Below are positions 1-32,010 of a stretch of 32,010 bases of DNA, in pieces. The stretch is from a virus. The stretch spans positions 1-32,010 of the IMG/VR virus record IMGVR_UViG_3300043294_000133. One strand, written 5' to 3'. The first letter of the stretch is position 1; each line of letters starts with the position of its first letter. The notes under the pieces are model-generated. The model was given only the letters and a program-made list of their open reading frames with translations, made no database searches and was not told the DNA's origin. The translations under genes were made by a program, and so were the position numbers.

Positions 1-457
1 CGGTCGGTGCCGAGAAGACCGCGAGGGCGCCTGCCGTGCCGCTCCCCCCGATGCCCCCCCCGCCGCCCCCAGCTCCTGTGGCGAGGGGTCGGTTGTCCTG
101 CACGCTCTGAATTGCGCCACCTGAGGTCACGACGGCGGCCATCGGCGTCTTGGTCGCGCTGAAGCCGACGGTGTTGCTGGTGACGACGCCCGCGGTGTCG
201 CGCTCGACGTAGTTGGTCGCGTTGTCGGCTAGGGGAACGGTGCCGTCCGCGATGCGGCTGTAGGCGGCACCCGAGAAGATGGTGCCGCCCTTGTAACCGT
301 AGCTGAGGGCCTGGCTCCCCGGCTGGTTCCACGCCCACTGTTCCAGCGTGTAGGCGTCCAGCGTGCGGACGAGCGCGGTGAGATCAGCTCCCGGCGCCCC
401 TGGCAGGAGCGGGGCGACCAACCCTTTGGCGGTCTGGCGCACGAGGCCCAAGGGCAT
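1..457 (-). CDS. Tail-fibre-like structural protein, 3' end cut by window edge
   Basis: The ATG at 457 overlaps the stop of the preceding gene in a TGATG arrangement, and the frame stays open to base 1, giving about 152 residues without a stop. The N-terminal half contains LDAYTLEQWAWN and a segment around NATNYVERD and GVVTSNTVGF, a pattern I associate with phage tail-fibre or baseplate proteins. A glycine-rich stretch (TGAGGGGGG) follows and probably acts as a flexible linker to a missing C-terminal domain. It sits last in the tail block, as expected for a receptor-binding or fibre component. The family call is inference from pattern and position. Confidence 0.7.
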   Translation of the reverse strand, partial: MPLGLVRQTAKGLVAPLLPGAPGADLTALVRTLDAYTLEQWAWNQPGSQALSYGYKGGTIFSGAAYSRIADGTVPLADNATNYVERDTAGVVTSNTVGFSATKTPMAAVVTSGGAIQSVQDNRPLATGAGGGGGGIGGSGTAGALAVFSAPT

Positions 458-957
458 CAGGAACTCGGCGGCGTGGGGGGACTGGTCGGAATCGACTCGC
501 GCACCACCGTCATCTCCACGGCTTGCCCTTCGGCGATCAGGTCACCGGGCGTGTGCTGCCGGAGGACGACGCGCGTGCGGAACCACGTTCCTCGCGGCGC
601 GAAGCGGCCCACCTCCGCGCCCCCAACGATGAGCGGCACGCTGAGTCCGAAGTGGTAGGGAATGCTGTAGCGCGTTGCCGCAGCGGGAAACTCGATGACC
701 TGCGTCTCCAGCTCGGTATCGAAGGCCGTGCCGTTCGGCTGCTGGCCGGAGATGATGGGCGTGATCTCGACCGTGCCCCCGGCATCCCCGGTGATCGTGA
801 GGAAGAGGCCAGGGAAGATGGCCTCGCCGCCGATCCCAGGACCCGCAGGCACCGTCTCCAGTCGGGCGAGCACGGGCTTGCCGTCATCGTCCACGCCCTG
901 ATCGGCCAGCAGCAGGCGGGCACCGCCCGATTCGCCGAGAAAGAGGCCGGTCAACAT
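457..957 (-). CDS. Putative phage structural protein, 166 aa
   Basis: The ATG at 957 overlaps the end of the HNH gene by 7 bp. The protein is rich in Val, Gly, Thr and Ile in alternating patterns (FLTITGDAGGTVEITPII, GTWFRTRVVLRQ), indicating a beta-sandwich, and ends in a Pro/Ser tail. There are no Cys residues, signal peptide or membrane segments. It lies between the large nozzle-like protein and the fibre-like gene, so it is probably a minor tail or adaptor component. I do not recognise a specific family. Confidence 0.7.
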   Translation of the reverse strand: MLTGLFLGESGGARLLLADQGVDDDGKPVLARLETVPAGPGIGGEAIFPGLFLTITGDAGGTVEITPIISGQQPNGTAFDTELETQVIEFPAAATRYSIPYHFGLSVPLIVGGAEVGRFAPRGTWFRTRVVLRQHTPGDLIAEGQAVEMTVVRESIPTSPPTPPSS

Positions 958-1364
958 GGGCGCCTACGTGTGAATGTCCTGATCGCGTGACAGTTGGCAC
1001 AGACGAGGTCACACTTCTCAATCTCGGACAGGAGGCGGCTCATAGAAACCTGTCCCCGAGAGACCTGAGAAGATATCACGAACTCCTTTTTGCCCCGCAC
1101 ATGATCGTACTGCATTACGTAGGGTGGGTATTGAATCCCACAGTCGGCACAGGGCTTGCCCGTCTTGAGCGATGCCGCGAAGGCCCTCATCTTGTTCCTG
1201 TGGGCGATGGTTTTTGCCGTCTCATAACCAGGGTGCAGCTCACGGTGGTGCCGTACCGAAGCGCGATGGCAGATGCGACATAGACGCCTGCCGGTTTTCG
1301 TCAGTACGAGGTTTTTCCCAGAGTATGGGTGGCCGCGCGGACAGTGCGTTTTCTTCACGCGCAT
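951..1364 (-). CDS. Free-standing HNH endonuclease, 137 aa
   Basis: The N-terminus carries a Cys-rich zinc module (HCPRGHPYSGKN, then CRICHRA). The C-terminus has the HNH core: CADCG, a YDHVRG segment supplying the first catalytic His, and CDLVCANCHAIRTFTRRR with the closing CxxCH. This is the layout of small phage HNH nucleases that cut DNA in a metal-dependent way and often act as homing endonucleases. The gene overlaps the upstream structural gene by 10 bp and the downstream one by 7 bp. Its DNA is visibly more AT-rich than its neighbours, consistent with recent arrival. Domain call is secure; homing is inferred. Confidence 0.85.
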   Translation of the reverse strand: MRVKKTHCPRGHPYSGKNLVLTKTGRRLCRICHRASVRHHRELHPGYETAKTIAHRNKMRAFAASLKTGKPCADCGIQYPPYVMQYDHVRGKKEFVISSQVSRGQVSMSRLLSEIEKCDLVCANCHAIRTFTRRRPC

Positions 1365-3472
1365 GGGCTGTTATTGAAGAGCACGGCCGGCGGTGTCGGG
1401 TTGGCGACGGCCGGCGAGTAGTCATCCACGCCGAAGGCGGTTTGCACGATCCGAATCCGAGCATTGATCGTGTCGCCGTAGTTCACGGGATTCGGGATGG
1501 GGCCGCTGTTCACGGCCGCCACGGGCTGCGCCGTTTGCGGCTCGCTGGTCGTGCGGATGGCCTGATACCACGTCGGCCCCTGGGTGAAGTCCTGGAGGTC
1601 GATCTGCACGGGGTCGATGCTATCGTCCGTCGTCCAGTAGGCGTTGTACAGGCGCTCGCAGATGTCGAAGGAATCGAAGCTGAGCGTGGGGTTCGGCCCG
1701 GCCCAGACGGTGAGCGCGTTGGACGGGTTGCTCTCGACATCGCCCTTCTGGGTGACCGTGTAGACATTCGAGGTCTCGCCCGTCACGCCCACATCGTCGT
1801 AGGTCATCGTCCCCGCTGGCACCGTGGCGATGGCCACCGCGTTCCGATAGACGATGGAGTCCGTGACGAGGCTTCCGGTCCACGCGAGCGCGACCTGCTC
1901 GACCGTGGCGGACACCCGGCTCCATGTCGCGCTGGTCAGGACTGGGGGCAGGATCCACGTCTGCGCCGTGTTCGAGAGCGAGCCCGAGGGCCAACTGGCG
2001 GGGTCGGTGGCCGCGTAGTCGGCGCGGTAGTAGGGACCCCTGCGGTAGCGGATCTGGAGTTCGTAGTTGAGGCCAGGATCGACTTGGGCTTTGCCCGCCA
2101 AGATGGTCGTCAGGTGATCCGTCTGGCTCGCGCCTGAGGCCGCCATCTCGTCCACCAGCGTCCAGGTGTCGGCGGTCTTGGCGTGCAGCCAGAGTTCGAC
2201 AATCTCCCCGCCCGTGAGCGGATGCACCACGCCGTTGTCCCACGCGACGTAGATGCCAGTGTCGTCGATAACACTGAGTACCACATTCCCCGCCTCAGCA
2301 GTCGGCGGCGTGGTGGGCACCTCGCCCCCCTGGAACAGATTGCCGCCGCACTGGGCCGCGAACGGCAGCTCGCTGTAGCTCCACTTGATGGCATTCGGGT
2401 CCCAGAGACTCAGGACGTAGACGCGCTTCCCGAACACGAAGAGGATGCACCGCTGGCTCGGCAGATAGCAGGCGAAGCCGTCCTCCAAGGCGCCTTCGGC
2501 CGCGAGGTCGGCGGGGGCCGGAGCATTGAGGTCCAGCGGCCACGCGAGGTCCTCCGACGGCCCCCCGCTCGTGCGCCGCGGTCCCTCATCCGACTCCCAG
2601 AAGTAGACGACCCCGCCCAAGCTGTAGGCCAGGCGGCTGCTGGCGACGCCGCGCGACTCGATCTGGCGGATGCCGAAGCTTAGCTTGTCGTAGCCGAAGA
2701 TTTGGTGCAGCTCCTTGGGCTTCAGCACCATCAGGCAGGAGTTGTCCGGCGTGCCGGCCGGTTGGCAGGTCAGGACCGGCGAGCCCCCGGTGCCCGCCTC
2801 AAAGTAGTCGTCGGCATCCCAGAGGGTCGGGTCGTCGGGATGCGAGACGCGGACGACGTGCGCCTCGTCCGGATCCGTCTCCGTGCCGTAACCCCACCCC
2901 ACCATGTAGGTCAGGTAGGCGGCGACGCCGCGAAAGAGCAGCGGCCCCGTCGTGGCGGGATCGCCGTCCAGATCGAAGACCGGCGTGGTGAGGGACGGCA
3001 CCCCGTAGGGGTTGTAGTACTGGGTTGGCGCCCGGAAGCTGCGCACGGCCTCATCGTGCGCCACGAAAATCTTGCTGAACTGCTCCGCCGCGAGAATGCG
3101 CGGCGGACGGTGCGCCCCCGAGGAGACGACGAACGGATGTCCTGTCCCATCGTCCAGCGGACCGATGACCGACAGTCCGCTGCCGTCCCCAGACACCCGG
3201 AACAGGTAGACCTCGCCATCGCTACCGAAGCCGGCCACCAACCCGATCTGCTCGGCGAGCATCGCCTGCACCATCAGCACGTCGGTGATCGTGACACCGC
3301 CGCTCAGCACCAGACTGTTGACGCGCGTGTGCCCGTGCCGGACCTGCGCCTTGTCGCGGTAGAGGTAGACGTTCCGCAGGTCGCGCCCCGCCCGGCCCTC
3401 AACCGAGTGGACGCCTGTGGCGCGGTCCATGCCCGCGCCGTAGAGCAGAGGGACGACTTGACGCGGGGCCAT
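1355..3472 (-). CDS. Large tail nozzle/hub-like protein with C-terminal Fn3-like domain, 705 aa
   Basis: The ATG at 3472 shares one base with the upstream stop (TGATG); an ATG 15 bases further upstream is possible but lacks this coupling. Residues 1 to about 400 show repeated blade-like beta segments (VYLFRVSGDG, FSKIFVAHDE, CILFVFGKRVYVLSLWD) and a central GYDKLSFGIRQIESRG with GVVYFWESDEG. This resembles the propeller-type nozzle proteins of short-tailed phages (T7 gp12 or P22 gp10 type). The C-terminal third (VALAWTGSLVTDSIVYRN, TMTYDDVGVTGETSNVYTVT) looks like an immunoglobulin/Fn3 domain that may bind carbohydrate. Structural role is fairly sure; the exact homologue is inference. Confidence 0.7.
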   Translation of the reverse strand: MAPRQVVPLLYGAGMDRATGVHSVEGRAGRDLRNVYLYRDKAQVRHGHTRVNSLVLSGGVTITDVLMVQAMLAEQIGLVAGFGSDGEVYLFRVSGDGSGLSVIGPLDDGTGHPFVVSSGAHRPPRILAAEQFSKIFVAHDEAVRSFRAPTQYYNPYGVPSLTTPVFDLDGDPATTGPLLFRGVAAYLTYMVGWGYGTETDPDEAHVVRVSHPDDPTLWDADDYFEAGTGGSPVLTCQPAGTPDNSCLMVLKPKELHQIFGYDKLSFGIRQIESRGVASSRLAYSLGGVVYFWESDEGPRRTSGGPSEDLAWPLDLNAPAPADLAAEGALEDGFACYLPSQRCILFVFGKRVYVLSLWDPNAIKWSYSELPFAAQCGGNLFQGGEVPTTPPTAEAGNVVLSVIDDTGIYVAWDNGVVHPLTGGEIVELWLHAKTADTWTLVDEMAASGASQTDHLTTILAGKAQVDPGLNYELQIRYRRGPYYRADYAATDPASWPSGSLSNTAQTWILPPVLTSATWSRVSATVEQVALAWTGSLVTDSIVYRNAVAIATVPAGTMTYDDVGVTGETSNVYTVTQKGDVESNPSNALTVWAGPNPTLSFDSFDICERLYNAYWTTDDSIDPVQIDLQDFTQGPTWYQAIRTTSEPQTAQPVAAVNSGPIPNPVNYGDTINARIRIVQTAFGVDDYSPAVANPTPPAVLFNNSPCA

Positions 3473-4881
3473 CAGGCCGGACCCCACGAACCGCCGGGCT
3501 TACTCGGCGGCGCCCACCCGCCCGCAGGAGCGGCCGGCGCGTTCCAATCCCCAGCCCCTCCCGGCCCTGGGAACCACCTGGGTTCCGCGTCGGCCTCGAA
3601 GCCCTCAACGGCTTCCACGCCGCCGCCCGACTGCACCTCGAAGCCCTCAAGGTCCGAGCCCACGGTGGCCAGCGACTCCAAGCTGATCTCGTCCTCGCTG
3701 CCGCCTTCGAGGGTCGCGAGATTCTCGCTGACCGGCTGCTCGTCCCAGGCGGTGACGCCCAAGGACTCGATAGTCGCCCCCGGCCCATCGCCGGGGTTCA
3801 CGGCCACCACCGCGAGGGGCAGGGAGCCGAACGCCGTCATCTCGATGGCATCCGTGTAGTGGCTCATCAGGTGGCCGACGTACTGATGACTGCTGTCGTT
3901 CCACGGGGTCGCAGGGGTGGCGACGCCCACCAGCGAGGCGTTGGCCCCCGTCCCGGCGTCGGCCACGAACAGGTAGAGGCTCCCGCCGACTAGGGCCATC
4001 ACGAGGCGCCGTGAAGCTCCAGAGGCCCAGGAGATCGTGGTCAGGATTGCGCCCTCATCGGCGATCCACCCCGCCCCGTAGTTGTGCTGGCGCTGCCAGC
4101 CGAGCTGCACGGTGGTGGCGCTGGCGTACACCAGCCAGAACTGGATCAGCTCGAGATGCGCCCCGCTGCTGCCGTCACTGTTGCCCGGGACGGCCGTCGC
4201 CCGCGCGATCACGCCCGTGTAGATGCCGGTGCTGGCGCTTTTCCGCTTGATGTCCGCGTACACCTGCATGAGATCATTGAGGCCGCTCCAGATGCGACCG
4301 TAGTTGACGATCCCATCGTTGCCGCCCGATGTGAGCACATTGCCGTACAGCACGTTGGCGTAGGCGCCGCGGCCGTGCCAGCCGACGATGTTCCCGCTCG
4401 GCACCGGGTCGGGGGCCTCGTCCGGGGTGTGGTAGACGAGCTGCTGGTTGTCCGGGCCGTGGAACGTGTCGTGGATGACGTTGATGTTCGTCAGGCCGGA
4501 GACGACGATACTGAGGCCCACAAAGGTGAGCGTCCCCGATGGCGGCGCGCCGTTGGGGTCGATCGGCTCGAGGCGGAGCGAGAAGCCGCCCGCCACCTCG
4601 GGGTCCTGGCCGATCAGACCGTTGTACGGCCCCCAGCCTGTGGCCCAGCCCGTGTCCGCCGTCGGGTTGCTCGGGTCCAGGATAGTCTGGATGGCCCCGA
4701 CGTAGAACGTGGCCCGGAGATTCACGCCGTCCGTCAGCGTCATCGTTTCGAGGTGGTCATCGCTGTAGGCGGGGCCGTAGCCCGTGGCCCACAGGATGTA
4801 GCCGACATCCAGCGGCCCGTCGCCCGCCCCCATCGCAATGGGCGAGGCTCCCGGATTCCAGAAGGTCGTGCGCCCGCTCAT
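3472..4881 (-). CDS. Putative virion protein, possible lectin-like fold, 469 aa
   Basis: The start ATG at 4881 lies one base after the upstream TAG. The first ~370 residues are rich in Gly, Thr, Trp and Asn with alternating hydrophobics (GTLTFVGLSIVVSGLTN, RRLVMALVGGSLYLFVADAG), suggesting a beta jelly-roll or LamG-like domain. The last ~90 residues are low-complexity: acidic Leu/Glu repeats (ESLGV, NLATLEGG, SLESLATVGSDLEGFE), then a Pro/Gly/Trp tail, probably disordered or an assembly tether. Position between the nozzle-like and other structural genes supports a tail or decoration role. Family not recognised. Confidence 0.65.
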   Translation of the reverse strand: MSGRTTFWNPGASPIAMGAGDGPLDVGYILWATGYGPAYSDDHLETMTLTDGVNLRATFYVGAIQTILDPSNPTADTGWATGWGPYNGLIGQDPEVAGGFSLRLEPIDPNGAPPSGTLTFVGLSIVVSGLTNINVIHDTFHGPDNQQLVYHTPDEAPDPVPSGNIVGWHGRGAYANVLYGNVLTSGGNDGIVNYGRIWSGLNDLMQVYADIKRKSASTGIYTGVIARATAVPGNSDGSSGAHLELIQFWLVYASATTVQLGWQRQHNYGAGWIADEGAILTTISWASGASRRLVMALVGGSLYLFVADAGTGANASLVGVATPATPWNDSSHQYVGHLMSHYTDAIEMTAFGSLPLAVVAVNPGDGPGATIESLGVTAWDEQPVSENLATLEGGSEDEISLESLATVGSDLEGFEVQSGGGVEAVEGFEADAEPRWFPGPGGAGDWNAPAAPAGGWAPPSKPGGSWGPA

Positions 4882-4882
4882 C

Positions 4883-5623
4883 CTAGACGGTCTGCCCGGA
4901 GAGGATCGCCGTCACCCCCGCACTGTGCGCCGCCTCATTCGCGGCCAAGGTCTGCCGCACCCAGACCCCGATGGCGTGGCCCGCATCCAACGCCCCGCCG
5001 GGAACGGGTAGCGCATCGTTGAGGCCGACGAAGCTGATGCCCGAGGGCGCGGTCATGCGGTTGGCGACGCTGACCGTATCATCGACGGCCGCAGCGAGCC
5101 CGATCGCGTAATCCCCGGTCGCATCAGCGGCGAGCGTCACGGCGGCGGCGAAGAGCGAGAGCCCGCTGATCGTAGCGTTCTTGAAGAACAGCTTCTCGTA
5201 GCGCACCTGCTGCGTGAGGTCGGAGACGCTGCGCTGGAACAGGGCGGCGAAGCCCCGCTCGCCGGGCGGAATCGTGGTCACCGTACTCCCCGCGAGTCCC
5301 TGGCGCACGGTGATCGTCCCGATGGCGTCAGCGGCCATCAGCACGGAATGGATCCGCAGATAGGTGTGGACCGATGGCGTTTCGCTCACGCCATCCAAGG
5401 CGAGGGTTTCCGAGGCGATGCGCCCCGTCGTGTCCCGGCCCGTGATGACGACGTTGCCGGTGTCGCCCGCGTTGTCCGACTGGAAGGTGAGCACCGCCGC
5501 AGCGGTGAACTGCGTGAACAGCGTGCGGCTCTTCGGGGCGATGGCCCCGCCGCTGGTGCTCGTGTCATCGACCGGCTGGCTGGCGGCGTTGTAGCCGACC
5601 AGCTCGGATGCGAGAATGGACAC
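4883..5623 (-). CDS. Putative phage structural protein, 246 aa
   Basis: A GTG start at 5623 follows an excellent ribosome site, AAGGAGG, after the upstream stop. The N-terminus (ILASELVGYNAASQPVDD, TSTSGGAIAP) followed by beta-rich text (VLTFQSDNAGDTGNVVITG, RDTTGRIASETLALDG) matches a pattern I have seen in uncharacterised structural proteins of tailed phages. The C-terminal half is Ala/Val/Gly-rich. No catalytic motif, Cys or membrane segment is present. It may be a capsid decoration, tail tube or fibre-associated protein. Confidence 0.65.
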   Translation of the reverse strand: MSILASELVGYNAASQPVDDTSTSGGAIAPKSRTLFTQFTAAAVLTFQSDNAGDTGNVVITGRDTTGRIASETLALDGVSETPSVHTYLRIHSVLMAADAIGTITVRQGLAGSTVTTIPPGERGFAALFQRSVSDLTQQVRYEKLFFKNATISGLSLFAAAVTLAADATGDYAIGLAAAVDDTVSVANRMTAPSGISFVGLNDALPVPGGALDAGHAIGVWVRQTLAANEAAHSAGVTAILSGQTV

Positions 5624-5632
5624 ACCGCCTCC

Positions 5633-6340
5633 TTATTGGCCGGTCGCGACCTGGGTCCGACCGAATCGGCCGCGCTCGACCGCGCTGGTGAACGCGCCCA
5701 CCGTGGCGAGGAAGTTGACCATCGCCTCCTGCTCCTCGGCGTCCAAGGCCGCGAGCGCCACCTGGCGCACTTCCTTGGTGAGCGACGCCATCTTCCGCAG
5801 CGTGAAGCGCGCGAGGTCCACGACGAGCAGATCCTGGAACGGCTCGGGCAACTCGATGACGGTGTTCTTGTCGTCGTAGTTCGTGCGGAACGGCCGGCGC
5901 GCGTAGTAGACCAGAATCTCGGTGACACCCGTGAGATCCGAGCCGACCGGGGCGATGGTGCCGCCGCGAATCGTGACGCGCGGGGGCAGCGCCGCACTCT
6001 CCGCGTCGGTCACGGCCACGACGTTGATCTCCGTGCCGGCCGCGGGCGCCGTCCCGCTCGAGGCAGCGACCTCCACGCGGCTGATGCGTTCCATCGCCTC
6101 CACCGGCACGGTCGCCGTGGGGTCGCCCAGCGAGGCCAGACTGATCTTGCCGCCGCTGTCCAAGGTGCCGATCGCGGTGGCACCGAAGTACTCAGGGTTG
6201 GTGCGCGCCGCTGCGGCGAAGAGCTGCTGCTGGCGCACGCCGAGTCGGCGATAGAGCACCGAGCGGGTCTGCGGGTAGTCGTTGCCGAACTCCGCGCACC
6301 GCGCCAGCGCCTGAATGGTGAGATCCTCAACCGTGCTCAT
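5633..6340 (-). CDS. Neck/tail adaptor-like protein, paralogue of the next upstream gene, 235 aa
   Basis: It starts MSTVEDLTIQALARC, close to VSTVQDLVVAAYGY of the upstream neighbour. Both continue with helices and an ATVNP or ARTNPEYFGA segment, so they look like tandem duplicates. The middle is beta-rich (SRVEVAASSG, EINVVAVTD). The C-terminal third is helical, with ELPEPFQDLLVVDLARFTLRKMAS, as in head-tail connector adaptors. The stop TAA lies 10 bases before the next GTG start. Structural role is inferred from context and fold pattern. Confidence 0.65.
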   Translation of the reverse strand: MSTVEDLTIQALARCAEFGNDYPQTRSVLYRRLGVRQQQLFAAAARTNPEYFGATAIGTLDSGGKISLASLGDPTATVPVEAMERISRVEVAASSGTAPAAGTEINVVAVTDAESAALPPRVTIRGGTIAPVGSDLTGVTEILVYYARRPFRTNYDDKNTVIELPEPFQDLLVVDLARFTLRKMASLTKEVRQVALAALDAEEQEAMVNFLATVGAFTSAVERGRFGRTQVATGQ

Positions 6341-6343
6341 CGT

Positions 6344-7036
6344 CTAGCCTGGCGTGACAGGGGAAAGCACGGGACTGACGGTGCGCCGCACGGCGGCGAT
6401 GCGCCGCCGCTCGTCCGCGTCCGGGTGCATCAGGAAGTCGGTGAAGAGCTTCATCCACGCCTGCTCGTCGGCCTGAAGCGCCTGCATCTCGTCCGTGCGT
6501 CCGTCTTTCTGCGCGAGGTAGGCCGCGATCTGCACGATCAAGAGCGTGTCGTAGGTCTCTGGCCACTGGCTGTCCAGTGGGCTCGTGAAGCTCGTGGGAT
6601 CGGTCGGCACGCGACTGAAGAAGAAGCGCAGCGTACCGCCCGTCGGGTCCAAGGGGTTGCCGGCCGGGAAGTACTTCTGCCCCAGCGCGTAGATGCAGGG
6701 CTCGCCCTGCTCGGCCTGGCGGTCATCGTAGTTGACCTTGACGACCTTGGTGTGGTTCCCGGCTGAGTCGATGTGCTCCTGGCGGAAGACCGTGATCGCC
6801 GTTGCGGGTCGTGGCCATCCCGCCACTTCGCCATCGGGATCACTCGTGAAGTCCACGTCCTGGAAGCCCGCGAAGAAGACCGGGTTGACCGTGGCAGCGT
6901 AGGTGTAGAGCGCCCGCTGGAGTCGCGCGACGAGATGTGTCAACTCGCTCTGGAAGCCCGTCGTGACGAGAACGTCTGGAACATTTCGGGACGAGTACCC
7001 ATACGCCGCGACGACGAGGTCCTGGACCGTGCTCAC
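6344..7036 (-). CDS. Neck/tail adaptor-like protein, 230 aa
   Basis: I chose the GTG at 7036 because GGAGG lies four bases upstream and the codon shares a base with the preceding TAG. That start also gives VSTVQDLVVAAYGY, which aligns with the downstream paralogue. The protein has an early helical region (SELTHLVARLQRALYTYAATVNPVFFAGFQDVDF), a beta-rich middle and a helical C-terminus (YDTLLIVQIAAYLAQKDGRTDEMQAL) that matches the position of the conserved helix in its paralogue. Probable connector or tail-completion protein. The longer upstream frame extension runs antisense-like through the neighbour and is not supported. Confidence 0.65.
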   Translation of the reverse strand: MSTVQDLVVAAYGYSSRNVPDVLVTTGFQSELTHLVARLQRALYTYAATVNPVFFAGFQDVDFTSDPDGEVAGWPRPATAITVFRQEHIDSAGNHTKVVKVNYDDRQAEQGEPCIYALGQKYFPAGNPLDPTGGTLRFFFSRVPTDPTSFTSPLDSQWPETYDTLLIVQIAAYLAQKDGRTDEMQALQADEQAWMKLFTDFLMHPDADERRRIAAVRRTVSPVLSPVTPG

Positions 7037-7422
7037 TAGACCTCCTGGGCCGGCGCGAGTTCGCCGAGCATCTGTTCCGCCTCCGCGGTCGCGCGCTCCA
7101 GCGTGTAGCCCTCGAACTCCGACTCGCCTGCCTCTGCCCGAGCTTTCGCTTCGCGCAGCACGAAGGCCGCCAGCCGATCCCGCGTCTCCAGCGACACCCT
7201 CTCGGCCACCGCCTGCACCTGCTCCGCATCGCTCTTCGCGCGGGCGAAGCTCGTGGGGGCGCGCGCCCCACCCGTCTCCGGTGTGCCGTAGACGGAGAGG
7301 CGTTCGGCCGCAGCTCGTCGTCCCCGTTCCCCGATCCACAAGCCGATACCCAGCGTGCCCGCGACCGGCCCGAGCCAGGCGAACACCAGCAGCAGGATGA
7401 AGAGGCCGACGGGGATGGTCAT
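7036..7422 (-). CDS. Small membrane protein with one N-terminal helix, 128 aa
   Basis: The ATG at 7422 overlaps the upstream stop (ATGA). Residues about 3-29 (IPVGLFILLLVFAWLGPV, then AGTLGIGLWIG) form one long or two short membrane helices. A charged helical domain with coiled-coil character follows (AEQVQAVAERVSLETRD, LREAKARAEAGESEFEG). The predicted product is anchored in the inner membrane with a cytoplasmic tail. In phages such proteins near tail genes include holins, spanins and chaperones, but length and topology fit none clearly, and no lysin gene is adjacent. Confidence 0.65.
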   Translation of the reverse strand: MTIPVGLFILLLVFAWLGPVAGTLGIGLWIGERGRRAAAERLSVYGTPETGGARAPTSFARAKSDAEQVQAVAERVSLETRDRLAAFVLREAKARAEAGESEFEGYTLERATAEAEQMLGELAPAQEV

Positions 7423-7775
7423 GCGAGCTTCGGCCCGAGCCCTTCCTTGGCGTCTTCCAAGAAGGCGGGATCGACGGGCAGGGGCTTGGGATGATGGCTG
7501 ATCGTTGGACGCCGGAACAACCTCGTGAAGAACCGCTGCACCCGACGGTGCCACCGACGCGCGTCGTACTCCTCCAGCGCGGCCTTGATGAGCGGGGCGA
7601 CCATGCGGAGCGTCAGCGCCTCGCCGAAGGCCGCGACCTCCGCGCGCGTGGCCCCGACGTTGGGACGCTCGAGCCATTCCTGGACGGTGGGGTTGTGGTC
7701 GGGACGCACCAGCGCCGCGATCTCGCTCTTGGGCACCCAGAGCCGCCCGCGTCCGTTGTCCTGCGATGTGGCCAT
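7419..7775 (-). CDS. Hypothetical helical protein, 118 aa, first gene of the tail block
   Basis: The ATG at 7775 follows GGAGCGGC and is the first gene after a 72-base gap containing a promoter-like sequence. The N-terminal half (LWVPKSEIAALVRPDHNP, TVQEWLERPNVG) could form a helix-turn-helix-like fold. The middle is a basic helix (YDARRWHRRVQRFFTRLFRR). It is coupled to the membrane protein gene by a 4-base overlap. I do not recognise the family. Confidence 0.6.
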   Translation of the reverse strand: MATSQDNGRGRLWVPKSEIAALVRPDHNPTVQEWLERPNVGATRAEVAAFGEALTLRMVAPLIKAALEEYDARRWHRRVQRFFTRLFRRPTISHHPKPLPVDPAFLEDAKEGLGPKLA

Positions 7776-7809
7776 GCCGCTCCTCGGTCGGACCGCCGCG
7801 CCTCACGCT

Positions 7810-7838
7810 ACCCTATGCGGGAAACGGAGAGGGGGCAA
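7810..7838 (-). promoter_or_regulatory. Candidate promoter for the tail block
   Basis: In the 72-base gap between the glycosyltransferase stop (7848) and the start at 7775, the minus strand reads TTGCCC, a 17-base spacer, then TAGGGT. This matches 4 of 6 and 3 of 6 consensus sigma-70 positions with ideal spacing; TAGGGT-like -10 boxes are common in high-GC bacteria. It is one of few gaps in an otherwise overlapping gene chain. No transcription data; moderate to low confidence. Confidence 0.4.
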
Positions 7839-7847
7839 GTCACGCTG

Positions 7848-9419
7848 CTAGATGGGCCGCGCCTTCTTCCCCAGCCGGAAGCCGCCACCGATGGGCTCCG
7901 GCCCCATGACCGGCTGCCGGAGTTCGTGCGCCTGGATGGCGCGAGCTTCCCGTTGCGCTGCGTGGGCGCGAATCAGCGCGGGGTCCACGAACGCCCGGTC
8001 GGGTGCGACCGTCAGTACCTCGCCCTGGACGACCTGCCACATCCGGCTCGGATGCCCTGCCGCAGCCCGGTAGCGGGCGAGCAGATCGCGATTGGCGCGC
8101 GTCAAGGACATCGCGCCCAGCTCGCGCTTGCGCTCCGGGTGCCACAGGTGCAGCAGGCCGTACTTGAGGCGACGGTGCGGCCCGACCAGCGTGTCCAGCA
8201 CCAGGGCCAGGCACTCGTCTTCCGAGCCCCAGCCGACGAACTGCGGCGGGATACCGCCCGTCGCCAGGTAGGCGGCCCTTGAGACCACGACGCAGCCACC
8301 GCCCGCGAAGCCGCGGTAGGCGGGCCGCGCGAGCCCCAAGGTCGGCGTCGGGAGCGTCACCGTGGGCGCCTCGGCCAGCAGCTCGCCCGTCGTCTCCTGA
8401 TTGATGCGTCGGACCAGCGTGTGCGGCACCACCCACGGCGCCTGCCCGGACTCGACCAGTCGGACAGCTTCGAGGAACGCTTCGGGCGGGAGCGCGCAGT
8501 CCGCATCAAGGAGTACGAGCGTCCGGCCGCTCGCGTGCGTGAGTGCGTTGGCGACCGCCGCGCCCTTGCGCCACGGTGCCCCCGTCCAGCCTTCCACGAG
8601 CTGCCAGTCGGGGAACTGCGCTGCGAGCCGCCGCTTGAGCCATCCCCAGGCGACGGACCGCTCTGGCTGGTCGCCGTGCATCCGGGGGACGATGACCGTC
8701 ACCCCACGATCCCCGCGCTGCGCGGCCTGCAACTGGTACTCGGTGAGCGCGCGGGTGAAGTCGCTCGCGAGTCGGCGCACGTTGAAGACGCTATCGGCGT
8801 GCTGGCGGTAGAGGAAGCCGGGCCGCGCGGTGGCGACGAAGCGTGCTCCCTGCCGCGCGAAGTCGCGCCAGAGCGAGGTGTCCCATCCGCCCCGCTGGTC
8901 CTGCCGGTAGGGGGTGCGTTCCCAGAAGACGCGCCGGAAGGGGGAGACGCCGGAGCAGGGCGTGGGGTTCTCAAGCGCCGCCTTCCCGGCCGTGGACTTG
9001 TAGAGCTTCTCCCGCTGCGCCGGCCCGGCTCGGAGATCACCCATCCTGCGGTAGCCCAAGGCGATGACATCCGCCTCCGCCATCGCTCCAGCCACATCCT
9101 CCAGCATCGTCGGCAGGGCGAGGTCGTCCGCATCGAGATGCTGGACCCATTCAGTGTCCGCGAGGGCCACGGCGGCGTTGCGCAGCACGCCGAGGTTCGT
9201 CTCGCCCGGCAGCGAGCGGGTGAGCACCCGCAGTCCCGCCGCTTCGAGCATCGTCGTCGCGGCGGCGACCGCTCGCACGTCCTCGGGGTCGCCACCGTCC
9301 ACGATGCCGACCATCGCCGGCCGCAGCGTGAGGGCGACGAGTGATGCCCCCCAGTCGGCCAAATAGCGGCCGTAGCCACGCACACAGGTCACGATGGCGA
9401 GGTCGAGCGGTTCGCTCAC
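7848..9419 (-). CDS. Tandem-domain GT-A glycosyltransferase, 523 aa
   Basis: Two family-2-like glycosyltransferase domains lie in one chain. Domain 1 (residues ~5-235) has LAIVTCVRGYGRYL at the nucleotide-binding strand, NLGVLRNAAVALADTEWV, and the metal-binding LDADD at 95-99. Domain 2 (~240-450) has VTVIVPRMHG, KGAAVANALTHASGRT, LDADC at 304-308, and GWGSEDE near 397-402, whose acidic pair is typical of the catalytic-base position. Such enzymes transfer sugars from nucleotide-sugars. The gene overlaps the adjacent methyltransferase by 4 bp and sits between small genes and tail genes, suggesting glycan building on virion proteins or host surface. Acceptor and sugar cannot be told. Confidence 0.85.
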   Translation of the reverse strand: MSEPLDLAIVTCVRGYGRYLADWGASLVALTLRPAMVGIVDGGDPEDVRAVAAATTMLEAAGLRVLTRSLPGETNLGVLRNAAVALADTEWVQHLDADDLALPTMLEDVAGAMAEADVIALGYRRMGDLRAGPAQREKLYKSTAGKAALENPTPCSGVSPFRRVFWERTPYRQDQRGGWDTSLWRDFARQGARFVATARPGFLYRQHADSVFNVRRLASDFTRALTEYQLQAAQRGDRGVTVIVPRMHGDQPERSVAWGWLKRRLAAQFPDWQLVEGWTGAPWRKGAAVANALTHASGRTLVLLDADCALPPEAFLEAVRLVESGQAPWVVPHTLVRRINQETTGELLAEAPTVTLPTPTLGLARPAYRGFAGGGCVVVSRAAYLATGGIPPQFVGWGSEDECLALVLDTLVGPHRRLKYGLLHLWHPERKRELGAMSLTRANRDLLARYRAAAGHPSRMWQVVQGEVLTVAPDRAFVDPALIRAHAAQREARAIQAHELRQPVMGPEPIGGGFRLGKKARPI

Positions 9420-10036
9420 GGCAGGTCCGCCACGCGCCAGAGCCCGAGCGCCTTGTCGGCGTAGGCCCCACCGTTCTCCGTGCAGCCCTCCACGAGGACT
9501 CGTTGGGGCATCGGGAAACAGAAGGGAGGTTGCTGGAGGTTGAGGGGCCGCCAGCGACCCATCACCCCCTCCACGTTCCGCGCACGGCCGGGGAAGGTCG
9601 TGGTCAGGAGCCAGGTGATCGAGCTGCGCTTGATGTTGGCGAGCGCGCGATGAGCGTCAGCGAAGGGGAAGTGGACGAGACAGTCCCGGCACAGCAGGAG
9701 GTCGGCCGCAGGGAGCGGATCGGTAAGCAGGTCCAGGTGGCGGAACACCCGACCTTCACACCCGTAGTCCCGCTGGTTGGCAGCGATCATCTCTGGCACG
9801 ATGTCGCCCCCGATGTACTGCATCCCCGTGAGGTCCACGGTGCGCATCCAGTGGAAGTCGCCGCACGGCAGATCGAGCAGCGTCCGCACGCCGAGGCTGC
9901 GGAGCACCATCGGGAGCTGGGTCACCAGCGTCCGCGTCTGCTCCACACTCGAGCCCGGCCCCGACGCCGACTCCGTGCCGCCGAACCGCGAGCCCCGATA
10001 GATGTCGCCGAAGATGCGGGCCGCCTCACTTCGCAC
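9416..10036 (-). CDS. Class I SAM-dependent methyltransferase, 206 aa
   Basis: A GTG at 10036, six bases after GGAGGG, gives the start VRSEAARIFGDIYRG and overlaps the upstream gene by 11 bp. SAM-binding motif I is LDLPCGDF at 54-61, the acidic loop follows as GGDIV at 76-80, and LLLCRDCLVHFP matches the post-motif strand ending in the usual hydrophobic/His region. There is no DNA-methylase DPPY motif. Flanked by two glycosyltransferases, it most likely methylates a sugar or small glycan (O- or N-methylation), which commonly caps glycans; this is inference from context. Confidence 0.8.
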   Translation of the reverse strand: MRSEAARIFGDIYRGSRFGGTESASGPGSSVEQTRTLVTQLPMVLRSLGVRTLLDLPCGDFHWMRTVDLTGMQYIGGDIVPEMIAANQRDYGCEGRVFRHLDLLTDPLPAADLLLCRDCLVHFPFADAHRALANIKRSSITWLLTTTFPGRARNVEGVMGRWRPLNLQQPPFCFPMPQRVLVEGCTENGGAYADKALGLWRVADLP

Positions 10037-11486
10037 TGAAGACCCTCCAGCCGTGTTCCTGCGCCCAAGGCACGACGATGGCGTTCGCGCGCTTCCAGTC
10101 ATCGGCCTTCTCCGCCTTCCACGTCGCCGGATCCTCAGGCTTGTTCTGGTCTAGGATCCAGCCTTTCGGGTGCGGCGCCGCCCAGATGGGGATGCCTCGC
10201 TCTTGTGCCCACCGGGAAACCAGCGCCTCCTCGTCGTACTGGAAGTCGAAGTGCGCCGGCACGCCGAGCCGGGTATCCCACCCCATCACGCCCGAGCCCG
10301 GGTAGTTGATCCACCGGCCCTCGTTGAGCGGCAGGAAGAAGCCCACCACCGGTCCGACGATCTCGTTGACGTGCCGCGCCCGCGGGGCCACCACGCGACC
10401 GTGGAAGGTCACGATCGCCTGGCCTTTCCAGCGCCGCACCCACCGGCGCACCACCGCCTCGTAGTCAGGCGGGTAGACGATGTCGTCGTCGCAGGTCAGA
10501 TAGAGTCCGCCGTAGGTCTCGCTCCAGCGGAACTTCGCGCCCGCTCGGTCATCGTTCCCCGGCACACAGACCCACTCGTCGCCCAACTCCTTCACGATGT
10601 CGGGCGGCTCCGTGTAGCCGTTCAAGACCACGTGCAGCTTGGTGACCTGGGGACGGAGCGAGCGCAGCGTCCGCTCCAGCTTGGCGAGCCGCTCGGGCTG
10701 TGTGGCGATGGCCGCCAGTGTGCGCGGCCGAGCGACCTGCACCGCTGGGCCGTGGGGCAGCGGCGGCAACTTCGGTGGCGTGATGCCGTACTTCTTGTAG
10801 AACAGGGCGGCGTTCTCGCGCCGGTAGGGTTCCCAGCCCGCGGGACCGCCGTAGACGGCGTCGAACGTCGTGCGGTGGTGATGCAGGATCTCCACATCCC
10901 GACGCCGGGCGAGCTGCCAGCCAGCGGCTTGCGCACGTCGGCTGTAGTCGTCGTCATCCCCGAAGCCCATGCGGAACTCTTCCGAGAGATATCCTACCGT
11001 CACCAGGACTTCACGCCTGATAAGGACACAGAAGAACGGCAGCATACTCTTGTCTTTGAGCACGACGTAGCCTGGGCCGGGCTGCTCGCTGCGCGCTGCA
11101 TGGTCGGCAGGCGAGGACGAGCGCACGCCGACGAGTCCAACCTTCGGCTTCTCGTGCATCACGTCGAGCATCCGATCCAGCCAGTGCGGCACGACCTCTG
11201 TATCGTTGTTCAACAAAAGGATGAACGGCGCGGTGGACGCCGCGATACCCACGTTCGACGCCTTCACGAATCCGGTGTTCTCTTCGAGCGCCAGTGCGAG
11301 GTGCCGCAGGCCGGTCTCGGCGAACGCCTTCTCCACCGCGCTCCGCTCCTCTGGGGCGCTCCCGTTGTCTACCCAGATCACCCGAATGAGTGCGCGGTCG
11401 GTGTGCGCCGCCAGCGAGCGCAAACACGCGACAGTCATCGCACACTGGTTGAACGTGGGCAGAACGATGTCTACGATCGCCGTCAC
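10026..11486 (-). CDS. Two-domain glycosyltransferase (GT2 N-domain plus second GT-A domain), 486 aa
   Basis: The GTG at 11486 overlaps the preceding stop (GTGA). Residues 1-235 form a GT2 rhamnosyltransferase-like domain: IVLPTFNQ, VDNGS at 39-43, NTGFVKASNVG, the metal site NNDTEV at 93-98, GFGDDDDYSRRAQAAGW, and a late HHH. Residues ~255-486 form a second GT-A-like domain with TLAAIATQPERLAKLERTL at the start and CDDDIVYP at 332-335 as its metal site. The double-domain design parallels the gene at 7848-9419. It probably works with that enzyme and the SAM methyltransferase on a shared glycan. Confidence 0.85.
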   Translation of the reverse strand: MTAIVDIVLPTFNQCAMTVACLRSLAAHTDRALIRVIWVDNGSAPEERSAVEKAFAETGLRHLALALEENTGFVKASNVGIAASTAPFILLLNNDTEVVPHWLDRMLDVMHEKPKVGLVGVRSSSPADHAARSEQPGPGYVVLKDKSMLPFFCVLIRREVLVTVGYLSEEFRMGFGDDDDYSRRAQAAGWQLARRRDVEILHHHRTTFDAVYGGPAGWEPYRRENAALFYKKYGITPPKLPPLPHGPAVQVARPRTLAAIATQPERLAKLERTLRSLRPQVTKLHVVLNGYTEPPDIVKELGDEWVCVPGNDDRAGAKFRWSETYGGLYLTCDDDIVYPPDYEAVVRRWVRRWKGQAIVTFHGRVVAPRARHVNEIVGPVVGFFLPLNEGRWINYPGSGVMGWDTRLGVPAHFDFQYDEEALVSRWAQERGIPIWAAPHPKGWILDQNKPEDPATWKAEKADDWKRANAIVVPWAQEHGWRVFSAK

Positions 11487-11725
11487 CGGGGATTCGCTGG
11501 CTGGCCGAAGCAGTCGTGGTCCGCGTCGGGGAACGTCTCGCTCAGATCACGGGCGAGTGCTTCGGCACCGAACGGCCCCACGGCCTTCTGGGCGAAGCGG
11601 AGGAGGTCGGGGTCCACCCCAGGCTTGACGGGCCGTGGCGGCGCTCCGAACGTCCGCGCCCAGTTCTCTTCGAGCTGGGCGTCACTCACGAACTGCGGCC
11701 GGCGCTCGGAGCCCTTGCCGGTCAT
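11483..11725 (-). CDS. Hypothetical small protein, 80 aa
   Basis: The ATG at 11725 overlaps the previous stop (ATGA), which decides the start over a longer frame. It contains SDAQLEENWARTFG and DPDLLRFAQKAVGPFG, two amphipathic helices joined by a Pro-rich linker. No recognisable domain. It directly precedes the two-domain glycosyltransferase with a 4-base overlap. Confidence 0.6.
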   Translation of the reverse strand: MTGKGSERRPQFVSDAQLEENWARTFGAPPRPVKPGVDPDLLRFAQKAVGPFGAEALARDLSETFPDADHDCFGQPANPR

Positions 11726-11907
11726 CCGAAGTACATCCGGTCCATTTCCGCTTCGACCTTCTCGGTCAGATACCGCTCCATGAAGCGGCGTATCCGGCGA
11801 CGCTGCGGCGACAGGTCCTTGAGCCACACGATGAATCCTTTCGGCCGCAGTCGCACGAGTGGTCCCCGTTGGGCGAGGCTGACACTGTAGTCCGACTGTC
11901 TGCTCAC
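11722..11907 (-). CDS. Hypothetical basic small protein, 61 aa
   Basis: GTG at 11907 and its stop are both in 4-base overlaps with neighbours. The sequence is strongly basic (RGPLVRLRPKGFIVWLKD, LSPQRRRIRRFMERYL) with an acidic C-terminal helix ending in MDRMYFG. It may bind nucleic acid or a partner protein. No family recognised. Confidence 0.55.
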   Translation of the reverse strand: MSRQSDYSVSLAQRGPLVRLRPKGFIVWLKDLSPQRRRIRRFMERYLTEKVEAEMDRMYFG

Positions 11908-12164
11908 TCCGTTTCCTCCTCGCTGAGCAGGTCCCGGATGTCCGCCAGGATGTTCGCCAGCTCGTTCAGCTTGAAGGTGATGATCGCCTCGCCCAACGAA
12001 ATGCCGTGCTCCGCGACGATGGGGTAGACATCGCGCCGGAAGTCATCCACGAAGGCGTGCCAACTGCGCAGCCCTTCGGTGTCGAGCAGGGGCTCGGCGG
12101 GCCACTCCTTGGGCTTGAAGTCGAAGGGCAGACCCGAGGGCACGTCGGATGTCCCGGCGCTCAC
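11904..12164 (-). CDS. Hypothetical acidic protein, 86 aa
   Basis: GTG start at 12164, coupled by 4-base overlaps on both sides. The N-terminus is Pro-rich (PSGLPFDFKPKEWPAEPLL). The C-terminal half is helical and acidic (VAEHGISLGEAIITFKLN, ELANILADIRDLLSEEETE). It resembles small tail-assembly or scaffold-like proteins in composition only; role unknown. Confidence 0.6.
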   Translation of the reverse strand: MSAGTSDVPSGLPFDFKPKEWPAEPLLDTEGLRSWHAFVDDFRRDVYPIVAEHGISLGEAIITFKLNELANILADIRDLLSEEETE

Positions 12165-12382
12165 GGGCGCTTCTCGTGGCTGATTTCGAGCAGTCGCTTC
12201 ACAGACTCCTCGCCCAGCTCGCCGTCTTGGGCGGCGAAATACGCGATGATCCGTAGGGCTGGTCGCACGCCGCCGAGCCGCAGCGTGACCTCCCGCTGGA
12301 GGGCGTCAAGATTCCTCGGTCGGACGGCATACGAGTTTCCGTAGCGGTCCTGAATGGTTTCCATCAGATCGGGCACACTCAC
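12161..12382 (-). CDS. Hypothetical protein, 73 aa
   Basis: The GTG at 12382 overlaps the upstream stop (GTGA) and is preferred over a longer frame. The sequence begins VSVPDLMETIQDRYGNSY and continues with helices (LDALQREVTLRLGG, RIIAYFAAQDGELGEES). An internal ATG at METIQDRYG is an alternative start. Function unknown. Confidence 0.6.
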   Translation of the reverse strand: MSVPDLMETIQDRYGNSYAVRPRNLDALQREVTLRLGGVRPALRIIAYFAAQDGELGEESVKRLLEISHEKRP

Positions 12383-12609
12383 GGGAGCCTTCCGATTTGC
12401 AGCACGATCTGGTTCACGAGATGGGAGATGCCGCCCTGGTTCACCGCTTCGTTGGCGACGCGCCAGGTGACGGCTCCCAGACGGCCTTCGGGAGAGCGCA
12501 GGTGCAGGCACCCCATCCGGTAGTTGGGGTGGGCGGCAACCTTCCAGCGCGGACCCAATCGGCTCGCCAACATCTCGGTTACGCTGTCCGATCCGCGAAC
12601 GATTCTCAC
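12379..12609 (-). CDS. Hypothetical protein, 76 aa
   Basis: GTG start at 12609, coupled at both ends. It has a compact alpha/beta look: SRLGPRWKVAAHPNYRMG, LHLRSPEGRLGAVTWRV, then VNQGGISHLVNQIVLQIG. There is a single Cys and no metal motif. Function unknown. Confidence 0.6.
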   Translation of the reverse strand: MRIVRGSDSVTEMLASRLGPRWKVAAHPNYRMGCLHLRSPEGRLGAVTWRVANEAVNQGGISHLVNQIVLQIGRLP

Positions 12610-12824
12610 ACCGCCTCCCGTGCGGCCCGATCCGCCGCCTCGATCGCGTCCGTCATCCGGCGCCGCGGCGCCTCACACGGCGAGCTGCACGACCGCGCGC
12701 GTTCGAGCGCCTGCACATCGGTGTCGAACGGCCCGCAGGTGTAGCGCGTGCCCGCCACGCGACAGGTCGCCCACCAGTGGCCCTGGCGGTCCTGCTCCGC
12801 CCAGCCGAAGCGGTCCTGGCTCAT
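12606..12824 (-). CDS. Small Cys-containing protein, 72 aa
   Basis: The ATG at 12824 overlaps the upstream stop (ATGA). The N-terminal part is a beta-hairpin-like DRQGHWWATCRVAGTRYTC followed by GPFDTDVQALERARSC and CEAPRRRM. Four Cys are spread without a clear CxxC pair. It reads like a small wHTH or AP2-type beta domain, but I cannot assign it. Confidence 0.55.
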   Translation of the reverse strand: MSQDRFGWAEQDRQGHWWATCRVAGTRYTCGPFDTDVQALERARSCSSPCEAPRRRMTDAIEAADRAAREAV

Positions 12825-13045
12825 GGGATCAGGGCACCTTCCGATTTCACGATCCAGCGAATGTAACCCGTCACGGCACGCTGCAGCGCCGCGCGCATCG
12901 CAGGAGACAGGACCCACTTGCAGACGCCGGTCTCATGCTCAGACAGTTCAATGAAGCTCAGCAACAGGCCCATGTCCGCCACGAGCAGATCACGACCCTG
13001 AATCGTGGCGCTCACCGTGCTCCCGTTCTCCCGAAACGTCAGCAT
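12821..13045 (-). CDS. Hypothetical protein, 74 aa
   Basis: ATG at 13045 follows GGGGAGGAAGG directly and overlaps the upstream stop by 7 bases. The N-terminal half is beta (MLTFRENGSTVSATIQGRD), then helical (LLLSFIELSEHETGVCKW, MRAALQRAVTGYIRWIV). No known domain. Confidence 0.55.
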   Translation of the reverse strand: MLTFRENGSTVSATIQGRDLLVADMGLLLSFIELSEHETGVCKWVLSPAMRAALQRAVTGYIRWIVKSEGALIP

Positions 13046-13374
13046 CCTTCCTCCCCTTCGTTCTCCTGGCTGGACGCATTCTGTCGCTTCGTCTGCTTCG
13101 TCGGGTACGTTGCGCGTTCCCATGCGCGCAACAGTGCGCGGCCCGTCGGGCACAGCCGTTCTCGATCAGGGTTGTACCACTCGCTGAAGGTGCAGTAGGC
13201 GCCGGATGGCGCACACTCACGACAACTGCGGTGGTGCGCCAGATAGGCGTTGGCCGCTACGGTAATCTCCACCGCCGTGCCGGGAGTGACCTGGAACTGC
13301 CAGGGCGCGTGGCAGCGATGGGTGAGCGCCGCGCTTTGGCTAAGGTGTGGTAGGGTATCCATCTCGGTCCTCAT
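13039..13374 (-). CDS. Small Cys/His-rich protein, 111 aa
   Basis: The ATG at 13374 lies in a junction repeat also found near 13649, with the 4-base overlap ATGA. The middle holds HRCHAPWQFQ, HHRSCRECAPSGAYC and later LCPTG, a likely zinc-binding region. The C-terminal tail is charged and Lys/Glu-rich (PTKQTKRQNASSQENEG). Probably a zinc-stabilised small protein of unknown role. Confidence 0.6.
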   Translation of the reverse strand: MRTEMDTLPHLSQSAALTHRCHAPWQFQVTPGTAVEITVAANAYLAHHRSCRECAPSGAYCTFSEWYNPDRERLCPTGRALLRAWERATYPTKQTKRQNASSQENEGEEGC

Positions 13375-13391
13375 GGTGTCGGTGTCTCCCC
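13371..13391 (-). repeat. Junction repeat C, copy 1
   Basis: A 21-base sequence identical to 13646-13666. On the minus strand it encodes the gene end ETPTP-stop and the overlapping ATG of the following gene. Confidence 0.8.
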
Positions 13392-13649
13392 CGGCTTGAT
13401 CTGGGCCCGCAGTGCGCGCGGGCGCAGTCGCCACATAATACACCCAAAGTTCGGTTCAACCCGCAACCACGCTGCGTAGTTCTCTGCATCTAGCGCCATC
13501 GCAATGGTCCGACGGTGCCGCGGGCGGCCCCGATCTGTTGCCATCCGCCGGCACTCCAGTTCCGGCCAGTAATAGTCGGGGTCTTGGCGCGCCCACAAAC
13601 ACGTTCCGCAGCGGCGTAGCATCAAGCCGGGGATTGGAGTGTCCTTCAT
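13371..13649 (-). CDS. Small Cys-rich protein ending in GETPTP, 92 aa
   Basis: I prefer the ATG at 13649 because it sits in a copy of the same junction sequence that starts the next gene. The frame is also open back to a GTG at 13742, which would add 31 residues. Cys residues occur as RRCGTCLWAR and ELECRRM, then FGCIMWRL, a loose zinc-site pattern. The C-terminus IKPGETPTP is encoded by the repeated junction. Function unknown. Confidence 0.6.
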   Translation of the reverse strand: MKDTPIPGLMLRRCGTCLWARQDPDYYWPELECRRMATDRGRPRHRRTIAMALDAENYAAWLRVEPNFGCIMWRLRPRALRAQIKPGETPTP

Positions 13650-13666
13650 GGTGTCGGTGTCTCCCC
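13646..13666 (-). repeat. Junction repeat C, copy 2
   Basis: Identical to 13371-13391. Here the ATG starts the 92-aa gene, and the TGA is in frame with a probably frameshifted upstream mini-gene. Confidence 0.8.
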
Positions 13667-13742
13667 TGCCTGCAGGTCGGAGCGCAGGACGATCAGTGAG
13701 TGCCAGCGCGTCTACGCGCTTCCAGCCTTTCGGTAGTTTCAC
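13646..13742 (-). pseudogene. Possible frameshifted mini-gene, about 32 codons
   Basis: A GTG at 13742 overlaps the upstream stop (GTGA) and begins VKLPKGWKRVDALALTD. The TGA that would overlap the downstream ATG lies in the +1 frame, whose preceding codons read LRSDLQAGETPTP, the same tail as the next gene. The 97-base span is one base more than a whole number of codons. Either this is a mini-gene broken by one base, or the 13742 start simply extends the next gene. Low confidence. Confidence 0.3.
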
Positions 13743-13924
13743 CGCTTCCTCCGCTGGCCACGCTTCTGGTAGTTCACCTGGCGGCTGCGCTTCTCCATCC
13801 GCAGGCGCACCGCCCGCCGACCGTGGCGCGTGCGCTTCTCCCGCAGCTTCTTCGCGAAGCGCGCGGCACGGCTGGTCTGATGCCCATGCGGTGCGCGGTG
13901 GGGATGGGCGTGACGTTCGCTCAT
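13739..13924 (-). CDS. Very basic small protein, 61 aa
   Basis: ATG at 13924 overlaps the upstream stop (ATGA). The sequence is almost entirely Arg, Lys, His and Gln (HAHPHRAPHGHQTSRAARF, AKKLREKRTRHGRRAVRLR). No hydrophobic core is evident, so it may be disordered and bind nucleic acid. Function unknown. Confidence 0.5.
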   Translation of the reverse strand: MSERHAHPHRAPHGHQTSRAARFAKKLREKRTRHGRRAVRLRMEKRSRQVNYQKRGQRRKR

Positions 13925-14283
13925 GCTATCCTCGCTGTCGAGGTTGCTTGGCTGCCGAGCGCCCGCTCGAGGGCCGCCCGCAGTCGCAGACTGCCGCTCC
14001 GCTGCTCCAGCACGGCCTCCACGAGGTCGGCGATCACTGCTTCACTGACGACCACGCGGGGCCGGACCTGCACGCTCGCGTGCCACTCGACCAGCGGCCC
14101 CCAGGACCAGTGCCAGCGGTAGACCTCGCCCTTCCGGTTGGCGATGCGCACCCGCTGCTGGACGTCCACCCCGCCTGCCACGCCGCGGGCCGCCACGCGG
14201 TAGCGTTCCGTGCTCCGCTTGCTGCTCATCGCGGGCGGCGAGAACTCCGCGCCGACCGGCAGACAGCCGAGGGCGATGCTCAC
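13921..14283 (-). CDS. Hypothetical protein, 120 aa
   Basis: GTG at 14283 overlaps the preceding stop. The middle is beta-rich with aromatics (GEVYRWHWSWGPLVEWHASV). The C-terminus is helical (SEAVIADLVEAVLEQRSG, LRLRAALERALGS). No motif recognised. Confidence 0.6.
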   Translation of the reverse strand: MSIALGCLPVGAEFSPPAMSSKRSTERYRVAARGVAGGVDVQQRVRIANRKGEVYRWHWSWGPLVEWHASVQVRPRVVVSEAVIADLVEAVLEQRSGSLRLRAALERALGSQATSTARIA

Positions 14284-14528
14284 GGGATCACGCCGAAGAG
14301 GACAGCGCAGGAGCGGTGGAGTTTGAGATACCGGACCGGATCATCGCGGCGCGGATCGTCCTTCGTACCGTAGGTTACTGGGTCGCCGACGTCTGCCGTG
14401 ACCACCACCGGCTCCTCGGGCTCGATGACCACACCGCACGCGGAGCAGGCGTTCCCGTAGATCGGCACGGGGGAGTCGTACCGCGGCCCCTTGAGCACCG
14501 TGCGGTCGAGGATGCGCTGGCGGCTCAT
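14280..14528 (-). CDS. Small zinc-finger-like protein, 82 aa
   Basis: The ATG at 14528 overlaps the upstream stop (ATGA), preferred over an in-frame ATG 15 bases earlier. CSACGVVIEPEEPVVVTAD forms a CxxC knuckle, and LKLHRSCAVLFG supplies a His and a Cys that could complete a zinc site. It resembles PARP- or HNH-like zinc-ribbon fragments, but no catalytic residues are visible. Confidence 0.65.
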   Translation of the reverse strand: MSRQRILDRTVLKGPRYDSPVPIYGNACSACGVVIEPEEPVVVTADVGDPVTYGTKDDPRRDDPVRYLKLHRSCAVLFGVIP

Positions 14529-14878
14529 CGCTTGAGTCTCCACTTCACTACCTTGGTCGCGGGAGTGCGCTTCGTGGACTTTCGCGGTGTTGGCGCCGGC
14601 TCCTTCGGCTCCTCGGGAATCTTCGGGCGAGCGGGAAGCACCGTGAAGTCGAGGCTCTTGGCCGGCGCCTTCTTTCGCTTCTCCTTCGGCTGCGGGGCTT
14701 CCCGGGGTCGCCTGGGTGAGCCCGTACCCCAGAGCAGCCCCATGTCCGTCGTCGCCCCACAGGCCAAGCAGCGCGCGCGGAGGCTGTCGCCCTGCTTCAC
14801 CATGACCAGCTCACCGCCGCAGGAGGGGCAGGGCCGCAGCATCGGCGCAGGACGGAGACCCGTGCCAGCGTAGCCCAT
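14525..14878 (-). CDS. Zinc-ribbon protein with basic disordered tail, 117 aa
   Basis: The N-terminal 45 residues form a classic zinc ribbon: CPSCGGELVMVKQGDSLRAR followed by CLACGA. A long Lys/Pro/Arg-rich tail follows (EAPQPKEKRKKAPAKS to KVVKWRLKR), likely disordered and able to contact nucleic acid. The start at 14878 lies three bases after the upstream TGA. No catalytic domain, so a DNA- or protein-binding role is inferred. Confidence 0.65.
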   Translation of the reverse strand: MGYAGTGLRPAPMLRPCPSCGGELVMVKQGDSLRARCLACGATTDMGLLWGTGSPRRPREAPQPKEKRKKAPAKSLDFTVLPARPKIPEEPKEPAPTPRKSTKRTPATKVVKWRLKR

Positions 14879-14881
14879 CGC

Positions 14882-15718
14882 TCAGACCCCCTCGATCATG
14901 AACTTATCCCGGAGCGGCAGGTAGGGCTTGATGCGCCGGCCCTCCTCCTCCTGAATCCTCAGCGCCTCTTTCGACCAGCAGTGAAAGAGCGGGTCGGGCA
15001 GGTGCGCGATGCGGCCCGGGCTCGCGACTTCTCCCCACCAGCAGGCGAGCAGGAGCGCACGCAGGAGGTCGTCGCCTTGGCCCGCCTCCGGACGGTAGCG
15101 GTCGCGGCCCGAGGGCAGGGCGTCCACGCCCAAGGCCGTGATTTGCGCGGTCAGCTCCGCCTGGTGCTCCACGTCCTCGGGGAAACCCAGGTCAAGCCGG
15201 TCGGCCCGCTGCAGGTTGTGGAAGTTCTCCACGAGGTCGGCTTCGGGCACCCGCCAGCCTTCGGGGTCTTGCACCGTGCGCTCGCCACCCGTCTCAAGCG
15301 TGAGCACGGGCAATGTGGGCTCGGCGCGGGTCAGGAGCTGCACGGTGAGCCGCCCCAGCCCGTCCCGGTCGGCGACGATCATCCCCAGCCCGAGGCGGAC
15401 GTGGTACTCCTCATGCCGGATGAGCGGCTTCCAGCGCGTGACGGCCAAGACGCGATCCGCGATGTCAGGGAACGGGGCACCAGCTGGCCAGCGCTCGAGG
15501 TAGCGCAAAACGTGCCGCAGCGGCGTCTCGGCCGAGCGCTCGGTGATCGCTAGGGCAGAGGACTCTCGCGGGCCACCGACCATCAGACCAATCACGAACG
15601 CTTCGGCGATGACGGCCCGTGGGCCGCTCGGAGTCTCAGGCGGGGCGGACGGACGCTCGGGTGCGCGGTACTCCGCGCCGGCCGTGCGGGGGCCGAGGCG
15701 GAGCGGGATGTCAGTCAC
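14882..15718 (-). CDS. Hypothetical protein, 278 aa
   Basis: This is the largest gene between terminase and the glycosyltransferases. The GTG at 15718 is in a 4-base overlap. It has a Pro-rich start, then alpha/beta regions (PRAVIAEAFVIGLMVGG, IRHEEYHVRLGLGMIVAD, GLGRLTVQLLTRAEPTLPV) and a helical C-terminus (DDLLRALLLACWWGEVASP, FHCWSKEALRIQEEEGRR). No portal, protease or capsid signature is visible although the location after TerL would suit one. Function unknown. Confidence 0.65.
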   Translation of the reverse strand: MTDIPLRLGPRTAGAEYRAPERPSAPPETPSGPRAVIAEAFVIGLMVGGPRESSALAITERSAETPLRHVLRYLERWPAGAPFPDIADRVLAVTRWKPLIRHEEYHVRLGLGMIVADRDGLGRLTVQLLTRAEPTLPVLTLETGGERTVQDPEGWRVPEADLVENFHNLQRADRLDLGFPEDVEHQAELTAQITALGVDALPSGRDRYRPEAGQGDDLLRALLLACWWGEVASPGRIAHLPDPLFHCWSKEALRIQEEEGRRIKPYLPLRDKFMIEGV

Positions 15719-15933
15719 GCCGCGCCTTCGACTCGCGCGATCGCGCGCTTGCGGGTATGGTGCCGCTTCATCTCGCCGCTGCCCCGCGTCAGGACGCAGG
15801 AGAACCAGACGCCGCGCGCAGCTTTCTGCACGAAGCCGACGAGCCGCTGACCTCGGAAGAAGTCAATCAGCGGACGGTGCTTGGCTCCGACCATCTTGCG
15901 ATAGACTACGCGGCGGAGCGGGATGTTGGTCAC
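15715..15933 (-). CDS. Small basic protein, 72 aa
   Basis: GTG at 15933 overlaps the upstream stop (GTGA), preferred over a longer frame. Composition is basic with aromatic patches (VVYRKMVGAKHRPLIDFF, GQRLVGFVQKAARGVWFSC, MKRHHTRKRAIARVEG). It might form a small beta-barrel nucleic-acid binder, but this is not demonstrable here. Confidence 0.55.
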   Translation of the reverse strand: MTNIPLRRVVYRKMVGAKHRPLIDFFRGQRLVGFVQKAARGVWFSCVLTRGSGEMKRHHTRKRAIARVEGAA

Positions 15934-16196
15934 GGTTCGCCCTCCCATCGGTAGACCCACTCCCACCGCTCAACGATCACGACGGCGGGCAGCCCGCAGG
16001 GCGCGATACCGGCGCGGCGGCGTGTGACGGTGAGCATCTGAGCTTTACGGTATCGACCCAACCGAAGAATGGTCGAGTCTGGTAGCGTATCTGCAGACAG
16101 GGTCGCTCTCGTGAGTTCGGGAATCGGAATCACTAATGCTGGACCACAGTCCCGATACGATTGACCGTCTCTGGGGCCGCCAACACACTCTATCAC
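15930..16196 (-). CDS. Hypothetical protein, 88 aa
   Basis: The GTG at 16196 overlaps the stop of a 26-codon micro-gene. The sequence starts VIECVGGPRDGQSYRDCG, similar in style to small phage proteins with an ECxGGPxDG opening, and continues with beta strands (LVIPIPEL, ILRLGRYRKAQMLTVTRRR) and WEWVYRWEGEP at the end. I have seen the opening motif in unannotated phage genes, but the function is unknown. Confidence 0.6.
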   Translation of the reverse strand: MIECVGGPRDGQSYRDCGPALVIPIPELTRATLSADTLPDSTILRLGRYRKAQMLTVTRRRAGIAPCGLPAVVIVERWEWVYRWEGEP

Positions 16197-16273
16197 TTCA
16201 TCGGCTCCGGCTCGTCCTCGTCCGCTTCCTCGTCGGTGGCCGGATCCTCGGGACGGCAGCCGGGACCGCTCAT
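16193..16273 (-). CDS. Acidic micro-protein, 26 aa
   Basis: A minimal ORF exactly bridging two genes: its ATG overlaps the upstream stop (ATGA) and its stop overlaps the downstream GTG (GTGA). The peptide is highly acidic (PATDEEADEDEPEPMK). Both overlaps fit the rule seen throughout the window, so translation is plausible; it may serve mainly to couple translation between neighbours. Confidence 0.45.
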   Translation of the reverse strand: MSGPGCRPEDPATDEEADEDEPEPMK

Positions 16274-16641
16274 GGGTCCGCGCGCCGCACGATGGCTTGG
16301 CCGTACCGGGTGAAGAGTTCAGCGACCCAGCGGCGATAGCCGATTTCCAGAAAGAAGTATGCACGGCCGCCCATGTCTGACTGCTTGGCATCCACAAATC
16401 CTATCCTCCATGTTGGCGCTCCGAGGCCCCAGCCGATGAAGCACTCACCCGCCGGCTTGCCTGCCGCAGCGTTCAACCAGAGCGAGTTGGGGAGCGCGCG
16501 GTAGAGCCATGCGATCCACGTTGGCGCGACCCAGTAGCGTGCTAACTCGTAATCCTGCCGGACGACGCGCAGGTGTCGGCCCAGAGGGCGGCGATAGCCA
16601 GAGATCATCAACGGCCACCGCTCAACCGTGAGAGCCTTCAC
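16270..16641 (-). CDS. Hypothetical protein, 123 aa, following terminase
   Basis: GTG at 16641 overlaps the terminase stop. The sequence is rich in Trp, Tyr and Arg (VAPTWIAWLYRALPNSLW, YFFLEIGYRRWVAELF). DNA is less GC-rich than flanking genes, hinting at separate origin. No membrane segment is long enough to be confident. Role unknown. Confidence 0.6.
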   Translation of the reverse strand: MKALTVERWPLMISGYRRPLGRHLRVVRQDYELARYWVAPTWIAWLYRALPNSLWLNAAAGKPAGECFIGWGLGAPTWRIGFVDAKQSDMGGRAYFFLEIGYRRWVAELFTRYGQAIVRRADP

Positions 16642-17927
16642 GTTGCCTCCGTCGCCAGCGAGCGGACGTGCCGGCGGGGTGGGGCGGGCGCCTGCAGCGC
16701 GGCCGTGCGCGCGCGAATCATCGGTTCTAGAGCGTAGCGGGTACTATCGACCAGATGCTCGTTGCCCGGCTTGAGCACCGGCAGGACATCCCCCGACCGC
16801 TCGTCCACCTTGTACGAATAGGTGCGGGCCTCCGCGATCCAGTTCTTACACCGCGGATGCACCACGATGCGGCGATAACTGCGCAGATGGGCAATCCCGT
16901 CCTCCACCGAGCCCGACCCTTTCGCGGCCCCGATGATGCGCGGCAGGCCGTGGCGTCGAAGATAGTCAATCGAGTCCGGCCGCGAGCTGTCGGCCCGGAT
17001 GACGTACTGCTCGCAGCCCGGCATCGCCTCGGTGCAGGCCGCCACCGTCTGGTCCAGCCCGAGCCCGACGCGATAGACCTCATCCTGGATGTGCAGCTCG
17101 TCCTCGGCGACGTAGCACTTCACCATCGCGAACGGGTCCTCGGCGAAGCCGAAGTCGGCGCCGAAATATGGGCCGCTCCACGACTCCTGGGGATCCACGG
17201 CTTCGATGACCCACTTGCCATGCAGGACCTGGGCGGCCGACGACTTCCGCAGCTCGCCGCCCCAGACGTGAGCGGCCGACTCGGGGTCCACGCTCTCCAG
17301 GTACTCCATCTCCTTCCGCAGCGCATCGGGAAACCACTTGTTATCGCGCCAGCCGACCTTGCGGGAGACGCACCCCGGCGGCTTGGTCAGGACGAACCGG
17401 CGGTAGGTGGCGTCCGTCTCCAAGTTGGTGTTCCACGTCAGGATGATCTGGGAGCCGGGCTTGCGGATCGTCGGAATCAACAGCTTGTAGGACGCCTCGG
17501 GCACCATCTCCGCCTCTTCCACCCACGCGACGTCAATGCCCTCCAGCGACTTCACGCTTTCGGGATGGTGGCGGAGCCCCAGGAAGACGAATGTGCTGCC
17601 GTTGTCGTGGCGAATCTCCCGGTCGGTGACCACGAAGCCAGGGAGGTTCAACAGCGCGATCTGGTCCCGGAGGAGCTGATGCACGCTGTCTTTGAGGCTC
17701 TGCTGGAACTCCCGTGTGCACAGGACGCGCATCGGCTGGTCGCCGGCCCGAAGCAGGAGCACCCGAGCGACCGACCACGACCGGCCAGCCCCACGGCCGC
17801 CCCAGAGGCTGATGTAACGATGAGGCTCGAAGAGCACCTTGGCGTACTTGGGGAGCCACGCCTCGACGTCCAGGATCGTCTCAGCCGCACGGGGCGGCTC
17901 AGGCGAAGTGGACGGTGACTCGGGCAT
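16638..17927 (-). CDS. terL: Terminase large subunit (PBSX family), 429 aa
   Basis: This ATP-driven DNA packaging motor with nuclease activity is complete and of normal length. The ATPase domain has Walker A GGRGAGRS at 43-50, Walker B and catalytic Glu IDVAWVEEAE at 131-140, and the coupling motif LTWNTN near 163-168. The RNase-H-like nuclease domain has D258 in GADFGF, D313 in RADSS and D394 in HLVDSTRYAL, the three expected acidic residues. It overlaps the small-terminase-like gene by 29 bp. Family: Terminase_3/PBSX-like, which includes both cos and headful packagers. The downstream neighbour is a small unknown gene rather than the usual portal. Confidence 0.95.
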   Translation of the reverse strand: MPESPSTSPEPPRAAETILDVEAWLPKYAKVLFEPHRYISLWGGRGAGRSWSVARVLLLRAGDQPMRVLCTREFQQSLKDSVHQLLRDQIALLNLPGFVVTDREIRHDNGSTFVFLGLRHHPESVKSLEGIDVAWVEEAEMVPEASYKLLIPTIRKPGSQIILTWNTNLETDATYRRFVLTKPPGCVSRKVGWRDNKWFPDALRKEMEYLESVDPESAAHVWGGELRKSSAAQVLHGKWVIEAVDPQESWSGPYFGADFGFAEDPFAMVKCYVAEDELHIQDEVYRVGLGLDQTVAACTEAMPGCEQYVIRADSSRPDSIDYLRRHGLPRIIGAAKGSGSVEDGIAHLRSYRRIVVHPRCKNWIAEARTYSYKVDERSGDVLPVLKPGNEHLVDSTRYALEPMIRARTAALQAPAPPRRHVRSLATEAT

Positions 17928-18255
17928 GGATCGGGCCGCCCTCCGGCCCCGAGACGGGTTGGGTGGCCTTCCCGTACCCGCGGTCAGCCAGCCAAGCGAG
18001 CGCCGCGAGGCGGTCCCGGGCGGCCTTGCGCTTGTTCTTGGCGATCGACTCGGCGATGCCAGCCGCGTCCACCCGCGTCAGAGCCGCGCGGCAGGCTTCC
18101 TTGAACTCGTTCGTGTCGCGACCACCGCCAGCATTGCCGGGATTGCCCGTCTGGAGCGCCCCGCCGTGGGATTGCCGACGCTTCAGACCGGAGTTTCGCC
18201 GGAGTTTTCGCCGAGAACCGGCGCGGCGCTTGGGTGGGCGGGGCTTCGGGGTCAC
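17899..18255 (-). CDS. Small terminase subunit-like protein, 118 aa
   Basis: The GTG at 18255 overlaps the upstream stop (GTGA). The N-terminus is a strongly basic, Gly/Arg-rich tail (PKPRPPKRRAGSRRKLRRN); the C-terminal half is helical (NEFKEACRAALTRVDAAG, AARDRLAALAWLADRGYGK) ending QPVSGPEGG. The RLxALxWLxDRGYGK segment before a terL gene is a common phage pattern that I read as terminase small-subunit-like, serving DNA recognition. It lacks a full helix-turn-helix, so the call rests partly on position. Confidence 0.6.
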   Translation of the reverse strand: MTPKPRPPKRRAGSRRKLRRNSGLKRRQSHGGALQTGNPGNAGGGRDTNEFKEACRAALTRVDAAGIAESIAKNKRKAARDRLAALAWLADRGYGKATQPVSGPEGGPIHARVTVHFA

Positions 18256-18470
18256 TGGACCGTCACCGTGACACACAGGATGACACCGCGGACGATTTGA
18301 TCTTGGAACCAGCGGGGGATCTCGACAGGTGGGCCCTGGCCCCGCACGACCAGAGACTCCAGAGCGTCGGTGAGCCATCGGGAGAGGTCGCGTTCGAGCT
18401 TCGCTACCTCAACATCCCGCTTCGTGAGGGCAGTTGTGCGGGCGAGAACTTCCGTGGTCGTCAGACCCAT
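18252..18470 (-). CDS. Hypothetical helical protein, 72 aa
   Basis: ATG at 18470 is preceded by GGAGAGAG. It has a helical charged stretch with heptad-like spacing (KRDVEVAKLERDLSRWLT, DALESLVVRG) and ends in a hydrophobic IVRGVILCVTVTVQ. It precedes the small terminase gene with a 4-base overlap. Function unknown. Confidence 0.6.
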   Translation of the reverse strand: MGLTTTEVLARTTALTKRDVEVAKLERDLSRWLTDALESLVVRGQGPPVEIPRWFQDQIVRGVILCVTVTVQ

Positions 18471-18556
18471 CGCTTCACTCTCTCCGCTCCTCGGTCCCGG
18501 CTGTGCGCCCTCGAGGCGGGCAGGCGGGGGTTGGGGTCGGCCCTACGAGGCAGCGC

Positions 18557-18590
18557 GGGCCTGAGGCACGGTGCGCTGCACCCCAGGCCC
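18557..18590. terminator. GC-rich hairpin after zinc-ribbon gene
   Basis: GGGCCTG (18557-18563) pairs with CAGGCCC (18584-18590), and inside it GGTGC (18570-18574) pairs with GCACC (18578-18582) over a 3-base loop. It begins at the stop codon of the 55-aa gene. No T-tract follows on the minus strand, so it may be a pausing or mRNA-stability element rather than a full terminator. Confidence 0.35.
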
Positions 18591-18757
18591 TACGCGGCCT
18601 TCTCCAGCACGGCGATCAGGAAGCGCACGATGCGGTTGCCCGTGGGCGACGCCTCCGGCAAGACCAGCAGGCTCGCATTGCAGTTCAGACACCGAGCCTC
18701 CAGCTCGTCAGGGTCCTGTTGGAACCCACAGTTGGGGCACCGCTTGAGGATCCGCAT
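18590..18757 (-). CDS. Zinc-ribbon protein, 55 aa
   Basis: The ATG at 18757 follows GAGAGCGCG; a longer frame exists upstream but reads as Arg/Pro-rich noise. The product has CPNCGFQQDPDELEARCLNC, a four-Cys zinc ribbon, then a hydrophobic/basic C-terminus (NRIVRFLIAVLEKAA). First gene after the terminator region, so it probably opens the packaging transcription unit. It may be a DNA-binding or transcription-linked ribbon protein; not assignable further. Confidence 0.55.
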   Translation of the reverse strand: MRILKRCPNCGFQQDPDELEARCLNCNASLLVLPEASPTGNRIVRFLIAVLEKAA

Positions 18758-18933
18758 CGCGCTCTCACAGGAGCGAATATGGGAACGAAGCTGTTGGCGG
18801 TCAAGAGGTTTGCCCTCACCCTGTCGGCTCCGGCGCCGGGGCGCGCGAGGCCGCGAGCGCCGCATCGCCTACGACGAGGGCGCGGACGTTGAGCGCCATC
18901 TGCGTTATATGGGGTCTATGATAGGACTACCAG

Positions 18934-18987
18934 GAAAAGAGCGGCGGTGACTCGGGACGATCCCTGGCAGGAGTCCGAGTCACCGCC
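18934..18987 (-). terminator. Intrinsic terminator of the early small-gene operon
   Basis: A perfect 13-bp inverted repeat (18943-18955 with 18975-18987, arms GGCGGTGACTCGG and its complement) encloses a 19-base loop. On the minus strand the stem is followed by GCTCTTTTCC, a short U-tract. It lies downstream of the GNAT gene and upstream of the packaging block, the expected place for a transcription stop. Confidence 0.7.
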
Positions 18988-19030
18988 CAGTTAGGGGGTG
19001 GTGCATGTGAAAGTCTGAAAAGGCCCCTAA

Positions 19031-19080
19031 ACGCGGGTCGCCTTGGGGGGTGGGAAACCGCCCCCCGAACGGCCCCGCGT
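19031..19080. other. Two-tier hairpin with GNRA loop
   Basis: Outer arms ACGCGGG (19031-19037) and CCCGCGT (19074-19080) enclose an inner 9-bp stem, GGGGGGTGG (19045-19053) with CCGCCCCCC (19058-19066), closed by GAAA when read on the plus strand. One G·U wobble is compatible with pairing. Possible roles are a second terminator after the GNAT gene or a stable RNA element; on the minus strand it is followed by TTTAGGGGCCTTTT. Confidence 0.5.
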
Positions 19081-19104
19081 GGCTTGAATGTACCAAGAAT
19101 GGCC

Positions 19105-19650
19105 CTAGGAGGCAATTCGATGGCCACGGACAACGGAGCGGTTACCAAGCTCGTCCCGCGACCGGAGTCTGAGGAGGCGCGCAAGGCCCTTTTCGTGGCC
19201 CCTATTCTCCACGAAGCCGTATCTCTTGTACCAGGCCACAAGCGTTGGCTTCTTGAGGGCGTCGAGCGTGACGTAACGGATGCCGACCTGGGATGACATG
19301 GCTCGCGCCATGCCCACGATGTAGTCAAGAATCCAGAATCCTACGCCACTTCCCTGCTTGTCCTTGGACACTCCCATCCGCCCGAGCTTCAGTGACGGGG
19401 CGGACGAGTAGCAGCAGCCCTCGGGGCGCTCCCTCGTATCAAGCCGAATGGCGTCCGCGAGCACGCTGAAGTACCCGATCAGTTCCCCGCTGCTCCGAAC
19501 AAGGTAGGTGCGCGCCATGCCGGCCTCTTGGTCCCTGCGCGCCGTACCATCGCAGAGGTAGTCGCTAAGTTCCTGTTCCCCGCAATCAAAACCCCCGGCG
19601 GTGAACGCCGGGGGCATGATCTCAGCTGTTAACGTATCGAGAAACGACAA
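19105..19650 (-). CDS. GNAT acetyltransferase, 181 aa, toxin-like
   Basis: The GNAT fold is clear: N-terminal FDCGEQELSDYL, a beta strand with GYFSVLADAIRL, the acetyl-CoA P-loop QGSGVG at 99-104 within GRMGVSKDKQGSGVGF, and the late WYKRYGFVE with Tyr141 at the site used by GNAT toxins. The FDCG opening and APSLKLGRMGV segment are like tRNA-acetylating toxins (TacT/AtaT type). The start is a TTG at 19650, two bases after the upstream stop, with a weak ribosome site. DNA is less GC-rich than neighbours. A 57-aa gene lies just upstream, but it is not a recognised ribbon-helix-helix antitoxin, so toxin function is a hypothesis. Confidence 0.85.
   Translation of the reverse strand: MSFLDTLTAEIMPPAFTAGGFDCGEQELSDYLCDGTARRDQEAGMARTYLVRSSGELIGYFSVLADAIRLDTRERPEGCCYSSAPSLKLGRMGVSKDKQGSGVGFWILDYIVGMARAMSSQVGIRYVTLDALKKPTLVAWYKRYGFVENRGHEKGLARLLRLRSRDELGNRSVVRGHRIAS
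19588..19614 (-). promoter_or_regulatory. Terminator-like hairpin inside GNAT 5' coding region
   Basis: A perfect 9-bp inverted repeat (CCCCCGGCG at 19592-19600, complement at 19606-19614, 5-base loop). On the minus strand it is followed immediately by TTTT. It lies over codons 13 to 20 of the GNAT gene. This is the form of an intrinsic terminator and could attenuate GNAT transcription; it also resembles hairpins at IS200/IS605 ends, but no transposase is present. Confidence 0.55.
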
Positions 19651-19652
19651 GG

Positions 19653-19826
19653 CTATTGGGGTTGCTTGCCGTTGGTCTGCGAGCTTGCTTGGCGAAATAC
19701 CTCATCAGCGCGCCGAATCGTCACGATCCGCTCCGGCGTGTTCGGTGTTCCTCTCACGATCTCCCGCTCGATGACCCTAGCTGCCTCACCGGTAACGGGT
19801 GGCGTCGCCGTCATCGTCCTGCCCAT
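19653..19826 (-). CDS. Small protein paired with GNAT gene, 57 aa
   Basis: The ATG at 19826 lies one base after the upstream TGA (TGAGATG), which argues for coupling and against a longer frame. It begins MGRTMTATPPVTGEAARV, with a charged helix (IEREIVRGTPNTPERIVTI, RRADEVFRQASSQ). It is too short and too unlike DUF1778 to be called an antitoxin, but its position directly before a toxin-like GNAT makes it a candidate partner. Confidence 0.55.
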   Translation of the reverse strand: MGRTMTATPPVTGEAARVIEREIVRGTPNTPERIVTIRRADEVFRQASSQTNGKQPQ

Positions 19827-19827
19827 C

Positions 19828-20109
19828 TCACTTCCTCGCTTTCGTGTCGGGTGCCCGCGCCGGGGCCGCCCGCTTCGGTCGAGTGAAGGCCCGCAGCCCC
19901 GCCTCGAAGGCTGCGGCGAGCGCGTCGGTCGTGTGGTCAACTGAGCCGTCCACCTTCTTGATAGCGCAGCGCATCGCCTCCAATGCGGCTTCGTCCGGGC
20001 CGTCCTTCCGCCAACGCGCGAGCAACCGCGACGGCTCGGCGTGGTCAACCGCATCGCAGATGAGTGCGATACGGTCCCGCAGTTCCTTGTCTCGCTGTCT
20101 CTGGTTCAT
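19828..20109 (-). CDS. Helical small protein, 93 aa, with variant shared tail
   Basis: ATG at 20109 overlaps the upstream stop (ATGA) within the repeated junction. The body is helical (NQRQRDKELRDRIALICD, AALEAMRCAIKKVDGSV, TDALAAAFEAGLRAF). The C-terminus TRPKRAAPARAPDTKARK is a diverged version of the tail shared by neighbouring genes. Function unknown. Confidence 0.65.
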   Translation of the reverse strand: MNQRQRDKELRDRIALICDAVDHAEPSRLLARWRKDGPDEAALEAMRCAIKKVDGSVDHTTDALAAAFEAGLRAFTRPKRAAPARAPDTKARK

Positions 20110-20306
20110 GCCTTCGCTCCCTTCGTTTGGTCGGCCCGCGCCGGGGCGGACGCGCGGACCTTCCAGTGTTTGCGGAAGTATCGGTAGAACTGGTCCAACG
20201 ACATCTCGTCGCTCTGCTCGATCTGGCCGTAGCTGGGGCTGATGGCTGCGGCGTGGCCGCAGAACGGGCACCGCTTAAGCGCGGGCGCCCCCGCCGGCAG
20301 GGTCAC
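20106..20306 (-). CDS. CPFCG-type small protein, Lar-like N-terminus, 66 aa
   Basis: GTG at 20306 overlaps the upstream stop. The opening LKRCPFCGHAAAISPSYGQ matches the start of Lar-type restriction-alleviation zinc proteins, which have CPFCG near the N-terminus, but the second Cys pair is missing here. The C-terminus SAPARADQTKGAKA is a member of the shared-tail group. Lar relationship is tentative. Confidence 0.6.
   Translation of the reverse strand: MTLPAGAPALKRCPFCGHAAAISPSYGQIEQSDEMSLDQFYRYFRKHWKVRASAPARADQTKGAKA
20107..20127 (-). repeat. Junction repeat A, diverged copy 4
   Basis: The ribosome-site end (CATGCCTTCGCTCCCTTCGT on the plus strand) matches 20525-20545; the coding side has drifted (SAPARADQTKGAKA). 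Confidence 0.6.
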
Positions 20307-20527
20307 GACGCACGCTCCACGAACCGCATGAGGGAGCGGCGGGCCTGGAGCGTGTCGCCCGGCTCGTAGTCGGAGCCGCTCAGCTGCTTGGCCCGGCCCT
20401 TCACCACGCGCAGCGAGACGAACTCGGCATCCATGCTCGTGACTTCGGCGGTGAAGGCGCCCTTACGGCTATGCACCACCTCCCATGTCTCTCCCACCTT
20501 GGGCTCCGTGCCCTCATCAGGCTTCAT
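20303..20527 (-). CDS. Small beta-rich protein, 74 aa
   Basis: The ATG at 20527 overlaps the upstream stop (ATGA) inside junction repeat A. The content is a compact beta fold (PKVGETWEVVHSRKGAFTAE, EFVSLRVVKGRAK, EPGDTLQARRSLMRFVER), of the kind seen in SH3-like or PemK-like barrels. No catalytic motif seen. Confidence 0.65.
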   Translation of the reverse strand: MKPDEGTEPKVGETWEVVHSRKGAFTAEVTSMDAEFVSLRVVKGRAKQLSGSDYEPGDTLQARRSLMRFVERAS

Positions 20528-20733
20528 GCCTTCGCTCCCTTCGTGGTGTGCGGCGTCGGGCCAGCCGACGACGCGCGGGCCAGTGTTGCGTGCAACTTGT
20601 CCAGCGCGGCCCGCAGGGGTGCCGAGCGGTAGATGCCGTAGTCGTCGAAGCCACGCCCCGTTTCCGCGAAGTGCAGGAGCGCCCGCTTCTCGGCGGCCGT
20701 GAGTCGCAGGGCCAGCGCGCATCTGGCGTTCAC
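20524..20733 (-). CDS. Small protein with shared C-terminal tail, 69 aa
   Basis: GTG at 20733 follows junction repeat B (ribosome site GGGGGGAGGACGG). The body is a helical LTAAEKRALLHFAETGRG, FDDYGIYRSAPLRAALDKL, with spacing like small phage helical proteins. It ends in ARASSAGPTPHTTKGAKA, the fullest form of the shared tail. Function unknown. Confidence 0.65.
   Translation of the reverse strand: MNARCALALRLTAAEKRALLHFAETGRGFDDYGIYRSAPLRAALDKLHATLARASSAGPTPHTTKGAKA
20532..20577 (-). repeat. Junction repeat A, copy 1
   Basis: A 46-base sequence identical to 21294-21339. On the minus strand it encodes the tail ASSAGPTPHTTKGA and carries GAAGGGAGCGA near the next start. The unrelated gene bodies begin immediately outside. 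Confidence 0.85.
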
Positions 20734-21104
20734 CGTTCCGTCCTCCCCCCTGGGCGCGCCGTGTCCGCCGCCGCGCCGCGACGGGCCGAGAGGGCGCGAC
20801 CGACCTCAAGCCCCTCGCCGTAGAGATCGGGTGCGACCGCAGCAGCGACGGCCATGCCGATGCGGCGGTCCACCTCCTTCTCGGGCTCGCTCAATCCTTC
20901 CCACTGGACAAGCCACGAGTCCTTGATGGCAGGCTGTTCGCGCGCCCAGGAAATCCACGCGCTGCGCACTACCTGACCGAGCTGATCGCGTAGAACCTCG
21001 CGCGCCTCTGGCGCGCCATCCCGCCGCGCGATGCAATCGGCTATCGCCGCGCCGATGGGCAGCGCGTTCGCGCCGTCGCGGGCGCCGCCCGCCGGAGGCG
21101 TCAC
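20730..21104 (-). CDS. Hypothetical protein, 124 aa, tail type B
   Basis: GTG at 21104, coupled at both ends. The central helical region reads AIADCIARRDGAPEAREVLR, then WISWAREQPAIKDSWLVQW and LSEPEKEVDRRIGMAVAAA. It ends ADTARPGGRTER, related to the ends of the genes at 22229 and 21477. Function unknown. Confidence 0.65.
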   Translation of the reverse strand: MTPPAGGARDGANALPIGAAIADCIARRDGAPEAREVLRDQLGQVVRSAWISWAREQPAIKDSWLVQWEGLSEPEKEVDRRIGMAVAAAVAPDLYGEGLEVGRALSARRGAAADTARPGGRTER

Positions 21105-21289
21105 CGGGACGGCCGCGCGAGACGAACAATCTTCGTACCCGGGGCCCGGCTTGCGCCGAGCACCTTGCTGATGCCAAGCAGCACGGCCTCCCGCTGCACG
21201 TCGGTCAGCTTCGCCAGATGCGCGGCGTCCATCACGATAGAGACGTTCACTTGCACGCCCTCGCGCGGCAATCCGAGGCTAACGTTCAC
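21101..21289 (-). CDS. Small protein, 62 aa
   Basis: GTG at 21289 overlaps the upstream stop inside junction repeat A. The sequence is a short beta part (VNVSIVMDAAHLAKLTD) and a helix (VQREAVLLGISKVLGA) with a basic end (GTKIVRLARPSR). No domain recognised. Confidence 0.6.
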   Translation of the reverse strand: MNVSLGLPREGVQVNVSIVMDAAHLAKLTDVQREAVLLGISKVLGASRAPGTKIVRLARPSR

Positions 21290-21480
21290 GTCCTCGCTCC
21301 CTTCGTGGTGTGCGGCGTCGGGCCAGCCGACGACGCGCGACGCGGCGCGGACACGACGGGGCGACGCTGGGCCGTCACAAGGTCGATGATCTGTTCGGCC
21401 GCAAGCTCGCGATCGTAGAAGCCTTCCTCGAAGGCGACGATGATCTTGCAGACCGCCTTGACGAGCTGAAGTCGTCTCAT
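21286..21480 (-). CDS. Small helical protein with shared C-terminal tail, 64 aa
   Basis: ATG at 21480 sits directly after the GGGGGGAGGACGG ribosome site of junction repeat B. Helical body: RLQLVKAVCKIIVAFEEGF, DRELAAEQIIDLVTAQ. The C-terminus RRASSAGPTPHTTKGART is nearly identical to that of the gene at 20524-20733 although the bodies are unrelated. Function unknown. Confidence 0.65.
   Translation of the reverse strand: MRRLQLVKAVCKIIVAFEEGFYDRELAAEQIIDLVTAQRRPVVSAPRRASSAGPTPHTTKGART
21294..21339 (-). repeat. Junction repeat A, copy 2
   Basis: Identical over 46 bases to 20532-20577. It encodes the end of the 64-aa gene and the ribosome site of the 62-aa gene. Confidence 0.85.
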
Positions 21481-21557
21481 GCCGTCCTCCCCCCTGGGCG
21501 CGGGCCGCCGCGCGACACGCTCACGCCGGAATAATCGAGTTGCTGGCCCGATGTCAC
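21477..21557 (-). CDS. Micro-ORF, 26 aa, remnant of shared-tail gene
   Basis: GTG at 21557 directly follows the upstream TAA and its TGA overlaps the next ATG (ATGA). The peptide QQLDYSGVSVSRGGPRPG, then GRTA, resembles a shortened copy of the C-terminus of the gene at 22229-22480 (LDYRVVRV to SRGGPRPGGRTAR). It looks like a partial duplicate captured with junction repeat B. Translation unproven. Confidence 0.4.
   Translation of the reverse strand: MTSGQQLDYSGVSVSRGGPRPGGRTA
21482..21525 (-). repeat. Junction repeat B, copy 1
   Basis: Nearly identical to 22234-22277. The minus strand encodes SRGGPRPGGRTA and provides GGGGGGAGGACGG as ribosome site for the next gene. Confidence 0.8.
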
Positions 21558-21794
21558 TTACGCCTCTTCGCCCGGCTCACCTGAGCCGAGCGTGTACTTC
21601 GCCACTGTGGCACCGTTCGCGTTCATCACATAGACGGAGCCCGACCCGCCGAAGTGCATCGGGTCGCCCCCGTGCTCGCGTGTGGCGTAGACTCCGTGCG
21701 TGCCCGGCGGGTTCTGCGCGGGCACCGCCCACACCTCTGATACCTCGTAGACCTGCTCATGTCTGTTCGGCTCAACCAGCTTGACGGTCAACAT
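21558..21794 (-). CDS. Small beta-rich protein, 78 aa
   Basis: The ATG at 21794 has a near-perfect ribosome site, AAGGAGGAGCAG, and is preferred over a longer upstream start. Sequence: MLTVKLVEPNRHEQVYEVSE, then WAVPAQNPPGTHGVYATRE and SVYVMNANGATVAKYTLG, an all-beta domain resembling small phage proteins of the MLTVK-VEPxxHExVxE type. Function unknown. Confidence 0.7.
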   Translation of the reverse strand: MLTVKLVEPNRHEQVYEVSEVWAVPAQNPPGTHGVYATREHGGDPMHFGGSGSVYVMNANGATVAKYTLGSGEPGEEA

Positions 21795-21848
21795 CTGCTC
21801 CTCCTTCGTCGTGGTTCTTCTTCGTGGTCGGGCCAGCAACCCAACCCT

Positions 21849-22232
21849 TCAATCCTTGGTGGGCGGCGTCGGGCCAGCCGACGACGCGCGGGCCTTCTCT
21901 AACGCCGGTGTGATGACCCGGAGAACCTTGGCGCGGTAGCCTGTGACCATCCCCACGCCGCACCACCGCTCTAGTTCTTCGAGCGCGGCAAGCATCGCTA
22001 GGAAACAGTCTGCGCGACGGTTGTCCTCCCGGTCCCGCGCGAATGACGCCTCTAGTTGCTGCCACTTTCGCTCGCGTTCGGCTGTGCGCGCCGCGTCCCG
22101 TTTCTTGACAGCGTCAGGGTCGTGCTGCCAGCAATACCACTTCCCGCCACGCTCCACCGTGCCGGGGCGCTGGCACGCCCAATTCGTGACGCGCTCGCCG
22201 AACACCCTCGCCGAACATTGGCGTTCGTTCAC
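21849..22232 (-). CDS. Small zinc/coiled-coil protein with shared tail, 127 aa
   Basis: GTG at 22232 overlaps the upstream stop and follows junction repeat B. The N-terminus has a Cys/His cluster (QCSARVFGERVTNWACQRPG and WYCWQHDPD), a probable zinc knuckle as in many short phage proteins. A charged helix follows (KKRDAARTAERERKWQQLEA) and the end is ARASSAGPTPPTKD, a truncated form of the shared tail. Function unknown. Confidence 0.65.
   Translation of the reverse strand: MNERQCSARVFGERVTNWACQRPGTVERGGKWYCWQHDPDAVKKRDAARTAERERKWQQLEASFARDREDNRRADCFLAMLAALEELERWCGVGMVTGYRAKVLRVITPALEKARASSAGPTPPTKD
21863..21890 (-). repeat. Junction repeat A, copy 3 (partial)
   Basis: A 28-base match to the inner part of copies 1 and 2, encoding RASSAGPTP of the 127-aa gene. 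A degenerate second piece (TGGCCCGAC ... CACGAAG) follows at about 21800-21838 on the minus strand, as if the repeat were partly duplicated. Confidence 0.7.
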
Positions 22233-22480
22233 CGTGCCGTCCTCCCCCCTGGGCGCGGGCCGCCGCGCGAGATGCTCACGCGCTCGCTCACTCGGACGCG
22301 GACCACGCGGTAGTCGAGTGTGCCCCTGATGTACGACCACGCCTCGCCGCGTTGCTCCTCAATCGCCTTCACCGCCTCGCTACGCTCGCCGCGCACGGTG
22401 CCGTCAATCAGCCACCTACGGCCACGGCCGTCGGCCTCAGAGACCACAGCGTAGCAGAAGGCGTACATTCGCGGCCTCAC
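22229..22480 (-). CDS. Small protein, 83 aa, tail type B
   Basis: GTG at 22480 overlaps the upstream stop, though an ATG at 22468 (MYAFCYAVV) is an alternative start. Beta/helix mix: YAFCYAVVSEADGRGRRWLI, AVKAIEEQRGEAWSYIRG, LDYRVVRVRVSERVS. The C-terminus ISRGGPRPGGRTAR is the type B tail. Function unknown. Confidence 0.65.
   Translation of the reverse strand: MRPRMYAFCYAVVSEADGRGRRWLIDGTVRGERSEAVKAIEEQRGEAWSYIRGTLDYRVVRVRVSERVSISRGGPRPGGRTAR
22234..22277 (-). repeat. Junction repeat B, copy 2
   Basis: Differs from copy 1 by one or two bases around the distal end (GATGCTCACG versus CACGCTCACG on the plus strand). A shorter third copy is at 20736-20762 (TCCGTCCTCCCCCCTGGGCG), ending the 124-aa gene. 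Confidence 0.8.
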
Positions 22481-23022
22481 CCTCCGCGCTCCGGCCCCGC
22501 CCCGGCCCCGATTGATGCCTGCGCGAGCGCCAGCACGTCCCCGTCCGCCGCGTGCTCCAAGAGCCAGCGGGCGTCATCGGGGTGCGCCTCCAGGAACCGG
22601 AGGGCGTGCGCCTTGGCGAGCTGGAGGGGATCCAAGTCGCGCTTGGCGAAGAACTCGGGGTCGTCCTCCTGCCAGCGGTGGAGCAGGTCACAGAGCGGTG
22701 CCGCCACACCGAAATCTCCGTGCCATGCCCCGCGGGTCCCCGTGATGTGCGCCCACTGGACGACCACCTGCCAGGGACCGCCCTGGTAGTCGTGCACCTC
22801 TCCCGTTCGCCAGCCGGTCACACAACAGGCGCTGTCCTGTGTGAAGCGCCGGAAGCGCGCGACGATCGCGAGGGCCTCGGTGACCACGGATTCCTCGTCG
22901 TGCAGCGAGAGCCCCAGGCTCGCTAGCCGACGGACCGCTTCGCGCTTCGGCAGGCGACCGACCGCCTGCTTCGAGAGCCGGGTACGGCGCTGGAGGGGAC
23001 GGGACTTCAGGCGGCGCATCAT
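22477..23022 (-). CDS. DUF968-like HNH-fold protein, 181 aa
   Basis: I chose the ATG at 23022 because AAGGGGTGAAGGG precedes it; a GTG at 23049 has none. After a basic N-terminus (KSRPLQRRTRLSKQAVG) come CCVTGWRTGE, VVQWAHITGTRGAWHGDFG and AAPLCDLLHRWQEDDPEF. This is the spacing of DUF968/NinB-neighbour HNH-type domains, with Cys pair, a central His and PLCxxLHR. These are linked to phage recombination or replication modules as probable nucleases. Catalytic competence cannot be judged here. Confidence 0.65.
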   Translation of the reverse strand: MMRRLKSRPLQRRTRLSKQAVGRLPKREAVRRLASLGLSLHDEESVVTEALAIVARFRRFTQDSACCVTGWRTGEVHDYQGGPWQVVVQWAHITGTRGAWHGDFGVAAPLCDLLHRWQEDDPEFFAKRDLDPLQLAKAHALRFLEAHPDDARWLLEHAADGDVLALAQASIGAGAGPERGG

Positions 23023-23055
23023 CCCTTCACCCCTTGGGTGATAGGCCACCAGTGG

Positions 23056-23541
23056 TCAGACATCGGGATACCACACCCCTTCGGGTCTCGCGCTGAACCC
23101 CTTGCACTCCGGCGCGCGTGTGTACTCCACAAACGTCCGGCAGTGTGCGCCGCACAGGATTCCCTTCGCGCCCTCGCCGATCAGCACAGGGAGTCCAGGC
23201 CCGCCGCGCGCTTTGAGCAACGGACTCGTGCAGGTCAGCCCGTCGCGGAATGCGCAACCCTCACAGCAGGCCATCGCGCCAGGACACCCGGCCCACCAAT
23301 CCTCCCCGATGTAGAGCCGGGGATGCTTCTCGATGAGGAGCTTGGAACATGAGTCGCAGAGGATCAGCCGTGTCGCGGTCGGATGGTCGTTCTCGTCGCA
23401 CTCGATCCAACGTCTCCCACTCCCGCGATCCAGCCCAGAGACGCGACACGACTGGCAAGTAGTCGGAGCGTGCGGCCCCGTCAGTGTCACACTCAAGCCA
23501 GGCTTCCTGCGCTCCGCGAGCGGTGGGACCGTAGGCTTCAT
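23056..23541 (-). CDS. Cys-rich zinc-binding protein, 161 aa
   Basis: ATG at 23541 overlaps the upstream stop (ATGA). Twelve Cys are arranged as CQSC, then C in WIECDEND, CDSC, CPGAMACCEGCAF, C in GLTCTSP, CGAHC and C near the end, so at least two zinc sites are likely. No catalytic motif of an endonuclease is obvious. It may be a DNA- or RNA-binding ribbon protein of the early region. Confidence 0.65.
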   Translation of the reverse strand: MKPTVPPLAERRKPGLSVTLTGPHAPTTCQSCRVSGLDRGSGRRWIECDENDHPTATRLILCDSCSKLLIEKHPRLYIGEDWWAGCPGAMACCEGCAFRDGLTCTSPLLKARGGPGLPVLIGEGAKGILCGAHCRTFVEYTRAPECKGFSARPEGVWYPDV

Positions 23542-23717
23542 CGTTCCACCAGCGGCGTGACGACCACCGAAATGGACTCGCCCCAAATATCCCGCACGTA
23601 CTTTTCTGCCGCTTCGGGTGAGTCCGTCTGCACCTTGATCTCACACCGCTCGTTGTCGGGCCACTTCACCTGACAGCGGAACGTGGGGCGGCCGAGGGCC
23701 TGGGAGACGGGGATCAC
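23538..23717 (-). CDS. Small protein, 59 aa
   Basis: The GTG at 23717 is preferred: GAGG lies seven bases upstream and it overlaps the micro-ORF stop (GTGA). The sequence VIPVSQALGRPTFRCQVKWP, NERCEIKVQTDSPEAAEKYV and WGESISVVVTPLVER suggests a small alpha/beta domain. Function unknown. Confidence 0.6.
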   Translation of the reverse strand: MIPVSQALGRPTFRCQVKWPDNERCEIKVQTDSPEAAEKYVRDIWGESISVVVTPLVER

Positions 23718-23764
23718 AGCGCCACCTCGACGGGCACGCCCCACACCCAGATCACGTTAGTCAT
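23714..23764 (-). CDS. Micro-ORF, 16 aa
   Basis: MTNVIWVWGVPVEVAL: the ATG lies within the end of the upstream gene and the stop overlaps the next GTG (GTGA). It spans the gap between two genes that would otherwise be unlinked in the overlap chain. No ribosome site is evident; it may be a coupling leader. Confidence 0.35.
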   Translation of the reverse strand: MTNVIWVWGVPVEVAL

Positions 23765-24158
23765 TCCAGACGCTCGTCGGCCGTGCCGCTTCGCCTTGGT
23801 CTTTCTGCTTCCGGCCACCGCGCCGCGCTTTCGCGCGCATCCCCGCATACGTTTCGCGGTCCTCTCGGAGGAACTTTTCACGTTGCGCGACCTCGATCCT
23901 TGTGATGCACCGCTCGCAGTAGCCGCCCTGCGGCTCGTCGTTGTCGTACTGCGGCACCCACGACGCGCCGACGTAGTTCGCGTGGCAGGAGCGGCAGACC
24001 TTGTAGGTGCGATAGATAGGCCGGTCGCTGGGTTCCTCGCGCTGTGGCGTGGCACGCCCCCGCAGGTTCGGACGGTTGGGGTCCACGGCCATGTACGGCC
24101 CAAGCAGGTCGCCTGCCCGCTGAAAGTCGTGCGTCTGTTCGGTGGGGATGTTTCTCAT
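23757..24158 (-). CDS. Small zinc-finger protein, 133 aa
   Basis: ATG at 24158 overlaps the replication gene stop (ATGA). CRSCHANYVGASWVPQYDN then GGYCERC gives a four-Cys zinc finger near residues 55-84. A basic charged helix follows (AQREKFLREDRETYAGMRA, KARRGGRKQKDQGEA). It probably binds nucleic acid; gene placement right after the replication protein suggests a replication accessory, which is inference. Confidence 0.65.
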   Translation of the reverse strand: MRNIPTEQTHDFQRAGDLLGPYMAVDPNRPNLRGRATPQREEPSDRPIYRTYKVCRSCHANYVGASWVPQYDNDEPQGGYCERCITRIEVAQREKFLREDRETYAGMRAKARRGGRKQKDQGEAARPTSVWND

Positions 24159-25072
24159 GCGCCGTTCCCGTTGTCGAGAAAGGGATGGCGGTCGCCGCGC
24201 TCCGGCACCAGGAGCAGGAACTTCTCGATGCGCCCGCGGTTCATCAGGATGGACTCTAGGTCATCGTAGGCTTTCGTGGACCGTTCCGCGCGGCCCATCG
24301 TCCAGTCATCAAGGCTCGCACCGTCGAGCGCGTACAGGATCTCCGACACGTTGACGCCGTTCTCCGTCAGGGCGCGGATGATCTTGCGCTCACGATCAAC
24401 CGTGAGAATCGTGCGCGCCGGGTCACGGCCCATCAGGTCACGCCAATACCGGAAGATGATGTCGGCCGCGAGCGCGAGCGCATCGGTCTTCAACCGACGC
24501 CGACGCGCTTTCTGTTCGGGGAGCGTCGAGGTCTTCACCACGGCGACTGCCGTCCCCGGCTTCCCCATGTCCGACCACTCCTCCGTGAACGCAGGGGGTA
24601 GTGTCTCTGTTTCTTCCTTCGGTTTACCAGCATCCGAAACAGCAACCGTAGAAGCAGGAGAGAGAGACGCGCGATGCTTCAGGGTCGCTTGAGGCTCGCT
24701 TCGCGGGTCGCTTGAAGCATCCCTTCGCCTCATAAGTCCAGACACGATACCGCCTTTACGGCCAGCTTCCGCAGCGCTTGAACGCTTGCTGATGATGTCG
24801 TCGCGGATGGCCCGGAGGTGGGGGTTGAAGCAACGCGAAGGGTCGCTTCGTTCCGCTTCGAAGCAGCGCAAGGCTCGCTGAAGGCTCGCTTCGCGGTGGG
24901 GCGGAAGCATCAGGGCGAGTTCTGCCGGCGCGCTCGGGATCGTCCCATGAATCCACTGGTGCAGCATCAGCTCGAGGTAGACGCCGCGCGCGTCGCAGTC
25001 CATGAGCCGCACGGCCTCATCCGTCTGCCAGAGGAAGACGTAGAGCGGCATGAAGGGCAGCTTGTCATTCAC
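24155..25072 (-). CDS. DUF1376/YdaU-like replication protein, 305 aa
   Basis: The N-terminus MPLYVFLWQTDEAVRLMD, with GVYLELMLHQWIHGTIP and later AEAGRKGG, is the DUF1376 signature found in phage replication initiators. Residues ~115-190 are low-complexity Ser/Glu/Arg/Thr-rich. The C-terminal part is helical (ADIIFRYWRDLMGRDPARTI, GVNVSEILYALDGASLDDW), like the C-domains of lambda O-type proteins. It has a GTG start with weak ribosome site and overlaps the upstream gene by 8 bases. Iteron-like repeats lie inside the gene. No helicase loader is adjacent. Confidence 0.85.
   Translation of the reverse strand: MNDKLPFMPLYVFLWQTDEAVRLMDCDARGVYLELMLHQWIHGTIPSAPAELALMLPPHREASLQRALRCFEAERSDPSRCFNPHLRAIRDDIISKRSSAAEAGRKGGIVSGLMRRRDASSDPRSEPQATLKHRASLSPASTVAVSDAGKPKEETETLPPAFTEEWSDMGKPGTAVAVVKTSTLPEQKARRRRLKTDALALAADIIFRYWRDLMGRDPARTILTVDRERKIIRALTENGVNVSEILYALDGASLDDWTMGRAERSTKAYDDLESILMNRGRIEKFLLLVPERGDRHPFLDNGNGA
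24671..24911. repeat. Iteron-like repeats within replication gene
   Basis: Direct repeats of a GG(C)TCGCTT core: GGTCGCTTGA at 24681-24690 and 24704-24713, GGCTCGCTTCGCG at 24691-24703 and 24883-24895, GGTCGCTTCG at 24841-24850, GGCTCGCTGA at 24872-24881. GATGCTTCA (24671-24679) and TGAAGCATC (24711-24719) form an inverted repeat around the first cluster, and GGAAGCATC recurs at 24903-24911. Their location within an O-like gene mirrors the lambda origin, so this is a candidate replication origin. They may simply reflect codon bias in a low-complexity region. Confidence 0.45.
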
Positions 25073-25289
25073 GGCCTAGCCACATAGCGAATCCCCCCAT
25101 GCCCTTCGGTGGCTTGCCCTGCCCCGGCCCCGGGAAACCCGGGCGGAACAGGCACCGACGACACAGGGGGACGGTGAAGCTCGTTCTCGCGTCCACGGGC
25201 AAGCGCCGCGGCGGTTCTAATATACAGGTTCGGTGTGACAGCGCCAGAGCCCCGAGCCGTTCCGCGCCCCGCACGGTCAAGAGGGTCAC
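25065..25289 (-). CDS. Small protein, 74 aa
   Basis: GTG at 25289 overlaps the upstream stop; the end overlaps the replication gene by 8 bases. It contains one CRRC pair within TVPLCRRCLFRPGFPG and is Gly/Pro-rich at the end (PGQGKPPKGMGGFAMW). Weak coding features; kept because of the overlap at its start. Confidence 0.5.
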   Translation of the reverse strand: MTLLTVRGAERLGALALSHRTCILEPPRRLPVDARTSFTVPLCRRCLFRPGFPGPGQGKPPKGMGGFAMWLGRE

Positions 25290-25648
25290 GCCGACCGTCG
25301 CTTCCGGCGCTCAATCTTGTCGAGCAGGTGGGGATGCCGCGCCACGAGGTCATCCGCGATGAGGGCCGTCCACCTGTTATCAATCTCGGCGTGCAGATGG
25401 TCGGCGCGGCGCGCCTGCTCGGCCAAGTACTTCGCGCTGATGCGCAGCTCGCCGCGGGCCGCGAGATCCAGCGCCGTGGCCTCCATGTACCGCCAGGCCC
25501 GCCAGCCGTCGTCGCTGCCCTTCCAGGCCGCGTAGCGGGTGCGCACCGTCTCCTTGGGGCCGAACTTGCCGACATCCGTGGTGGGGCCGCTGGGGGGCTC
25601 AGGCGGCTCCGTGAAGAGATCGTAGTCGGGACGGACGGGGGCGCTCAC
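25286..25648 (-). CDS. Hypothetical protein, 120 aa
   Basis: The GTG at 25648 overlaps the methyltransferase stop (GTGA), which selects it over a longer frame. After a Pro-rich N-terminus (YDLFTEPPEPPSGPTT) it is helical: RTRYAAWKGSDDGWRAWRY, ATALDLAARGELRISAKYL, DLVARHPHLLDKIERRKRR. It resembles small phage HTH-like proteins found next to replication genes, but no assignment is possible. Confidence 0.6.
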   Translation of the reverse strand: MSAPVRPDYDLFTEPPEPPSGPTTDVGKFGPKETVRTRYAAWKGSDDGWRAWRYMEATALDLAARGELRISAKYLAEQARRADHLHAEIDNRWTALIADDLVARHPHLLDKIERRKRRSA

Positions 25649-27588
25649 GGGGTCTCCCAGAGCGAGCGTTGCTGGCGGGCGTGGGCGATCCTCTTGCGGG
25701 CGATCTCGACGTACTCCGCCTCGCGCTCGATGCCGAGGAAGTCGAAGCCTTCCAGCGCGCAGGCGATGCCTGTGGTGCCGCTGCCTGTGAACGGATCCAA
25801 GACCAGGCCGCCAGCCGGTGTCACGAGCCGCACGAGCCAGCGCATCAGCGCCACGGGCTTGACGGTCGGGTGGTGGTTGCGCGCGGCGCGGTGCGTGTTC
25901 GGGGATTGGAACGAGCCGGGGTTCTGGGTGCCCGCGCTCCACAGCATCGGCGACTCCGGCCCGCTCAGCCCCGCCTCGCGTTCGGCGCGGGACGCCTTCG
26001 CGCAGTAGAAGAACCGCGAGGCCCCGCCGACGTCGAGCCCGCGCGCCGGTTCGCACTCGCGCTGGCCCGCGAAGTCACCGTAGGTCGTCGCGAACTTGTT
26101 GGAACCGCGTCGTTCTGGATTCGCCCCACTCACCAGCGTACCGCTCTGTGCATCGAGCGCGGCAGCGGCTTCTTCGTCCAGCACGACGTTCGCGGGCCAG
26201 CGACCGAGCGGCGACACACGGTCTGCGACGGTGCCCGGTTCGTTGTCGGGAACCTGCGAGCGCCTATCGTGTGGCTTCGCGTCGCGCCCACTCGCCAGCC
26301 AGCCGGGACCACGCCCCGGCTCGTTCGCGTAGTCAGCCGGAATCCGGCACCCATCCACGTTGAGCGCGCCCGTCCCGTGCGCCGCGACGTTCGCCGCTAC
26401 CGTGTCCACCAGCGGCTTGCGGGCCAGAATGATAGGCTCCCACGCGGGCTTGAGCGCCGTACCTAGGCCGCGAGGGATACGCGGTTTGCCGCACCGACCA
26501 CAAACCGGCCATGCTCCGCGAGTTTGTGGCTCCGGTTGTCCGGCCACAATTCGAGGTTCCCCCGCTCGTTGTTCAGTGGGGCGTGGTCGCGGTGATGGAC
26601 TACCTCCGTCCTGAGTAGCGGTCGGCCGACCCACTCGGCCATCACCAGACGGTGCTCCATCACGTAGCCGTCCTTCCGAGCCATCGTGATCGCCCAGAGG
26701 GGACACCGAACGTACCGGACGATCTGATAGTTGCCTCTGCGGTGCCGGTAGGTGACGCCGCCCTTCCACGCCGGGTTGCGTTCCCCTCGCATCTTCGCTC
26801 GGTAACTGGCGAGGCTCTCCGCCGTCCAGGCCGCGCGCCCCTTGTGAGAGTGCGGTGTCAGCCCCTTGATCCGCCGCTTCCCGTTGCAACTCCTTGAGCA
26901 GGTCGGCTCCTTCACGCGGCGCAGGGTCCGCGGGGCCGTCTGGAACGGCACTCCGCACTCGGCGCACCGAATCGTCACAGGCACAGAAGTCTCCGGTCTT
27001 GTCGAGATTGTGGCTCTTGGGAAACCCGCTGCCGTACATGAACATCAGGCAGTCGCGGATCTCCCAGCCAGCGTCCTCGATGCCCGCAGCCAGCCGGTGA
27101 ACGGTCCTTGTGCCACCGAATGCCAGCAGATGCGCGCCTGGCTTCGCCACGCGCAACGCTTCTGCGGCCCACGCCCGATGCCACTCCTGCATTGCCGGGA
27201 GGTGTCGCTTCACGCGCTCGAAAGACGGCTTGCCGCCGTCCGCGAAGCCACCGATGTTGCCAGGCTTCGGCACAGCGGAAGCCCGGAGCGACCGCCCCTT
27301 CACATACCAGTCGGGAGCGGGACACTCGCACTTCTTCTTGCCACGCAGCCGCCCACCGCACGTCTTGCAGGTGGGGTTGTATCCCTCGAACTCGTCGCCG
27401 GAAATGTTGGGCCACGAGGTTGAGCGCTCACCGATCCCTGGCTTCGAGAAGCCACCGTCGAGCCGGTCCCAGTCGCGTCCCATAAACTCCAGTCCGTAGG
27501 GTGGGTCGCACACGACGGCGCTCACGCTGTCCGCTTCCATGCCGCGCATCACGTCAAGGCAGTCGCCGGGCACGACATCGCTCCTCAT
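25645..27588 (-). CDS. Phage DNA methyltransferase (beta class), 647 aa, carrying an HNH-bearing insertion
   Basis: The ATG at 27588 overlaps the upstream stop (ATGA). The target-site motif DPPY is at residues 28-31 and the SAM site DPFTGSGTTG at 598-607. This IV-before-I order marks a beta-class N4-cytosine or N6-adenine methylase, as in antirestriction phage enzymes. Conserved text includes FGGTRTVHRLAAGIEDAGWE, FMYGSGFPKSHNL, GTALKPAWEPIILARKPL and NHHPTVKPVALMRWL. Between residues ~205 and ~360 the frame reads low-complexity Pro/Arg/Gly/Asp text, which is the alternate-frame shadow of a nested HNH gene. Cys202-x-Cys204 and Cys363-x-x-Cys366 flank it and may have been one zinc loop. Whether the interrupted enzyme still folds is unknown. 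Confidence 0.85.
   Translation of the reverse strand: MRSDVVPGDCLDVMRGMEADSVSAVVCDPPYGLEFMGRDWDRLDGGFSKPGIGERSTSWPNISGDEFEGYNPTCKTCGGRLRGKKKCECPAPDWYVKGRSLRASAVPKPGNIGGFADGGKPSFERVKRHLPAMQEWHRAWAAEALRVAKPGAHLLAFGGTRTVHRLAAGIEDAGWEIRDCLMFMYGSGFPKSHNLDKTGDFCACDDSVRRVRSAVPDGPADPAPREGADLLKELQREAADQGADTALSQGARGLDGGEPRQLPSEDARGTQPGVEGRRHLPAPQRQLSDRPVRSVSPLGDHDGSEGRLRDGAPSGDGRVGRPTATQDGGSPSPRPRPTEQRAGEPRIVAGQPEPQTRGAWPVCGRCGKPRIPRGLGTALKPAWEPIILARKPLVDTVAANVAAHGTGALNVDGCRIPADYANEPGRGPGWLASGRDAKPHDRRSQVPDNEPGTVADRVSPLGRWPANVVLDEEAAAALDAQSGTLVSGANPERRGSNKFATTYGDFAGQRECEPARGLDVGGASRFFYCAKASRAEREAGLSGPESPMLWSAGTQNPGSFQSPNTHRAARNHHPTVKPVALMRWLVRLVTPAGGLVLDPFTGSGTTGIACALEGFDFLGIEREAEYVEIARKRIAHARQQRSLWETP
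26463..26984 (-). CDS. HNH endonuclease nested in the methyltransferase gene, 173 aa
   Basis: GTG at 26984 is preceded by GGAGA six bases away. The N-terminal zinc finger is CAECGVPFQTAPRTLRRV with CSRSCNGKR. The nuclease core is GYVMEHRLVMAEWVGRPLL, EVVHHRDHAPLNNERGNLEL and a closing HKLAEHGRFVV, with the HH pair, Asn and Glu of the HNH_3 type. The frame is +1 relative to the methyltransferase, and the gene is exactly 522 bases including its stop, so the host frame stays open. This is best read as a homing-type endonuclease inserted in a host gene without an intron or intein. Confidence 0.85.
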   Translation of the reverse strand: MPVTIRCAECGVPFQTAPRTLRRVKEPTCSRSCNGKRRIKGLTPHSHKGRAAWTAESLASYRAKMRGERNPAWKGGVTYRHRRGNYQIVRYVRCPLWAITMARKDGYVMEHRLVMAEWVGRPLLRTEVVHHRDHAPLNNERGNLELWPDNRSHKLAEHGRFVVGAANRVSLAA

Positions 27589-27917
27589 CGTCCCTCGAAT
27601 GCCCGTGACCGCAGGTGGGCGGCACAATGCGCGTGAAGCGCCAGCGGCTCTTTGCCTGCCTCTACCAGCGCTCGGCACTTCGCGCACACTCCCTCCACCG
27701 CTGAGGGCTCCAGCTCCACCGGAGGCCCCTGGCGCTCGGGCAGGATCGCCGCCCGCTTGGTGATGAAGAAGGGCCGCATCCCCGCCGTGCCTTCGGGTTT
27801 GCCGCGATGCCCACCCTCATGGGCTGGCCCGGCAGAGGGTCGGTGACCAGCCCCGCTCGAGGGTGTTCCTTTCGCCGCGAGGGCCGCGGCGCGTTCCATC
27901 GGGTGTTTCGTTCTCAC
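27585..27917 (-). CDS. Small Cys/His protein, 110 aa
   Basis: GTG at 27917; the upstream gene's tail supplies AGGA eight bases before. The N-terminal half is low complexity (Gly/Pro/Ala/His), so an internal ATG at MRPFFITKRAAILPERQG may be the real start. The C-terminus VCAKCRALVEAG with HAHCAAHLRSRAFE suggests a CxxC...HxxC zinc site. It is coupled to the methyltransferase (ATGA). Function unknown. Confidence 0.55.
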   Translation of the reverse strand: MRTKHPMERAAALAAKGTPSSGAGHRPSAGPAHEGGHRGKPEGTAGMRPFFITKRAAILPERQGPPVELEPSAVEGVCAKCRALVEAGKEPLALHAHCAAHLRSRAFEGR

Positions 27918-27927
27918 GCGAAGCGTC

Positions 27928-28368
27928 CTACTCCTCGACCCGCTCGCGCGTCTCGCTGCCGGAGCCGACGGACCCCATCATGTTGGGTCCGCCGCTGATC
28001 GGCACGGGAACAAAGGCGTTCTCGCGCACGCTGCGGTTCTTGAAGACGAGGCTCGCGAAGTCGAAGACCTTGCCCAGCATCTCCTCCTTGACCTTCACCC
28101 GCTCCTCGGCGATGGCCAGTTTCGCCTCCCGGCCCTCGACCTCCGTGATCCGCTTCGCGATGGTCTGGTATTCGCCCCGGTAGCGGTCGCGCTCCTGCTC
28201 TACCGCGCGAGCGGCGGCGGCGGCGGAGTCCACCTTGGACTGCGCCTCCTTCTGCTCGTAGGACTTGAGGCGGTCCCGCATCGTCTGGACGGCGGCCAAG
28301 CCCTCCAGTGTCAGCGTCTTCTGAGCGACAACCTCATCAATCGCGGCCATCAGCTTGTCATCCGACAT
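27928..28368 (-). CDS. Coiled-coil protein, 146 aa
   Basis: ATG at 28368 follows AGGAGA. Almost the entire N-terminal 100 residues are a charged heptad-like helix (VQTMRDRLKSYEQKEAQSK, AAARAVEQERDRYRGEYQT, IAKRITEVEGREAKLAIAE), then a short Val/Gly-rich end (AFVPVPISGGPNMMGSVGSG). It lies between exonuclease and methyltransferase genes; a recombination accessory or scaffold is possible, but not shown. Confidence 0.65.
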   Translation of the reverse strand: MSDDKLMAAIDEVVAQKTLTLEGLAAVQTMRDRLKSYEQKEAQSKVDSAAAAARAVEQERDRYRGEYQTIAKRITEVEGREAKLAIAEERVKVKEEMLGKVFDFASLVFKNRSVRENAFVPVPISGGPNMMGSVGSGSETRERVEE

Positions 28369-28501
28369 CGAATCTCCTGGTGAGTGGTACGCCTAAAGAC
28401 CACACCCATCTATGAAAAGACTTGGCCCCCACGGCGGGCTTGCAGCGCCGAGGCCCGCTCTGCCCATGCACCATTCCCCGAGAAACGCGCTTGGGGGCCA
28501 T
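28358..28501 (-). CDS. Possible small ORF, 47 aa
   Basis: MAPKRVSRGMVHGQSGPRR and onward to RRFDVG; basic, no domain, end overlaps the next gene start by 11 bases. The ribosome site (GAGG only 2 bases before ATG) is poorly placed and the DNA is highly structured, so it may be non-coding. Confidence 0.25.
   Translation of the reverse strand: MAPKRVSRGMVHGQSGPRRCKPAVGAKSFHRWVWSLGVPLTRRFDVG
28423..28500 (-). other. Structured intergenic element downstream of the exonuclease gene
   Basis: TGGCCCCCA (28423-28431) pairs with TGGGGGCCA (28492-28500), enclosing a 60-base interior that holds a further GCGGGC/GCCCGC hairpin. On the minus strand, GTCTTTTC follows the outer arm, so it may be a branched terminator or attenuator between the exonuclease and coiled-coil genes. 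Confidence 0.4.
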
Positions 28502-28505
28502 TGCC

Positions 28506-29177
28506 TCAGTCCAGCACGCCCGCAAGGGCGGCCGTCAGGTTCTCAGTGGCCGGCGCACTCTGCACCGGCACGACGCCCTTCTTCCGCAGGTCCTCGCGGG
28601 CCACCAGCATCCGACCCACGAACTCCCCGACGACTTCGGCCAGCGTCTTGATGAACGCATCGTCGCGCTGGAAGCGCAGCAGCACGGGCGGGAGTGTCGG
28701 ATGGTAACTCAGGAAGTCCCACCACTTCCGGCCGGTGATCCACAGCGCCCCTTGCACCTGGCAGCGGTACTGGGCCGGGTCGTCGTCCAGCAGGTAGCCG
28801 ATGTGCACGGCGGCCGAGGGACACTTGATCTCGCAGCCGTCGTCGTCCCCGACGAGCAGGTCGGGCGAGCAGCCGACGAGCCGGTCGTCCCGCAGGATGA
28901 TGCCGGGCCGCACAGGATCGCAGTCCCGCTCCAGCGCGTAGTAGCCGATCGCCGCCTTCTCCAGTTCCGTGCCCCGCTGCATAAACTGCGTCACGTCCTC
29001 GTCCACGTTGACACCGAGGCACCATTCGGCGAGGAGCTGGAGCAGATACTTCTGGGAGCCAGCCAGCGGCTTCCCGGTGAAGGGAGAGAGGATGTCCTTG
29101 AAGCGGGACGCGGTGGGGATGCCGCGCCGAGCTTCGAGCCACTCAGGCGAGCCCTGAGCCATCGTGAGTTCGATCAC
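28506..29177 (-). CDS. YqaJ-type viral recombinase exonuclease, 223 aa
   Basis: GTG at 29177 overlaps the annealing-protein stop (GTGA). It carries the YqaJ/lambda-exo opening MAQGSPEWLEARRGIPTASR, RGTELEKAAIGYY with acidic residues at 71 and 73, then D106 in CSPDLLV and E116-I-K118 in GCEIKCPSA, the PD-(D/E)XK core, and YRCQVQGALWITGRKWWDF with the conserved Gln. It digests one strand of dsDNA ends and pairs with the adjacent ERF protein in single-strand annealing recombination. Length is normal. A longer N-terminal frame is a shadow of the upstream gene. Confidence 0.9.
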   Translation of the reverse strand: MIELTMAQGSPEWLEARRGIPTASRFKDILSPFTGKPLAGSQKYLLQLLAEWCLGVNVDEDVTQFMQRGTELEKAAIGYYALERDCDPVRPGIILRDDRLVGCSPDLLVGDDDGCEIKCPSAAVHIGYLLDDDPAQYRCQVQGALWITGRKWWDFLSYHPTLPPVLLRFQRDDAFIKTLAEVVGEFVGRMLVAREDLRKKGVVPVQSAPATENLTAALAGVLD

Positions 29178-30055
29178 TTGGCCACTCCGCTCTGGCCGCG
29201 CTTCGCCTCGAGCGTGTGGACGAGGGCCGGATACCGGGCCGCAGGGATGTCCTCCAGCTTCTCGACCATCGCGGCGCGCAGGATGCGCTCCGTCTTCACA
29301 CCCACCTCTTCGGCCAGCGAGATGAGGTCCGTCACCTGCTGCTCCGTGATCTTCTCCTGGTCGTCCTGCTCGCCATCCGTGTCCGGCTCTGCCGTGACCA
29401 ACCCAAAGGCTTGGATGATCGTGTACCGCTCCCCGAAGGTCAGGGCGCCGGCTGGCTTCTGCTGGTCGCTCATGCCTGGGTTGCTGTTCTCGACCGGGCA
29501 GGTGAACGACGCAGAGCGGCTGTACCCGTCCCGATGCAGGACGGTGCAGGTGGTCGTCAACTTCCCCGCCTCGATGGTGTTGCTCCACGAGTAGGAGAGC
29601 CCGAGGTCGCCGCAGATCGGGTTGATGACGGCCTGGATGTCCTTCAGCTCGGCATGGCGGTAGTGGATCCGCACGCCGGACTTCGTGACGTAGTCCACCA
29701 GCTTGCCCTTGTCGATGGCAGGGCAGCGCTTGGTGAACTCGCTCATCGCCGCGGCGAAGGTGCGCCGTGCCTCGGCGTCACGCTCCTCATTCCGCATCTG
29801 GATCAACTGCTTCAGCTTCTCGATGTCGAGGTCCTTGTCGATGGCGAGCCGCAGGAGCGGGTCGTCCTGATGGCGCACCAGCGCGACACGGGGGCGAGGC
29901 GGACGCGCCGTCGAGTCCTGACGGCACCGCTCGCAGAGATCGCCGTCGTCGGACGTGCGGTTCGGCGGGAGCTTGGCACCGCAGCCCCAGCAGAACACGG
30001 CCGTCAGTACTTCGGCTTCGATCTGGGGACTTCTCGGCTTGGCTGACGTACCCAT
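29174..30055 (-). CDS. ERF-family single-strand annealing protein with N-terminal zinc ribbon, 293 aa
   Basis: The ATG at 30055 is my start choice (GAAGAGG upstream); GTG 30133 is a longer alternative. Residues 22-44 form a zinc ribbon, CWGCG with later CERC. Following a charged linker and helix, the ERF core reads SEFTKRCPAIDKGK, RIHYRHAELKDIQAVINPIC, GLSYSWSN, LTTTCTVLHRDGYSRS and GALTFGERYTIIQAFGLV, matching P22 Erf-type annealing proteins. It anneals complementary ssDNA. The ribbon may assist DNA or partner binding, an uncommon fusion in my experience. It overlaps the exonuclease gene by 4 bases. Confidence 0.85.
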   Translation of the reverse strand: MGTSAKPRSPQIEAEVLTAVFCWGCGAKLPPNRTSDDGDLCERCRQDSTARPPRPRVALVRHQDDPLLRLAIDKDLDIEKLKQLIQMRNEERDAEARRTFAAAMSEFTKRCPAIDKGKLVDYVTKSGVRIHYRHAELKDIQAVINPICGDLGLSYSWSNTIEAGKLTTTCTVLHRDGYSRSASFTCPVENSNPGMSDQQKPAGALTFGERYTIIQAFGLVTAEPDTDGEQDDQEKITEQQVTDLISLAEEVGVKTERILRAAMVEKLEDIPAARYPALVHTLEAKRGQSGVAK

Positions 30056-30150
30056 CGGGGAACCATCCTCTTCAACCCTTCGGATCAGCCCGGGCAGCGC
30101 GGGGTCGATACGCCGATGCCCAGGAGGCCGCACAGAAGCGGCGAGCGAAC

Positions 30151-30288
30151 TTAGTCTCCGTCTGGGTCGAACGCAAATACCTCAGGGGAGGCACAGCGGG
30201 GGCACTCCTCCGCGAGTTTCGCCCCGTCCTCCATCACGGCGAAGTCCTCGCTCGGGGCCGTCAGGCCGCAACTGTGACAGTGCATCAT
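30151..30288 (-). CDS. Mini zinc-ribbon protein, 45 aa
   Basis: The tandem ATGs at 30288/30285 follow a perfect TAGGAGGT ribosome site, strong evidence of real translation. The peptide MMHCHSCGLTAPSEDFAVM, then CPRC near residues 29-32, is a compact four-Cys zinc ribbon, ending in an acidic FAFDPDGD. It lies in front of the ERF gene after an unpaired 95-base leader. Function unknown. Confidence 0.65.
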   Translation of the reverse strand: MMHCHSCGLTAPSEDFAVMEDGAKLAEECPRCASPEVFAFDPDGD

Positions 30289-30297
30289 CGTGACCTC

Positions 30298-30522
30298 CTA
30301 CCGCTTCTTCCGTGAACGCTTCGGCTTCGCCTGCATCACCTTCGCCATGTGCGCCCGGATGAAGATGGCCCCGAAGGGCACCTCGACCTCGGCCGGCCCG
30401 TGTCGCCGTGTCCGGAGCGGCCGGAGCCGAATCGTGCGGCTCGTCAGCTCACAGACGAGCGGGCCTTCGGTGTCGCTCTCGACGCGACGAACGACGGGGC
30501 GGTGATCGGTGGCTTTGGTCAC
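30298..30522 (-). CDS. Small basic protein, 74 aa
   Basis: GTG at 30522 overlaps the upstream stop. The sequence is beta-rich and basic (VCELTSRTIRLRPLRTRR, EVEVPFGAIFIRAHMAKV) with a KPKRSRKKR tail. Possible DNA-binding role; family not recognised. Confidence 0.6.
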   Translation of the reverse strand: MTKATDHRPVVRRVESDTEGPLVCELTSRTIRLRPLRTRRHGPAEVEVPFGAIFIRAHMAKVMQAKPKRSRKKR

Positions 30523-30761
30523 GCAATCTCCTTGACGATGATTGCGTCGTGCTTCTCGATGGCCTCGATGAGCGCCTTCGCGTCCTTCTTCACTTCGGCG
30601 CTTCCAGCGGCGACCATACCGCGCAGCATCGGGAGATCGTCCGTCGTCAGGGTAGCCTCCACGGGAAACTCGTAGAGGTTGCGCAGCGAGAACTTCATCC
30701 CGTCACTCAACGGATTCCAGTGTTCCGCAGGCACGGGCATCCATCCGAGATTCGTGCTCAC
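30519..30761 (-). CDS. Hypothetical protein, 80 aa
   Basis: The GTG at 30761 overlaps the upstream stop (GTGA) with GGAGG five bases upstream. Beta start (VSTNLGWMPVPAEHWNPLSD) then helices (DDLPMLRGMVAAGSAEV, KKDAKALIEAIEKHDAII). It resembles small proteins found next to recombination genes; function unknown. Confidence 0.6.
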   Translation of the reverse strand: MSTNLGWMPVPAEHWNPLSDGMKFSLRNLYEFPVEATLTTDDLPMLRGMVAAGSAEVKKDAKALIEAIEKHDAIIVKEIA

Positions 30762-31264
30762 CACAGCCTCCGATCATCGCTGCCGATGCCGGCCCACCGC
30801 AGCAAGGTGTCTACCTCACACCGCAGCACGACCCCTGACGGGATGCCGTGCGCCCGCTGGTTCGCCTCACGGACCGCCTCGTCCATTCTGCGCAGATGGG
30901 CTGCGAAGCTCGGGAGTGGGACATCCTCCATCGAGTCGAAGTCGGGCGGTGGATACGCCAGACAGGTGAGGCAACTACCGTCGGCCGTGAGCAGCGCGCC
31001 GCAGCGATGGCAGCGCGGACAGTCCACGCAAGTCCCATCGGCGAACAGGATCGCACCGCACCGCTGGCATCGGGGGTAGCAGGCGGCAGGGGCGGAAGCC
31101 ACGGGCAGGGATGCCTGCGGACGGACAGCGCGTGCCATCCGTGGTGCCGTCCCCCGCCGCTGGTCGAGCTTCCTGCGGCAGTAGTAGACCACGGCCAACA
31201 GCAGGCCGTAGAAGAGCCATCCCGCAAGCGGGCTGGTGTCGAGCCAGGTCCACACGGCGTTCAC
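30758..31264 (-). CDS. Membrane-anchored tandem zinc-ribbon protein, 168 aa
   Basis: The GTG at 31264 overlaps the TGA of the preceding (frameshifted) gene. Residues ~12-29 (PLAGWLFYGLLLAVVYYC) form a single membrane helix. Two near-identical repeats follow: CQRCGAILFADGTCVDC and CHRCGALLTADGSCLTC, each able to bind one zinc. A charged helical C-terminus (AAHLRRMDEAVREANQRA) follows. It would sit in the inner membrane with a cytoplasmic double ribbon. No known phage family comes to mind. Confidence 0.65.
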   Translation of the reverse strand: MNAVWTWLDTSPLAGWLFYGLLLAVVYYCRRKLDQRRGTAPRMARAVRPQASLPVASAPAACYPRCQRCGAILFADGTCVDCPRCHRCGALLTADGSCLTCLAYPPPDFDSMEDVPLPSFAAHLRRMDEAVREANQRAHGIPSGVVLRCEVDTLLRWAGIGSDDRRLW

Positions 31265-31483
31265 TTGCGCTTCCCGCCTTCCGGGGCCTCGGTGGTCGGT
31301 GGCGTCTCGACCGCCGTCTCCTCGTCGTCTTCCCCCGCGACGTAGCCCATCAACTGTTGCACCGCCTCGATCAGCGCGATCCGGCGAATGATCCGGGCCG
31401 ATGCCTTGAGGTGTGTGGCGTTCGGTCCGCCGCTCCTCGAGGTCCTCGGGCAGGTTCTTCCGAATAGCGAGGAGCGTATTCAT
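31261..31483 (-). pseudogene. Frameshifted small gene (about 74 codons)
   Basis: The ATG at 31483 overlaps the upstream stop (ATGA), reading MNTLLAIRKNLPEDLEERR TERHT. The TGA that overlaps the next GTG lies in the +1 frame, which reads LKASARIIRRIALIEAVQQ, then LMGYVAGEDDEETAVETPP. The 223 bases are one more than a whole number of codons. The likely seam is at CCACACACCTCAAGG near 31406-31420. Cause: sequencing error, mutation, or programmed +1 shift. Confidence 0.55.
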
Positions 31484-31758
31484 TGGGCCGCCTGCCACTC
31501 ACGGACAGCTTGGACATCCTCGCAGACCCGCTCGCTATCATCGAACTGGCGGGTATCGAAGCCTCGCTCACAATACGAGCAGACAAAGTACGGCTGTCCA
31601 GGGAACCGCTCATGGCGAGAGGGTGTGACGTGCATAACGTGCCGGAGATCGTACCCGAGGGGCGCCTCGGGATTGGGCCAGCGGAGTTCCCAGCGGCCGT
31701 CCACCCCTTCGCGGTCATCCCCGACGTTGAGGGGCAGCGGGCGAACGGTGGGGGTCAC
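31480..31758 (-). CDS. Small protein with CxxC, 92 aa
   Basis: GTG at 31758 overlaps the upstream stop. Contains RWELRWPNPEAPLGYDLRH and a late FVCSYCERGFDTRQF with one CxxC pair. It probably folds as a small zinc-finger-like domain. Function unknown. Confidence 0.6.
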   Translation of the reverse strand: MTPTVRPLPLNVGDDREGVDGRWELRWPNPEAPLGYDLRHVMHVTPSRHERFPGQPYFVCSYCERGFDTRQFDDSERVCEDVQAVREWQAAQ

Positions 31759-31967
31759 GCGCTTGCCTTCGCCAGCGCGGCGCACTTGTGGAAGTGGAAC
31801 CGCTCGGGGATGACAAGCCCCTGATCCTTCAGCCCCGGATCAACTAGGAACTCGACCGGGTACGACTTCCCGGTGCGCACGGATTTCACCCACGCGATGT
31901 CGCCGCCGCACCGCTTGCACTTGCTCGGGCGGCATGGCTCCCCGAGTCCTGGCGTGTGCGCGCTCAT
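31755..31967 (-). CDS. Zinc-ribbon small protein, 70 aa
   Basis: ATG at 31967 follows GGAAGGTG. CKRCGGDIAWVKSVRTGKSY then PVEFLVDPG is a pattern often seen in short phage proteins whose second metal ligands come later (here FHFHKC). Role unknown. Confidence 0.65.
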   Translation of the reverse strand: MSAHTPGLGEPCRPSKCKRCGGDIAWVKSVRTGKSYPVEFLVDPGLKDQGLVIPERFHFHKCAALAKASA

Positions 31968-32010
31968 CGGGACACCTTCCGCTTCTGCTGTCGGTTGCGC
32001 CAGACAAGCC
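31964..32010 (-). CDS. C-terminal end of an upstream gene, cut by window edge
   Basis: The frame reading LVWRNRQQKRKVSR then TGA overlaps the next ATG as ATGA, following the rule of the window. Only the basic last 14 residues are visible. Confidence 0.5.
   Translation of the reverse strand, partial: LVWRNRQQKRKVSR

Follow-up and report, generated by a model that had tools for sequence, protein, structure and literature searches.

The window, a 32,010-nucleotide stretch of DNA from an uncultured phage, contains a cassette of three overlapping minus-strand open reading frames, here called A, MT and B, which encode four GT-A-like domains (two each in A and B) and a class I methyltransferase (Table 1). 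The third-position GC content is of the coding type in all of them (0.88 for A, 0.85 for MT and 0.85 for B), and clear homologues were found for all three. The presence of two GT-A-like domains in each glycosyltransferase gene, proposed in a first-pass annotation, was confirmed by domain matches for A1, A2, B1 and B2, and each domain has a metal motif, that of B1 being a looser GT2 form, read by eye. MT matched generic class I models and no DNA-methylase model, in line with its earlier description as a SAM methyltransferase lacking DNA-methylase motifs. The annotation had also correctly noted that the genes overlap; the 77 bases that MT and B share when the longest MT reading frame (9416-10102) is taken are probably too many. 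A GGAGG Shine-Dalgarno sequence is located seven bases upstream of a GTG codon at 10036, which is the likely start of MT; counted from there, MT and B share 11 bases and A and MT share 4, i.e. the genes are tightly packed.

As previously described, the cassette is situated between the packaging and tail blocks, with the gene of the terminase large subunit (TerL) about 5 kb away on one side, and the adaptor-like gene, 47% identical to its counterpart in a syntenic contig (L109), and tail-side genes on the other. The window is a fragment, and no portal or capsid gene was recognised in it, so the cassette does not adjoin a gene for its presumed substrate here; minus-strand reading frames between the terminase gene and the cassette reach at most 278 aa. 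For two downstream genes, of 469 and 710 aa, tblastn against phage records and a sequence search of the PDB gave nothing useful; a relative of the 710-aa gene pointed to a syntenic phage.

Table 1. Features of the cassette and its surroundings in the window
Feature	Position	Strand	Description
Gene A	7848..9419	-	523 aa, two-domain glycosyltransferase; full-length homologues in six viral contigs
Domain A1	8736..9419	-	GT2/GT-A, phrog_9549 E 7e-41, DADD at residues 96-99
Domain A2	7851..8735	-	GT7/galactosyltransferase-like, phrog_1721 E 6e-10, DAD at 305-307 and WGSED
Gene MT	9416..10036	-	206 aa from the likely GTG start at 10036; class I SAM methyltransferase, phrog_3382
Gene B	10026..11486	-	486 aa, GT2 and GT45-like glycosyltransferase
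Domain B1	10782..11486	-	GT2/GT-A, PF00535 E 2e-19, NND at residues 93-95
Domain B2	10029..10718	-	KfiA/heparosan synthase GlcNAc-transferase-like (GT45), DDD at 333-335
Head-tail adaptor-like gene	6344..7339	-	Downstream; PF24175 SU10_adaptor E 8e-6, just under the cut-off; start probably near 7039
phrog_27743 gene	14882..15718	-	Common to a syntenic relative, there adjoining an A1-type glycosyltransferase gene
TerL gene	16638..17927	-	Upstream; PF04466 E 1e-33, phrog_3717
DNA methylase gene	25645..27687		Ordinary N6/N4 DNA methylase

Relationships of the cassette proteins

Five of the full-length homologues of A were aligned and are 36-50% identical to it. Domain A1 is 40% identical to Thibault gp14 and resembles RmlT in fold (Z 19.0, 189 residues, rmsd 2.6), and A2 reaches the PF02709 cut-off (24.9 versus 23 bits). 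In cultured phages, the A1 and A2 profiles retrieved Tweety gp104 (217 bits) and YungJamal gp38 (213 bits), respectively, and the MT profile retrieved Ariel gp17 (147 bits). A1 and A2 are thus related by profile to glycosyltransferases encoded by Cheoctovirus and Corndogvirus. With whole A, Foldseek gave as its best match the chondroitin polymerase of Escherichia coli K4, which likewise has two GT-A domains; the identity is 14%, and A2 differs in its GT7-like WGSED motif. Whole B matches the fold of Pasteurella multocida heparosan synthase 2 (Z 26.2 over 382 residues), in which the domains follow the same GT2-GT45 order. Fits over both domains had rmsd values near 18-20, so the domain arrangement of A and B is not established by them, and the absence of a family from the fold-match lists does not exclude that family.

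A phmmer search related B2 to heparosan synthase 2 (E 3e-21, for the chain) and to KfiA of E. coli K5 (E 5e-9), with which it also agrees in fold (Z 23.6, rmsd 3.3, 195 residues). KfiA and the C-domain of heparosan synthase are presumably both members of CAZy family GT45. B2 carries GT45-type features in sequence and fold with an intact DDD, and shares with these enzymes the DDD, HG and G-S/T-G motifs and a conserved lysine. In contrast, B1 (fold comparison: Z 17.4, 171 residues, rmsd 2.8) is not detectably a GlcA-transferase, its sequence match to that domain of heparosan synthase being weak (10 bits, E 2.1). Identities in the structure alignments were 22-24%, and B is encoded in a phage head/tail operon rather than in a capsule locus.

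In tblastn, none of 50,697 phage records matched the GT45-type domain, but 137 viral-contig loci did match it, of which 80 were kept; relatives of B2 also occur in bacterial genomes. A limited literature search for KfiA together with heparosan synthase in connection with phages returned no match. As judged by sequence, the GT45-type domain is a new element of the cassette, undetected in the cultured phage records searched. DDD was present in 78 of the 80 loci, a circular figure because the search pattern contained DDD. The same circularity holds for the DDD figures of the tree and motif table, from which reading frames without DDD were dropped; the lysine and HG lay outside the pattern. In the tree, the window groups with one contig (L027; 0.998) above weak deeper nodes, and no origin of the domain was read from it.

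Relatives of MT are fused to glycosyltransferase domains, which supports an enzymatic link between MT and the glycosyltransferases. MT is no regular partner of the GT45-type domain, since phrog_3382 was found in one of 40 GT45 records, a set chosen by eye from the 80 kept, with near-copies and many of the weakest dropped and some near-copies left; three similar contigs were added later. None of the 13 loci retrieved with MT itself was near a head gene.

Sugar genes in phage head operons

The reports that we found on virion glycosylation by phage enzymes concern mycobacteriophages; they describe glycosylated virions for Cheoctovirus and Corndogvirus, and the cluster O cassette as modifying the capsid and tail tube. 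A further candidate precedent (PMC8402811) was rejected because the glycans it deals with, on a cystovirus, are lipid-linked ones of the host.

The window resembles the cassettes of clusters J and O in having adjacent same-strand GT-A glycosyltransferase genes and a class I methyltransferase gene among head, packaging or connector genes, and A1, A2 and MT, but not B2, have homologues there. In cluster J (Omegavirus, e.g. Thibault gp11-gp19 and Omega gp16-gp17), glycosyltransferases and a SAM methyltransferase are likewise encoded in the head operon, but the island is located between the major capsid and head-tail connector genes, whereas the cassette of the window, which represents another phage lineage, is located between terminase and adaptor. 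Thibault has separate single-domain glycosyltransferase genes, unlike A and B, and a profile search of a set of Thibault and Ariel proteins revealed no GT45 domain. Cluster O (Corndogvirus) also has a methyltransferase and glycosyltransferases in the head operon, among them YungJamal gp38, akin to A2; its order, however, is O-methyltransferase followed by three single-domain glycosyltransferases, between portal and protease, and the O-methyltransferase is unrelated to MT by profile.

Sugar genes also recur among head genes in the uncultured relatives. A same-strand capsid gene lies upstream of the coding sequence of every one of the six full-length A1-A2 proteins, and in one contig (L113) the order is TerL, portal, protease, capsid, A, adaptor, neck. 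An A2-MT fusion directly follows the capsid gene in three contigs (L164, L167 and L169), and in L074 the capsid gene is directly followed by MT, a glycosyltransferase and GT45, with L077, L079 and L095 alike. A syntenic relative (G052) carries another set of sugar genes in this position: terminase, an A1-type glycosyltransferase, PIG-L and GT2, then the same connector genes. A head or neck gene was found within 6 kb at 12 of 25 A1 loci, 36 of 80 GT45 loci and 13 of 48 A2 loci, counts that are not independent, as some of the structural genes serving as probes were taken from these very loci and several of the contigs nearly duplicate one another. Of nine records with both genes, eight had GT45 no more than 3 kb from capsid, compared with 3.9 expected in a random-placement test (P 0.003). 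Enrichment of GT45 near TerL was rejected (7 of 18 within 5 kb, 6.4 expected). In Tweety, the A1-type gene is remote from the head genes and occupies the end of the genome.

The annotation had suggested searching for the same trio beside other phage tail genes, and exact A-MT-B was found at no other locus: close-relative scans yielded none with A, three B1-only loci with B and 13 loci with MT. Alignments reached further than these scans for cassette homologues, and in several phages that are unrelated to one another the cassette families recur next to genes for capsid, protease, portal or adaptor.

Predicted function

The cassette is probably a phage-encoded virion glycosylation module, most likely one building a methylated sugar decoration on the particle, as in some mycobacterium phages. 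The virion target, which the annotation had proposed, is well supported by comparison, namely by homologous cassettes beside capsid, protease, portal and adaptor genes and by two domain families shared with phages whose virions are reportedly glycosylated. The rest of that proposal, a short glycan of defined sequence with a methyl cap, is more conjectural: given the similarity of B to glycosaminoglycan synthases that polymerise, the chain may also be longer.

Expression of A, MT and B would be joint and late, alongside that of the head and tail genes. The four GT-A domains would act in the cytosol, drawing on nucleotide sugars of the host and attaching several sugars one after another to hydroxyls in an exposed region of a virion protein, for which the major capsid protein or another head protein is the most likely candidate. 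One of these sugars would probably be alpha-linked GlcNAc, added by the GT45-like domain. MT would then methylate a hydroxyl of a sugar rather than the protein, and the phage might gain, for example, protection against host defence or against binding to the host surface. Machinery of the mycobacteriophage type is also seen in the head operons of many uncultured phages, together with a GT45 type undetected in the isolate records searched. What looked like a peculiarity of certain hosts would thereby become a general feature of phage heads that can be tested, its enzyme set being defined and its sugar and substrate region predicted, and a virion glycan would bear on how particles avoid sticking, defence and antibodies.

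Alternatively, the enzymes could alter the bacterial surface (receptor or capsule) and so block superinfection or recapture of progeny. Phage glycosyltransferases that change host serotype are established, B is akin to capsule enzymes (heparosan synthase and KfiA), and B2 has bacterial relatives. We nevertheless consider this unlikely, as A, MT and B have no transmembrane-like segment (maximum 19-residue Kyte-Doolittle mean 1.53), no flippase or polyprenyl-phosphate transferase was identified beside the cassette, and the module is found in many phages among late head and tail genes rather than lysogeny genes.

It is slightly less probable that the double-domain enzymes are polymerases of a long glycosaminoglycan-like chain on the particle, which methylation would end. 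The domain order of B and the best match of A point in this direction, and the cluster J paper compares Omega gp16, a two-domain glycosyltransferase, with chondroitin synthase. The poor match of B1 to the GlcA-transferase domain and the high rmsd of the two-domain fits argue against it. Two-domain glycosyltransferases adding single sugars are, moreover, common. In the broadest form of the idea, which we regard as improbable, many uncultured phages would bear GlcNAc-containing, methylated, glycosaminoglycan-like chains on their heads, made by phage versions of heparosan and chondroitin synthases encoded in the head operon, and the particles would in effect be proteoglycans.

Least probable is glycosylation of hydroxylated bases in the phage DNA: DNA glycosyltransferases of phages reportedly exist and this phage has a DNA methylase, but no thymidylate-synthase-type gene was found in the window or G052 (the control rang in 9 of 14 genomes) and TET/JBP had no match in a search whose control was empty, absences that weigh little because the window is a fragment, and the close relatives of A adjoin capsid and adaptor genes.

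Cassette genes and their domains

The three minus-strand ORFs of the cassette, encoding two glycosyltransferases (A and B) and a class I SAM methyltransferase (MT), lie in the 32,010-base virus record where the first-pass annotation placed them, have a base composition of coding type and have homologues (Table). The MT ORF is present, but the start listed for it is that of the longest ORF and is probably too far upstream; the GTG at 10036 is the better candidate, since GGAGG precedes it and the phrog_3382 profile match starts no earlier than residue 32 of the long form. As B overlaps the preceding gene, and A overlaps MT, by four bases, the gene run through B, MT and A looks translationally coupled.

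The same annotation assigned two GT-A-like domains to each glycosyltransferase, which is right by domain families and predicted models; of the metal motifs that it gave to each domain, three read DXD/DDD and that of B1 reads NND. In profile searches B2 fell in no Pfam or PHROG family. Among PDB sequences it matched heparosan synthase 2 (E 3e-21) and KfiA (E 5e-9), with which it aligned at a DDD-I-x-YP block, an HG pair, a G-S/T-G block and a conserved lysine. The predicted models of A (mean pLDDT 74.4, 6 sequences) and B (75.5, 16 sequences) agree with the sequence-based domain assignments. Modeled B2 fitted KfiA (Z 23.6, rmsd 3.3, 195 residues), A1 fitted RmlT (Z 19.0, rmsd 2.6, 189 residues), and the best Foldseek match of A was K4 chondroitin polymerase. 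Because whole modeled B fitted heparosan synthase 2 (Z 26.2, 382 residues) at an rmsd of 18, this fit supports the individual predicted domains only, not their arrangement.

Features of the window and of compared viral contigs (L109 and L112 belong to the syntenic phage contig G052)
Feature	Location	Strand	Assignment
A	7848-9419	-
A1	domain of A		phrog_9549, E 7e-41
A2	domain of A		phrog_1721, E 6e-10; PF02709 above cut-off
MT	9416-10102 (longest ORF)	-	phrog_3382, E 2e-46; generic class I models, PF08241 above cut-off
B	10026-11486	-
B1	domain of B		PF00535, E 2e-19
B2	domain of B		GT45-like
Gene preceding B	11483-11827
Terminase	16638-17927		PF04466
Terminase, G052	L112:11507-13039		PF03237/PF17289
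phrog_27743 gene	14882-15718	-	unknown function
phrog_27743 gene, G052	L112:13874-14644		unknown function
HNH endonuclease	951-1364	-	phrog_2255, E 6e-23
710-aa and 166-aa counterparts, G052	L109:10016-12109, 12100-12612
Sugar gene, G052	L109:16628-18325		Methyltransf_24 fused to GT group 1
251-aa gene, G052	L112:15644-16399		no family match of weight
PIG-L-type deacetylases	L115:2393-3196, L116:2393-3196, L109:999-1733
680-aa gene	25645-27687	-	N6/N4 DNA methylase
Lar-like gene	14525-14878	-	phrog_599, E 1e-4 (weak)

Relatives in head operons of other phages

In one viral contig (L113), a full-length A homologue (50% identity over 507 aa) stands in the order terminase (same type as in the window), portal, protease, capsid, A, head-tail adaptor, neck. 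All six full-length A1-A2 proteins (L113-L118) have a capsid gene upstream on the same strand, and A is followed by an adaptor-type gene in two of these contigs (L113, L114) and preceded by one in the other four (L115-L118). The order is protease, capsid, MT, GT, GT45 in L074 (L077, L079 and L095 are near-copies) and portal, head morphogenesis, A1-like, GT45, protease, capsid, adaptor in L089; in L164 and L167 an A2-MT fusion follows the capsid gene. By profile and phmmer searches, whose structural-gene probes derived partly from the same loci and whose contigs were partly near-copies, a head or neck gene lay within 6 kb at 12 of 25 A1 loci, 36 of 80 GT45 loci, 13 of 48 A2 loci (49 fetched, one without a profile hit) and 0 of 13 MT loci. 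GT45 lay within 3 kb of the capsid gene in 8 of the 9 records with both (expected under random placement 3.9, P 0.003); the same test gave 9 of 13 for the portal (expected 4.6, P 0.007) and no excess for the terminase. PIG-L-type deacetylase genes near A-type glycosyltransferases are consistent with a GlcNAc-containing glycan.

A tblastn search of 50,697 phage records, admitting E values up to 1, found nothing that matched the GT45-like domain. Relatives are encoded by 137 viral-contig stretches (80 kept; 67 distinct proteins), the nearest to B2 being 37% identical (L027), and several carry a GT2, GT4 or FkbM-type methyltransferase domain as fusion partner. Among 40 hand-picked records, terminase matches occurred in 18 and GT2 matches in 26, some of which may fall on the GT45 domain itself.

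Target of the cassette enzymes

Starting from the genes, families, motifs and context, which are established, we infer the acceptor, sugars, order and purpose: in the favoured reading, a virion protein would be O-glycosylated stepwise in the cytosol and the glycan then methylated. Comparisons across several phage lineages support the virion as target, as first proposed. For cluster J, excerpts of one report describe an insertion of 8-10 genes, including glycosyltransferases and SAM methyltransferases, that separates the capsid gene from the head-tail connector, and a two-domain glycosyltransferase in the member Omega (PMC3706429); for cluster O, those of another describe O-methyltransferase and glycosyltransferase genes that lie after the portal gene on one side and the protease gene on the other, and suggest capsid modification (PMC4351075). 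Passages of PMC11600133, PMC12363180 and PMC11256854, citing Freeman et al. 2023, report that enzymes of this kind act on proteins of the capsid and the tail tube. The A1 profile matched Tweety gp104 (Cheoctovirus; 217 bits) and the A2 profile YungJamal gp38 (species Corndogvirus corndog; 213 bits), both phages being relatives of those in the cited glycosylation work, not those phages themselves. The MT profile matched Ariel gp17 (147 bits); the GT45 profile had no match among the 19 proteins searched. Cassettes of this kind are already known; what is new is the double-domain GT2-GT45 enzyme, together with the trio and its spread among uncultured phages.

The best evidence that MT may act on the glycan, or else share the acceptor of the glycosyltransferases, is the fusion of its family to glycosyltransferase domains in other viral contigs: MT-GT2 (L005), MT-HtrL_YibB-GT2 (L009, L010), GT34-MT (L017) and A2-MT (L164, L167, L169).

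In the boldest reading, which is possible, the product would be a polymerised glycosaminoglycan-like chain. Modification of the host surface is less likely, since nothing membrane-bound accompanies the cassette enzymes and their families occur in head-operon context. Glycosylation of phage DNA also has a lower probability, as a search for a base-hydroxylating enzyme gave no match, although the record is a fragment.

The genomic site and its counterpart in G052

Along transcription, recombination genes, a DNA methylase, the terminase and small genes precede B, MT and A; an adaptor-like gene follows, and then a block syntenic with the 60-kb contig G052 (710-aa gene 66% identical, 235-aa 69%, adaptor 47%, 166-aa 60%). 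No homologue of the window terminase was found in G052, whose terminase is of another family and is followed by a phrog_27743 gene (38% identity with that of the window), an A1-type glycosyltransferase (42% identical), a PIG-L deacetylase, another GT2 and the same connector genes. Since different sugar genes thus stand ahead of the same connector genes, the site in this lineage is a variable sugar island.

The packaging module was exchanged, tail-side genes being 60-69% identical and the terminases differing in family. The phrog_27743 gene is common to the same place in both; by eye, the G052 copy (DDLVVALALA, TGVGRA) resembles a stand-alone terminase RNase H-type nuclease domain. The 251-aa gene adjoining the A1-type glycosyltransferase of G052 appears SAM methyltransferase-like by eye, and the Methyltransf_24 fusion, a second sugar gene of that phage, is directly followed by a gene of 755 aa whose match to the SU10 portal is weak. 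In the window, the HNH gene between the 710-aa and 166-aa genes, whose G052 counterparts overlap directly, looks like a homing-endonuclease insertion. The Lar-like gene would encode a restriction alleviation protein, and the matches of the 680-aa methylase are split over two separated halves.

Follow-up and report, generated by a model that had tools for sequence, protein, structure and literature searches.

Organization of the gene array and its junctions

The window (the whole stretch of DNA analysed, 32,010 nucleotides of an uncultured phage, IMG/VR record IMGVR_UViG_3300043294_000133) carries an array of ten small genes and one 26-codon remnant on the minus strand, at about 19.8-22.5 kb, with replication and recombination genes on one side and terminase genes on the other. 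The genes are joined by two families of repeated sequence, here called seams A and B. Each seam comprises the C-terminal codons of the upstream gene, a Shine-Dalgarno sequence, and the overlapping stop and start codons. The slot between a B copy and an A copy (B-X-A) is filled by three unrelated gene bodies, g3, g5, and g8; g3 and g8 also have in common the start GTGAACG, beyond their preceding B copies. The features are listed in Table 1.

Table 1. Genes, seam copies, and recombinase gene of the window; L005 is a related metagenomic contig.
Feature	Position	Strand	Description
g1	22477..23022	-	181 aa; precedes the array; no family assigned
g2	22229..22468	-	79 aa; type B tail at end, ...SISRGGPRPGGRTAR
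g3	21849..22232	-	127 aa; B-X-A slot body; truncated A tail ASSAGPTPPTKD at end
g4	21558..21794	-	78 aa; match to phrog_3909 (unknown function); no shared tail
Remnant mini-ORF	21477..21554	-	26 codons counting GTG at 21555-21557; B tail
g5	21286..21480	-	64 aa; B-X-A slot body; full A tail
g6	21101..21289	-	62 aa
g7	20730..21104	-	124 aa; B-like tail ARPGGRTER at end
g8	20524..20733	-	69 aa; B-X-A slot body; full A tail
g9	20303..20527	-	74 aa; missing in L005
g10	20106..20306	-	66 aa; CPFCG zinc-ribbon-like start; A-like tail RADQTKGAKA; missing in L005
g11	19828..20109	-	93 aa; decayed A-like tail ARAPDTKARK
Seam A, g8/g9 (reference)	20523..20577	-	
Seam A, g5/g6	21285..21339	-	46 nt identical to g8/g9 copy
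Seam A, g3 end	21857..21894	-	only the upstream half (tail) present; 32-nt identity with g8/g9 copy
Seam A, into g4 start	21786..21853	-	possible second decayed copy (GCTGGCCCGACCACGAAG...); weak alignment
Seam A, g10/g11	20105..20126	-	ribosome-site half; 22 nt identical to 20523-20544; L005 junction site
Seam B copy 1, g2/g3	22235..22281	-	tail codons and GGGGGGAGG Shine-Dalgarno; abuts g3 start
Seam B copy 2, remnant/g5	21480..21526	-	36-nt identity with copy 1
Seam B copy 3, g7/g8	20736..20782	-	identical 21-nt core at 20738-20758
Seam C, downstream copy	13371..13391	-	21 nt identical; tail GETPTP-stop and stop/start overlap
Seam C, upstream copy	13646..13666	-	21 nt identical; tail GETPTP-stop
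Erf-family single-strand annealing recombinase	29174..30133	-	PF04404, 50.9 bits (cut-off 25); phrog_155, E 4.6e-28

The tail ASSAGPTPHTTKGA(K/R) closes g8 and g5; it is truncated in g3 and diverged in g10, and a weaker relative is found in g11. The second tail, PGGRT(A/E), closes g2, g7, and the ORF with its stop at 21477. All the shared tails listed in the initial annotation were recovered at g8, g5, g3, g10, g2, g7, and the 21477 ORF. The last of these had been taken for the end of a normal gene and turned out to be the remnant, which resembles the C-terminus of g2 only and looks like a gene whose body is gone while its tail and seam were retained. The longest exact A match measured 46 nt (20532-20577 versus 21294-21339), exactly as first noted. 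The description of type B copies as differing by a base or two was accurate for those at 21480 and 22235, with a longest exact match of 36 nt and 96% identity over 47, but not for the copy at 20736, which has only the 21-nt core in common with the others and 66% identity over 47. The junctions had been described as a gene end plus the next ribosome site and start. Every copy does span or abut an overlap of stop and start, always in one and the same frame of the upstream gene, with the exception of the g3 tail, which has lost the ribosome-site half.

Significance and nature of the repeats

The repeats are real and far exceed what chance produces: in 300 dinucleotide shuffles of the array region the longest exact repeat averaged 12.3 nt and never exceeded 19, whereas the observed one measures 46 nt. 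Self-comparison of the window, which had been proposed as a check, placed every exact repeat of at least 20 nt in A, B, or a third seam, C, missed in the earlier sequence reading, whose two copies bracket one gene (13371-13649). A candidate seam D, at the starts 15718 and 15933 (81% over 36 nt), was discarded after the start-region test failed to set it apart. The automatic choice of genes in this test missed some array starts, so the A seams are understated, and they were probably hit by one of the null draws. As controls we used 11 loci, each from a different annotated phage record. Setting aside the 27-nt repeats in L012, none of them carried several seam-type repeats like the window; besides simple repeats, they contained one large tandem duplication (L015) and, in NrS-1 (L018), a single gene start repeated over 51 nt.

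Finding one peptide, in a constant frame, on different proteins could point to functional protein tags for binding, localisation, or degradation. We consider this highly improbable, given that the identity is at the DNA level, with no synonymous differences, and runs on through the stop and the ribosome site, and that the tail is cut short in g3, has diverged in g10, and stands without a body at 21477. Many synonymous differences between tails had been proposed as the mark of a conserved protein function; this pattern was not found, the 46 nt being identical, and the tails would have no protein function.

The Shine-Dalgarno sequence and the start codon overlapping the stop are also what would be expected of a translation-initiation element, kept for coupled re-initiation, similar to the start-associated sequences (SASs) of cluster K mycobacteriophages. 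This seems very unlikely to us, since some 45 nt of upstream coding sequence belong to the conserved stretch, two unrelated seam sequences occupy the same position, adjacent junctions without seams look normal, and the predicted RNA structure was no better than that of shuffles (z -0.2 to +2.2), a result on which an RNA element in general was also rejected. SASs are 13-bp GGGATAGGAGCCC-like repeats located 3-7 bp before starts, in 11-19 copies and mostly in gaps over 50 bp, with a proposed role in translation (PMC3203893). They resemble the seams in repeating a Shine-Dalgarno core just upstream of the starts of unrelated genes, but have no coding tail, whereas the seams are long, partly coding, different in sequence, and situated in tightly overlapping gene junctions. 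The parallel with SASs drawn initially is therefore weak, and the phages Island3 and Brujita, discussed below, are a better one.

Outside the seams, the gene bodies showed no DNA-level similarity to one another, and at the protein level there was no match better than E 1e-3 outside the tails; whole-gene duplication, or any shared whole-gene ancestry of the bodies, was rejected accordingly. A passive origin of the seams was also considered, by tandem duplication of B-gene-A-gene units (~750 bp each) or by rare insertions of cassettes carrying a neighbour's end, with no selected role and with deletions between seams being ordinary recombination between any short repeats. The spacing is consistent with it (B copies 744 and 755 bp apart, two A copies 762 bp apart), and so are the lack of such a sequence in most start regions of the window and the decaying copies at 20736, 21857, 20105, and 19827. 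However, a duplicated unit predicts similar bodies while the seams are 95-100% identical, and the bodies are dissimilar; moreover, the two seam families alternate and the third is 7 kb away. We regard such a by-product as unlikely.

A related contig without two of the genes

Scans of the viral-contig collection returned no relative of the array beyond L005, a single 4.2-kb metagenomic contig (sample 3300009621) that is near-identical to the window. Its positions 1-215 correspond to window 20737-20523 and its positions 194-4127 to window 20126-16193, with one mismatch in 3.9 kb (99.975% identity). Genes g9 and g10 are missing, and the join is inside the 22-bp identity common to the flanking A seams, with the g8 tail and the g11 start retained. 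Judging from these alignments, L005 probably represents a deletion of two genes between seams, and the single mismatch makes the loss look recent.

The main caveat is an error of metagenome assembly at the 22-bp repeat, which would leave the repeats real and the deletion unobserved; we regard it as somewhat unlikely. Its basis is that the left end of the contig (window 20737) abuts the B repeat at 20738-20758 while the interior join is itself a repeat, so that both lie at seam edges, where short-k assembly can fail, and that one contig alone supports the join. Against it, a mis-join would require that 418 bp went unsampled between two segments that are otherwise continuous. In its last 97 bases L005 holds a divergent homologue of the gene that comes next in the window, and the join lies directly behind the stop codon; with this different allele at its far end, L005 is not simply the genome of the window and looks like a genuine mosaic variant.

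A swap, that is, a different body between the same seams, was not seen; L005 is the only variant contig. In the viral contigs there were no relatives of g1, g3, or g7 and no copy of seam B; the phage collection held no relatives of g3, g4, g7, g9, or g10, and the genome contigs none of TerL. A more distant relative carrying the seams was likewise absent from the collections searched. Two matches to a seam pattern in bacterial genomes were discarded: the one in a Rhizobacter MAG (L008) proved fortuitous, lying within a long coding gene of the bacterium, and at the one in Halovivax (L009) only the 22-nt pattern itself is common.

Proposed seam recombination and known systems

The initial annotation had proposed that the junctions act as recombination seams. 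The probable deletion in L005 inside the 22-bp A identity and the three unrelated bodies in B-X-A slots support this in part, the swapping being the element for which no case was observed. We consider it fairly probable that the small genes are cassettes bounded by short homologous seams, and that recombination removes, duplicates, or replaces the content between them. The array would be a region of non-essential genes of a tailed phage, and each seam a junction module in which a tolerant hydrophilic C-terminal extension is followed by the Shine-Dalgarno sequence and the overlapping stop/start. Two seam copies would recombine, within one genome or between co-infecting phages, with removal, duplication, or replacement of the intervening DNA, and each event would leave the upstream gene end intact and the next gene with a working start. 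Both the truncated A copy at 21857 and the remnant of 26 codons at 21477 have the appearance of scars that earlier events left behind.

The likeliest route would be single-strand annealing by the phage's own Erf, a candidate enzyme, although the L005 deletion could instead have been mediated by RecA or replication slippage. In recombining repeats, both identical and 78%-identical ones, the Erf of phage D3 plus its exonuclease equalled lambda Red in efficiency (PMC3945230). We infer that bodies are swapped in, not just lost. A stronger version, in which the independent seam families A, B, and C are selected as a cassette platform whose high identity lets an annealing recombinase add, drop, or swap one-gene cassettes while restoring the translation of the neighbour, integron-like without a site-specific recombinase, appears quite unlikely. 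Integron cassettes are small unrelated ORFs in an array, with a repeated element at each 3′ end, as in the present array. A true integron cassette array was rejected: no RYYYAAC core (attC) was found in the array, no tyrosine integrase among the proteins scanned, and no excess folding in the seams.

Recombination of this type has precedents in Island3/Brujita, in lambdoid boundary sequences, and in T4 PeSLs; here the seams are multi-copy and belong to alternating families. In the cluster I mycobacteriophages Island3 and Brujita, genes 67 and 68 have their 3′ ends in common (Pope et al. 2011, PMC3029335). When re-read here, their sequences had the same geometry as the array seams, at one seam: adjacent unrelated genes with the same C-terminal residues and the same DNA through the stop/start, and a close relative with one recombinant copy that lacks the gene between. 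The array reproduces both features, with unrelated neighbours having near-identical 3′ end and stop/start sequence and, if L005 is correctly assembled, a relative with a single recombinant copy and without the genes between. Island3/Brujita has one imperfect copy pair in a known phage pair, whereas our phage has three seam families, with several copies each, alternating.

Most mosaic junctions of phages have no recognisable homology, for which reason illegitimate recombination is favoured as their origin (PMC3029335). The array is a case where homology remains visible, in many copies. The seams would explain C-terminal tails common to unrelated proteins and offer a concrete route for phages to trade small accessory genes with the neighbours unbroken; the data suggest that they allow clean deletion or exchange of genes, for which there are already reports from a few phages.

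As summarised in PMC3029335, lambdoid boundary sequences are short and conserved, lie at gene boundaries, and have been put forward as places where modules are exchanged by homologous recombination (Clark et al. 2001; Susskind and Botstein 1978). They were compared between phages, whereas the array seams are repeated within one genome and include the coding tail. The PeSLs of T4-like phages, as presented in PMC4503421, are repeated intergenic promoter-stem-loop modules thought to shuffle small genes (Arbiol 2010, Comeau 2014). A PeSL combines a promoter and a terminator stem-loop, while the seams combine a coding tail and a ribosome site, with fold energies no better than those of shuffles. 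The placement of the array, with replication/recombination genes on one flank and terminase genes on the other, resembles that of the nin region in lambdoid phages.

Anatomy of the seams

The window record (IMG/VR, 32,010 bp, 67% GC) carries an array of small genes whose order along the transcribed strand is g2-B-g3-A-g4-remnant-B-g5-A-g6-g7-B-g8-A-g9-g10-A'-g11, where A and B are seams, families of near-identical DNA at the gene junctions. Third-position GC was 0.77-0.89 in the array genes, in agreement with 0.87 in the clear genes of the terminase (TerL) and the annealing recombinase (Erf), and they therefore look truly coding. The initial annotation was right that unrelated genes share C-terminal tails, all found as described, and that two A junctions are identical over 46 nt, which was exact between g8/g9 and g5/g6; the observation as a whole was confirmed, with corrections. 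Exact identity with the g8/g9 junction extends over 32 nt at the g3 end and 22 nt at g10/g11, while in seam B the g2/g3 and remnant/g5 copies share 36 nt and the g7/g8 copy 21 nt. The longest chance repeat in the array region had a mean of 12.3 and a maximum of 19 (300 dinucleotide shuffles), and in the self-comparison of the window every exact repeat of at least 20 nt fell in seams A, B or C. Each seam combines a coding tail, whose frame is constant, with a Shine-Dalgarno (GGGAGCG or GGGGGGAGG) and a stop and start that overlap or abut, except for the g3 tail, in which the ribosome-site half is lost.

Features of the window by position
Feature	Position	Strand	Remarks
All genes treated here	window	minus	
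Ten small genes (g2-g11) and one remnant	~19.8-22.5 kb	minus	almost all abut or overlap
Remnant ORF	stop at 21477		26 codons
g10	20106-20306		Lar-like start
Second Lar-like protein	14525-14878		
Seam C (GGGGAGACACCGACACCATGA)	13371-13391 and 13646-13666		21 nt identical; outside array
Gene flanked by seam C copies	13371-13649		
Similar starts of neighbouring genes	15718 and 15933	minus	
Two glycosyltransferase genes	7848-11486		downstream of terminase genes
DNA methyltransferase	25645-27687		680 aa

Seam C, absent from the initial annotation, has a coding tail GETPTP and an ATGA stop/start overlap; its upstream copy lies in an ORF with no obvious start codon, which is like a scar. The two similar starts (DNA 81% alike over 36 nt; VTDIPLR and VTNIPLR) are a possible further seam, with a similarity not beyond chance in the start-region test.

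Unrelated bodies between shared ends

The position preceded by seam B and followed by seam A holds three genes, g3, g5 and g8, and no relatedness of their bodies was found by protein or DNA comparison. Simple tandem duplication, suggested by seam spacings of 744-762 bp, would have left related bodies, and none was seen. Across the array proteins, any similarity beyond the tails amounted to weak matches (E 0.03 at best); the g10/g11 match (E 0.001) extends into the A-like tails of both. Considering its length and that it resembles nothing but the g2 end, the remnant looks like what is left of a gene after loss of the body, with the seam preserved. A role of the tails as protein tags fits poorly, since the identity is at the DNA level and runs on beyond the stop, and some tails are truncated or lack a body. 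Six seam copies were folded and gave z-scores from -0.2 to +2.2, thus no sign of conserved RNA structure; neither an attC core nor, among the proteins scanned, an integrase was found, and integron cassettes were discarded. The two Lar-like proteins have CPxCG zinc-ribbon starts (weak matches, both under the Pfam cut-off) and possibly act in restriction alleviation.

A probable deletion at a seam

The search with TerL gave a single near-identical contig, L005 (IMGVR_UViG_3300009621_000144, 4224 bp), which aligns with window 20737-20523 and then directly with 20126-16193, 99.975% identical with the sole mismatch at 19361. The only stretch contained in both of its segments is the 22 bp common to the g8/g9 and g10/g11 seams, and consequently g9 and g10 are missing while g8 keeps a complete tail and g11 its own start. 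An assembly error is somewhat unlikely: the join is a 22-bp repeat and the contig starts one base past the B repeat, but at its far end (4128-4224, against window 16193 and below) it switches, immediately past a stop codon, to DNA homologous to the next gene of the window but divergent from it (VGGPLDGQS vs VGGPRDGQS), so that L005 is probably a real mosaic variant and not a broken copy. This switch is a second mosaic junction at a gene boundary within a stretch otherwise 99.97% identical.

The proposal that seams are recombination sites for cassettes thus stands in part, with one probable deletion; evidence of exchange is indirect, and no swap, a different body between the same seams, was observed. 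Besides L005, no further relatives appeared among viral contigs, the phage collection and genome contigs, and two pattern matches to a seam in bacterial genomes were due to chance. Another near-identical contig (L007, 3300038417), covering the Erf end only, confirms the same phage in another sample; its positions 1-94 reach 94 bp past the high-coordinate end of the window, where the genome is therefore incomplete.

Mechanism and precedents

Recombination between seam copies would delete or exchange the intervening DNA, and after each event the end of one gene and the start of the next would again be functional. Among the genes of the phage is one for an annealing protein of the Erf family (PF04404, 50.9 bits, cut-off 25; also phrog_155), which may be the enzyme acting on the seams; when Erf and the exonuclease of phage D3 were used together, repeats that were identical or 78% identical recombined with an efficiency equal to that of lambda Red (PMC3945230). 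The closest known case is that of Island3 genes 67 and 68, with ~60 bp common at their 3' ends, of which Brujita has one recombinant copy (PMC3029335); in our comparison of the three ends, the upstream part of Brujita matches gene 67 and the downstream part gene 68. The same work connects these shared ends with boundary sequences proposed for lambdoid phages, and the seam array is a multi-copy version of this known type of phage recombination. The parallel drawn earlier with the start-associated sequences of cluster K is weak, as they differ from the seams in length, position and proposed role (PMC3203893). No comparable multi-copy set was found in 11 control loci from annotated phages, a small and unsystematic sample.

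Elsewhere in the window, ~170-180 charged, low-complexity residues part the conserved regions of the methyltransferase, and the two glycosyltransferase genes are unusual in a short phage genome.
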